DNA of 64,000 bases, from NCBI GenBank assembly GCA_948567375.1, contig OX419755.1, positions 62,383,945-62,447,944 on the forward strand, in the 5' to 3' direction. The DNA comes from Lunularia cruciata (lineage: Eukaryota; Streptophyta; Marchantiopsida; Lunulariales; Lunulariaceae). Shown here piece by piece: positions 1 through 64,000 of this stretch. Made by a program: the position numbers and the translations under genes. Every line of letters begins with the position of its first letter. Within the stretch, counting starts at the first letter, position 1. Below the pieces are notes generated by a model. It made no database searches and had not been told where the DNA came from. It saw only the letters and a list, made by a program, of their open reading frames with translations.

Positions 1-430
1 GTTTCCAAAATTGGAAATAATTGCCATTGAATTTGACAAAAGTGGAATCAAATTGTACAGTTGGAATAGCAAATATAGCACCAACAAGAGCACCAACACC
101 AACAACCACAAACATAATGATTTGATTCACAAAGGATAGTGGAGATTTCTCTCCCAAAACCCACAGAAAAGAGATACTCTTTCAGAGGAGGAACAAGGTA
201 TTCTTGTTTTGCCAAATACACTAGTGTGTAAGACAATTAGACCCCTTGGAATTTTGAAACTGTGTGCTAAAGCATCTCCTGGCTACTAAAGAAGAAATTC
301 TATAGCTTTTAGCTCTGATACCATGTGAGAGAATGCATGTAAATAGGGGATCAATTGATATACCTGTCGATAATCCCAGAACTGGAATTATATAAGTACA
401 TGGGCATACTCGAAAACACACCTTTGCTAT
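1..430 (-). mobile_element. 5' end of a minus-strand Ty1/Copia element (gag start, leader, PBS, LTR edge)
   Basis: Read on the minus strand, bases 1-110 encode the N-terminal signature of a Copia gag (TFVKFNGNYFQFWK). This is the same signature as the neighbouring plus-strand copy at 1570-1620 (TFVKFNGDFFHSWK), so the two belong to related families. At 312-323 the plus strand reads GCTCTGATACCA, the complement of the initiator-tRNA-Met primer-binding site. It is followed directly by an LTR edge starting TGTGAGAGAATG at 324. The body of the element therefore continues left of the window. The outer LTR boundary is not clear because the next element's 5' LTR begins around 433. No intact open frame is visible. 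Confidence 0.75.
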
Positions 431-432
431 CT

Positions 433-717
433 ATAGAAATCAGAACGTGGAACTCATATATTTAACTTAACTAGTGTGAACAATAACTAATGAGCAGTAA
501 TCTTATGTGAATAGTAATCTAACACAACATTTCATTGTAGTTCAATCATTCATTGTAACTCTAACAGTTAAGACCAGTTAAAATAGACACTGGTTAGTGT
601 CTACGTGTCAACCTATTAGCACAACCTTCAATCCACTTGATGAGTGCTTTGTATCTATATAATCCAAACTTAGGGTTTCGTTCAGGTTAATAGATTCATT
701 CTGTTTGTTTTCCTACA
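433..717 (+). repeat. 5' LTR of the Copia element
   Basis: It aligns end to end with 4676-4963: AACTAGTGTG lies at matching offsets, and the last 120 bases are nearly identical, including the TATA-like TATCTATATAATCC and the terminal TTTTCCTACA. The outer TG terminus is degraded, so the left boundary is inferred from the length of the 3' LTR. Confidence 0.75.
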
Positions 718-731
718 TGGTATCAGAGAGG
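718..731 (+). promoter_or_regulatory. Copia primer-binding site
   Basis: TGGTATCAGAGA directly follows the LTR end. It matches the complement of the 3' end of plant initiator tRNA-Met, the usual primer for Copia and many Gypsy elements; the last base differs from the canonical TGGTATCAGAGC. Confidence 0.8.
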
Positions 732-858
732 ATGATCTTAGAATTCCACTAGTTGCTAGGGGACCCCTTAGTAACCATTTTCGAAATTCTGAGAGATCTG
801 ATCTTACTACACATCAGTGTATCTGGACTACAAAGAAAATTTTATTAATTAAATTATT

Positions 859-1171
859 ATGGCAAAAAAAAAGTCTTATTCAAAGAGAAAAAAAAGACAA
901 AATTTTAAAAAAGACACAAAATTCTACATAATTCTTAAAAAAAAAAAATAATAATAAAAGATTACAGAAACTTCATCATTAGATGAAAAGTGGGAGTTTC
1001 AAAAAAAATTACAATCTTTACCACGGAATAGTGCTCCGACGCGTCTCCATCATCATAGTTTTTTGACTGGAAGACCTAAAGCAAATTATCGAGATTTTGG
1101 TTTATCTAGACATTTACTTGGTGAAATGGCTCATGCATGTTTATTGTGGAGTAACCAAATCTAGTTGGTAA
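859..1171 (+). pseudogene. rps14: Plastid rps14 pseudogene in nuclear DNA (NUPT)
   Basis: The segment reads as plastid ribosomal protein S14. It opens ATGGCAAAAAAAAAG (MAKK...) with one extra A that shifts the frame. The C-terminal half reads [17 protein letters not shown], then [15 protein letters not shown] and EMAHACLL, and it ends in the S14 tail TKSSW-stop at 1154-1171 in the right frame. A roughly 2-bp loss near 1147 shifts the frame again, and the A-rich middle is scrambled. Functional plastid rps14 is about 303 bp; this copy is 313 bp with at least two frameshifts, so it cannot be translated as S14. Mitochondrial rps14 is too different to be the source. It sits in the leader of a Copia element, between primer-binding site and gag. 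Confidence 0.9.
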
Positions 1172-1203
1172 AAAGTTTTTGTAAATTTTTACCGACTAGA
1201 TTT
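1157..1203 (+). terminator. Plastid-type 3' stem-loop behind rps14
   Basis: Arms of 18 bases (1157-1174 and 1186-1203) pair, with one G:T at the TTGG/CCGA position, around an 11-base loop. Stem-loops just after the stop codon are typical plastid mRNA 3' ends. Here it is a relic carried along with the rps14 insertion. Confidence 0.55.
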
Positions 1204-1210
1204 TTACCAA

Positions 1211-1260
1211 CAGTGGGTTCCGGATCCTCTACGCGCGGGTTAGATTCCCGTCGTTCGCCC
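1211..1260 (+). pseudogene. 3' part of a plastid tRNA, most like trnH-GUG
   Basis: The segment ends GGTTAGATTCCCGTCGTTCGCCC-like, with a T-arm GCGGG...CCCGT and an acceptor strand CGTTCGCCC. From memory this matches the 3' half of plastid trnH-GUG. The anticodon arm is altered (CCG sits where GTG is expected) and the 5' half is absent, so it is not a functional tRNA gene. trnR is a less likely source. Its position beside rps14 differs from the usual plastid order, so it may be a second joined fragment. Confidence 0.5.
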
Positions 1261-1519
1261 AATAATAAAAATATTTCATTTTTTTTAGTTGACTTAAGCC
1301 TTTGTTTGTGTCATTATAATGAAGATGACATAAAATATATTATTTAAATACTTGAATACTTGTAGATCATCTGAAGAGCATTGTTCTCTTTTCTCTGGAT
1401 TGTGGGAGAGCATTTCTCCAATATCCTCTTTAATCAAAGTCTTTCGACTTCCTTGAGGTTCAAAGTCTTTCCGACTTTCTTGAAGCCTCAGTGTTCACTT
1501 CCTATACAAGAAGCTCATC

Positions 1520-2794
1520 ATGTCTGCTACTGCTGGTCCAAGCGTTGCTGTGGCTGTTTCTTTCATTCGATTTGATACTACTTTCGTGAAGTTCAATGGA
1601 GACTTCTTCCATTCCTGGAAGCACGGGCTCTCTCTCAAGCTGAAAGTAGCATGAGTCTTCTCCATCGTTGATGGTACTGAAGTCCGGCCCCCTTCAACAA
1701 TTGATCCATCTGATGGGAAGCACAAAGATAATGTTGCTCTAGAAGCCATTATTTCAACATTGGCTCCTGAGTATGTTAGTGCTACAAGCCAATATACATT
1801 GTCAAGTGAGGCTTGGAAAGATTTGACAGCCATGTATGAAAGCACAGATGATGTCATTATATCTATCTACTCGATACAATAACGACAATGAAGGTGCTAG
1901 TGTTGCTAAACACATAGCAACCTTTCATGGTCTACTTACCCGGTTAGCAGATGTGAATAACCCAATTAATGATCAGCAAGCTAAGCTCCACTTGATGAGA
2001 TATATGCTTCTAGTTACAAGCATTTTCTGCAGTCACTTCAAAGCCAGAAAACCTTGAATCTTTCTGATGTTACTGCTCTTCTTTTTCAACAAGAAATTAG
2101 CATGAAACATGAAGGTCTTGTGGAGCAAACAACTACTCTAGCAGTTACCCAGGGCTTCACATCTTCTGCCAGAAACAAGGGCAAAGGCAAGGGGAAATGG
2201 AAGCACGACTCTCAAGGAGGTTTTTGGGGACAGAATTCTATTTAACAAACCTGGTCCGAATTCTTTCTTAGGACAGAATTCCTTCAACGGACCTGGTCAG
2301 CACTCATTTTCTGGACCGAATTCTTTTCATAGGCCATCTGATCAGAATTCTTTCTCCAGACCTCCTGGAGTGGTATCTTCAAAACCTTCCATCATCTGTC
2401 ATTACTGCTCAAAGAAAGGGCATCGCATCAAAGTTTGCCACCGATGTATTGATGACACAAGGGAGAAAAGAGTCAACAATCGGTACCAGTCCAACTCTAC
2501 TACAGCAGCTCACATTTCTTTGTACAACGTTGACATTGTTCCAAATATCACTCAAGATCAACTGTGGTACATTGATACCGCAGCTTCTCAGCACGTGACA
2601 CATGAGCGCACCTGTTTCCTGGACTACAAGGAATACTTACCACCTCGACAAGTTTACCTGGCAGATGGTTCCAGCCTTGATATTCTAGGCCATGTAACCG
2701 TTGCGGTCAAACTTGCTTGTTTAGGAACTCCATACATTTTAGAGGATGTTCTGCATGTTCCATTGCTGAATAAGAACCTCATTTCAGCTAAGTA
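1520..2794 (+). pseudogene. Copia gag / protease-start pseudogene
   Basis: The start is ATG at 1520 (MSATAGPSVAVAVSFIRF). A UBN2/gag-type domain follows with FDTTFVKFNGDFFHSWK and WKDLTAMYES, a zinc knuckle near 2395-2440 (CHYCSKKGHRIKVCH, CX2CX4HX4C), and the protease/GAG-pre-integrase region from 2560 (WYIDTAASQHVTHERTCF). There is an in-frame stop after KLKVA (about 1652) and frame changes near 1850, 2055 and 2245. In this family gag packages RNA, and the DTAASQH motif corresponds to the DSGAS-type aspartic protease site. The frame ends at 2794, where the rest of pol has been lost. Confidence 0.8.
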
Positions 2795-2956
2795 AATTGC
2801 ATGGTTCCTTTTGTCTCAAGGAAACCAACATTCTACTTTATGATGATCTAGATAACTAATAGCATCTTGTCCTAGATTGGATAGTCTTTGGCTCTTAGGA
2901 GAATCACTTCAGCCACCTCAAGCTACTTTGACATCTAATCTAACGAGCTCAACGTG

Positions 2957-3170
2957 TTAGTTTTAGTTAATCTTTAGTTTAGTGGATTCTCTAGTTTTTA
3001 TGATTTTGTTATATTCCTCTAGAGCTCTGTCATCTGCATAGGGTAAAGTGGGACGCAGCCACAATTAGGGTTCTGCAAAGCAATCTCCTAGGGTTTGCTT
3101 CTGTGTATATATGAATGTCTTCTGAACTTGTTTGAGTTCGTTCTTCTACAAGAATTATTCCCAACACCAA
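2957..3170 (+). repeat. Possible solo LTR inside the deleted pol region
   Basis: The segment begins TGTTAGTTTTAG and ends ATTATTCCCAACA, the TG...CA form of a Copia LTR. It holds a leader-like stretch ('agggtttgcttctgtgtatatatgaatg') of promoter type. No matching partner or target duplication was found, so this is a weak call. The flanks 2795-2956 and 3171-3560 show nothing recognisable. Confidence 0.35.
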
Positions 3171-3565
3171 CACCTTGCATTTTGTGAAGTCTTGAGCGCC
3201 TTAACATCTCTCAGGTGTGTTCTATGTTACTTCAGTATTGGGTGTTATTAATGCTACGTGAGTGGACTTCTGTGTCCTGTCCTTGAGAACTGTAGAGCAA
3301 AGAGAGGTCAAGTGTTGCTAAGTGCAATCAGTGGTGTCTACTTTGGTGAGACCAGAAGAAGCTGAGAGCTAGTGATATCTGATACATCAGAGGTTAGAAT
3401 GACTGACGGACTTTCAACTTCAAAGAGCAGAAACAATAGTTCTCATCACAACGTCACTTCAAGCAACTGCAGCATCTACTTAAACGACTGTTGCATCTTC
3501 AGCCATTACATCACTCTGGCATCAGCGCCTAGGGCACATCAGCAGATCCGGCAACTCCAACTCAT

Positions 3566-4600
3566 GGATACTCTGACTCAGATTGGGGAGGAGATCAAGA
3601 TACAAGAAGATCAACAGGAGGATATTGGAGTTATGAGGACAGAAGCCGCTTGAAGAACAGGGGATCAAGAACTCATTAAATGCAAATGAAATGTAGATGA
3701 AATGGCAATAAAATGAAAGCAGAACTGACTGAGAAACCTGTGAAAAGTAGATGAAGTCTAAATCATAAACAGCATGTATTGTCAAGTAACGCTCATATAT
3801 AACTACATATAGGGGAACCGTGCACCAATGTGTACTGAGGAAACAAAGAATCATCTCATGTCAAGAAATCTCGAAATCAGCAAATGTTAGACAATTGAAA
3901 ACCAAACTGAATGAATGGAGAACTAAATTGATTGAAACCAAAACCGTGACTTTGGGTATGAAAAAGTAGAGTGGAACTCCTTCTTACAACGATTTCCATT
4001 CTGCTTTGCTTCCCCTGTTTGGGGAAGTAAATTAGAGTATGGCGTTAGAGGACTGGATAAAGTATATCATTGCATGCACTATGGACACATGAGTCCTGAC
4101 AGGCTGAAACAGCCAGAGGAAGCAGAAGGAGGCCATAGAAAGCCTCCCCAAAAGCATGTTTGACTTCATCAGTGCCAAAATAGCTAACCGAATGTCAGTA
4201 TTCCTCAAACCGAGTTTCTGTTTGAGAGCTCATGAGTGCCAACAGGAGGATATTGTTTTATCTTGTCTAATGCAGCTTAAGTTGGTGAAGCAAAAGACAA
4301 ACTTCAGTGTCTTTATCCAGCACTGAAGCTGAATATATGGCTCCGTCAAAAGCAACGACTGAAGCAGTGTGGCTCAAGCAGTTACTAAGTGACTTGGATT
4401 TTCCTGATTTCACAATGAAGCTCTACTGCGACAGCAACAGTGGAATCAACATTGTCACACCAACAAAGCAGCATGAGAGGACTAAGCACATAGATATTAG
4501 ATTTCATTTTATCAGAGAAAGAGTTGAGGAAAAAAATACCTTGTTTCACGTGGAGACAGCAATGACAATATTGTTGATATATTCCTGAAGGGTTTAACTC
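3566..4600 (+). pseudogene. Copia RNase H pseudogene split by a 612-bp insertion
   Basis: 3566-3630 encodes the Copia RNase H signature GYSDSDWGGDQDTRRSTGGY. The frame resumes after the insertion at about 4240 (TGGYCFILSNAA) and continues through SLSSTEAEYMA (4307 on) and HERTKHIDIRFHFIRE to a degraded end near 4590. This is the C-terminus of pol, which removes the RNA strand during reverse transcription. It is broken by the insertion, by a stop, and by a frameshift before SLSSTEAEY. Confidence 0.85.
3628..4239 (+). mobile_element. 612-bp insertion with 16-bp target duplication (unclassified retroposon)
   Basis: The 16-mer CAACAGGAGGATATTG occurs on both sides (3612-3627 and 4240-4255) and is present once in a normal Copia RNase H frame, so the segment inserted there. 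Its first about 90 bases resemble the 113-bp insertion at 6123-6235: both contain CAGAAGCCG, then CCAGAACTCATTAAATGC or CAAGAACTCATTAAATGC, then GATGAAATG. Long target duplications of this kind are typical of target-primed retroposition (LINE/SINE). No coding sequence or clear poly-A is visible. Confidence 0.6.
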
Positions 4601-4675
4601 GGGCTTTACATTAAAAGTTCAGTCATGCACTAGGAGTTATGGACAGATCTGTACAAAATGTTCATTAAGGTGAGG

Positions 4676-4963
4676 TGTTAGACTAGCATGATAATAATCT
4701 CATTTGTACATAACTAGTGTGCCTATTAGTCAAGCATATTTACATACCACTGTCAGAATTTTGTAACTGTCATAACATAACAGTTACTACAAGATCTGTT
4801 ATGTTAGTGCTAGTTAAGACCTGTTAAAATAGGTGCTGGTTAGTGTCTACGTGTCAACCTGTTAACACAGCCTTCAATCCACTTGATGAATGCTCTGTAT
4901 CTATATAATCCCTACTTAGGGGTTCTTTCAGGTTAATTGATTCATTCTGCTTGTTTTCCTACA
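4676..4963 (+). repeat. 3' LTR of the Copia element
   Basis: It starts TGTTAGACTAGC just after a purine-rich tract (AAGGTGAGG, 4668-4675) and ends TTTTCCTACA. It aligns with 433-717. A 5-bp target duplication cannot be shown because the 5' outer edge is degraded. Confidence 0.8.
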
Positions 4964-5074
4964 CTAAGTGCATATGAAATGCAAGCATGAACGTGTGCAA
5001 ATCGAAATGAATTGCAGTTAAGGAAATGGAAATCAAGTGAAACTAACAATACGAAGGTAAGCGGAAGTATAAGG

Positions 5075-5276
5075 CATGATTGAAACATATCATAAGTACC
5101 ACCTGCAGAGAACTAGTATATGTCCTGTAACTATACCAAAACACAACCGACTAAGCATCTGAAATTGAGAGTATAATTCATGATTGAAACATATCATAAG
5201 TACCACCTGCAGAGAACTAGTATATGTCCTGTAACTATACCAAAACACAACCGACTAAGCATCTGAAATTGAGAGT
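5075..5276. repeat. Perfect tandem duplication, period 104 bp
   Basis: 5075-5172 and 5179-5276 are identical (98 bases), with a 6-base junction between them. The duplication lies in what is probably the sixth intron of the minus-strand kelch gene. The lack of differences means it is recent. Confidence 0.9.
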
Positions 5277-5388
5277 CCGGGAAGACCATGAAACAGAGAA
5301 ACATCGAGCAAAGAGCAATAGACAAAGCATTAGTTGAGGATGGGTGGAGTGGAGCGAAGTGGTGTTCATAGTCAGGAGTGTTGATTAC

Positions 5389-7446
5389 CATGCGATGACC
5401 CGATCTAGGGCTTGGAGCTCCCTTCAAGTTCAGTTGCTCCCAAGTATTTGTCACTAGGTCAAGTTTCCATAAATCCTGGTTGGAAGAACAGCATTCGTTT
5501 CGTAAGTACGTCCCCACATACATGGATCTACCAATCATTCGCTGAACGTGATCTTCGATGCTCAGCTGGAGTTCACACGAATCGTCACGCTACCCCAAAC
5601 AATATACGAAAAGTTGACAGACCTGAACGATATAAAATGACCAAGTAAAGCAGAACTTTATATACCTTGTAGTGATGGAATTTCTCCTGATTGGGTGAAG
5701 TGAACTCGCCCCCTAAAACCAAAGTAATAGTTAGATCACGTGTGAGTTTGTTCCAGACTACGACCTCATAATTCTCAAATTTGATGAGATTCGATCATAT
5801 AGTTCTTACTGACCAAAAATAAAGAGGGAGTTCTTCCAGGCCACGGCTTGATGAGCGCTCCGTGGTGGCGGACTGTTCGGGCTGGACACAAGTTTCCACT
5901 CGCCTTTCTCTGCATTGTATCTGTATAGATCCCCATAAACGGAAGTCTGGAAGTCTATCCTTAGTAAGTGACAAAAAACTTGAACCTTACTTGTTTGATG
6001 TCCTCGTCTACAGAGCATATGGTCAAAACAAGTACAGACCAGCCTAAGACAGCAGGCCCGTATAAACAACGATGTTATGTGAATATGCAATTATGGCTTT
6101 AACAGGATATGAGGAGATGAGAGCAGAAGCCGTTCGAGGAGCGGGGTATCCAGAACTCATTAAATGCATATACAGTGCAGATGAAATGTAAAAATGATAT
6201 GTGCAAATCGAAATGAGTATTAAAACCTGCTCTAGCAGGATATGAGGAGATGAGATAGTTAAGGTCCCTCAAATGGAAGAGCATCTCCAAGCAGGGTCCA
6301 CTCAACTTCATCTTATTATAATTTCTACTTCAAAGGAAGATCGGCCTGCACGAAAGCTGATTTTTTTCGACAGGTGCCCTGGAGATTAATTTGAGTACTT
6401 TTTCAGATAAGTGAGGCAAAGTGATGGTCTACACTCAGATCCAACGCTTCAAAGTGCTTACCTTCACTCCATTATAGTATTCACCTCCGTAAACTATCAA
6501 TTCGGTTTCTTTCGTCGGGTTCACTGTAACCTGAAATGGATGAGAGCAAGTTGTAAGTCGAATGTTGGCACCGATTGAACGTGCTACGACTAGACCTCAG
6601 CTCAGCTCCGGACCCGTTATACTGTGTGTGGGGATCAATCAGGTATTCGTAACATTTCATTCTGCTGAAGAAATCCTCCATGGAAATCGAATCCACTCAG
6701 AGCCTCAATTTAGGACCTTTGTGATGCAGGTTGTGAAACAGGTATATACGCCGTTCAAAGATATGATTAACTGGAGGTCATGGAAGGCAATTTGGATAGC
6801 TCAAGAAATCCAGATTCGTATAATGCTGATATAAATCCTGTTGCGGTGTCCCCCAAAAAAAATTTCCGGCAAGCTTGATAAACTCATAGGGGCTTTGCAT
6901 CATTCTCACCGAACAATTGCAACGAGGTGACGGGGCTGCCACATTTTCATCTATATGTACGGCCACCTTCTTGGCATCTTCCTTTTGAATCTTGGCCTGC
7001 ATGAAGAGAATATAATTCGTGTTCAGCAACTAAGCCATCAACTGTCTTACCGTGATTTATCGCTAAGCCATTAGTGTCAGGTCGAAATTCCTTGGTCCAG
7101 CATGAGTCCTTAGGAGATATTACACAGCTGCAGAAGAAGATTGCAAAATTGAGGTGACGAAATCTTAGGCTATGATCAGGTTGTGTCATTGTTGATATTA
7201 ATCAGCTAACTCAAGGATGGATGTGACAGAAGCATCGCCTATTTCAGATATAGAGACATTCTACTGTATATTCTCATCTAATTTTGAATTTCTGTTAGAA
7301 ATTGTCTGACTTACTAGAATTGCGTCAATATCATCTTCTTCCTTCAGTTTTTTGTCCTCTCTCTTTCTCTGTTTCTCCTCAGTTTTCGCTGTTTTCCTCA
7401 GCGTCTTCTCCTTCCCAGCGCCTGCTTTTTTCTGCTTCTTTCCCAT
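5389..7446 (-). CDS. KLHDC4-like kelch-repeat protein, exons 1-6 (3' part absent)
   Basis: Exons on the minus strand: 7446-7315, 6996-6910, 6530-6462, 5946-5814, 5712-5666, 5475-5389. All have GT...AG borders and join in phase to 185 codons. The start gives MGKKQKKAGAGKEK, the lysine-rich N-terminus typical of KLHDC4. Kelch blades follow: VTVNPTKETELIVYGGEYYN, then SAHQAVAWKNSLFIFGG, then GEFTSPNQEKFHHYKDLW and SPRSGHRM. KLHDC4 proteins have about six kelch repeats forming a beta-propeller, and usually a C-terminal DUF4110. Here the last visible exon ends at a good donor (ATG|GTAATC) and the remaining exons are not found between it and the Copia cluster. They probably lie left of the window, with the TEs in the intron. 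The molecular role of the plant protein is not established; a scaffold role is inferred. Confidence 0.85.
6123..6235. mobile_element. 113-bp intronic insertion with 20-bp target duplication
   Basis: CAGGATATGAGGAGATGAGA occurs at 6103-6122 and again at 6236-6255, flanking 113 bp. The inserted bases resemble the start of the 612-bp insertion at 3628, and part of them (GTGCAAATCGAAATGA) recurs at about 5000, just right of the Copia 3' LTR. It lies in the intron between kelch exons 3 and 4. Confidence 0.55.
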
Positions 7447-7711
7447 CGGACGAGGCAGCTCCTCCTTCTATTCCTCTACAGTTCAAACTCCCGGATCGCT
7501 CCTGGTTCAACTAACGATCGCTCTGGAATGAACAGGCCTGAACCCTAAACCTTTTGACAAACAGAAGTAAATACATAGTCGTAAGGTTCAATAAACTCGG
7601 CCACGTGTCAGTTTCACAAAGGTACTTGGGACAAACTAGTCACTTTCGTGTGTAGACTGGAAGAAGTGTTAGGGCAGAGCTTTCACGCGACCGAAGAGAG
7701 TCTGATCGATT
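7447..7711. promoter_or_regulatory. Divergent promoter region of the kelch gene and its neighbour
   Basis: The start codons of the minus-strand kelch gene (7446) and the plus-strand gene (7712) are only 265 bp apart, so 5' UTRs and promoters of both must fit here. It contains CCACGTGTCA at about 7600, an ACGT-core G-box-like element, and no obvious TATA box. Bidirectional use is inferred from layout only. Confidence 0.5.
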
Positions 7712-8933
7712 ATGGCGATGTTGCGAAATTCTCGAACGATTTTGTTACGGCTAACAATTGCTCGAAATGTTCTAGCACCGGCACCTATTGCTGCCCCTGG
7801 TACCCATGTCCCGTCTGTTTCTATTGGGGACCGTTCTCACTTCTCCTCGTTTCCGTCTTCCGCAGCATGGCGCAGTTTGATCTTCCCTTCTGCCTTCAAT
7901 GCATTGCTTCCTGTTCCTGTAGGTCCCAAGATCTTCAACCGGTCCTACGCCAAACGACCGAAAAAATGGCAAGGGGGTAGGTATGTTCACACTTCTTGAA
8001 TTAAGGTGAATCGCTTTCTGGCTGAACTAGCTCGTTCATTCTGAATTCGACGCACCAAATTCGGAAGCCTGCTTCTCTATCTGTTGATGAGAATGGTTTA
8101 GAGTCAGTAATTCTGGGTTTTTAGTCAATCCGGAACATGACTGATTACACCAGTGCCATGAGGTTCCCGTAATTTGCATGAATTAAACACATTCTATGAA
8201 ACTTTTTGTTGGAATGTATGTTTATAGCCACAGTCTCGGGTTCATTGGAGGTTAGTACTGGTGTTGTTGGATCTTATGCCGCGAACTTGGAACAGATCAG
8301 GAATTATTCTTTACTTAGGAATGTCGGAGGAGAGCCCCTGTGCGTGTTCGCAAAACTTTTGCTACAGTTAGTGCTATCTTTCTATATAGCTGGACCTCAT
8401 TGTTGTAACTTGCATCTGCAGTTCCTCATGCGTTTGTTCAAGTTGAACCTGGAGTTCCGGTGCCTCCTTATCAACCGAACGCAGGCAGTGTCAAAAATCG
8501 GAAGCATAAGAAGAGAATGGCACAGCGGGATGCTTTCGCTAAGGTAATAGGTTCCCCGGATTTCAGGGACAACGTATTTTTATGGTCATGTCCGTGCACG
8601 AAAAGTATGTTACGTTGAGCTTTGCAAGAAAGAAGTTCTTGGACCTTTTCCAAAATTGAATGCGACTGGAGCTCGTACGTAAGCTCCTGGCATCATGCAC
8701 TCCGATGATACGCTAATAGGGGAAGGCTTATCGAGGGAGACTTACCAGCGCACATTTCTTGTGTTCCACAGGCTCAATCACAGAGACGGAAAGCACAAAC
8801 CAAAGCAGCAGTAATTCTGAGGGATGCAGCCCGCAGAAAGCGCTGGAGAGAAGGTGCAGCAAGGGCTCGAGCGTGGGCAGATCAACTGGCCAAGAGCTCT
8901 ACCGGACCACTGACTCATAGGATTAATGCATAG
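7712..8933 (+). CDS. Small basic protein, probably mitochondrion-targeted, unknown function
   Basis: Three exons, 7712-7976, 8422-8543 and 8772-8933, join in phase to 182 codons plus stop. Borders are GGG G|GTAGGT, CTGCAG|TT, AAG|GTAATA and CCACAG|GCT. The N-terminus MAMLRNSRTILLRLTIARN is rich in Arg/Leu/Ser without acidic residues, as in mitochondrial presequences, and a probable cleavage zone lies near RSYAKRPKKW (about residue 80). The C-terminal half is a long basic helix (KNRKHKKRMAQRDAF, AAVILRDAARRKRWREG, ARARAWADQLAK) of coiled-coil or RNA-binding character. I do not recognise the family. A mitochondrial ribosomal or RNA-associated protein is a guess from charge and targeting. The first intron holds an extra 8206-8420 stretch that breaks the frame and is not used in this model. 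Confidence 0.7.
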
Positions 8934-11051
8934 TACTGCAGTCGCAACAGTTCAGATCAACCCCCATCGTGTGTCCCCAGGGATTTTCAGTCATTGGAGT
9001 CATTCAGTCATATCTCAGTGGGATTCTCAGTCAAGACAGTGTCAATTTAGAGGTAGTCCAACAGTCAGTTTTTCTCCCTCTTAAAATTGAAAGCATCTGC
9101 TTCCTTGCTGCTGAGTACTAACTTTTAAGGTAGACGTTCGGAGTTTCTGGCAACCGACTTTGGCCCGCACACTAGAGAACATCTTATTCCTTTCACGGTC
9201 TCTTTCTCTCAGTCCCCTGCGGCAAGGTTAGTGTGATGAGGAATTATAGTGTCAGCTACTCCCGCGTCGGAATTACTTCCCTCACACTATTTTGAGTTGG
9301 ATGCTGTTCTCGACTGAACATGAGATCACAATCCAACGTGCGCTTTAGACATGCGCATCTATGCAAGATAGAAAGGAAGCTAGGAAATTTTTTAATATCC
9401 CTTCCGCGGGGAGAGTACCACTGTAACCAGGGGATGATATTATGGGTACTTCGATTTGATCACACCTAAAAACCAAGCATATTACATCATCATATTGCAT
9501 TTTAAATGCTGGATGCGAGAGCGTCATATGCTAGTCAGATTTGCAGCAAGGAGAGAATGGCATCATTTCACCGAGGTGACAACCCTACTTCGCAACTTGA
9601 AAAGCCTTCATTGAAGGAATCTTCCTGCGTAGCGACACAAAAGGCGCAGGGACTGGAATTTCGAGTTGTGTCATGCGAACCAGCATTCATCAGCAAACAG
9701 ACTGGCGGCTCACCCTTAATTATGTTAGGAAGGCGTTATGGTTTCTTTCAGAAAGGAATGAACTCGTCGCTACCGGTTATGCTGATATCATAGTAAAACC
9801 ACAGATTTTGACAGACGTTTACTTGCCCGCCATGTCTGTCGCTGAGAGCTATCCCACGAAGGGAACCAACCATTTAACTTCCTACTCTTTCTGGAAACAA
9901 CCCAAATGAGCGCTTGTCCCACGATTTCCTAGAGACCGCATCTTATTTGCGGGAGGTTGCGGTTTCCTAAAAGAAATCAAATTAAATCTGAGGGGCACTT
10001 TTCTACAGGAGACATCAAGAGTCCTCGCTCTTTCTAGAAAACCTCTATGCAAACAAATACCCACCGCAGATTAGAATGGGCCTCCCAGACTTTCTACCAG
10101 TAAGGTTGTCTCTGAGTAGGACTACTGGTTTGGCGGGGGACCTTACCCTAGGAGAGCGATGGACCGATTTAACTCTTTTTCACATGCATCCCTATGAAAG
10201 GAGAAGACGCGTTGCCGGCCTTCGACTTGGCGCAAAAGATCCGAGTCCCATGGAACACTGCAATACGCTTCTGAAGTACACTTAACTAGCTAAGATATCA
10301 GGCTTAGAAAGAAGCGTGGGGAGATTTTTGTCTACCGATGAATGTCCTTATGAGTGCCTATGAATACCTTAAGAATTGTGACGTTTGCCCTACCGATGAA
10401 TGCTAACGTAGGTAAAGGAAAATACGTCATATTCACTAGAAGAAAAACGAAATAATGCAGCCGTCTTAATCGATTAGACTTCTTGACCATATATAGCAAT
10501 CAATGAGATGATGGAAAACATTATCAGAAATTTATTCAACCTGAATGAAATTGCCAGTTAAAAGTCAAGCCCCTACTCTTCAAGGTGGTTTTACTTCAAA
10601 ATACTCGACGAACACGTAAACTCAAATATTATGATGGTGAACAGTAAAATGTTGGGTTATCTTTTCATCTTGCGTCAGCTTCCACTGCAAGTTAGAATAC
10701 CTCCCTAAAATGAAAGCTGGCCGCAGATGAGGACTCATAGGAAGGGTGAGCTAGTAATAAATTGTGGCAGATTACTCAGGCAAAAGCCCTAGGTCAAGCG
10801 TTACTATGTACATTATGCTCTTCTACAAGGAAACTAGCTGTAGAGCCGAAAAATGGGAAGACTCGAGTGCCTACTTATCCAGAAACGAGGGTTGCAGAGT
10901 GATAATATACTAACCCTGTCTCCAATCTATGCCTGACCGACGGCAGGCATAGATTACTCGAATACTTGAAAATGAGGACTCCTGGCACTTACTGGGGCTA
11001 GTAGAATACAGTTTCACTAATTGGTATTTACAAGTGAAGATGGTTTCTCCT
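8934..11051. other. Intergenic region between convergent genes
   Basis: It lies between the stop of the plus-strand gene and the stop of the DUF547 gene and should hold both 3' UTRs. Only short frames are present (the longest about 95 codons), with no recognisable protein. A perfect 12-bp hairpin at 10924-10955 is the only structure noted. Confidence 0.6.
10924..10955. repeat. 12-bp perfect inverted repeat
   Basis: AATCTATGCCTG at 10924-10935 pairs with CAGGCATAGATT at 10944-10955 across an 8-base loop. It lies about 100 bp beyond the DUF547 stop codon on that gene's strand, so it could form in its 3' UTR. Confidence 0.7.
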
Positions 11052-14000
11052 TCATTGCGCAGTGTGGGGGACAAGCCTTGCAAGGTCCCTGACGAAGATG
11101 TAACGAAATGTGCTGTTATAAGGAAGCCATTCTACGGCATTTGCACTAATTTTGTGAGACTTGGATGAGATAAACTTTGTTATTGCAATATGCTGCTTGT
11201 CACTTAAAAACTGGCAAACCCAGTCCAGAAGGCTAGCAGGCGCTATGGCCATTTCTCGAGCATACCACTCCAATATTCTCGGCAGGAGCACTCTGCTTCC
11301 ACTTCTGATACCAATGCTAGCTTGAAGGTACTCTCTCCGTGCTATCTCAAGCTCTTGTCGCACGTGTTTTGCACTGTAGACGCGTATCTGGTGACGTCCA
11401 CGGAAACAACACCGGCAAAAGTGAGACTCCTAACAGGCAAATTTCTGGCATGCCAGAGATACATCTCACATGGACTTCAAGAAGAAAAAGAATTCTACAT
11501 ACCGCAGGATCCGATCGGCCACCACAGCAAAGAGCAAAGCACACCAGAGGTTCTGCCTTGTCAAGGCAGTAAGCTTTCCGTTCATCCCCGGACTTAAATT
11601 TGGCTGCAGTTGTGAAGAAGGTTTGAAGCCACTGCATTTCGGCATCCCACACACAGCTCTTATCAGCTGAAATGGACGATTGCTACCCCAGCTATCCGTG
11701 CCCAAGTGTTGCCAACTTGTTGGAGGTTCTCCGGAAAAAGTTTATAAGATGTCTTTCTAAAATTGGCCTTGAGGTTAAGAAGGGAACTTATTTCGGCTCG
11801 AATCAAGAACCACTGTACACACAATCACTTGAGATGTACGTAAATGCTTTTACAAGATAGGCTATACCTGTGTTGGTCTCCGAGAGCGGCAACCAAGAAT
11901 ACACTGCTCGATCATGTGTGCATTGATTTGGTGAGGGCCAACTTTGTATGAAGCCTGCAATATGAAAAGTTAGCAGCTGACACTCAAGATATTTTAGTGC
12001 TTATTGTAACTACAAACTTCTTGATTCGATGGGGCTTTATACCTTCTGCACGAGTGACAGTCTCTTCAAGTGGCTCCGAGGGATTCCGTACGCCAAGTAA
12101 GCCTGAAAGGTCAACCATTGCTTTCCCGTCAGAAAGCGGTATGTTTATGCTACCTTAAAGTCCAGTCAACATTCCGAGTTACAAAACACGGAGAAAGACT
12201 AGTCCTGAAGAGGGGTCTACCAATGCTTCATTTTACGCTCGGCACAAAAGTTTATCCATGGCACTCGGCACTTGACTGCAAGTGGAGAAGTGAATAGCCT
12301 AAGTGTTGCAATCTTCACCCTAATGTTGATGTCTTGTTACTCTCCTTCATTCTCACACGGTATACCTCGGTTCGGAGAGAGAAAGCTAAAGAGGATGAGA
12401 GCAGGGCTGTCAACTAACACGCTTAACACGTAAGCTCTCTGGCCTCACATTCGATTCGAGTTATATACAACTTAGCAATTGAACCGTCCAGCTAGATGCG
12501 CTCTATATATGGACAGCGAAAGACAGTATATCAAGACCAGTATTTCTACTTCGTACAAAAGCTGGAAGGGGCTGTTATTCCGAGTAATAGAACGCAGTAT
12601 TAGACAACATCGTTTATCGTGGAGGTTCTGTAAGGGAACATCAGGACAGGAAAGACGAGAGCCTCGGCCTCGACTGGAGTGACTGATTTTGAAATAGAGG
12701 CCAGTCACAGTCATGGCCTCAATAGCGCAACGCGGGAAGTTGTTGGTCATGACAAGATAAGAGGATAAACGACATTGGTGAGGGTTGTGTACATACAGTA
12801 CGGTACACTCCGCCGCTTACGAGAGATGAGAAGAGATAAAACTTCCAAACACAGCAGCACAACCACGGCTTGAGATCTGGCCCTCATGCCTACAGCAATC
12901 AAAGCCAGGTTCAAACTTCTCAAGGGGCTATACCAAAACCAGGGATAACAGGTGATCATGGCTTGTTCTCCTGGTAAGTCAACGTACTTCTATGACCTCT
13001 TATCACAACAGTCAGGTCTTGAGGTAATGGGCTTACATGCATCATCAGAGCGTTGTAGACGTTGATCCAGAATGCCGTTTTCTCCTCGTGCTTCATCAAA
13101 CTCGGGTCGACTTTCTCCAGTTGCTCCACCATAGAACTACCAAAAGTTCAGTGAAATCCACCAAAGTCAGATTTAATAATCCTCCCAGAGTGAATGCATT
13201 CGAAAGCTGGAAACATTGTCGCAAACTATACTCACCGAAAGTTTCTCAATGCTCTCGCGGCATACGTCAGGCGATCTTTGTCAACGCATATCCAGGGGAC
13301 CTCAACTGCAGAGTTGTAAGCTCCAACTACGTCTCCCTTCCGATCCTTCAACTGGAAGGGATCTATAAGAAATGGACCTTCGGAAGTAGTGTCACCTCCG
13401 CCCCATCTAGGACTACCCCAGCTATCAGTCGAGGAGGACGTCGTTGTCATCGAAGATGCAGACGAGGAGGATGAGCAAGAAGAGGGTGAAATTGGGGCTG
13501 AGCTCGCTGAGAGAGGTGGATCCGCGAGCTTGCAATAGATTGCTGCCATGCACCTCACCAACTCCTCTGAAAGCCTGTTTGGGGTCCCAGGATATAAACT
13601 TGAGTATTTCCCGCTTTCTGATGCTGGCGCCGAGTGAGGTCCGGATGTAAGAAGAGCCAACTGTGTTGACTGAGGTGATCCTAGAAATGCCTCCTGAACG
13701 TTTCAGACGCCCGACTGTCAGCTTACTAGTGTCACTGCAGAGCTGGACCTTCGTCGGTCCTTCCATACAGTAGGTACGGAAGAGAAAAGAAATATGATCA
13801 TACAAAGTGAGCCGTCCAATATGCTTACCAACCAGACAAGGACACAACGGAAGAGACGCTCTAAGATAACTAGCAGTAGAAGGATTCACCTTCTTGGAAC
13901 TTTCTCGAGAGGTTGTGGCCACTTGAGCTTCTGTTTTGCATTCTCCGGTCACCGAGGTATTGGCTTCCTGTAACTGAGCAGCAGGGGGAGAAATTTGAGA

Positions 14001-14981
14001 TCCAGACTTGCCACATAGTTCGCCGCATTATTGGAAAGATAATTAAGCCTTCTACTTTCGTCCTAGTCAAAGGAAACACGGGTTACATGCACTACGCATA
14101 AGATCTTGCGTCCTGAAGAAAGGAGTCATACCACCAAAACTGTGGAGGTTGATGGAAGCTGCTGAGATGTCTCCTGTGCCGAACTTCCATCAATGCAATT
14201 GAAAGCTCCTCCAAGCAGAGAAACGTGTCTGGATTTGGTGTGGAAACCGGCCGCGACTTCTTGCTGTGTGTCGTTGACGCCAGATGTGGATGAGCCATTG
14301 CGGCGATGTGAAGATGTTAAGGCTGCGCTTTTACGCTTCAAAGATATTTTGGAAAATAAACGTTGTTGCGCAGGGGGGCTGATTTCTGTTGGTGTAGACA
14401 AACCGGACAAATTAGGGACATTGTGTACAGACGAGACTGACGACAATGTAGGCGATGTGCAGATCTGTTGATCAAGGACCTTTCTGTAAAGAGATAGAAC
14501 GTGGTGCTCCAAAGTTGCCACTTCAGTTTCAAGGTTTGCAATTTCGGTGATCAGCTCCTTCGCCTGCAACCAGCCGGTTCATTGGTTAGATGACTCCTAC
14601 GACACCCCCACGTAAGGATTTACCGGCATATTACTGTAAATCGTAGATTATGCTACCTTCGGAGAGAAGGTAGAAGCAGGAATGTCTGCAGGTAGGGGAG
14701 TCGAAACTCTTTTATTGCTCGGACCTTGCCCCAAAGCTCTCTCTAGTCCTTGCCGTACAGCTTTCTCTGTCTTCAGCTGGGTTTGTAAGTGTGCCACCTG
14801 CACACGTCCACAGAGTTCCCAGTCAATAATCAATTCGCTGTAAGGGTGGGCTTAAACTGACGGTCAAGCACGATGCTCAGAAACATTCGCTTACGTCTTC
14901 TTCCAGAGCCACGCGACGGTCGTAAAGAGCTCGTTTCTTTTTGTCTCCATTGTTCTTCTTCATCATCTTCCATTTCCAGCC
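11052..14981 (-). CDS. MIP1-type leucine zipper / DUF547 protein
   Basis: Ten exons on the minus strand: 14981-14895, 14797-14657, 14563-14132, 13967-about 13833, 13693-13236, 13136-13037, 12102-12043, 11954-11868, 11658-11503, 11387-11052; about 663 codons. The N-terminal coiled-coil (Lzipper-MIP1) shows ALYDRRVALEED, VAHLQTQLKTEKAVRQGLER and LETEVATLEHHVLSLYRKVL. A Ser/Pro-rich linker follows, then NRLSEELVRCMAAIYCKLAD, and then DUF547: MVEQLEKVDPSLMKHEEKTA, FWINVYNALMMHAYLAYGIP, ASYKVGPHQINAHMIEQCIL, EPLVCFALCCGGRSDPA, VRQELEIARREYLQASIGI, ending WLPYNSTFRYIF. The family is plant-wide, with a cysteine-peptidase-like fold and no firmly known activity. The junction 13833/13693 needs a weak donor (GTTGGT) to keep phase; the stronger GTAAGC at 13828 would break it. 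The first coding exon is uncertain: ATG at 14966-14961 is possible, or an upstream exon. Confidence 0.85.
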
Positions 14982-15153
14982 CTGCCAATTCTTTACGGAA
15001 AACCAATTGGTGTCATCAAAACGCACAATGAGAACACTCAGTTCATTGGACCAATCATTTCGAGGCCACTGGCCCAGAAAGCCATAGCTGTGTTGGGTGA
15101 GGAACGTGGTAAAATTCCACGAAGCTTGACAAAATAAATGCTCCACTCCATAC

Positions 15154-15283
15154 CTCCTTCAAGTGCTGAAATGCGCCGGGGGACAAATCCAATGGTGCTG
15201 CGGTAGCCGATGCCTCGGCAGGAGCACTGTATACATGGAGGCACGACGTTAGTCCTCTCCCTCTCTACCTCTCTACTAGCCAT
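15154..15283 (-). CDS. Candidate first coding exon of the DUF547 gene
   Basis: An open stretch from ATG 15283 (MASREVERERTNVVPPCIQC) ends at a good donor GAAGGAG|GTATGG, 173 bases before the next exon. It has 43 codons plus one base, so joining to 14981 is out of phase. Either an alternative splice site is used, or this is a 5' UTR exon and translation starts inside exon 14981-14895. Sequence further upstream to 17260 is richer in G+C than the surroundings and may hold more leader sequence. Confidence 0.35.
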
Positions 15284-16042
15284 TTCTCAACGACCAAACA
15301 TCACACCCACAGTTCAAACGCATTCAAGGGCATGTGGGAAGGTGGGGGCGCTACGAAAACCAAGGCGGTACAACGCTTACATATGTAAACTAGCTAAGGA
15401 GTCTTTTAACTTGAACATTCTATCACTTCCCACGATCCAGGTCCCAGCTCTTGAGCAGTACGACGACAATCGCTGTGTTCAGCTCTCAATCCGGTTCGAC
15501 CGTCCTTGTAGCCTCGGAGGCAGGGACCGGAAAGGCTAACATGGTGCAACGAGCGCGCTGGGGAGGAGAAGAAAAGATGAACGAGTGCAAGGAATGTCCA
15601 ATACGGGGATCTCCGGACGCAGATCTATGTATACAGAGAGTCACCCGCTACACTCCCTTAGAGCTACATCACGTTGTTCGAGTGACTGCCGTACACAATG
15701 TACAGCTAAGATTGTACACCAACGAAAATGACATGAGTGGTTAGTAGCAGCAAGGGTGTACGAAGACAGACACGCCACTATCAGGTCATAGCTGTGTGGA
15801 GTACGCGCTCGTGAAATGCATCAGTGACTCACCTGCCCCGTCCCGCACGACGTTTCTCTCGTAAACACGAGTAAGAAGTTGGGGGACCATGGCCACGAAC
15901 CGCTTTGTTGCTCGCAATGCTCGAAGGAATTATTAAGACAAAAGCTTATGCCTACTGCTAAGCAAGCTCATCAAACAGATCCAACGGAATGTGATTTTTG
16001 GTCCGTGAGAACAATAAGCTGCTGAGGAGCACATCGCAAGCT

Positions 16043-16089
16043 GGGCCCAGGGATCGTTCCGCCCAATGTACCGAACGATCCCTGGCCCC
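16043..16089. repeat. 17-bp inverted repeat around CCAGGGATCGTTC
   Basis: GGGCCCAGGGATCGTTC (16043-16059) pairs with GAACGATCCCTGGCCCC (16073-16089) with one mismatch and a 13-base loop. It is an isolated strong stem in the presumed upstream region of the DUF547 gene; no transposon features were found next to it. Confidence 0.75.
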
Positions 16090-17611
16090 AATGACAAAAG
16101 GGCGGAGCACAAGAATGACATTTTCCACAATTTCCTCCGCAAGTTCAAGCAACCTGGTAGTAGGGACGGACGGACCTCATAGATCGGCAGTGGCCTCGCG
16201 GAAGACTACTGGGAGGATCGGCGACCAGGAGGTTGGGAATTGGGAATATAACAGACGTGCCCCCTGGCATTAAATCATCCTGAGTGCTGGTACTAAATGA
16301 AGCCATCTTCATGAGCATCATTTCCAGCTCGCTCTCGGCTCAACGAGAGGAGTCACCTGCGCATTTCAAGCCACGCCAAGCTTTCGTCAACACCGGTCCA
16401 CCGCATGACATTTCTTATCTTGAGTCCTAAATCCATCATGTTCAAGCTCCACAAGACGCCGGTGGCAAGTAAATGGGCACAATCAAGCAAGCTGAAAAAT
16501 CTGGTAAAGGACTCGCCTTGGCGTTCCGTAACCTCGGCACTACTTCACGTCACCTTCCGACGGGCGTCAAAACTAAAGAAAACTGAAGGTTATTTCCGTC
16601 AGGAGAAATCAGAGCACCAACACGCGAGACTAGTCGATGTAAAACTGTCGTCGCCAATTGTTCCGTTGAATGCCAATTAAGCCCTGTGACTTCGCCAGTC
16701 CCCGCCTAGCTTCGTCGGTCTCGACTCCGCCACTGACAGACGAACTCCAAGTTTTTCCCTGAAACCATGCCTGATGAAGTACATTGTCATATAGAGAAAC
16801 TCCACCCTAGTACGTTGCATTCCTGCTCATGTATCTGTTTCCTCGACTGCCCTTTGTACCCATCATCTCCTTTCATAGCTCCGCAGCCTCTTCACTCAGT
16901 GCGTTAACCAAGTCATCTATATCATGTACTCGTGTTTAGAAGATCAGCAACCAATGTGAAACCTTCGCTTCGTCCGTCTTTTCCGAGAAACCAGCTCAAT
17001 CGGAAGGAAGCTCTGGGCCAGCTCGAGCTCGGAGGCATAGAGGGAAGTGCTGTCGCCACTGAGCTGCCGTTACCTGCTGCTCCCACCCAAACCCATCCTC
17101 TTCCACCTTCCACATTTCCTATCTGGCTCGACAAGCAAAGGGCGACTATGAGAGGAAGAGATATTTGGTCTCCACTGGACTTCACTCACCTTTTGGATTG
17201 CAACGCAGAAAAGCTGCTGCGCGGGAGAACAGATGAAGACCAGTCAGTGGTAGAGTAGTAGTAAGTAGTACTGTAAGGCACGAGAAGACTGGAAAGGAAG
17301 AGAAGTCGAAGAAGAAGGGTGTCCAAAGACACACATAATTAAGGCGGTCCAGTAAACCCCAGCTTTAACTCCCCATTCCTCACTTCGCTGCTACGTGCCA
17401 ACCTGCCTTAATTTCCCGACAATGTACACAGTTAATTTAGCCGGAAACTTGCATGACGATCATAATTCTTGCTTACCCGGCGCTAATCCGTTGTTCTTCT
17501 CCAAGCTCGTAACGCATGTTCGCAGGAATACTACATCATCACGCGTTATACAGTATACATAGATCTTTCTTGCTTCCATATCACAGTACGTACAACAACC
17601 ATACCTGCTAA

Positions 17612-17632
17612 GACGACGACGACGACGACGAC
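17612..17632. repeat. (GAC)7 microsatellite
   Basis: Seven perfect GAC units. On the minus strand it would encode Arg or Ser runs, as in one short frame there, but no gene is supported. Confidence 0.9.
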
Positions 17633-17700
17633 TCCGCTTTACCTGCCTTTGACACAGACGGTCGAATTTTTCGCTTTTCCTTACGTCGACAGGCGCACGA

Positions 17701-20700
17701 GATCCCATGGATCTCGCCTACACTATTCAGGTGGAAACATACTTTTCTGCCGAGTCAAACGGCGCAATTACATTGATTTCTTCATGAAGAAAGCAAGTCA
17801 AACTTAGTTGCGTGGATAAGAAGAGGCAACTTGATCTGTCAAATTTATCCACATTTACCAGTATGATCAAGCTTTGCAATTTTAGTCGTTGTTTATCTGT
17901 ATTGGCAAAATTCCTTCACTCTGGACTTGGAGAGTCGGCAACTGAGTGGCAAAAAAGGATTGCGTAAGGTCCATAGAAGTGCTCGCACACAAGGATATCT
18001 TATCTATGTCTTATGTTAAAATTGTTATTTGATCGATTGATGATTGATTGATTGTTGCTGGAAACTTGGATTTAAGTGTAGAATATAAATCACTGTTCGC
18101 AGCAAGATACATTTGTTGTTTCTAACCTTAGTAAGCATAGCTTAATATAAACATCGAGTACATATTTCAAAATGGCGTGATCGGTACAATCAACGTTTAT
18201 TGCCCATCCAATTTTGTGTCCGAGGTAGGAAGTGGTAGTCTTAACACTAGTTCTCTCTCACAAAACGTAATGTTAAACAATTTAGGGCCTTCAGCAAAGC
18301 TTGAGAGAGTAAGTGCATATTTTCATGTTAGTTCTTGTAATTAATTACCTCAATACAAGCACTTTGTTTATACATTACTTCATACACAACCTTTAAAGTT
18401 TAAACCTTTGAAGTTTAAAGTAGCAAGCTATCTAATGTGCCAACGTTGATAGATTTATTGGTGTGTTATAAACGCATGTAAGCAAGATCCAATAAATCTT
18501 GATAAATCTTACTTACCTATATAAAGGCTTTTTCATTTTCAATAGGCACATTTCAAAATGATAACTAGACTCAATTTTAGTACTAATCAACTACCTGAAA
18601 AATTATAAACCTCAACTAAGTTGTCTATCTCTACTCTCATATACTAGAAGTTTGCATCCTATAAACAATTCAACTTTATACTGGCATACTTTATTTTTAG
18701 TTCTTATATTGAATGTAACTTGTTAGAGATTATTGAGAGAAGATAGTTGGAATGACTATGTTTTTTTTACCTGCATTGGAGAGAAGTATGATAATTTTAA
18801 TTTTTCTCTTATCCTTTATAGCTTTCTTAAGTATGATCATATTACAATGAAAATATAAAAGAAAAATTTCTGTGAACAAATTTTATCTCCATGCTTCATT
18901 ACATGGAGTGATTGTGGTCACTCCATGGTCACTCCTATTCACTTTCATTTGCTACTTTTGTGTCTTATTGTTTGTGACTATGAAAAGAAAAATCAATGAG
19001 TACATGAAAAGAACACACTCTAGAAAATGAGTAACAAGAGTAGATATATTGAATAAAAGGTATCTCAAGAGAAGAAAATTAATATTGGGAGTAATGCTTC
19101 ACTTTAAAAAAAATTTGAAGTGAATGTCTTCTTAATCCACCGTGATTGTATGGTCTGTTATAAGAAACAACGATGATAGAAGTACCACTTTTGTTTCAAT
19201 AAGAGTCTTGACTGAAACTTGAATCCAAGCTCAACTTTTTGCTTACAGGTCCAATGACAATGACAAGAGCAAAAAGAAAATTAAAGGTATCATTTCTTTG
19301 ATTTCTCTCAAGACTTATACTTGTAATAGGCTGCAAAGTTCAGTCCTTTTTATTCAGCTATTGGAGTTTTGTCTTTCTAAGCGGTGATATAGGTGAGTAA
19401 TGGATTAGGTGCATTTAAAACTTATTGCAATGGCATAGTCTGTAAGAAAAAAAGATATATACTTTTGTATTTATCTACAATGTTATACAAAATTAATAAC
19501 ACTATCTACAAAAAGAATTCAAGGACTTCACATTTAGCTTTAGTGTGAAATTTTATCAAGAAAAATGAAAATAAGAAGCAATATTCTAAGATGAATATTC
19601 TTCAAGTGATTGGTTTAAAAACTTTCATGTGATCAACAAAAAATAGTGAAGAATATTTTCAACGACGATCCAAATTTTTTTCATCAATACTGACCAAGAT
19701 CCTTCCACATCTTTTAGAAAATCAATAATAGTTATTTTGATGAGTCTTTGTTTTCGACTTTGTATTTTCTATCTATAAAAAGCATGAAATACTTTATTAA
19801 TCTTCTTAAACTTACTTCATAGGGCCAAAAGGCACAATGAAATACCCCAAAGGACAAGATACATGCAATGCAAGTGCACCAAAAATCACCATAAAAAATG
19901 AGCCAAAGACTCTACAAAAAGAGACATAATCATAAAGAACTAAGCACGAAGGATAGAAACCACTCTCTAAAATGATGATAAGGTGCAAGGTGAGCAAAGT
20001 AGAAACCTATAATTGTCCTATGTGATAGAGATCCTCCAAGGGTATGTCTGGCAACTATGAGAGGAGAACCATGGATGGAATAGGAACATTCACTATGGAT
20101 GTTCACTGATCAAGATTCAAAGCTTGTGATCTTTGTAGGGTGACATAGACCCTCTGCCAACAATAAGAAGTAAGCATAGTGGGTGAGAAAGTTATCTCTT
20201 GGAGGAGGCCATCAAACTTTGATGATGAAGGTGGCAAAGAATCGCTATTGCTAGGGGGATGAAGGTTGCCAAGGCAAGATGTGAGGTATAATGATGACAA
20301 TCTTTCACTCTAGTGACAATGATCACTGTAGTTCTTGTTTGGATATTAGTTTGTGCTAAATACTTGGGTGTGAGTGAAATTGCAACCATCACATCATACA
20401 ATGTTAGTCGTCCATTTCAAAAGATGACAAAATCTATCCACTCCTTCCAATGAGGCTGTTCGGGAAGACTATCGAAGACTATCCATCTGAACATGTGAAC
20501 AAGTAGAGATTAGAATACCCTATTTCGTATCGTTAAGTAGGCTAGATCACATCACCTGATCAGAGTACGTTAACGATAACTACTACAAGATTCCATCTAA
20601 AGTCGGAGGGGAGACATGGACACTTAATTCACCACTATCGGTCAGGCTTTGTCAGGTGTAGAGCTGGCAAATTATGTTAGCATTAGCTCATACTGGCAAT

Positions 20701-20784
20701 ACACCACTGCAAACAATAAGTAGAAGAGTACTGTAGGTCGAATTCAAGAGAGCTCGAACGCAGCCTTTTCATGTCAGTTACGTA
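17701..20784. other. AT-rich intergenic sequence
   Basis: No frame above about 70 codons and no TE protein motif. At 18390-18420 there are short repeated AAAGTTTAAA blocks. 19800-20460 is slightly more G-rich and could be a degraded TE, but nothing is recognisable. Confidence 0.5.
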
Positions 20785-21066
20785 ATGCTACTAGAATGGG
20801 GCAAAGTAACAGGTAGAATCATCCGTACTCAATTTGATCCATTGTCCCGTTTCATCGAAGCAGAGAATCTGCAGACACTCTGCAGTCCCGGGACGTGGAT
20901 ATCAGACCTAGAGTCAATTAAATTCTTTCCAAATGTAGCGGGGGAGATGTTCCGTTCTGACCGCGACAACGTTATTTTAAGCGACCAAATTCACTTCGCT
21001 CAGGTATTGTCCTTTAATAATCACATTCGCGCAGCCTATGCGATAATCCAAAAGATATTGAACTAG
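20785..21066 (+). CDS. Unassigned 93-codon open frame
   Basis: ATG at 20785 to TAG at 21066 encodes MLLEWGKVTGRIIRTQFDPL and continues to FAQVLSFNNHIRAAYAII. It is the only frame in this AT-rich 9-kb stretch with balanced composition (mixed codons such as GCG, CCG, CGC), unlike the flanking AT-rich DNA. I recognise no domain, signal peptide or membrane segment. It may be an exon or a fragment of transferred or captured DNA; chance is also possible at this length. Confidence 0.3.
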   Translation: MLLEWGKVTGRIIRTQFDPLSRFIEAENLQTLCSPGTWISDLESIKFFPNVAGEMFRSDRDNVILSDQIHFAQVLSFNNHIRAAYAIIQKILN

Positions 21067-21689
21067 AAGAGTAAATAGATTGATCAGTATTTATAGAAAG
21101 AGTTTCTGGTATAGATTTCTAGAGGATAAAAAGTAATTTATGGAGGAGTATGAAAGGATTAAAAAGCTGAGTTTGACGGAAAATTTGGGTATATTCAAGT
21201 TGTATGGGTAGAGTATAGTGTACGTTTCTCATGTTAGTTTTCGGAGATTGCGGGGTGAACTAGATTTAATTTGATTTGATTAATTTGATACCGAGGTGTG
21301 CATCATCTTATGTGGTAGGTTAGGCGAGTTTTTGATTAACAAAAATGATGAAATGGTTTTTAATCCATTTCAAACAGTATGCAACTCGATTTTAGGGTGT
21401 GTAATATATATTTTGGGAAATGATGGTATTTTTAGAAATTGAAAATTTGAACTTCTTGATCACTGATCCAAAAAGCTTTTACTGACAATCATGTTGGGAC
21501 CCTAATTCTTTACCTTTTTCCTGGTGATAGCAGAGAGTAACTTGTTGTTGCGAATATGAGACTGTGCCAGGGCGGTGATTCATCTTTAACGGTCACCAAA
21601 TTACCTCATAAGAGATAGATTGTTAGAATGATTCTCTCGTGGGTCATCACATATGTGTGTTGGGTTACACGAAGGCAGGACCGAGACTA

Positions 21690-21950
21690 GAGTGGATCAT
21701 TTTAGTAAAATGAAAGGATCTATTTCATAATTTTTTAAATATATTTAAATTTTATAAATGTGTTATGAATAATATAAATTTATGGTTTAAGAAAATTTTT
21801 ATTGAATTTATCACAAGACCGGATACAGGAAAATTATAAATTAAGGCGGATTGTTTTAATGAAATGAAAAGATACATTCAAAAATCTTGTAAATATATTA
21901 TAAATTATTATCATTTTTGGTTTAAGTAAATTTATTCTCACTCAATAGAC
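21690..21950. repeat. Degenerate direct repeat, about 150-bp period
   Basis: Two related units: one from about 21694 (TGGATCATTTTAGTAAAATG ... TTTATGGTTTAAG) and one from about 21844 (GGCGGATTGTTTTAATGAAA ... ATTTTTGGTTTAAGTAAA). Many differences separate them. They have no terminal signature that would classify them. Confidence 0.5.
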
Positions 21951-24900
21951 ATTAAGGATTACTTGGTCATCTTGAAAACTACGGGACATGTAGAGATTTA
22001 GGGAAAAGTTTCATGCATACAGTATACTCAGGATCCGGCTGATAAGAATGATTTTGTATAGACGTAGCATGGACGTATGTTAGAATGGAAAAGGAAATGG
22101 TCTCGATCGGGACAAGAAGGTGAAGTGGTCCCATCATCATAAGAATAGATCAACCCAACACTCATAGCTGTATCAGTACACGGAGGGAACCAATCGATGC
22201 CTTGGCATACATCTCCAAGGCATATATCATCGGATTTGAATAACCGAAGCTGAAAGATTGCGATTTGCTATCCGTGTTCCAATATTTATGGTTTCTATCT
22301 GCACTCTAGAATCTAGAATCCCGCGGTAAAACTATTAAAGCGCCCCCCCGTTGAGATTCTTCATGAAGAGATCCCAATGAATACAAGAAGTTGAGAGGGC
22401 CCATTTCAATAAAATAGAATATTACGAGAAAGTTTGGTGATGTGGTGTACGACTAAACTTTTCAACTTTGTGAAACCATTCAGTGGAAAGTGGACTATAA
22501 TCATTCCGGAACTGGTTCGAGAAGGTTTCAGCAACAAAGATAGAACAGTGAAAAGTGCGACGACTGTTGGATCTATTTGAGTATCTAGTTTCTTCGAAAG
22601 AAAATCGATTTCAACGATTGAAATGTCTACAGAGATTCATGCATAAAATTCCAAAATATAGATACGTACCTTTAGTACAGACGGGGCAATGGACATTGTA
22701 TCGTCCACGTGCCACTGTATAATCGTTTGGTCTTTCGCGTTGGGCCGATGCTGAGACACCAACCTTCTCTCGAGCGACTCCAGACTTCTCGTCCATCCTT
22801 CGCAAGAAATGATTCTTGCCTTCTCCCCTCAACCTACTGTAGACAAATCTGAGAAATTAACATCACAAAAGAGAAAAGAAACATAGATCCACGTTCATAC
22901 CCGGGTTATTCTCAAAAGAATTCGATCAACAATCAAATACAGCTAGCTTAGTATAGAAATACAATAGGAGTAGGTCATATGGTAAATGATACTTTACTTT
23001 TGTATTTGATAATTCTTCTTGAATGCCGCCAATTATCTTCATGATCCCCCAGCTGGTTTAAGATTTCAGATTATTGGGTTTGTCTTCTGAATTGATGATC
23101 CTCGTTGCGCAGGAGCACGAACGAAATATTTGCAAACGTTGAACACTTGGGTCTGAAATTACAGTGGTGAAGCAGTACTCGCATCGATTTTGCGCTTCGC
23201 CATATATGGATGTCTCTCTTTTCCCTGTCAATGAAGAGAAACCAAAAATCTGTAAGAGTCGAGAGTTTCAGATCAAAATTGACGTGTAGTCAAGTTACCT
23301 TCACAGACATAGAATGGAATAATTATTCTTTGCAATTGACATTGAATAATATATATGTAATTCGATTTCATTCTTACATGTATAATTTATATATGTATAA
23401 TTCTTATTTTATAATATGTATATCTTCCTTGGGGATGACGGCCCGACCTACCTCGTGACGTAGTTCTGGGGATGTCTGTATAACAGTGATTCAAAGTAAA
23501 AGTATATGTTTAAGTTTCGAAAATATCGGTTAGAATTCTTTCCTTTTTATCGTACGAAAAAGTAGGCTATGAAACGCTTATCAGCTCAGGATATCTCGAG
23601 GATTATTGTCAAATGCATCAGATTGTGGCTATGAACCAGACTTTCATTGCATAACTTGCACCAATTTCTAAAGAGCTGATGTATATAAACACGAAAGAAA
23701 GAAAAAGAAAAAGAACCATAAGTTCTTCAATATCTCTGGGCCAAATCAACCCCAGGTTAAACTAACACCTGATTTGATCTTGACTTTATATTTTAGTCTC
23801 CAACTGATCTACATCAAACACACTCTAGATTACTTTCCGCAATATACCAGGTCCACGCCTGTTTTAAAGTGTTAAACTCGTTCTCTTGAAAAGAAGCTTG
23901 TGGCTGAGGAAACCGGTCCCGCCCTTGATTAGACTATCTAGAGGTCAACCCAGGCATGATCATCTGTTTAACAGCCTAGTGGAGACCAGACTCGCTCTTG
24001 CTATGAGGACAACTGACAGGGGAGAATATTCGTATGTAGGCTCCATGAAGTTTTCAAATCGATCCTCTACCGTATATATCCCTCTCCTCATGCAGCCAGT
24101 TGTGCGTGGAAGTTGAGGGCTCGTTAAAGTCAAGGCATGGCCAGCAGTCGTATCCTTCTCGGGCTGATCATAGCACAGAAAGGCAGGGGACGGAAGGGGC
24201 CTCTAGTAAATATCTTGCGAACGCAGAACGTGTTTCTAGGCAGATCGTGGCTACTGAGTAACAATACTGTAGTGAAATCTGGGAGGACGACAGTTTATTG
24301 GCTTTGAAGTGACATAAATGGTTGGTATCCCTTAGTTGTCGATTTGTCCGGTGCATTGATTGGCTAGTGTTGTGGGAGTTGATGAGTTGCTGCTACTCTG
24401 GATCTCAAAGATGTAGGCACCTTCTCGCTCGAACCAGTTTTCAGATGAATGATCTATTGTCAGTTTTGCATGTTACAGTTTTCTAAACATCTATGAACTT
24501 TGGATCGATTTGACTCCTATACAAATGCTAGCTTCAATTTAGCCCCATGTATAATTTAGGTCGAAAGATCGATCCAAACCATGATAAGAAAGCAAGATAG
24601 GTACAAATGCTTTCAAGATGAAGGATTGCTTGTTGTAGTGTAATTAAGCACTTTGCTCCCAATTATCAATTAAGAAACTAAATATGAAGAGTTTGCCTGT
24701 AAGTGGATGCGTCATTTTTGTTTTAGCTCGCCTTCAAAAGCTCTGAAAATTAGAGAAAGCTGTCAGATACTTACTAGAGAACTTTAAACTAAAGTAAGTT
24801 CAACTTGCAGGCCAAAATAAGAGATAAGAAATAATATGTACAAAATAAAATATTAAATGGTCTTAAAGGTGAACAAGACAAATTAGGGGGACAGTCAAAG

Positions 24901-27900
24901 CAGACCAACAATAACCAGTCAACAAAGTGAATCCAGTTAAAGGCTTTAGAAGAATTTAGAGTGCAGTTTATCCAGGGTATCAGTGGGCCTAAGGCTGTGC
25001 AAAATTGCCTGCAAGTTTTTGCTCATCCATTTAGCTAACTGCCATGGGTACAGGAAAGTACGTGTGAACTCTAGTTCAGAAAATTCTTACGGTTGATCTG
25101 AGTTCACCACAAAGTCTGTGTTCTAATCAACGCGTTGGGTACAGCATCTTTCACGTTGATTGTTGTTGTTCTGCACTGGGTTTGGCCCTCTTCTTTTTCT
25201 TCGGGCCTTGCGCTCGGTACACTCTTTTTGCAGTTCTGTTGCCTTGTATTCCTTTTCCCATTTCGTTCTACTTCTCTACTTGGCTCGGTTTCTGTTGTCA
25301 GCTAGGACGGCTGGAGAGGTCGTCTCCACCGATTCCCTCGGCAATAATGGAACAGAGAGACGTCGATGACGCACGCGGTCGTCGACTGTAATCTGACGGT
25401 AGTGGGAGGATAAACGCTGTAGGTTGTAAAGCGTAATCGTGCAACATGACGGGAACGAATAAATGAATGAGAGAGAGTCGGGTGACAGTGCCACCATAGA
25501 AAGACAGGTTGAATTCAATAACCCTCATTATGATGGCCTTTCCTTTATGAATTCCACCATCATTTCGTTTCTGCTCATGTATATCCGCCCAGACAAACGA
25601 GACCCAGTGGGTAAAAGTTGCATGTCCTCCCCATCCTTCTTCTTTCAATGGTGTGTTTTTCGTTTTCGAGACACTTCAGCAGAAAACCGAAATAGAATAT
25701 GAATCACAGAAATCGAGAAGACAAATCCGCTGAGAAAAAGACACTGAAGCAGAAGAACTTAAGACAAAATGAAAATCTCATCTTAAGAAGAGTTGACTGA
25801 AATCAATAGAAGATAAAACCAACAAGAAATCATAATTAAAGTTTATTATGGCCTAACAAATCCAGCTCATGATTCGTTTATTGATAAGAACCAGCTAAAA
25901 TCCAAATCTAAACACTACAAGTCACATGGATATTCCAGAAAACATATAAAAGAGTTTATCATAAATCGTCAATCAAAGTAGTGAAGGTTAGACTTAAGGT
26001 CCCTTGGGCTCGGATGTGATCACTACATTTATATGGGAGGTATCTAAACTAGAACAATTCTCATCATTTCGTTAACATTTAATTTTATATAAGAAATATG
26101 TATTTATTTTCATCATTATTCTCAAGTTAACGATAACAGATAGAGTCTATATGCTTTATCATTATCATTGACTAAAATTATTCTTTGGTTTAAGAAGTTA
26201 TCACTTTAAAAAGTCACATCACACGAGTATATTGTTGCAAAAGGAACTGTAAACATAACGTATGTTACCCATAGATAATAATAAACAAGATGTCAGGTAT
26301 AAACCGTTATTTTTATTAGTCAGACGATTCCTAAAATTTAATTTTATTAAAAATGTTATTATCTTGACTGAAATCTTACACAAGAAGGATTAATTGATTT
26401 ATAAATTAAATCAAGAAATACAAAAAATACCATTGTAAAACTTAACGCCAGCAAATCTTTCACCTCTTATTGTGAGATAACATTCATTCAAGCATCACAT
26501 TGCAAACTCCAACTTACTAGAAACCCCATAAAATAGACATCAGCAAAGGAGCACATACACAATTAGAGTTATAACTTAAAATTTAACAAGATTGCTACAA
26601 TACTTACATAATTCTTTGTTTTCATGTATAATGAAATTATTTTTTACATAAAATATATCAATATTTAAGTAGCTCTACAATAATGTCCTCTGCTTTTAAA
26701 CTCCTGAATAAATACATCCAAATATTTATGTATTGCATACATACAAATAATGTTTATTGCATCTATATATAAGGCTTTGGCATCTTGTCACAAAAAGGAT
26801 AATGTAAATAGAAGTTGGAATTACTAGAAAGATAATAGGAGTGAAGAATTGAACATCTTATCAAGAATAAATGGTCTTAACAATAACTAAAAAGGTGGTC
26901 CATGGAACCTAATACTAGCTTGGAGTTGTTGAAGGTAAATTGTGGTTGAAAGTAGAGAATCTTTGTAAATATCTTGCACATTCACAACTGCAAACAAATT
27001 TTCTATAAGATATAATGTATACATTAAAGTTTTGTTTTTCTTTTATTTATCATTAGATAATAACAAGCAAAGGATTTGGGCAATTGAGAGCGAAGAATTT
27101 GGAGCAAATGCTACTCCAAACTCTCAAATTTCACATAAGTATTGGTCATACTCTTAGAAGACCATGATAATTTAACTTCTTTCAAATTAAGCTCTACTTT
27201 GAATGTCAAAATGTGAAAGTAGAGCTTAGGCAATTAGAAATACATCCAATGTGCCAAACAATCTTAGCATATTTTTATTTTTGTAGATTAAACTCTTTAG
27301 TCTTGTAATAATAAAAGTGCTCACATGTAGCATCTTGAAGTATGGAATCCTTCTAAAGATTTCTAAAGTTGTTAAAGATAACCATTTTCTTAGCAAAAAT
27401 TTCATCAACTTCATGTTCATTACATTCCATATATATGATTATTAGTACAAAATTTTTAATTTAGGTCAAAATAAAGGATGTGTTGGGAATTTAAATGTTT
27501 CAATGCAAAAATATGACAGATATGGTGAGGAAAATTAAATTGAAATATACAAAGCAATAACTTTTAGAATGGGAAAGTAACAATCCAATTAGTTCAAAAA
27601 TGTAAAAACAAAAGATATGAGAAGGTTATAATAAGAAAATATAAATTTATAAAAAATTATAAGAGAGAAAATATATAATTATAATTAGCATATAATGACA
27701 TAATTTTCACAATAAGCACATTTAGCTTTAGCTTCTTGTAAGGAAGAACAAAATATTATGAACTTATAGATCATAACAATAACAAGGAAATAAAACTTGT
27801 AGTTCAATGTTTAGAGCTAATGTAGGTAAATTAACAAATGGAATAAAAGAATACTAGTTGATGTAATACAGCTTCAAAATATTATATCTATTAAGGAAGG

Positions 27901-29480
27901 GTTGATAAATATAGTTTCTCTATTTAATTGGTGCAGCAAGTAGTTTATATGGCAAACTTTGCACCTAGTCTTTGAGCTTTCACACAAGTACATGATGCAT
28001 TTATTTTTAAACACTATTGGATAGTAGTGAGTCCAAGGAGAAGTACCACACACTAAAATTGAATATTCCTTTTGCTGAAGGCCATTTTGCACATATCCCT
28101 TTTTCTAAAAAGTTGGCTTCATTAAATTCATGTACAAATAATATATTTGAGACTAATGAAAATCATTCTTCATTATTTATTCTCCTTTTCTGCGTTAGTT
28201 AATGAAAAAAAAGACCATGTGTCCATTTTCAGAGTAATAGCATAAGTACCTCCAAGGTAGTATTATACTTGGTAGAATCTTTTACATAAGCTCCATCAAG
28301 ATCTTGTACAAAGTTCTTCTAATTCATATGGAGACAATATATATATATAAAAGAACACAAGATACATGTACTAACATGTATACTTTGGGATGAAAGTGTA
28401 TTCTAATTGGAATCCTGAATCAAAATACAGACCCTTAGATAAGTATCTCAAAATATATATTCATAAACTCTTGTAAAATATCATCTTGAATTTCATGTTC
28501 TCGTCACATGTTTGTCTTCATCTTTTATTGATCTAGTCTTGAATTACTACAAATAATAATATCTTATCCTTTGTAGCATCAATATTTACTCTTTGAAAGA
28601 CTCTATTATAAACAAAAGCTTGTTTACAGTCAGCTTCTAAGGTTCAATAGCTTCCTATCCCTTAAGAATGATGGATGGTTAGGATGGATAAATGGAGGAT
28701 TGGAATGTTTTATATCCTTGTAATGCAAGGAGGTATTGGTTGTTTATGTGTCAATATAATTAAGCCATAGAGTGGTGTTGGTTGGGTCTCATATTTGGTC
28801 TCAAGGTTTGATCTTAATGGGAATATGGCACACTTATTATCACTTGATAACTTACAATAGAACAACCGCATACAAAAAATGAAGGATGGGAAGATCACAT
28901 CAAGCCGTAAAAGGGAGAGATGAAAAAGGTAAAATGAGGCTAAGCCCCAATAGAGTCTATATGAGAAATCTGCCACATTGCACCTAAGATATCTGAGCTA
29001 TGCAATTCATGTGGTCCACAAACTTGAGCATCCAAAGAAGTATCACCTAGTACCTAGTGTGATAACTTACAATGCGATTATTCTAATGTATGTGAATCTG
29101 AAGCAGTATTTAAACAATGAGATTCAGAGTATTTTGATGTACTTGAATCTGATGCAGTATTTATACAAGACATACGTGTGATGTATAAATTGAGACTTGC
29201 ATAAGTTGCAAAGTTATATATTTTCTTACAAACAAATTATTGTAAATCAATACTGATATCATAACTAATATATGTAAAATTAGAGTTGAATTTTGGTTAA
29301 CACATTAGTACATGAAAAATATAAATAGCTTTAATAATTCAAGCATATTCATCCAATGTCTACTATTCATCCCTTGATTGTTATTACTAGTCCATGTAAA
29401 ATGAGAAAGGTGATTGCATAGAAATGCAGTCTATGTAAAATTATATTTCCACTTTGGTTAAAAATTATATACATACAAGA
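21951..29480. other. Long intergenic stretch, mostly AT-rich
   Basis: No recognisable gene. 22600-25700 has balanced composition and short frames (60-116 codons) without family resemblance, so cryptic exons there cannot be excluded. 25700-29480 is strongly AT-rich with low-complexity runs. Around 29080-29165 is a degenerate direct repeat (about 60 bp, GTATTTA...GATTCAGA type). Confidence 0.5.
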
Positions 29481-29487
29481 TATAAAT
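29481..29487. repeat. MULE target-site duplication, left
   Basis: TATAAAT directly adjoins the left inverted repeat and recurs at 31780-31786 directly adjoining the right one. MULEs usually make 8-10 bp duplications. Counting a shared G extends this to eight on one reading. Confidence 0.7.
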
Positions 29488-31779
29488 GGGAATTTTCATA
29501 TATGGCAATTTAAAAATTTAATTTGCAAAAATGGGCAGATGACCTATTAAAAAATATCCATGACCCAACACATCACACTGTGCACATTTCTATAAACTAT
29601 TCAGGTTGCTCCACACAACAAGGAGTCTTGGCATAGTGATTGTGTCCGCATTTCTTGCAGACCACAATGTGTACTCGCTTGAGCTTACCTTCTACTGCAA
29701 TCGGTATATCTTCAACGCCTTCAATTTCACCAACAAGAGGCAACGCATGTGCTTGTGGCGCTTGTGGCATGTCGTGTGCATCTTGCTGCAAGCATTGAAT
29801 GCAACCTACCATTGCATTTTGTTGGTTGCATGTTGCTTTTTTGTGGCCCTTAATTCCACATTGGGCACATGTATATTGGTCATCCGTGCTAACTTTGTAC
29901 CTTGATTGTAGCCTTTTTGATTTTGGCCTGCTGACCTTTTGTGTAATGTTGGGTGGTTTGGATGCACCATCAGAGGGAAGGTCATTACACAAAATCTGCA
30001 TCATTGATGTACCATAAGTGGATTGCAAAGCAATTATTAGGTAAGAGCTTGCCATAAAAGATGTTGATGCAAGCTCCACGTAGGCAATTGCACCAGCAAA
30101 ATGCACGCAAGGGAAGTGATATTCTTCAAAAGCTTTACAACTATAGGTTTGGGACTCAAAATCCATAACATTTTTGCTTCTATTGGTTGGGTGTATTACC
30201 TCAAAACCAAGAAGCAAGAACTGTACCACTTGATATTGGTGGCTCTTGAATTTCAGTTCATTGTAACTTCGCATCATGGATTCTTGAATGGTTGTATCAA
30301 CTTGTGCATACAAGCTTTGCCTCCAAAACATTAGCTCTGCAACTTGGGATACCCATCCACTGAAAAAATTCAGATATAAGCCATTGCGCAGCTTTTCAAG
30401 GCAAGAGTTAGTGCTCTCGGTCAAATTGGACATCACCATGCTATATCGCATAACTGGAAAGTGTGATGTTGCACACTTTGTGATGTTGCAACCAATCAAG
30501 TAGTTGGCCACGAGTGGATTTTCCAAGCGGATGACTTGCTTTGCTACTTCATGCTCACGTATCGTTAGTGCCTTTGTTGCCATCCATAATTTGCGCTTAA
30601 ACATTGACTTAAATCTTGCATTCACGTTCTTTTGAAGGTGGTATGTACAAAATGATTCGTGTGATTCTGGTAGGACAATAAATTGCGCATTATGCAAGCC
30701 CTTTTCATGATCATGCATGAGAATGATGCTCGGCTGCCCAACCTCAAGAATTGAAGCTCTCAATTTTTGAAGAAAAAACACCTAGTTTGCTTCATTCTTG
30801 ATAGGTGCAATGCAAGTGCAAAGTGGAACAATATGGCCTTTGCCATCATGAGCGTATGAAAACATCATCACACCTCCATATCTTGAGCGTAAGTTGCATG
30901 CAACTACAATGACCATTGGTTGGCAGTAACAAAATGCCAATTTTTACGATTGAGGACATAGAAATAACCGCTCTGTAGCACTCTTTACATTTCTCTCAAA
31001 TGCCCATATTTTTTCAGTGAATTAAAAAAAAAACCCTCTAGCAACATGAAGAAGTGGTCATTTTCCAAACCATTATTTGTCTTGCACTGATTTAGAGCTC
31101 TCCATGCCATAGAGTAAGTGACAGTCTGCACGTGCTGAGCACAAACTTTTGCATGCACATCAGCCGGCGTGAACAATTTATAGTGCACCAACAAAGGCTC
31201 TACCAAAGCCGACAAAGTTGAGATAGAAGTGCGAGGTGCCATGGTGCAAAATGTAGAATGCACGAGGTTCAATTTACAAAAATGTATGAGGCAATCCTTA
31301 TGTCTGTATGCTATCACACTAAAGTCGCAAGCCTGCCCTGATCTTGCCCTTGATGTAGCCTTGACCGAGGGGCAGCAAACATCAAACCTATCCGGTTTGC
31401 TGCACTCCACGTAAAAGGGAAGTTGTTGCGTGCTGCATATTTGGCAAAGCCTGGAGCGCAATTCATCCATTGTGTCAGACAATTCAAAAGCGTCAAATAC
31501 ATTAAAGGCATTGAGATTCTGAGTTCTACAAGAGAGATAGAGATAACGAACTATCAGCAAACTCGCCCTTGTTTGCTGATAAAACTTTGAAATGAACCTC
31601 TTGACATTCTGAGTTCTACAGGAGAACTATAGAGAGCAGAGCGCAATGAAAATTGGAGCAGGTGGCTGTGAGCCAACTCACACAGTTTTGCAAATAAAAC
31701 TCTGAAATGAGCCCATTTCTACAAATAAAATCAGGAATCTACACATTTTTGCGAATAATCTTAACATATGAAAATTCCC
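29488..31779 (-). mobile_element. Complete but inactive MULE (Mutator-like) DNA transposon
   Basis: The element has terminal inverted repeats of roughly 50 bp. The left end (29488) reads GGGAATTTTCATAT and then GCAAAAATGGGCAGA; the right end, read inward from 31779 on the minus strand, reads GGGAATTTTCATAT and then GCAAAAATGTGTAGA. A TATAAAT duplication flanks both ends. The only gene inside is the minus-strand transposase. At 2292 bp it is short for an autonomous MULE and it is mutated, so it is not self-mobile now. Confidence 0.85.
29597..31560 (-). pseudogene. MULE/MuDR transposase pseudogene with SWIM and zinc-knuckle domains
   Basis: Open blocks on the minus strand: 31560-30985 (N-terminal domain with a Cys-rich DNA-binding region, CQICSTQQLPFYVEC) and 30781-29597 (394 codons). 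The linking part, 30984-30782, carries the RNase H-like core with NLRSRYGGVMMFSYAHDGKG. Further on are MHDHEKGL, FCTYHLQKNVNARF and ESTNSCLEKLRNGL. A SWIM finger follows (YSCKAFEEYHFPCVHFAGAI), then a CCHC knuckle (CAQCGIKGHKKATC) and a second Cys cluster near the C-terminus (CKKCGHNHYAKTPCC). MULE transposases cut and paste DNA with a DDE catalytic triad. Here the first Asp is replaced by Ala (30899-30901), TAG at 30782-30784 replaces a Trp-type position, another stop lies near 30945, and a frameshift separates the N-terminal block. Confidence 0.9.
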
Positions 31780-31786
31780 TATAAAT
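31780..31786. repeat. MULE target-site duplication, right
   Basis: TATAAAT, identical to 29481-29487 and directly next to the right inverted repeat. Confidence 0.7.
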
Positions 31787-32045
31787 GACTTTATTACTTC
31801 AACTGAATTTCATCCAACCGTATCGTATCATCCATTGCAAAAAGCCGTACAATTTCTCTCCAGACTAACCATAAGAACTACCGAATAGGTAGATCGCTCA
31901 AAAACATCGATAAAAGTAAAAATATGTATATTAATCTTCTCACGGTATAAACTGCGCAGCGATAGCAATGCAGGCCGTAACGGAGTACGTGACACTTTCC
32001 GTTTAATAATACTCCGTCACGGGTTACCGATACGAGTGCTTACGA

Positions 32046-32339
32046 GTGGGACGACAGAACGAAAGGTGGGACCGAGTGATGGTTAACTGTGGGCCCTCTC
32101 TCTTTCAAATCTATGCGTCGAGCCACAAAAACCGTGTCATTGTGGAGAATGGAATATTTTGTCTGATTTCGCAACCGTCACAAGCGGAAGATGGGCATGT
32201 GAACCCTTGGAACACAGAAGGTATTTGTGTCGATCTTGTTAATAGTGCTCCAGATGACATGTGCCGAGTACTGCAGCTACAGAAGATTGCCCTTCTCCTC
32301 ATTCTTGAGACTGCACCAGCTTTATCGAGCCATTTATAA
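32046..32339 (+). CDS. Unassigned 97-codon open frame, possible exon
   Basis: It reads MGRQNERWDRVMVNCGPSLF to LLLILETAPALSSHL-stop. The stretch 31930-32340 is G+C-richer than its surroundings and resembles an exon island. The frame closes with TAA at 32337-32339, and AAAGGTAATC just after it resembles a splice donor. No family is recognised and no partner exon was found. Confidence 0.25.
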   Translation: MGRQNERWDRVMVNCGPSLFQIYASSHKNRVIVENGIFCLISQPSQAEDGHVNPWNTEGICVDLVNSAPDDMCRVLQLQKIALLLILETAPALSSHL

Positions 32340-33069
32340 AAGGTAATCAAGCTTTACAAATTTCAATTCCAATTCAAATTTATGAATTCTCTTTTGAGCT
32401 AGAGAGCGAAGAAGATCAGCACATTTTTACGTTTGTCCGAATTGCTCTTTTTTTCATACTATTTGGTTAATTCTCTGCCGTGCAAGCTTCTAAGAAATGA
32501 AGGAAAATCTTTCATTCTAAATGTTGTTATAAAATTGAAAGTAAATAGATTAGTAAACTACAAGAATAGATTTGATTCAATCTTAAGTATGAACGTCAGG
32601 AATTTAAAGGAAATCATAGAAAATTATCCTATTAAATCTCTAGCTTTAAAAATTGAAAAAATTTACATAGTAGTCCGGTTCTTCATATGTATATTTAATG
32701 ACTGCATTGTCTAGATTTTCTTTGACCTTACAAGAGAATATACTTTTTTTTCTTTCTAGTTGCACTAGTTTGCTTTGATGCATCACAATTTTTCCTCTTT
32801 TATTTGTATTTTTTCTTGCTTGCCTTACTTAACTGAAAGATTTTCTTCTAGTAGCTTAATTGTAGATATCATGCATATATACATTGATGTATAGCAATGT
32901 TACACATCGCTATACATCCACACATCCGAGGCAGATCTTGCCTCTTTTCTTTCCCCCTTTCCTGGGATGTGCTAAGTCCTCTCAGGTTTTTCATTGCTTC
33001 TCTATTACTTCCTTTGCTTTTCCTTTTTGAGTTGTCCCGTCTCTTCTCATGCATAATTGATGTCCCCCT

Positions 33070-33739
33070 TCAGCCCCTTCTTGTTCCCCTTTCCCACCTT
33101 TGGATTAACATTATGTTCCACCTTTCGTTCTTGCTCGCTCTACTTTACTCTCTGAGCTTTTGGACCCAATTTCTGTGGTACATGACCTGTTCTTTCCTTG
33201 TGACTTTGGATTCGCTCCCTACTTTGTCTTTGGATGTGAAACTACTTGCTCCTTTCCATTCCTTCTAACTCGGTTCCTTACAATTTCTTTGGTGATTTCA
33301 CGCATTTAGTTTACCACCTTCTTCATTAATTTGCATCATTGAGTAGTTTGGTTAGTTTTTAGTTGATTTTGAGATACTAATGTTTGTTTCCTTTCAGGCT
33401 TTAACCGCCCATTCCTGTTCCACTTTCCCCTCTTTGGATTACTTTTATGATCCACCTTTTGGTCTTGCTTGCTCTACTTTACTCTATGAACTTTTGGCCC
33501 CAATTTTTGTGGTAGATGACCTGCTCTTTCCCTATGACTTTGGATTTGCTCCCTACTTTGTCTTTGGATGTAAAACTACTTGCTCCTTCCCATGCCTTCT
33601 AACTCAGTTCCTTACTATTTCTTTGGTGATTTCACAAAGTTAGATTACCACCTTCTCCATTAATTTGCATAATTGAGTAGTTTGGCTAGTTTTCAGTTGA
33701 TTTTGATACTAATGTTTGTTTCCTTTCAGGCTTTAACCA
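33070..33739. repeat. Tandem duplication, period about 334 bp
   Basis: The block containing GACTTTGGATTCGCTCCCTAC at 33202 recurs at 33536 as GACTTTGGATTTGCTCCCTAC. Flanking text matches for about 330 bases with roughly 10% difference, and both copies end in TTTGTTTCCTTTCAGGCTTT. The sequence is T/C-rich. No gene is evident. Confidence 0.85.
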
Positions 33740-34607
33740 GTTATGTCTTGAGCCCTTTACTTTCTCTTGCTCACGATTGCATATTCTTCCTTTGGATGCT
33801 GATTTATCTGCATTGCACAATTATCTACTTATTATTGTTATTGCCCTTTGTTTGGATTTTAAGCTTCACACATTACAACTTTTCCCTTCTCCTGAGTGGC
33901 ACCATTGGAAGCAACAAAGTTTGACTTGGCACTCATGAGTTTTTGAGCAGAAACTTGGTACAAAGGAGTATTGACAATTGCTCAGCTACTTTGGCACTAT
34001 GTGACGCATTGATGAAGTCGTAGGTGTTTTTGTGGAGGTTTACTATGGCTACTTTTTGCTTCCCTTTGCTGTTTAGTGTCTCAAGACTCAAGCACCCATA
34101 GCGCTTGCTGTGACATACTTTTATATGCTATCCTTTTATGCTTCACTCTTGCTACCTTGTTACACTTCAATCCGTTTTTGCAGCCACACCATCCCATAAC
34201 TCTTGTATTGTTCCACTCCTCCATTCCCCACCTAATTCTCTCCCTAGTATTTTTCCTTTTCTCTTTGACTGATTCTTGGTTTGACCTCTTGTGTCTATAG
34301 TGTTCCTACCCGACTCCAGCCCACATGATTAATCTTTATTGTTCATGCACTACTTATTGGCGGGCTCTTACATAATGTTTCATCTTTCTTGCAATTGTTT
34401 GCATAGATGCTCTTGGTTTCACATTGTTTACTAGTCCGTTGGCCATCTTTTATTCTTAATTTGTTTCAATTATACCTTTGCTGCAAGTTACATTTGATGC
34501 ATTCTACCTTAGGATTTAACACTACTCTAGCATTGTGAATCATGTACATATTGCTGATCAATTATTTTCATTTCATGAGTTGGATAACCTATTCCTATGA
34601 TGGCTTT

Positions 34608-35286
34608 TGCTCTCATATAGTTATATATACATTTCTACATAACATATATCACTAACAACATCATAGATTATAAAATCAAACTCATATAGAAAGTTACACA
34701 CAATTTTAAAGTGCAACAATATTCATTAGGATCAGAAATTAGATCTCAACACTCAATACTCTTAACCAACAAACATTGATGACACCATCAAGTCACATCC
34801 ACTCTAGCCAAGAGAATACAATTTCCACTTGCCGGCCTCTTCACACCATTGCAAGGAGCTCAAAGGCTCTCAATATATAAGAGAGCTTAGTCAAGATAAT
34901 CTAGGTTCCACTTGTGGGTCTCTGTCCAGCAAGGAGCTCAAAGGTTCAACATAGAAAAAGTGAGCTTTCTAGAGCCATACTTTGAAGTATTCCCTCTAAA
35001 TCGGCCTAGAACTCTAGCCCTAACAACACATATAACAATGCAAATGGTAGCTATAATAGTGCAATCCACAAACCTAATGTAATATATGGCCACCACTAAG
35101 TAGTCTTTGAGTAATTGATGATATAACTATGATCACCAAAAATATCACTCCAATGTCCTATAAACCTAGCTTTGGTGTTGCAAATATTGTGATAAATATT
35201 GTGCACATTCATATCACTACATAACTGCATAACAATGTAGAAGCACAACTCACATTGAAAGTTACACACTACTTTAAAGTGCCACA
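34608..35286 (-). repeat. LTR of Gypsy copy B
   Basis: On the minus strand it starts TGTGGCACTTTAAAG at 35286 and runs to about 34608. A second copy of its first about 110 bases starts at 34718 (TGTTGCACTTTAAAA), the same layout as in copy A. Internal landmarks shared with copy A include CTCTAGCC-type motifs and GAGCCTTTGAGCTCCTTGC. Confidence 0.65.
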
Positions 35287-36248
35287 ATGCTCTCATTATT
35301 ATTCACCTAAGGAGTGAACTAGCTATATCTCAAGTACATCAAGGACAGAGGACTCAACATCAAACATACCATATGCTATCTTCTCAAACAACTATCACAT
35401 ACCACTATAGTAGCAACTACAAGAGAAGAGCCATATTACATGCACCATAAGCCTACACATACAATTGCCAAGCTTGGGTCCATCATACCATCAATTTTTA
35501 AGAAGTAGCATGGTGCATAATTGTGCATAATATGATCCTTCCAAACAACACCATCATGTCCTTCTAACATGAGGAATTTGGAAGGCAAAACCTCATGCAC
35601 TCTCAAGAAAGTGCAACATGTAGTCACATTAAGAGTCATTGGTGTAGTCTATTGTAGATATACATAATTATTTGGGTGAAACTAATGGATTGGAAGAGTC
35701 TATAACCTCCTTCTCAAATTGTGGTATAACATATAGTATCCCTATGTTGAGCAATTGCTATGTTCTCAAAGATCATTGGCATCACTCTTTGAAAGATCTC
35801 TACACGTTGAGAACATATGCTCACCCATACATCCAAATCATAAAATTCCAAAACTACAATAGCATCACAAAGAATGGTTGTAGGTAAATTTGGATCTTGT
35901 CCAAAAAGCAAGAAGAAAGGAGAGAAGGATGCTAAGGAGGTTTATCTATTGAATTGATAACCCATAGCCAACTAAGGCAAGTGGAGATCCTAATATCCCT
36001 AGTGGCTTCTCTACAAACTAAACTTATGCAATCCTCTCTTTTCTATCAAAACAACTCTCTTTGCTAAACCATATGCATTATGGTAATCCCAAGATGTGGT
36101 ACGGTGGTCAATCAACCTTATCACATAAGACCTAAAACTCTCCCAAAAACTATATATATTGATCAATCGATAATTCAATTGGTGCACCAAAATGACTAAG
36201 AACCAAATCCTAGAACAAGTAAGATGACCCTTCACTAGATTTGTCATA
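34608..36248 (-). mobile_element. Gypsy copy B: integrase end, PHD relic and 3' LTR, 5'-truncated
   Basis: On the minus strand it reads integrase (LIDHRTTS, then AYGLAKRVVLIEKRGLHKF, around 36150-36010), a GPY-like C-terminus (TLNVTTCCTFLRVHEVLPSK, LEGHDGVVWKDH, 35639-35436), a PHD relic (CDSC at about 35375) and an LTR from 35286 to about 34608. It matches copy A, 36249-44431, over the same domains (for example KVLPSRVLVLEGYDGVVWKD). Upstream pol is missing: the copy ends abruptly at about 36248, where copy A begins in the opposite orientation. Confidence 0.8.
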
Positions 36249-36499
36249 CAAAGCTATTTGTGATGTTAGCGCTTGGAGGTGTTGACACTTGGTGGAGTAC
36301 TTGTAGAGGTTACAATTGTAAGTTGCAGTTTTTGGTTACTTTGTCACGATAGAGTTCTTTGGGGATTCTAGAGGAGATGACATTCCAGTATACAATGGGT
36401 TTACCCGGAGTGGTGCTTGATATCAACTTGTATCTCAGTTCCATGTGAGAAAGGAGATTGACTCTAAGTTGGAGTTTGACACAATAGCTAACCTACTTG

Positions 36500-37900
36500 A
36501 GAGTGCACTTGTTATGTCCACATCGTTGTTGTAGGACATGTACAAGATTTATGAGGCCTCCAAAGGTCCCAAGCATTACTCTTGTACAATGGGTACCATT
36601 GAGTTGGATGACTTTATCCAGGAGTTCAATAGTTGGTGTGATCTGCAACATATGTGGAACTCAATTTTGTTCACATCTTTCATGGCATGGAAGAGCTTGT
36701 TTTAGCATTTAGAGGGTCCGCCAATGGACAGCTACCATGAGTATAGGAGAGCTCACTTGGAGGAGATTGAGCTATGGAGACAATATTGGTCTCCAAACTA
36801 TGTCTCCATTACTTTAGACTCAATTTCTAGGGGTAGATCGACTATACATATGAGTTCTAGCTTGAGTAGCGTTGGTGGAACTAGTGGAGGTGTACTAGTT
36901 GGAGATAATGCTACTACAAGTGGAGGTTCTGCTACTATGGGTGGTGTAGTACTAGGGTTTAACCCTATGGTGGAGTTCTTCTAATAATTGGGGTAGAACT
37001 ACCAAGGAGTATAGATTGACAAGTTGAAGAGCTTGCAGGAGTTCCAATGGAAGGCTAGAGAAAGCCTACGCAAGGCATACACTTGTGTGAGGTGACTGAT
37101 AAGTTTCACTCAGGGAGTTACTAAGGCCCAAGCAGTCCAGTTTTGGCATATTGGAGAAGGAGTTGAGACGTAGAGTTTGTGATGCAACGTTGTTATAGGC
37201 TACTTCACCCACATTGGTAGTAGTCGTTGGTTTGGCTGAGTGTATTGAGTTCAATATGGTGGAGGAGAGAGTGGTGACATCTAGATTTGATAGGGAGACC
37301 TCATCCACAATTATGACTTCTTCTAGAGTGCAACAAAGTGCACCACGTCCAATTGGTTTTTGAGGATAGGGTGGATAGCCCAAATCCTATGGAGTGAGTG
37401 GAGGGCCTAGTGGAGCTAGACCCTTACCTTCACTTTTGAATCAACAACAACCAATGAGTGGTGGTGTTTCTTGTTGGACTTGTGGTGTACCTCACCATAG
37501 GAGAGAGTGTACTCAAGGCAACAGACTTGATACCTCTAGTGCATCACAGTCAGCAAAGAGGCAATGTGAGCATTGTCATAGATATGGTCACTTTAGTGAT
37601 CAATGCTTTGACCTACACCTAGAGTAACAAAGTGGTAGGGTTGTAGTACTTTCCCTTAGTTCTGATACAACCATAGCTACTTGCATTGAGCAATTGGAGC
37701 AAAGATTGGCTAGCATGGTCATTGCTCAAAGGAGATCAGATTCGGGTGCTGAGGCTTCCACTTCATATGTTGGTGATAGAGATGCTTTGGACTTCATGTG
37801 CGGAGCAGCACATGTGGATGCATCTACAACAATGACTAGGAGTGCAATACGTGCTCTAGAGCCTAGACAAGCATAAGTGGAGTTGGACCCACAGAGAGGA
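36500..37900 (+). pseudogene. Gypsy A gag with two zinc knuckles
   Basis: Gag-type text: YKIYEASKGPKHYSC, then GTIELDDFIQEFNSWC, then DSYHEYRRAHLEEIELWRQY. A Gly/Ser-rich linker follows (36850-36980). The knuckles are CWTCGVPHHRREC (37469 on) and CEHCHRYGHFSDQC (37567 on), the second a canonical CX2CX4HX4C. The role in the family is RNA packaging. Stops separate the blocks at several points. Confidence 0.7.
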
Positions 37901-38429
37901 GAGGTTGGAAAATAGGTTAGTCTTCCTCAATCTTTCATGCTCTTGGAGGCCCTATAGACGTCATTCATGCCTCCTAGACATCCTATTGTAGGTGTGGTAG
38001 TTGGTGATAGGGTACATGATAGATAACATACTAGTGAGCCACGTGCTACTATACAAACTAAGTCTAGCATGATGTTGGGGACGGCTCAGTTGATGATGTG
38101 TTATCATTATTATTAGTCATTAACATGTGTACATTGAGAGTTGACCCAACCCTAGTATTTTGGTTGGCTGTCGCGCTTTGTGAGAGTAGGGATTATGTGG
38201 TCCCTACTACTAGAGTAGAGGTGGTCGATAGTGGAGCTGACTTGGTTGAGGAGCATGGGATCCGCTCAACGACCAATGGTTTATGGTAGGAAATGATGAC
38301 TAGATTGGAGGAATTACCAACTAGACCGGACTTTGAGCAAGCATAGTTTACACATGGTGTTGTCCTATTGGATAACCAGATGGGGATTTTTCATTTGGTG
38401 TGACCTTTAGAGAAGGCCTATACACCATA

Positions 38430-38800
38430 GAGGGTCTTACTTGACTTTGGTGTGCAACCCCTTATGTTGGGGAAGGCTACCGTTGTTGGTCTAGGGTTAC
38501 AAAAGACCAATGTGGAGAGGTGTCCATTTCAGATCTAGATATCTTGAGGTGGTGGTTTGACACAATACATCACATGTGGGGAGTTTTTTTTCCAAGTTCA
38601 ACCTGGTCATCTGATTGATAGCTTGGGTGGTGAGAGCTCAAGCTATTGAGACAATAGCTGAGTCATATGATGTGCTAGTTGGGGGAGCAATGTTATACTC
38701 CATGGGTTTTAGTATTGACTATTGGGAGGAGACAACCTCCTATAGACTAGGTTAGCAATCTGGTGAGGGATGAGTATGTCACCTACCAATATGCTTCAAT
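38430..38800 (+). pseudogene. Gypsy A aspartic protease
   Basis: VLLDFGVQPLMLGKATVVGL at 38434 on aligns with the retropepsin active-site segment. The expected Asp-Ser-Gly triplet reads Asp-Phe-Gly, and a later block ESYDVLVGGAMLYSMGF (38660 on) matches the second half of the fold. It would process the polyprotein, but the active-site change and stops make it inactive. Confidence 0.6.
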
Positions 38801-39059
38801 AGTAATAGTCTTGTCTCACTATAGTCCAGGACCATGGCAGCTTCAGTTTCAGCTTTCAATGGTTTTGTTACTTGGCCTAGTGAGTTATTGAAGTGGAATG
38901 CCCATGCAAAGGATACTCCAATACTAGAAGAGATCACTTGGATTTGGAGAACAAGTGGGATTATTCCATCTACCTTGGATGTTCCTTTGTGGAGTTCAAA
39001 GGAGGCATTACAACAACATGCAGATCAATAGGTGCAGTAGGCTTGGAGTGGAGCCTTTG

Positions 39060-40100
39060 TACCACCAGGAGACCAATGTGAGGATGAGCCTCCAGAGTCA
39101 ATTACCTTGACACCTCAGGATACCACACTCATTGCATGGCAATATCTAGTAGAGGGGGTTTGTGTATTGGAGTTGTTTGGTGTGATTAGCATTGGACCAG
39201 CTACGGTATTATAAGCAGGTATACAAGTACAATGTACTTGTATGTGGAGAGAGATGAGACAGCTAGGCAAGTCTCTCTCCATCATGTGGCACACTTGGAC
39301 TATTGCTATCTTGAGTTATTACCAATGATAACAATTAGGGGTTACCAAAAAGCCCTACCAACAAACATTTCCTTACTGGGGGCACATGATCTAGAGAAAC
39401 ATAGACTTGTTCATTTGGTGATTTTGGGATGGCCATGTTAGGGACATACACATGTTGGCCGAGGTTTGTGTCTTCAAGTTCCTCATTTTGGTGTGTTTTG
39501 GGAGAAGTAACGGATACTACAACATCTCCAGGTTCATCAATTTGTTTCTCTAGCTTACATTTTGGAGAACGTTCCTTTGATGGGTGATTCTCTCACCAGA
39601 GTGGTGGCAAGTACACATTAGATCCATTCTTGGATGAGACCTAATCTATTGTTGGATGCAGCTAGAGTGGGATCATGGGCTCATCATCTTTGTCTTTGGT
39701 GGATAAACCTCTTACCTAGTGAAGTTCTATAGCACGCTTAGGATAGGATTCAATGACTAGACCACATCATTGTTGATGACATCTTTGATGTTGAGTGTCA
39801 GTCTCAAATGGTGGTAGTGATTGATAGGTCACCTATGGCAGTGGTGAACTAAGTTGGACAACCTAAAGACGCTTTTTCCTCACTTATGAGTTTCCCAAGC
39901 TCTCATGATTTTTGAGAAGGAGGTCTTGGATTAGTTTGGGACTCACAATTATAGCAGTTGGTGGAGCCTAGTGCTGATGAGAGAGAGCGGGTGATGGGTT
40001 TTTGCACCGGTATTACCGTTGTTCCAACATTGTTAGGTGCATCCAAGCATCAAGTGTTAGGTCAAGATATGGACTTGAACTATTTGCTTGGATTGTGAGC
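39060..40100 (+). pseudogene. C5 cytosine DNA methyltransferase domain inside Gypsy pol
   Basis: Motif I-like VCVLELFGVISIG (39158 on) binds S-adenosylmethionine in active enzymes. After one frameshift, a single frame from 39232 to 40098 reads YVERDETARQVSLHHVAHL, then motif IV LVILGWPC (39418-39438, catalytic Cys) followed by a stop and GHT, then motif VI AYILENVP (ENV at 39565-39573). A motif VIII region (ARVGSWAHHLCLWW, about 39664) has its Arg residues replaced. Near the end are RSPMAVVN and a terminal block ADERERVMGF (39973-40002) resembling the conserved C-terminal motifs. Stops inside are TAG, TAA or TGA at positions that look like former Gln, Trp or Arg. Family knowledge: C5 methyltransferases transfer a methyl group to cytosine, and some retrotransposons of dinoflagellates and streptophyte algae are known to carry them. 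This copy is dead. Confidence 0.72.
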
Positions 40101-40234
40101 CTTGGCTTGGTAGAGAAGCATAGGATGCACTTGATAGGCATCACCGCTTGAACTGTTTGACTTGGATTGTGAGCCTTGGCTTGGTAGAGCAGCATAGGAT
40201 GCACTTGATAGGCATCACCACTTGGACATTTGTG
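40087..40234 (+). repeat. Tandem duplication, period 74 bp, in Gypsy A
   Basis: CTTGGATTGTGAGCCTTGGC at 40087 recurs at 40161. The 74-base units differ at a few positions. It marks the end of the methyltransferase region and breaks the frame. Confidence 0.85.
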
Positions 40235-40749
40235 AGCCTTGTGCCTATCAAGATGATTCAAGCATATGTTGGCGGTGATGGACCGAGTGGACATGGTATT
40301 TTTGGGATACAACCAATAGCTACTAGGGAGAGTGGTCTACTTGGAGTCCATCCAGGTGAGCATGGTCTACTTGGATTACACCCTTGGTCTACTTGGGATG
40401 CAGTTAGAGGACGTATGGAGCTTGCAGCCAGATCAAAGGGGGTTTTCACACTAAAGTTGAGACCTCTAGTGCTTGGGAGCATGACACTATTGCTCCCAAG
40501 GGTCTAGTATAGCAGCCAATCAATATATCTTCCACTCCTATGACAATTATAGAGGATACTTGGGAGCCAGATCTTGGACCCAAGCTTATAAGAGAGGAAA
40601 GACTTAGAGTTTGGAGGTTCTTGAGGAGCTACACTAGTTGTTTTGCCTTTAGTATGAAGGATTTGGGTGCTCTAAAAGGATCTAGTATTTGGATTGAGCT
40701 GACTAACTATACAACTATTTTTTGAAGTCCTTATTGATATAGTGATATG

Positions 40750-41450
40750 TAGAGGACATTGATTTAGAGTCAGATTAGAGACCTTTTTGAGGTTGGTTTG
40801 GTGGAGATCTCACATGGAGAGTATAGATCAACAATAGTGATGCCATCCAAGAAGGATATGCATGGCAACTAAATAGAAGGCAAATATGTGGAAAAACCAT
40901 CCTATCAACTAACAGACTAGGGCTGGTTGGTATGCCATGCCTACACCAAAGGAGATCTTTTCTACAATTAGGCATGCAAAGGTCTTCAATAATTTGGATC
41001 TTCAAGCAGGATATCATCAGTTGCCGATTGGGGAGGAGTATAAGTCCAAGACAACATTTTGGGTTATTGATCCTCATGGAAAAGATGTGTTATATTAGTG
41101 GAATTTCTTACCATTTTGGCTAAAGAATGCTCTTGTTGAGTTCCTGAGGGTCATGGATAGGATCCTAGCTAGATTGGGCTTTGCTCAATGCTATATTGAT
41201 GACATTTTGGTCTATAGCACTATTGTGGAGGAGTATGAGAGACAATTGTTGGAGGTGTTTAAGAGATTGAGATCTCATGGACTCAAATTACATCTTGGGA
41301 AGTGTAGGTTCTTCCATGAGCAGGTTGAGTATTTGGGTCACACTATCTACCTTGGAGGACTTGGTGTTCAACAGACCAAGGTGGAGGCTATTGCATGTAT
41401 TCCTCGGCCTACAGATGTGAGCAAAGTGCAACATTCCTTGGGTTGGTGAA
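40750..41450 (+). pseudogene. Gypsy A reverse transcriptase
   Basis: It reads IRDLFEVGLVEISHGEYRST, then DLQAGYHQLPIGEEYKSK (about 40995) and, in the same frame after one stop, the catalytic box YIDDILVYS (41193 on), then LKLHLGKCRFFHEQVEYLGH. The YxDD catalytic residues are intact, but a frameshift near 40870-40980 and a stop near 41098 break the protein. Confidence 0.85.
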
Positions 41451-41559
41451 CTTTTATTGCTTATATGTTAGAGCATTTAGTGCCATTGTTTATATGTTAG
41501 AGGGTTTAGTGTCATTGCTAAAGGCTTGACAAAGTTGACCAAGCTTACACAAGAGTGGT

Positions 41560-43200
41560 GTTGGAGTAGGAGCATGAGAGAGCTTTTGTAGAGCTCAAAG
41601 AGAGGTTGACATCTGTTCCTATTTTGAGGAGACCAATCAAAGGATAAACATTTCAGGTTCACACTGATTGGATTATGTTGGGGCTTGAAGCAGTGCTCAC
41701 CCAACATGATGATTAGGGGAAGGAGTTTGTGGTGGCCTATGCTAGTTGCTCCAACAATTCAGTGGAGGCAAAGTAAAGTTCATATGAGAGAGAGTGCTTG
41801 GTAGCAGTTTCGGCAATAGCACATTTTTTATGTTACCTATTTGGTGACCCCTTGACTCTCATCATTGATCGTCAGCCATTGAAGTGGTTGATAAATTCTG
41901 ACAAGCTTTCAAGGAAGCTTGCACAATGGGCTTTGAATTTTTCAAGAGTATGATTTCACGGTTATTCACCAACCTATAGTGGTGAACTAGCAAGATAAGA
42001 TCGGAGCACATTTGCATGGTAAGACAAATGAGGAGATGGTGCCAAGTTGGCATGCATCTGCCTTTCTTTGTATATTTTTTGAAACTTTGGTTGTATCTCT
42101 CGTAGCACATACAAGAGGAGTTATTGAGGTCATAGATCCAAAGAGTGGAGATAGTGGTATAGCTAAGCAAGACATTCATGATGATGTCTTAGTGATGGAT
42201 CTTTGCACTAGTGTTGTGAGTGGCACAATTGGGGCCAAGGAGAAAGAACGTGTCCTTATGTGACACCTTTTGCATATAAAAGAGGATGGTAGAGTGAGAG
42301 TAGTTCCACTTCCATCTCAAAGACTATAGTTGGTCCGTCATGCTCATGAGGAGCTAGAACATTTTGGAGTAAAGCGTACATATAGCTTACTCTAGAGTCA
42401 TTATTAGTGGCACAATATGTAGATAGATGTATAACAATTTGTTGCCCAATGTGTGGTTTTTGACCAAGTTAGAGCATCATTTAATGCTCCTACGCCACAA
42501 TTACACCCATTACCTATCATGGGATTGGGTTACCGTTGGAGTTTGGACTTTGTTGGACCTTTATTGTTGACCGTGAGACATCATTAGTATGTTTTGGTAT
42601 GGTGAAGCACTTCTCCAAGTGGATTGAGTTGGTGGTACTTCTTGACAAGTCCAATGAAGGGATGGCTTACCCATTCCTTGATTGGATTCTCAATCATTTT
42701 GGTGCACCAATTGAGGTTTTGACTGATCAAGGTACATAGTTCTTGGAGAAGTTTCAGGTCTTGTGTGACAAGGCTTTGATTGATCATCGTACTACCTCCC
42801 AAGATCACCTTGAGGCAGATGGCTTAGCAGAGAGAGTGGTTGAGACAATGAAGAGAGGATTGCTAAAGTATGGTTTATAGAGAGGCCACTTGCAAGATTT
42901 CTAGTTACCTTCACTTGCAAGATTTCTAGTTACCTTGGTTGACCATGTGCTATAAGTTCAGCCGGAAATCCTCCTTAGCATCCTTCTCTCCTTACTTTCT
43001 ACTCTATGGACAAGATCCAGATTTACATGTAGCCATTTGTTGAGATGCTATTATAGTGTTGGACTTGGATGATCTAGATGTATGGATGAGCGCATGTTCT
43101 CAACGTGCATAGATCTTTCAAAGAGTGAAGCCAATGGCCTTTGAGAATTTGGCAATTGCTTAGCATAGAGATACCTTATGCTATGCTACTATTTGAGGAA
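41560..43200 (+). pseudogene. Gypsy A RNase H and integrase
   Basis: RNase H text ECLVAVSAIAHFLCYLFGDP and LIIDRQPLKWLINSDKLSRK lies around 41790-41920. Integrase text follows: a catalytic-core segment around WSLDF (about 42540), FSKWIELVVLLDKSNEG, FGAPIEVLTDQGT (42700-42739) and ADGLAERVVETMKRGLLKY. The D,D-35-E layout is recognisable. Several stops and at least three frame changes occur, and a 24-bp tandem duplication sits at about 42888-42935. Confidence 0.75.
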
Positions 43201-43214
43201 GAGATTATAGACCC

Positions 43215-43602
43215 TTGATCCGTCAATTTCATCCAAAGGACTATGTATATTTACAACAAACAACACAGATAACACTTAATGTTTCAATAGGCCGCACTAT
43301 CTTGAGAGTGCGCAAGGTTTTGCCATCTAGAGTCCTTGTTTTGGAAGGATATGATGGTGTTGTTTGGAAGGATCATGTGCGCAATTGTGTGCCATGCCAC
43401 CTCTCAAACATTGATTCTACTATGGACCCAAGCTTGGAACTCGTACATGCAGACTTGAGGTGTATGTTATGAGGCTCTTTTGGTGGAGTTGTTACTATGT
43501 TAGTGTGTGATAGTTGTTCAAGAGGATGGCATATGGCATGTATAACTCCTCCCCTCACGGGAGTTCCTCATGGCCAATGGTTATGTCCTAGATGTCCTTG
43601 AT
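43215..43602 (+). pseudogene. Gypsy A integrase C-terminus with PHD finger
   Basis: A GPY-like segment (GRTILRVRKVLPSRVLVLEG) is followed by VWKDHVRNCVPCHLSNI and then a PHD-type zinc finger. The first ligand is CML-stop at about 43462-43473 (the stop stands where the second Cys should be), then [21 protein letters not shown] and WLCPRC ending in TGA at 43600-43602. Spacing is C-X2-(C)-X11-C-X2-C-X4-H-X2-C-X15-C-X2-C. PHD fingers read histone H3 tails; in an integrase one would plausibly guide insertion, as chromodomains do in chromoviruses (inference). Confidence 0.75.
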
Positions 43603-43771
43603 CTATAGCTAGTTTATGCTTTTTATGGTATAGATTGCAAACATGTGACTAAGGATGGGGCTTGATAGCACCAAGCCTCTTGATCTTTTTCCCACCATAG
43701 GGTATACCATATACTTGGAGAAAATGGCTCTCTTGAGTTAGAGGGACCTAATTGCCAGCTAGGAGGGCGAT

Positions 43772-44431
43772 TGTGATACTTTAGAGTCCATGTATGAATT
43801 ATGTGTGAGTTGTGCTTTTATAGTGTGTGATGTTGACAATGATGTATGTTGTGTAGCGATGTATATATGCACGATAATTGTCATACCATTTGTAGCTTTG
43901 CATCTTGATTACTTGGACACTTGAGTAGTACCGAGAGTAGTTAGAGGTATTTTGGCACTTACTCGTAGATTACTTGCTGTCAGATTTTGTGTTTTGGATA
44001 TTGACTACATGGTAGGGCCCACCGTCACCTTGCACTGTTTGCAGCGTTGGGTGTGCCATGAGCGGGACTGTTGGTGTGAGACCTAGGTTAAAATCAGGAG
44101 TATGTCTTGGGAGTGTAGCTCCAAAGAGCTCACTTCTCTATTGTTGAGCCTTTGAGTTCCTGGCTAGAGTGGATAGAAAGTTGGTGAGCATCACTTGGAG
44201 TCTCTTAGCTAGAGTGGGTGTGGCTTGACTGTAATCAATATCCAATTGTTGGTAAACCATTGAGTGACAAATCAATTATTGATCTGATTGAGTGTGATTT
44301 GAGTTGTGTAACCAAACTAATTATTGTGGCACTTTAGAATCCATGTATTACTTATGTGTGAGTTGTGCTTCTATAGTGTATGATGTTGTCAACATAGTGT
44401 ATGTTGTGTAACAATGTATATACGCACAACA
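43772..44431 (+). repeat. 3' LTR of Gypsy copy A
   Basis: It starts TGTGATACTTTAG right after a purine tract and ends about ...CGCACAACA. The first about 110 bases recur at 44335 as TGTGGCACTTTAG..., so the LTR carries a direct repeat at both of its ends. Copy B has the same arrangement. The length is about 660 bp. Confidence 0.65.
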
Positions 44432-45184
44432 AATGCCCAAATCATCAATTTTGTAAAATTTAGCCTAATGAAATCTTTCAAAAGAATGGCCAATTTGACT
44501 TTTGCCAACTCTAATGACCTTCCAAATCCTTTGTAAGAAAAATCAATCACTCCAATTTGATAGATGGAGATTTCTACATCCCTAATTTGGAAGAATGTGT
44601 ACCTCAATTTGGCCTCTCGACCAAATATATAACCATCGATCTTTCATTTGACTTTCTTGTACTCAATTTGAATCCCCAATCCATAAAATCAAATGCACAA
44701 ATCCTTAATTTTGGAAAAAATTTCAACTCTATTGTACTTGGTACATAAACTATTAAATCTCTAGCAAAAAGAAGATAGTGCTTCTACACAAAATCAATCA
44801 AACTACCCAAGAAACTATCAAATCTCCAACAAAAAATTGATAGTGCATCCACATACGATCACTCACTTTGTCAACAAACCAAAAAAAATCAAGCAACATG
44901 TGATCTAAAGTACCATCAATCACACCATGCTTGATACTACAAATGCATATAGTTCATGTTATTGATTTCCACACTCACTTCTTCTATGTGATCACTCAAA
45001 CTATCCAAAAAACTATCAAATCTCTCGCAAAAAGTTGATAGCACTTCCATGCATGATCGCTCAAATTGTCAACAAACTCAGAAAATCAAGAAGCAATTGA
45101 TCAAAACTACCATAGATCACAACATGCTTAGAGATACTGCTTATGTCTATAATTCATTTACCCAATTTTTCACTTAGTTCATTT

Positions 45185-45510
45185 ATGTAATTAGATCTCA
45201 ACACCCAATATTCTTTGCCAATAAGCACTGATTATATTTTTAAACCATACCTACTTTAGCTAAGAGAATCCAAGTTACACTTGCCAATCTTTGTCTACCA
45301 TAAATAACTGCTTGAATGCTCAATATAGAAGAAGTAAGCTTTCTAGAGCTACAATTTTTAGTATACTCCTTGGAGTAGCTTAAAACTCCAAGCCAAACAT
45401 GACACTTAAAAGTGTGATTTGTAGTTGTAATAGTGTAATCCAAAAACCTTATATCATATTTGGTCACCACCAGTAGTCATTGAGTAATTGATGATATAAC
45501 TAGAACCGCA
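45185..45510 (-). repeat. Fragment of the Gypsy A/B LTR family, minus orientation
   Basis: It matches the plus-strand reading of copy B at 34735-35130: TTAGATCTCAACACCCAATA against TTAGATCTCAACACTCAATA, and GAGTAATTGATGATATAACTA in both. No internal element sequence adjoins it. Confidence 0.7.
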
Positions 45511-48500
45511 AAAACTATCAATTTAAATCCTAGCAAACTATCCTCAACACTATAAATGTCATAACATAGATTTCTTGTGTTCAAAAGTTCAATTGCATTA
45601 AATTTTGATTCACCTTTCTTTCCAAGATAATGCTCACTTATAAAAAATGACAAAGAAACACTTGACAATGACTAATAGCATTGTATTGCATAAAATGTTT
45701 GCTAAAATAAGATGTCTCTAAAGTTACAACAAATATCTCTCAAGTGATCATACCATTGATTTATTCAAAAAAGTTATATTTATCTAACTCATTATTAAAC
45801 ATCAGATACTTTAATTTATTATTTTTAAGGTTCTTTTGTCAAAATTCAATGAAATTTCCATTCTTCTCTTGCAATTTAATTCTTTTATGGATTAAGAATT
45901 TGTCAAATAACCATTCAAACCTCATCAGATCATCAAAATCCCTGATTTATTGCTTTGATATAATAGATAATTATGAGTTATTTCTAGTATTCCCATCTAA
46001 AATATCATAACTTCAATTAATCCCATTCTCTTTAGATAGATAATTGTAAGCTATTTCATTTAACCTCATAAATTATTATGTAACCTAAATGGAAAGAATG
46101 AGATAGATATTATACTTTGTAATAAATGTATTTAGGTTCCTTGCTCCTTATGAGTAATGTCTAAATGGAAAAACCTCAACCTCAAACAACTACAAGAATA
46201 AATGCTCTAATCCGATCCAAAAATAAATAAATGACTATTCTTTGTGAACAAATAGATATGGAGGTAGGTATTAATAATAAGATAGATACTGAAATCAATA
46301 CCAAGCTCAGGTACAGAAAATGAAGAGTAAAAAATACCTTTTATTCTTCATTCAGATCCTTTCTAAACCTTGAAGGTAGGTTGTAGGATAGATTTCAAAC
46401 TTCATAAGAACAATAAACTCATTTTGTTAATCCTTTTTCAAACACACTAAATCTTAATATAGTCTTATATTGGAATTATATTCACCTTTCAATATATATA
46501 TTTCCTAATAGGATGCATAAAAATGATTAAGGATTGATGTTGATTTATGTTGATCTAGAGGGAGAAAATTGGCATTCTTTTGAAAAGTCCTATATAACAC
46601 CATAATTCTCCATAGAGTGTGTAACATCTTCCCTTATGAAAGTGCAGATACTTATTATGAAAGTTCATAATTATTGATACTCTTTGTAAATATATATTAA
46701 GAGTTTCCTTTTCTAAGTTCCTTCTTCTTAATATGATGCTTATTTCCACTTTGAGTAGAAAATTGGGTGGATTTTATAGTGATTTAAGTAATAGTCTAAT
46801 CATTATTACTTCATAATGAGATTTTTTTGTTAAATGCATCTCATAGACCAAATGATAATGAATTATTGCTTGTGCTTATCATCTCCACAAAGATAGTTAT
46901 ATACCTTTAGTGTTTGGAATCTCTTAGGATAGTTATGTAATATTTTTTGTCTATTCTACTCTAGATATACATTTTAAAACAATTTCATCAAGATGAAGGA
47001 TGCTTGGTTAGATTTTTTTATTCCATACCGAGTATGAAGGCATGCTATTACTTTTAGTCCAAACTATCCAAATGGAAACTCTATCTTGTTGAAATCTAAA
47101 GTGTTATATATGAATACTCTTATTCTTAATTCAACACCACAAACTTTCCTTTGTAACACTAAAATACACTTTGAAATATATATTATATTCCAAAAACAGA
47201 AAATTAAGGATCCTCATTCAAAGAAAATTAATAATATTGTTTAAAAAATGATAAAAATCCTCGTAATCCTTGAGGTAGATATTTAAATATAATTTGAGGT
47301 AAAATAAAGAAGAATAAAATGAGGTTCTCACTCCCCATTGCTCTTCATTATCAATTTGTAACTTTGCACATACATAGACGTGCATTCCAACAAAGATAAA
47401 AAATTTCTTTCAATGGTTTTCTTTGTTTTCACATACCAACTTGAATATTGTATAATAAAATATACCTTAAACACCATGATTTATGCAAGTGACATAGAGA
47501 ACAAAGAATGATGCAAGATCAAATTTATTGTGAAAAGAAGTTAACAAAATTGTACTTCAAACTTTTACAACCTTGGGCTTTGTAAATCTTTTCTCTACCA
47601 TACTCATTCTACTCATTTATGGTGAATTTGTATTAAATATATCATAAATAAATTGACATTAATCTACTGCAATTTTGACATTGATCTCACTTTATGCAAA
47701 TAACTAAGTTCTTTGTACATTCCAATTAGTAAATACTTGGTAATGTCTTAGCCTTCCTAATATTGTGATAACTATTTAGTTTTGTGTTATCTCACTTATA
47801 TGTCTCATTTTCATGCTTAGGTTCTTTCTACTACAAACTCCTCCCACCTTAATCTTTTAAATAAAGGGATATTCTCTCCTCGTGTTGATGAGAATTTGTT
47901 ATTGATAAGTAAGAGTTCCTTCTATAGATCAAAGAAGAAGAACATAAGTCCACTCTTTTATCTATTTCTTTTCTACTCAAGCTTGACAGGAAGTCAAGGT
48001 TTGTATATTAATCCTAAACCATCTAAGAAAGAATACATATAAAGAACTAAAGCTTCTTTTCAGTCTATGAATAAAATGTGTACCCATAGATACATGTGCA
48101 GTATGATCTACCACTAGTGAATCCATAAATAAAAATAAAAATAAAAAAATAGGAGAAAAGGATGTATCACTAGATATTATTCAACTACATGAAAAGTACA
48201 ACTTTTCTTTGAAATTTTATATCAAATATCTATAGTGGATCTAATACTCACAACACTTACTCATATATATAAATCTGTAAAACTACAAGTTGCCATTGAA
48301 ATCATACCTCTTCTACTCATTTTCAAACAAGAATAACAAAGAGTCTATTAAATTAAAACTCCTATTTCATCTTTGCCTTGAAGGTTTCCTTGGAGATGGG
48401 TTTCAGTACTTTGATAAAGTAGAATAGCAATAATATCTTGTACAATTCAACATTATTCAAAAATATGGTAGATATCAAATCATTACTAGAAGAAATAATA

Positions 48501-49877
48501 TATTATAAATATCACAAAGATTAATTCTAGTCATTTGATAAAAAAAAATAGCAATAAGACATTCTATATAACACTATTAAAAAGATGGTATATATTATAT
48601 CATAACTATCAAAGCATTATTAGAGGGAACATATCACAAGATTGTTTTTATTGATAGGTGTTTTATACTTGGGCCTATCAAGTCAGATACTTACTCACTT
48701 TTATAGTCTAACTTGATTTTGGACTCTAAAATCAGTAATGTAAGGGTGCATATGGAAATATATGATAATGCAAAGTTGCTTCCATTAAGGTTTAATCTTC
48801 TAAAATCTATTCATCACTTCCTTCAATTTAGTGACTACAAAATCACCTCCCTCTAAGTCCTTTATATACACAAATTTACATGTCATAGAAAATGAGTTAT
48901 GAATTTGTTAAATAAACTTATGAGTTTCATAGATTGAACTCTTTATAGATATTTTTTTAGGCTCTTAGCACTATAAATTTCTTAAGATTTTCCTATAAGT
49001 TACAACTATAAAGAAATTTTTTGCTTCATTAAGTCTTAACTCTATGTAATTTACTTAAGACTTTTCTCAACAAGATGAATTTACTCATTACCTCTTGCCA
49101 AGGATCAATTTTGAAAATTTAATAGGAAACATCAGTTTACATTAAAGCTCAAAAAACTTGAATGCTTTTAGTTACCAATGCACTTCTTGTATATCTCTTG
49201 TTCTGAAATACTATATGATTCTTCCTTCCAACTTTGATACCTATAAAAATTGACACTTGCCACTATACTTGTAGCCTCATTATAAATGTAAAAACTTTAT
49301 GTATGAAATCTAAAGGGTCAATATAAGGCTTCTTACATTAGAGATTGATATTACAAGCTCCTAAAAATCTAAATTATTTAACTTTTGCGATGCTTTCTTC
49401 TAGGATGTTAACTTTAGTTTACTTCCAACTCTTCAAATAAAATTTCTGCAGTAGTAAGTGGATCTATCTTCTTCCATTGCATCACCTTTCAATATATCAT
49501 CTGTTTCTTTTGTTAATTCTCATTTTTATCATTGAATGCTTCACTCTTTGGCTTAGCTCAAAAGATTTCACAAGAAACATATAAAGTTTAAATTTAAAGA
49601 TAAGATAACACACTTAGAAGATGATCAAATGAGTGAAGAACTACTTGCACGATTTAGATGATCAATTTTTGCCAATAATTTGTAGAATTCATAAATTTTA
49701 TATGTTAAATCTTATTATTTGAAAGACAAGAGATGAGGTATTACTCATAATCTTTTGTGTTCATATGTCTTGTTGAGTTCTCTAGTAAGTAAGGTCTTGA
49801 CTATTGGAGTGATAGCATAAATTTAGCTTAGTTGAGTATGGAATTTAATTTCATACCTTTTCTTTCACACTCATATC

Positions 49878-50412
49878 TCATGTTCTTGCTAAATACCATA
49901 CGACCTTGGGAGTGCTCAAATTCAAAATGGAAACTTATTTGAAGAGCTAGCTTATTGTTAATACTGGTCTAGAAAGCTCTCAAGAAGATGCTTCTAACAA
50001 GAGAAGAAAACATAAATAACATGCATAAACATATAAAAATATATAACATAAAAATTATAATATATAAATAGCATTCATACACTTAACAAGATATGTTAAT
50101 TAGCCTTATACTTTGATTCTAAGCCGGTGTGGAGTTTATAGCTATATATCATGTTCTTGCTAAACACCATACGACCTTGGGAGTGCAAAATAGAAACTTA
50201 TTTGAAGAGCTAGCTTATTGTTAATATTGGTCTAGAAAGCTCTTAAGAATATCCTTCTAACAAGAGAAGAAAACATAAATACCATGTATATAACATATAA
50301 AATATATTACATAATGTCTAAACATTATAATATATAAATAACACTCATACACTAAGCAAGATATGTTAATTAGCCTTATAATTTGATTCTAAGCCGGTGT
50401 GGAGTTTATAGT
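49878..50412. repeat. Tandem duplication, period about 271 bp
   Basis: TCATGTTCTTGCTAAAYACC starts units at 49878 and 50149, and both end TCTAAGCCGGTGTGGAGTTT. Roughly 8% difference and small indels separate them. It is noncoding. Confidence 0.9.
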
Positions 50413-52150
50413 TGATAGCATGTATATGACTTAGCCAAGGTTAAGCAATGAAGCTAAAATTTGCCAATATTATCTATATGTGCTCAAAAAATTAGTTTGG
50501 GAATAAAACTAATGGCCTAAATAATTATCATGTTGAAATTAATGTGCTAAGACAAAAGGAGAGTAGAATTACATAAGATGAAAAAAACACTAAGAATACT
50601 AAGCAAACCAAAATTTATTGTGCACTATAACTCAAGCCTCAATCCATTATTTAAAATGATTGATATTTCATTTAAAAGCTTTCAACAAGAGCTTTTAAGG
50701 AACCCAAGTCTTCCTTAATTCCATTGATCATTGCTGCTCAATTTAGCTTACATGAGGTAATACTATAAATGGCCAAAAGAGAAAATTTACATGTTATGTG
50801 TTTAGAACCTCAAATCAATCTTAGCAGATTTAAGACTTGATCTAAGAGATTTGCAATGGAGGCTATAGGGTGTTGATGGGTTGGTAAATGAGACTAAAAA
50901 TCTAGAATCCATGGAAAATTTGGTTGTTATATTGGAGGTTCATAGTGTCAGGACCTTAATATAAATGACTTGCACGGTTGGATGCATAGATAGAAAGAAA
51001 CCAACTATGGACTGGAGCTTTGTGAGCTTGAGAGAGGCTTAGCATTAGAATAGGAGATAAGTCGGAACTAGGAATACTAACATCGTGTTCTTTGTGTAAT
51101 ATAATGCTCAGATTATGAACCACTCGAAGTGAGATTCCACTCCATACAACTTGACAGTCAATCCATAATTCATTGTTGTAATAACCGACTGAGCAATGCC
51201 TTGTATATTGGAGGTATCAAAGGAACCTTTTGTTTTGATGAAGTATCAAAGAATTAAATTCCACACCTTCTCAATGATTCATGCACTATTAAAATTAACC
51301 GCCATAAGTTTATCTTCATTGAGAAGAAGGTATATAGACCGAGTCACAAGATACAAAGACTTGCAAGAAAATCATGGTCATATTTTGCTTACTTGGAGCT
51401 TTGCTCCAAGTTAGAAACCTTAAATTCTGAATATTCAAGAGTTTATTTTCATATGAAACTTTTCATCTGTTGGCATTCATATCACATACAAATAGTGTAT
51501 CCGTTGATCTATAAGGACTTTAATTGATCCGTAAAATTGGATCATATTAATATCTTTTCTCACTTTTATAAATCAATATGAACTGTGGGTATTGTGCATT
51601 CATAACCCTGCCATAAAATGCAATATGTTCTCCTTATCAACATGAAAGAATATCAATTTAGAGGCTACTCACAGAAAAAGAGGTTATTTCTGGTTGTTAT
51701 AAGCTTAGTATTTTAATTTATCTAACCAATGGTTAAGACTTAGTGAGAAACAAAGTGTGGTATATGCTTCTTTTGGAAAGGAAGAGACACACTAAGAGTT
51801 AGGTCAATCACCAATTTAAAAATTCATCATATTTCTACACCTTACAATGTGTTGTGTATATCATTCAAATAACTTTCTTTTTTCTGTTAATGATATACTA
51901 CTATAACCAAAAATAAAAGGACACTTCTCTACACATCTTATGCTAAACTAGCTGCAGTTTTTGGAATCTTGTGACATAGTAGGAATAATTCTTGAATTGA
52001 CGAACTTTATTTTTCCAAAAATATTTGCACTTACCATTTTTCCTAGTTCAGTTGACCACTTTAAATTCATTTTTCAATTAACAAAGTGATTTGTCCGAGA
52101 AAGGTTTTAGTAAAATGTTTGTTTTCTTCCGTACACACGTTACCTAGATG

Positions 52151-52222
52151 AAACATGGGAAACTAAGGCAAAGGTCTTAATGAACCCCTTCATTAAGACC
52201 TTTGCCTTAGTTCCCCATGTTT
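52151..52222. repeat. Near-perfect 34-bp hairpin with 4-base loop
   Basis: Arms 52151-52184 and 52189-52222 are complementary except for one position; the loop is CCCC. Arm landmarks are AAACATGGGAAACTAAGG and its partner CCTTAGTTCCCCATGTTT. It could be a very young fold-back, a small-RNA-producing inverted duplication or a replication-slippage product. No TSD is evident. Confidence 0.9.
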
Positions 52223-55200
52223 TGATCAAACTCTACCTCTTTCTGGTTGTCTACCTTGATTGATGGGTCTTCCATCCTTTTTTTTCTACTATCATTGTTT
52301 CTCCATCTTCTGTAAATCCGGGGAATGTAAACTACTTCAAAATCATCTTTTTATTTATTTTAATTCACATTCACCAGTGTGGGAACTTTTACTCTCCAAT
52401 CTTTTATCAATCATGCATCCAGGATCTCAAATATCTTACGACTAATAGATCTAGATGGGTTCGAGCCAAATATTCAACTCAGTTCTTATAAGTTCTTTTC
52501 ATAATTTGAACTAACTCTGTAATAATAGAACGCAAAGTATCCTATCAAAGTCATTTCACGAAGATTTGAGCTGTCTTTGCTCTTTCCCACTATGGTGCGA
52601 AAAGTTTCACTGGATGTTGTTGGTCATATTCATCAACAGCCTCACCGATCGAGGAGTTGGCTGTAGCGGCCACGCGCAAGTGACTCTAAGCGGTGTAGTT
52701 TGGCCGTTTTGAATCCGAAAGCCATGGATTTTGTTTTGGTTTGCTCCCATTATGAGCACAAGTCGTTAGCTTTAGTGATTTTGAATCTGCTCTGTGTCAT
52801 GGCTGAATCGGATGGATAATTTAGAGAAAACAATAATTATGAATCAGGACAGCAGCAACGGAATCATAGTTTTCGACTGCATGTTACTTTTTGCCACATC
52901 AGTAACGGGTTCTTTGGAATGATGAAGACAAGTGAGTACTCCTTTGAAAGATGACGAAGTGGTTAGAAATAATTCCTGCTTTATTAATAGCTTTTTTAAA
53001 ACCTGGTGTGAACAAGACGCTGGCAGAGACAGAGTTTGTACTACTTCACTGTCTTTCTAGAACTCCGTGATCTGAGCTAGCAGGATTCCAAGATTTCCAT
53101 GCGCATTGACTTCTTACCCTCCTTTGTATTCACCATATTGAGAAGGAACAATCTATGAGATTCTTTGGATGTTGTTGCTGTTATCAACAGCTACTGCAAG
53201 CCGGAGCTGGTTTGGACGACAAGGTGTCATCGACTTGCGTTCCTCGGATTGCCTTTTGAGGAGTATGATGGACAGAGGATTCCCGGGAGGGCACGGCAAA
53301 AAGGCAAACTCTGATCGAGATCGCGCAAGGAAGTATAAAGTTTCGAAGTAACAAAATCTCCTTCGGCGTGATCGTTCGTCAACCTCCACTGAGCGATGCA
53401 TCAACCGCACATCATTGTTAAGGATCCTCGAGTTGTCCAAACTGGATGGTATCTCGGAGACCTCACCTGCGACTTCCTTGACCCAAACACCGCAGCGAGA
53501 CTTTCTACAGCAGTTTCGAGGAAGTAAGGACCACAATCTGAACGTATAAGATTGCGATCTTAGTGGTCCCCTACTTTCTGGTTTAAAGAGAGAACAAACA
53601 TTGCCGTGTTGTTTGCTAGGGAAGCTGACAATTCTCTTATTCCTCTGCTAGGGAAGCTGACAATTCTCTTATTCCTCTAAAATCGACCCGTTAACGAGTC
53701 CCTCGAGCTCCAGTACCAGGCGTGTTATGGGAGCCCATACTGGTTCAGGGGGTGCTGCTAATGCTGGCAGAACAGAAAGCGAGTTATCATGTTGACTCAC
53801 CCAAGTGAGCCAACTATCTGCATTACAGCTCCGAGATGCTCCTTATCAGATAAACAATTTCCATGTAGTCAAGAGCCTTATGTGTACACACAAAGATATT
53901 ACGTAGCACTTAGATCTTTCTCTAGTAGATCCTTAAGACAGTACACCAGTTTTTACGAACAGGAAATCCAGATTCTTAAAAAGCGCAGTAATCCAGTTTG
54001 CGTTTTAATCATCACTGAAGGACGGAGTACTGAAACATTTCAAGTACGACATCTTCGCGGGAATGCGGGCCCCTCGAGGAAACAGAGTAGGTTGGTATGT
54101 GTAAAACATGAAGCAAATGCCACGTTTCAAGACCTCTATGGTTCTCGTGTGTCTGAAGGTTTACAATAATGTGGACACTGAGTTTTTTATCTGTCACCTT
54201 CTTTCTGCTTTGTTTTGTAAGAGTTATTGTGTGGGCAGCACAGTGGCGTCTCAAAATCAACATAATTTCATAGACTCTGACCACACATGGCAACTCTGGA
54301 GTATCTGAAGGAGGTCACGATCCTTGTATACTTTTGGAAATTTTTGTATATACTCCAGTAATAGAGAATGTTCTGTAAAGAGTCCACAATCTTTCAAAGA
54401 ATTATGAAACAATTTTAGTATCGCCACAGTTTCTCTCCAAACCCGCTACCTCAACATGTACAGTTGGAGGTACAGTCATGATTTATCTCTCACGCAATTG
54501 ATTGCTGAACACAGACTCGCCGAGTTTATTGTGAAGGGTCGTTGGCGTCATACTTCCTTTCGACATTCAGATTCCACGCCAGAATTGCATCCTTTTACAA
54601 TTCCGTCCTCAGGACGAAGCGCAAGAAGTGGAAAAGCATGGCCCTACTGGAATTTGGAGAATCACGGGACACTGTCTGAACGCAAGCAAGCTGTGCGTGG
54701 AAGACCTTCCTCTTGCGCAGCTTGTGTGATTGTGTAATGTCTACAGTTTCTCAGACAACCACTTTGAGCGGCTTCTTCTGTTGGCAAGTAAGTTGGATAA
54801 CAGGACTCAAAAATACTAGCACTATTTGTATTGACGAAAGATGTCATATTATGAGTCTAGGCAGGCAACATACGTATGAGAACGATAGTTCTCACAAGGT
54901 CCACGATCTGTCGTAGCGTCACCAATCATCCAACTCTACAGAAAACAGATCCGATGCAACTTAGGGGTTAAAATTACGTGTTGTGCCCCAGAAAGCACGG
55001 GTCTTGCAGCTACCCGTCCTTTCAGTTCTCTTTACACAAACATAACACGACCTACGATGACGTCTTCTTAGGCAGTCGTGCAGTTTTTGGACTTGGACAA
55101 CATGCCCTGTTACTATCGCTAGCTCTATGGCTCTCAGTAGTTCCTCGTAAAGTGGCTCGGGCGGGTTGGGTTGGCCTTGCAAACACACGTCGTTGTGGTT

Positions 55201-55518
55201 TTGCCCAGAACCATTATGTCGCGAGCGGACGTTGCACGTTGTCCAAGCCGCTGTACCAAGTCACCTAGGACATGCTCCCGATCTGCTTGACTGGAGGAAG
55301 CATGTCCAGGGTAAGCAATTGCCCTCTCCAATTGAGCCGAGTAAACAAACTGTAATCTGCCATATTCTGAGGATAACGCCGTCCTTCTATGGCCAAACAA
55401 ATCTACCGCTTACAGAAACCTCCCCTTGCATAGTCCTCTTTTGTAGCGGCCAAGGACAAAGCCCTTAACAATATGAAGAAGATTCATATTCGTCATCATC
55501 TTGGAGAAGCTAACATTA
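52223..55518. other. Intergenic region left of the monooxygenase gene
   Basis: Composition is more balanced than to the left. There are several frames of 60-127 codons in both directions (for example 53153-53536, minus) with no family resemblance, and a short tandem repeat at 53615. The 3' UTR of the minus-strand monooxygenase gene should lie just below 55519. Confidence 0.5.
53615..53678. repeat. Perfect 32-bp tandem duplication
   Basis: GCTAGGGAAGCTGACAATTC... at 53615-53646 is repeated exactly at 53647-53678. It is noncoding and recent. Confidence 0.95.
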
Positions 55519-58500
55519 CTATTTCACCATTTGAGTAGGGAGTTCCCCACAATTGTATTGGGTGTGGCCCATGAAGGAGCTAGGTCCAACAACTAAAGGT
55601 AGAGCGATGTTGTCCCTGACAAAGCACACAGGTAAAAATCCGATTTGTAGAAGTGATCCAAAGACGAAGGATTTAATGGTAAGTGGGAAGGTCCTCTGAT
55701 GCCTCTCAGCTGCATATTCCTCTAGAGCCTTGTTTATACTTACATTATCATCTTTGCCGTCCTGAGCAAGAACCACACCTAAAGTTTGTGCTAGAATCAC
55801 GGCATCTTCCAGTGCTGTGCATCCTCCTTGTCCCAAATTGGGTGTCATTGGATGCAACGCATCCCCTGCCAGTGTTACACCCTTCTGCACTACTGGAGGA
55901 GTGATACCCGGGATATTCCACCGATCTGATAGTGCCGCCCTTGATAAGCTCTCGAGAGGTGTGTTGTTGAGCAACTCGTCCATATGCAGGGGCCAGCCGT
56001 CGATCAAACTCAGCATTTCCGCTTTCACCAGTTTAGGATCAGTAATTTTAGGACCTGGAAAAAGTTGTTGCTTTATATTAGGGTAAGAATAACAAAATGA
56101 CCAGCTTTCGAGTTCAGAAGTTATGATAGTAATGAAAAGTGCCTACAAAAGAACTACCTTGGTTTCTCCGGTTGGTCACCACGAACCAGTAGACCTTGTT
56201 AGCCGAAATTGGCGCTATTCCGCCACGCGTCCCTGCGCCAAGAATTTGTAAAACCTTGTCACCATAAGGATGTGAATCAGGGTATTCTGCCACTCCACGA
56301 ATTCCGATCTGACCAACGAATCGAGGCTGTGACAATCCCATCCATTTTCCGACTACAGAGTTCACCCCGTCGGCACCCAGCAAGACCTGCACATACACAA
56401 AACAGTACGTTCTAACTGGGCAATAGTGGAGGTTTAGAGTAATTTATTCGTAGCTTTCTTCAAGTCCTGCACATGAGATGATATAGTGTTTCACGAGAGG
56501 GACACATTGCGTCAGACTAATTCCGAGATCTTCTGAGAGCAATCTCTAGAATAAAGCTCACAAGTTGGAATCCTAAAACAACGGAGTCTGTACAGGGTCC
56601 AAAAACTAGACACTTCACAATGTTAACGCGTTGTGAGTTATTTCTAACTGACAAATGAGTTTGTGATGTACCCTGGTGCGTAGAATCGATCCATCTGATA
56701 GTTCCAATTGATAAGGACCATCTTGCGGTAATTGTCTGACAGAAACCACGCGTGAACTGAATCTGATAGTCCCTTCCGGTGGCACAGACGCAAGAGCTTT
56801 CACCAACAAATTGCGTTCCACACCGCACACTTCGTGGGGCCTACAGAATAAAGAGTTCATGAGGTGATGGCGAACCAAAATCTCGTCTCGTCAATCCTAT
56901 CAAGAAGAGGACGCCTTCGGCAACTCAGATTATTTGCATTCTATGGGACACAGAAACTTTCAGGGTAGAACTCTTACCCTGCTAAGATTAAGGTTCTTCA
57001 AACAATAACATGCACCTAAATTCCTGATGGACGTGTTAGAATAACAGCTACCAGTTTCGTCATGGGAGCTTGAAATTGCTTTCACATGACTTGAACACAT
57101 TTAGAATAAATGATACGCGGAAGGCAATTTCGGAATAATTCAAGAAAACTGCAGCTGCAATATGAGCCCGGATCTATAAAACATACAGTCACTTCTAGAA
57201 GACAGCTGAGGCAGCATTTTACAGAAGACTCACCGCGTGAACAATTATTGTCTCATGGCAGACAAACTTTGTTTGTCTTCAGACTTACATTTTCTATAAG
57301 AAGACACTGGAATGAACGAACTCTGCAGATTGTTTGAACTTCTTCAAAAAATAACCGGAACTGTGATTGATGATGCAAATTCTGCGTAAAGTAGTTGTAT
57401 CAAGAGCGGTTCCTGATCTAGGTATCATTCCTGACTTTTTTTTACTCGCTCACGGCTGTGTTGAGTGATAACTCTCAGTCTTTTGACTCTTTGAATGCTC
57501 CCCGGTTCTATCTATTTACCGGTTACAATAGATCCAAAGTTGGAAGTGCAATGACATCTCAGGAGGGCATGGAGACAATATTTACCCATCGGGACATTCT
57601 GCAAATTCGAAGCTCTTCAGAAGCTTCTCCTTTGTGTCGTAGAATCGAACTCTGCACATCTCATAAGCAGAAGGTTATTAGCCTGAGCAAACAGTGTCAA
57701 GCTTTCTGAACTTACTAGATATTATTGACTCCTCAACTCATCCCACAAGATCTGGTCATGGAATTGTGGAAAAAGAAGTATGTCACGAAAGTGAAAATAA
57801 TGTTATCTCAAAGTACAGATTTGCGTTGGAATCTACCGGTAACAACACTCTTAGTAAGTTGTTCCAAATACCCAGATATTCGTTGGTATTTTGCGCGGAG
57901 GTCGTTTGCGATTCCAAGTTGGTCAAGAACGCGCCAGGCATTCTTCCACAAAGTCAAGGATGATCCCGTCGTTCTGATTTCTGGAGACTGCTCCAACACA
58001 ATCGATTTGACACCAATCCTGCAGACAAACAAGTAAAGTCAAGCAACGGAAGTTCAAAAGTACTGGTTCATTCTCATAAAGTCTTGTTAGTTGCCATCAC
58101 ATATGGAGGATACCAAATACTTGTCCTCTGATCAGACAGGGACTAAACGGAGCCAATAAGCCGAAACAGAACTTGGATTGCTGATTCATTCTTCGATTCT
58201 TTTCACGGTCAAAGATTGAATACGTAACGAGACTCTTGCACGTCCCTACATGGAGACAAGTGTCTGAAGCACTTAAAATAATTTCTGTTACCTTTACATT
58301 CACAATCTCATGTTCATACTGGACAAACTACATTGCTGGTGGCATTTTGCTCTGAAACCTGAGCAACATTACCAACACTATTCACCTATGCATTGCAGCG
58401 GCAGCAGCAAGGCCAGCAATACCAGCTCCCACAATGATCAAATTATGAACTATATCCTTCCCGTCCGTTTTGGAACCATCTGCAGCTTCCATCACACCTT

Positions 58501-58747
58501 GGCTACACCGCACTACGCTTTTGTTTCTTATCTCCCAGTGAATTGCCCGTAGATAGTGTCTGTTTCCATTCCCCGAACATTCATTCTCCCCGCAGTTGAA
58601 TGTCGTACGCAGTAATCCAAATCCGTTTCTGAAAAGACGGAAATTATTACCGGATTTGGTCCAGGGGGAAATGCTATGGCTAGTAGCGAGAGATGGAACA
58701 CCGTAAACGATCACTGAGGAGGCTGTCATGGTGTACTCTTCATGCAA
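55519..58747 (-). CDS. FAD-dependent monooxygenase, CTF2/MO1 type
   Basis: Six exons on the minus strand: 58747-58386, 58018-57872, 57651-57586, 56840-56672, 56386-56158, 56054-55519. All borders are GT...AG and in phase, giving 502 codons plus stop. About 100 N-terminal residues without homology (Ser/Arg/Asn-rich) could be a plastid transit peptide. The FAD-binding Rossmann motif LIIVGAGIAGLAAAAAMHR then follows at about residues 103-121. Next come SLTLWKNAWRVLDQLGI, HEVCGVERNLLVKAL, the DG motif GADGVNSVVGKWMGL, and the GD motif LAGDALHPMTPNLGQGG. This is the UbiH/zeaxanthin-epoxidase-like class-A flavoprotein layout. Plant CTF2/MO1 proteins are close relatives; their substrates are not established, so no reaction is assigned. 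The alternative start ATG 58729 (MTASSV) is possible. All expected cofactor motifs are intact, so it is likely functional. Confidence 0.9.
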
Positions 58748-59513
58748 TTCCTCTTCTTGAATCTTCTCAGGACGGAAAGGAAGCTAGTCGAGATGAACAA
58801 GATTGCGAGCCAGTTAAATGAGGATCGTTCTACGAAAGCTTTCCAATTAAACCACCACCAGCTAACCTGCTTATTTCCCGACAGCTACCGATAAGTCCCA
58901 AAGCGGCAGTGAATGTCCCACCACACCATGAACGCCCTCCGTACAAATGTAGTATGACACTACGGTCTTCCAACGAGGAGCAGGTAGCAAACCCTGATCC
59001 TAACTGAAGGGTGGTTTTGCATATACGGTGAGATTAGTGGAGGAATATCATGCCGAGTTATTCTTGTGCTAGCAATGGTTACACTTTTTCATGTGTAGTT
59101 GCCCATAGTGACTCGGGATACACCATGTCCGGTTTGTCATTCCCGTGTGTGTCATTGACGATTTATCTCACAAAGATAAAGATTAATATGGAAAGATGCA
59201 CCAGGATTATAGATTATGAACGGATCAATCAGGATTTCAAATGAGGTGAATGATCATATAAAAAATAGTGATATTTAGTATCAAGTATGCTTCTTCTATC
59301 CTTTAGTTGATTGATATGGGGATATTGATCTACTAGTGTAAATAGTTAATATCTCAAGCCAGATTGATCGAATTGTGTAAATAGTTAATATCTCAAGTCG
59401 CTTATACTTTGAGATTATTTGAGACTACTTTTTCATGTTCAAGTCTATTCTATAGTTTACCCCGTATACTCCATGATGTAGCTAGACAAGTTTTCACCTA
59501 ACACTTGATCATT
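58748..59513. other. Upstream region of the monooxygenase gene
   Basis: This is presumed promoter and 5' leader of the minus-strand gene. The part near 59340-59400 contains GTGTAAATAGTTAATATCTC twice. No gene is visible. Confidence 0.5.
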
Positions 59514-60005
59514 TGTATAGCAACATGGAGTTTACATACAAGTTAATCTAGACTAATGAAATAAAAAATAACAAAATTAAAAAAAAATTATAAGAATATT
59601 CTAGAAGTATTTGGGAAGCTACTTGATACCTTCCAAATATTGGATAATATGTATACCAAGTAGCGACTTATAGGAAGAAACTTATTGGAAAACTTCTCGG
59701 TTAGCTTAGCTTGCACACCTTCTAGTAGCTTAGTAGATAGTTTCTAGAAGTAAGTATCTTGGGAAGCTTATCAACTTGCTTAGCTTACATGTTAAGTAGA
59801 CAACATCTAGAAGGAAGTTTCTTGAGAAGTTTCCCGATTAGCTTAGCTTACATTTTAAGAAAGTGAATTTTAGGAAACTTCTCAAGAGCCTGATATGCTC
59901 CTTATAAATACCAAATCCCAAGCTCATACTAAGGATTTGGAGTCTCCCTCATTCAAGAGTCCCAATGGTATCTTACATTCTCCTATTTCTCTCCTTGGTC
60001 TTTTT
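59514..60005 (+). repeat. Older LTR copy of the right-edge Gypsy family
   Basis: It starts TGTATAGCAACATGGAG and ends near TCTCCTATTTCTCTCCTTGG. It aligns along its length with the LTR at 61672-62094 (both have TAGCTTAGCTTGCA, AATACCAA and CCCTCATTCAAG). It is much diverged. A PBS-like TGATATCACAGAGTCC at 60166 suggests the LTR may extend further or that a different leader follows. Confidence 0.7.
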
Positions 60006-60399
60006 CAGTTTTGCACGTGATCCTTTTGGACGAGCTACCATGGTTCTTATTTCTCTTACTCCCTCGATGGTCCATTTACTATGCTAGAGGGGTGGTTGCT
60101 ATATTTTGTTAATTCCAAGCGGTGGATTGTGCTACTCTACAAGAGTAGTAAAGATTTTTCCACATGATATCACAGAGTCCACTTGGTTACAATAGTGTAG
60201 GACATTGGGTCAAGCGGGAGAGTTAAGTAGAGTAGCACAAGTACTACACCCTTTGTCTATCGATAGTCTCACTAATGAGACTATCTCTTCCTTAAGCTCA
60301 CTACATCCTATAGCAATAGAGTGAGTACCATTAGAGGTCTTAGATTATCAACCTGAGCAACTTTTATGTATTGATAGGTCACTTTTTGCACAAGTGTTG

Positions 60400-61640
60400 T
60401 GCAATGCCTCTTGCCTCTCCTCAAGAGGCTTTTTGAGGATGGTATATGAGCATCTTAGAGATTACTTTTAGGTAAATGATCCTTCTAGTGGATTTATCAA
60501 ATTGTTCCAAGTGATTGCAACAATAGCAAAGGGAGATATTCCTACATCAATTAGTCAAGTATTAGGGGCTATTCAACTTCTTGAGATGGAGAAGGGAAGG
60601 GAGGCATTAGACCGATTGCTATAGGAGAGGTCTTTTTGCACTTGGTTAGCCGCACCTTTGTCTTTCAACATCAATCTCACTTCTTAGAGCACCTTAGTCC
60701 ACATCAGTTTGAAGTAGCTAAACATGGAGGTTGTGAGGCTATTTTTTCCTGGGTATCAAGGCACTCCTAGATATCCATCCAAAGTGGGTTGTCCTACAAA
60801 TGGATGTTGAGAATGATTTTAATAGCATCTCTTGTGCATCCATCTTTAGAAACCTTAGGGAGGCTAGTGGATCCTTGGCAAGTCTTATTCCTTTTGTGCA
60901 ATTGTTCTATGGCTCTCCTACTTCCCTTTATTACCAACATGGGTGGTCACAAGAGGGAGTCACAGTCTTGGATTTAGTTGTCGATACATGCTAATGAGAT
61001 CCTTTAGGTGGAACTTTGTTTGTCATGGCTCACTTAGAGCTCTCTTAACTACTAATTTGGCCATGCAAGGTTGTTTATTTCCCTCCTTAGAAGACAATAT
61101 ACACATTGTGGGCCTTGTAGATCAGATTAAGCAAGCCTTTGATCACTTGACTATCAACCTACACCTTGTAGGTTTGAGAATCAAGGTGTCAAAGTGAAAA
61201 TCATGGTCCCTTTCAAGTATTCCTCCCACCTTGACCTTCCAAAGGGGTCTGTCACATCTATAGATGGACTATGTATTCTTGGAGTGCTAGTAGAATCCAA
61301 AACTTTTTTCACATACTTCTTAGACACTACACTTGTAAAGAATATTCTCCATGTGGATGACATTCCTCTATTAGGAAATCCATAGATGGCATTTGGTATA
61401 CTCTCCTTTAATGTTGCACGTCAACCAACTTACCTTCTCTACTTAGTAAACCCTTCCTTGACTTTCCTATCAAGTTTGAGAGCTTTTGATAGGAGGATTA
61501 TGGGAGTCTTTGGTGATATACTCAGACCAATGACATTTGAGTGTGTGAAGGGAGATTTGGCACATACATAGATATCTCTATCAATCTCATGCAAAAAGGT
61601 AGGCCTAATAACTATGGAAGAGATCGCACCTATAGCATTT
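60400..61640 (+). pseudogene. Non-LTR-type reverse transcriptase pseudogene
   Basis: The frame from about 60600 reads IRPIAIGEVF, then HLSPHQFEVAKHGGCEAIF. A 1-base shift near 60750 leads to PKWVVLQMDVENDFNSISC (motif A Asp kept), LIPFVQLFYGSPTSLYYQHG, then two stops where Gln-Gly precede DPLGG, and a motif C that reads LEDN instead of an Ala-Asp-Asp type. Later is VTSIDGLCILGVLVESKTFF. The IRPIA...VQ order and the motif A context are those of LINE-like reverse transcriptases, not Gypsy ones. No endonuclease or poly-A is seen. Inactive. Confidence 0.7.
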
Positions 61641-61671
61641 TTGGGTAGTTGGGCTCTCTTAGCACCCTATT

Positions 61672-62094
61672 TGTAACAATATGGAGTTTAGTGACGAAGT
61701 TAGCCGGGCTTACGAAGTAGAGAATAAGACAAAATAGCCTAGAATATTCTAGAAGCATCTAAGAAGCTTCTTAGGAAGCTTCCCAACTATTTAACTTGCG
61801 CCCTAAGCAGGTAGCTTCTAGAAGGAAGCTTCTAGAAGCTTCTAACTAGCTTAGCTTGCACGCCAAGTAGGCGGCTTCTAGAAGGAAGCTTCTTGAGAAG
61901 CTTCCTAGTTAACTTGGCTTTCACTCCAAGAAAGCGGCTCAAGGAAACTTCTTGAGAAGCTTCAAGGGTCTTGTATGCTACCTCTAAATACCAAGGCCGA
62001 AGCTCATGCTAGGCATTCGGAGTTTTCCCTCATTCAAGTGTCCCAATGTGAGCTTCCATTCTCCTATTTCTCTCCTTGGTTTTGGTCTTTTACA
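61672..62094 (+). repeat. 5' LTR of the right-edge Gypsy element, rich in heat-shock-element-like motifs
   Basis: It starts TGTAACAATATGG and ends GGTCTTTTACA immediately before the primer-binding site. It contains GAAGCTTC at least six times and a perfect three-unit nTTCnnGAAnnTTCn array, CTTCTAGAAGCTTCT, at 61829-61843. Further partial arrays lie at 61746-61785, 61873-61905 and 61945-61970. A CTCTAAATA box at 61982 may be the TATA element. Confidence 0.8.
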
Positions 62095-62095
62095 T

Positions 62096-62107
62096 TGGTA
62101 TCAGAGC
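62096..62107 (+). promoter_or_regulatory. Gypsy primer-binding site
   Basis: TGGTATCAGAGC, one base after the LTR end, is the canonical complement of initiator tRNA-Met. Confidence 0.9.
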
Positions 62108-62365
62108 AGGAATGGGATGGATGGAATTTATGGACCACCAAATCCACTTCCGCCAAACCATTGGGACTTTCATGTCTAGATATTACCAAAGCATCGTTTC
62201 ACACAATTCATCACCTCACGCTTTGGGCAGGATTTTCTACATATGATCACCGTGTCAGAGGAACCCTTGATACTTCTAGTTGTAACTTATGGAGAACGGT
62301 AGACGTGTTGTATCTACGTGTTAATCAACTAGATAAATTGCAGGTAGTGGAATAGAGTAGTAGCG

Positions 62366-63264
62366 ATGGCGGCAATACCGGATGTTATCCTTGCAATGCA
62401 ACAACAAATTGAGCATCTTACTCGATTGTTGGATGAACGAGACCAGCAACGACGAGAACAGATAGACAGAGCGCCAGTTCGAGATGGAGAAGATCGCATT
62501 CGATTTCTGAAACCCAAGGTGTTTGGAGGCAAGAATCTTCCAGGCATAGTGGAGAATTTTGTGTTTGACTGTGAACGTTACTTTGAAGCCACCAATCTTC
62601 AAGACGAGCGGAAACAAATTCTCTTGGCTTCTAGCCAATTGGATGGAGTGGCAAAACTTTGGTGGCAATTCCGAGTAGAAAGAGCTGAACGACAAATTGT
62701 TACACCAATTTTTACATGGGCAGAATTCAAGGATGCAATACTTGGTCGATTTCAGACTATAAATGCCACCCGAGCTGCACGAGATAAATTGGCGGAGTTG
62801 AGGCAGATTGGCTCAGTGAGAAGCTACATCACACAATTTCAAAATATCATCATGCAAATTCCAGATATCCAAGAAGGTGAAGTTCTGGATCAATTTGTGT
62901 GAGGATTGAAGTCATGAACCAGATTGGAGGTGACCATGCAAGAGCCACAGAATGTAGAACAAGCCATGCAATTGGCTGAGCGTTTTGATTCCTTAGTTGC
63001 GACAACTTGGTCTCGACCTCGACCTACACAAAACCCACTAGTACCACGAGTGGAAGAACCGGTACCAATGGAGATTGATGCTATCCAACAAAGACCACTT
63101 GGCACAGCAGATAGAGAAAGATTACGACAAAATGGAGGTTTTTTTTATTGTCGCCAGTTGGGGCATCGCATTGCTGAATGTCCACTCAAGAATGGACGAC
63201 CTCGACAAGTTGCCCAAGTGGAGGTTGTGGCGCGGAATGATCAAGGAAACGAGGAATCCCAGTA
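62366..63264 (+). pseudogene. Gypsy gag, one internal stop
   Basis: ATG at 62366 gives MAAIPDVILAMQQQIEHLTR, a coiled-coil start. The retrotransposon gag domain follows (FVFDCERYFEATN, KLWWQFRVERAERQ, AELRQIGSVRSYITQFQNII), and then a single TGA at 62900-62902 just before GLKS. The zinc knuckle near 63145-63180 reads FFYCRQLGHRIAEC: the first Cys of CX2CX4HX4C is Phe. Protein length without the stop is about 300 codons, normal for this gag type. The frame ends TAG at 63262-63264. Confidence 0.85.
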
Positions 63265-64000
63265 GTAAATTTCGAGCCGCCTACTGGGAGCTTGATTAGT
63301 TCCAATGGGATTGAAGGCTCGACCTATGCAAGTTTGCTTCACTTGCAAGGTATGATATCTAATCGGGGTTGTAGAATTTTGGTTGATTCTGGAAGTTCAG
63401 AGAATTGCATGTCTATGCAAGTAGCAAAGGAATTGGGTATTCCTATCGAGCCAGTGATTGGAAGTAGTTTGATGATGGCGGATGGTAGAAAGGGTTCTGC
63501 ATTCCGCACCTTGCATCCTATTACCTTCAAGATTGGGAAGGAGTATTTGGAGTGTATGAGGTTTGTAGTGGCACCTCTACACTATGATATCATTCTGGGT
63601 CTACCTTGGCTTGAATGTCATAAGGTTCAATTTGATTGGACCCGACACCAAATTCAAGTACAACACCAAGGTAGGAATTTCCGATTAGGTTGTCTGGCAC
63701 CTCTGAGTAAGACACCTAAGAATAGTCAGTCCCAAGATGGGAAGTTTGTCGAGAAGGTAGCCATAGAGCGAATCAGGAAGGGAGATGAGTCCCAAGATGG
63801 GAAGTTTGCCAGGAAGGCAACCATGGAGCAAGCTCGGAAGAGAGATGAGTCCCTAGAAGGGAAGTTGGTTAATGAAGCAGCCATAGAGCAAGCTTTGGAG
63901 GAAGATAAGTCTGTATTCGTAGTGTGGATCAAGCCGATTGCACAAGAACAATCTGAGGAGGGCCAAGTGCTACATCAAGCGACGGTTGATCGGATAGTTC
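63250..64000 (+). CDS. Gypsy pol start with aspartic protease (partial, runs off edge)
   Basis: It is open in a different frame from gag, overlapping its last bases, so a ribosomal frameshift or fusion would be needed. It reads LISSNGIEGSTYASLLHLQG, then the protease active site ILVDSGSSENCM (63370 on), MRFVVAPLHYDIILGLPWL, and then a charged region with three 20-residue repeats before the edge. The catalytic Asp-Ser-Gly is intact. Protease would release gag and pol products. Confidence 0.8.
63731..63910 (+). repeat. Three in-frame 60-bp tandem repeats in pol
   Basis: Units start at 63731, 63791 and 63851. Each encodes 20 residues of the type QDGKFxxKxxxExxRKxDES. Units 1 and 2 are most alike; unit 3 is more diverged. 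They lie between protease and the missing reverse transcriptase. Confidence 0.9.

What the first reader, a model, noticed from the sequence alone, without database searches (positions are those of the whole stretch)
39060..40100. A cytosine DNA methyltransferase domain inside a Ty3/Gypsy polyprotein
Between the protease and reverse transcriptase of Gypsy copy A, about 1 kb reads as a C5 methyltransferase: a motif I-like LELFG segment, a GWPC motif IV, an ENV motif VI and a terminal MGF block, in the correct order and with plausible spacing. A single frame runs about 290 codons from 39232 to 40098, broken only by point stops. A mobile element that can methylate DNA could mark its own or host copies. 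Known cases are in dinoflagellates and streptophyte algae, so a land-plant family would widen this.
Basis: partly seen in the sequence, partly recalled or inferred. Interest (0 to 1): 0.92.

Follow-up and report, generated by a model that had tools for sequence, protein, structure and literature searches.

The report
DNA-methylating retrotransposon in land plants
A dead jumping gene in this window belongs to a family, found in liverworts, mosses and green algae, whose members carry their own DNA-methylating enzyme and often also a histone-reading finger; such elements were known from algae but stated in print to be absent from land plants.

The parts
36538..37149 (+). gag, first piece (frame 1)
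   Evidence: tblastn with Marchantia P0031 residues 1-198, 53% identity
37133..37984 (+). gag, second piece with two CCHC-like knuckles (frame 2)
   Evidence: tblastn with P0031 residues 195-493, 45% identity; knuckles seen by eye
38107..38622 (+). aspartic protease region, decayed
   Evidence: tblastn with P0031 529-699, 36% identity; translation; protease Pfam families over cut-off in relative P0087, below cut-off in P0049, P0062, P0069, P0079
38639..39156 (+). conserved linker between protease and methyltransferase (frame 2)
   Evidence: tblastn with P0031 705-905, 47% identity
39157..40080 (+). DNMT3-type C5-cytosine methyltransferase domain, pseudogene: frame change near 39232, 9 stops in 39235-40080
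40555..41935 (+). reverse transcriptase and RNase H, in two frames
   Evidence: PF00078 E 4.6e-22, PF17919 E 1.6e-21, PF17917 E 5.4e-21 on pieces; tblastn
42297..42877 (+). integrase zinc-binding and core region
   Evidence: tblastn with P0076 1086-1279, 44-50% identity; no Pfam scan of this piece succeeded (one search failed)
42921..43603 (+). integrase C-terminal part ending in a PHD finger (about 43460-43603)
   Evidence: tblastn with P0070, 66% identity; PF00628 E 5.7e-11 on the finger
43769..43880 (+). terminal repeat B1
   Evidence: direct repeat at spacing 553
43881..44322 (+). terminal repeat A2
   Evidence: position between B1 and B2; its counterpart pairs with A1 in other copies
44323..44435 (+). 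terminal repeat B2
35361..36284 (-). second partial copy (B): integrase end and PHD region, head to head with copy A
   Evidence: 75% nucleotide match to 42643-43541
34615..35294 (-). copy B terminal repeats B1 (35294-35184), A2, B2 (34720-34615)

Best explanation
The window holds a dead copy of a Ty3/Gypsy retrotransposon whose order is gag - protease - DNMT3-type C5 methyltransferase - reverse transcriptase - RNase H - integrase - PHD finger, bounded by split repeats A1 ... B1-A2-B2. Shown: the order, the DNMT3 class and fold, kept catalytic residues, constraint on the domain close to that on reverse transcriptase, and insertion with TG..CA ends and 4-bp target duplications as an integrase makes them. 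Inferred: the methyltransferase is made as part of Pol, stays with the reverse transcription complex, and methylates the new double-stranded cDNA before or during insertion, so that the insert arrives already marked like host chromatin; the PHD finger ties the integration complex to chromatin with unmodified H3K4. Methylation of old copies, by whichever enzyme, then lets them decay by C-to-T change.
Against: No activity is shown for this family. Only 3 of 21 in-frame methyltransferase copies in the genome lack stops, and by plain dN/dS the domain is less constrained than the RT piece (0.40 against 0.26). Stops are not depleted (385 seen, 328 expected), and the pairs are not independent. Between Marchantia P0031 and Sphagnum P0068 the domain is not the best kept part (50% with gaps, gag 51%, protease 54%, start of RT 93% over 56 residues), though the P0068 gene model lacks parts of the domain. 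Low CpG is not special to the element: it stays at 0.17 up to 52 kb, and it could come wholly from host methylation. Nothing says when in the life cycle the enzyme acts. The PHD ligand is guessed from sequence.
Confidence: 0.55

Rival explanations
1. The domain is a captured passenger: DNMT3-like by descent, carried along in Pol, with no present role.
For: Most measured copies are broken in the domain (18 of 21 hold stops); motif residues are lost in some rows (Cys 1 of 72, Glu 3 of 81, second Arg 6 of 75).
Against: The domain is present from Closterium to Marchantia; against P0049, P0062 and P0044 it is the best kept of the segments compared N-terminal of RT; constraint is near that of the RT piece in the context-matched test.
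Confidence: 0.12
2. The enzyme acts in trans on host DNA, for example to raise background methylation or to saturate the host's silencing, and not mainly on its own cDNA.
For: The discussion of PMC5890265 raises effects on the host methylome for Symbiodinium; many copies here.
Against: Its place inside Pol between protease and reverse transcriptase suggests that it travels with the replication complex (inference). [quoted passage not shown]
Confidence: 0.2
3. The enzyme methylates RNA, not DNA.
For: PMC5890265 raises this for the LINE-borne enzymes.
Against: The family is far closer to DNMT3 than to DNMT2 by sequence, and the best fold matches are DNMT3.
Confidence: 0.05
4. Chance motifs in a random frame of a decayed element.
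For: Nine stops and no Pfam hit in the single copy.
Against: Homologues at E 5.7e-102 and the same domain in 25 of 30 loci of the genome.
Confidence: 0.001

Closest known systems
KnitGypsy-Dnmt3 of Klebsormidium nitens (de Mendoza et al. 2018, PMC5890265)
   Same: DNMT3-related methyltransferase inside Pol of a Gypsy element; repeats arranged as in DIRS with Gypsy domains; domain reported under purifying selection, Ka/Ks < 0.2 (section 9 and legend)
   Different: Here in land plants and Closterium; a PHD finger at the end of Pol, of which that paper's main text says nothing (0 occurrences of PHD; its Fig. 4c was not visible); no direct sequence comparison, as no protein named Klebsormidium came up
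SymbioDIRS-Dnmt3 of Symbiodinium (same paper)
   Same: DNMT3 in a retrotransposon with A and B repeat sets; de novo CG methylation reported for that DNMT
   Different: DIRS elements with a tyrosine recombinase; here an rve integrase and 4-bp target duplications
Plant Ty3/Gypsy clades Phygy and Selgy (Neumann et al. 2019, PMC6317226)
   Same: Non-chromovirus Ty3/Gypsy clades of a moss and a lycophyte; no sequence comparison was made here
   Different: That paper's main text has 0 occurrences of methyltransferase or PHD (passages seen)
Host DNMT3 and DRM genes
   Same: Methyltransferase motifs; exons that look like both kinds lie in the same genome (L001, L004; L002, L015; read by eye)
   Different: The DNMT3-like exon of L001 is closer to human DNMT3A (35% over 106, 58 bits) and to the DRM-like piece (38% over 120, 57 bits) than to four element domains (matches of 27-55 residues, 22-44 bits), so a recent capture from this host is unlikely

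Membership tests
DNMT3-type C5-cytosine methyltransferase | PF00145 match over the curated cut-off | tested here: met
   8 of 9 relatives, 5 of 7 and 4 of 6 polyproteins; the window copy alone has none
DNMT3-type C5-cytosine methyltransferase | Motifs I, IV (PC), VI (ENV), VIII (AHRxR), IX/X in unpermuted order | tested here: met
   Alignment A2 and tallies; motif numbers are recalled; the order separates it from DRM
DNMT3-type C5-cytosine methyltransferase | Nearest to DNMT3 among solved methyltransferases, by sequence and fold | tested here: met
DNMT3-type C5-cytosine methyltransferase | De novo methylation of DNA | not testable with these tools
   Needs an enzyme assay
Ty3/Gypsy retrotransposon | Order protease - RT - RNase H - integrase | tested here: met
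Ty3/Gypsy retrotransposon | Integrase-type insertion: TG..CA ends and short target duplication | tested here: met
   Identical 4-bp flanks in 8 of 8 copies with both ends readable, of 10 looked at
Ty3/Gypsy retrotransposon | Two identical long terminal repeats | tested here: not met
   Split repeats instead: A1 at the 5' end is followed by B in 0 of 9 copies; B1-A2-B2 at the 3' end. It is called Ty3/Gypsy by its Pol domains, as the Klebsormidium element was
DIRS element | Tyrosine recombinase instead of an rve integrase | tested here: not met
   rve over cut-off in P0068, P0071, P0076 and just below it in P0080; 4-bp duplications
KnitGypsy-Dnmt3 kind (DNMT3 in Pol of Gypsy with DIRS-like repeats) | All three traits together | tested here: met
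   against the text
KnitGypsy-Dnmt3 kind (DNMT3 in Pol of Gypsy with DIRS-like repeats) | Common descent with the Klebsormidium element | not tested
   No Klebsormidium sequence was at hand

The most novel reading that the evidence does not exclude
An old streptophyte retrotransposon lineage, present in Closterium, mosses and liverworts, carries both a writer (DNMT3) and a reader (PHD, in one relative also a Tudor-like domain) of the host's epigenetic code, premethylates its cDNA, and steers insertion to unmodified-H3K4 chromatin; in some liverworts it became a main source of DNMT3-like coding sequence in the genome.
Probability: 0.35. Interest if true: 0.87.

Novelty: new member of a known kind. 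Interest (0 to 1): 0.74.

Why it matters
[quoted passage not shown] The named bryophyte proteins contradict this for bryophytes; vascular plants were not examined. Marchantia polymorpha is a tractable laboratory plant, so the open question of why a retrotransposon would carry the kind of enzyme that silences it becomes testable there. The pairing of a DNMT with a histone-reading finger in one Pol, the split repeats combined with integrase-type insertion, and the two positions of the methyltransferase in Pol also bear on how such elements replicate and gain domains.

Tried and rejected
Chance match and a one-off host-gene capture were rejected. A bacterial-type methyltransferase was rejected as the closest kind. 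One scan of viral contigs gave no relative. NCBIfam gave the general dcm model, below its cut-off, in 3 of 3 proteins. ARAGORN and Rfam scans of the window were empty. The third protein search with a wide alignment gave 4 proteins and reached neither a protein named Klebsormidium nor a cellular DNMT3. Plain dN/dS is biased because C>T and G>A changes dominate; a context-matched control was added. The host species was not established: the genome is 565,766,749 bases in 74 contigs, with eight contigs of 60-85 Mb among those that held loci; Lunularia cruciata (580 Mb assembly, bursts of Ty3/Gypsy; PMC9985172 abstract and passages) would fit, but nothing was compared. Ten paper searches listed no paper whose title or abstract start reports DNMT-bearing retrotransposons in land plants; listings were capped, and only the open-licence library was searched. 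Passages of PMC9033089 and PMC8616336 held nothing on such elements. In the tree the Marchantia rows P0022, P0038, P0041, P0042, P0046 and P0047 carry the label unnamed because I did not label them, and rows with under 200 covered profile positions were left out (69 rows used, two of them the window and DNMT3A).

Full report
What is there. The segment 39157-40080 reads, with one frame change and nine stops, as a C5-cytosine methyltransferase. The single copy is too decayed for Pfam, but 30 proteins match it at E <= 0.01, best 5.7e-102 with 58% identity over 98%. Of nine of these scanned, eight pass the PF00145 cut-off. A second search that admitted longer proteins gave 54 at E <= 0.01, of 7991 candidates scored, a capped number.

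Place in the element. Around the window copy tblastn lays out gag, protease region, methyltransferase, RT, RNase H, integrase and a PHD finger in that order; RT, RNase H and PHD pieces pass Pfam on their own, integrase rests on tblastn. A second partial copy lies head to head at 35361-36284 on the minus strand. In a tree of 69 rows the window's domain falls in a 34-row set that holds the labelled liverwort and moss rows (SH-aLRT 96; window end branch 0.51; quick method, several long branches). The RT tree of 10 rows places it with three Marchantia rows (99).

Other copies in the same genome. PF00145 has 123 matches in the 565.8 Mb assembly; 123 of 2161 first-look candidates were scored, so this is a lower bound, and not each match was checked for family. 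Of the 30 loci taken, 25 carry this family's domain, 23 of these with protease 5' and 24 with RT 3'; the other five look by eye like host methyltransferase exons. Of 11 longer stretches, 10 have all seven domains in order; in L035 the 5' part belongs to another element. PHD is found in 11 of 11. The tool lists open frames of up to 1428 codons around matches. The window copy is 79.6-81.3% identical in DNA to the 25.

Repeats and insertion. For 10 copies the upstream sequence was also read. A1 was found in 9 (not L031), with B directly after it in 0 of 9. B1, A2 and B2 were found at the 3' end in 9 of 10 (B2 only 45 bases in L031; L036 lacks B2). In L040 another A-B pair lies further upstream, and in L033 another B-A follows; both seem to belong to neighbours. 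The eight copies with both ends readable start TG, end CA and are flanked by an identical 4-bp duplication (8 of 8; 5 bp in 0 of 8). B1 is joined to A2 by two bases, GC in 7 of 8 and AC in one, which looks like a junction of joined ends (inference). The window copy and its neighbour copy B show the same B1-A2-B2 end. PMC5890265 says of KnitGypsy-Dnmt3 that its repeats are those of a DIRS element while its domains are those of Gypsy (legend). A plausible reading is that A restores the 5' end and B the 3' end during reverse transcription (inference).

Is the domain kept by selection? Over 210 pairs of 21 copies the median dN/dS is 0.40, against 0.26 for an RT piece over 270 pairs of 24 copies (pairs with dS over 0.02). 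Of differences from the commonest base, 77% are C>T or G>A, and all 41 stops are of that kind, which biases dN/dS. Moving each change at random to sites of the same trinucleotide context gives an observed to expected N/S ratio of 0.65 for the methyltransferase and 0.60 for the RT piece; stops are not depleted (385 against 328; 129 against 136). Pairs are not independent, so no significance is claimed. My reading is that the domain was constrained about as much as RT while the family was active and that copies decay after insertion. Against a far unnamed relative (P0049) the Marchantia domain keeps 52% identity, protease 44%, gag 25%; against Sphagnum P0068, whose gene model lacks parts of the domain, it keeps 50%, gag 51%, protease 54%, and the start of RT 93% over 56 residues.

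Two positions. In P0071, P0072 and P0085 the methyltransferase follows RNase H instead of preceding RT. These three separate together in the RT tree (99) and join in the methyltransferase tree (91, not starred, long branches), so the domain may have been kept and moved once rather than captured twice (inference).

PHD. The finger of P0076 is closest to those of KMT2D, MLL3, PHF21A, DPF3, ATXR5, KAT6A, KDM5, UHRF1, AIRE and CHD4. That several of these bind unmodified H3K4, as the ADD domain of DNMT3 does, is recalled. The element thus appears to combine a writer and a reader. P0080's finger is below Pfam's cut-off, and in P0084 the match to the integrase end stops before the finger, so not each relative has been shown to carry it.

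Known or new. PMC5890265 (abstract, sections 9 and 11, passages) describes DNMT retrotransposons in dinoflagellates and Klebsormidium; PMC12344493 (section 5 and passages) repeats streptophytes and dinoflagellates; PMC6338049 (passages) states absence from land plants, such as tracheophytes. Ten searches of the open library listed no land-plant case. The kind is known; the land-plant branch, its size and the PHD finger appear new, with the caveat that Fig. 4c of PMC5890265 could not be seen and supplements could not be read.

How sure. Identity and architecture: about 0.97. A land-plant family: 0.97. A role of the enzyme in the element's cycle while active: about 0.75. Self-methylation of cDNA as that role: about 0.5. 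PHD targeting to unmodified H3K4: about 0.35.

Noticed in passing
window 45189-45540: A piece like repeat A2 in inverted orientation to copy A, with no B repeat detected beside it; possibly the A1 end of a third copy.
   Followed up: partly
P0071 residues 1191-1239: A PTM/DIR17-type Tudor domain follows the PHD finger in one unnamed relative.
   Followed up: no
P0071, P0072, P0085: Relatives with the methyltransferase after RNase H instead of before RT.
   Followed up: partly
L001, L002, L003, L004, L015: Host methyltransferase exons: DNMT3-like (L001, L004), DRM-like with permuted motifs (L002, L015), one other (L003); read by eye.
   Followed up: partly
window 33073-33826: Tandem duplication of about 420 bases, 82-89% identical.
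   Followed up: no
window 55519-58783 (-): Open pieces that look like exons of a host FAD-dependent monooxygenase gene, by eye.
   Followed up: no
window 2142-2795 and 62348-62902: Open pieces that look like other retrotransposon gag or pol, by eye.
   Followed up: no
window 36000-52000: CpG observed/expected is 0.17-0.21 in each 4-kb bin (0.32 at 32-36 kb), beyond the element's end, against 0.41-0.81 in the other bins.
   Followed up: no
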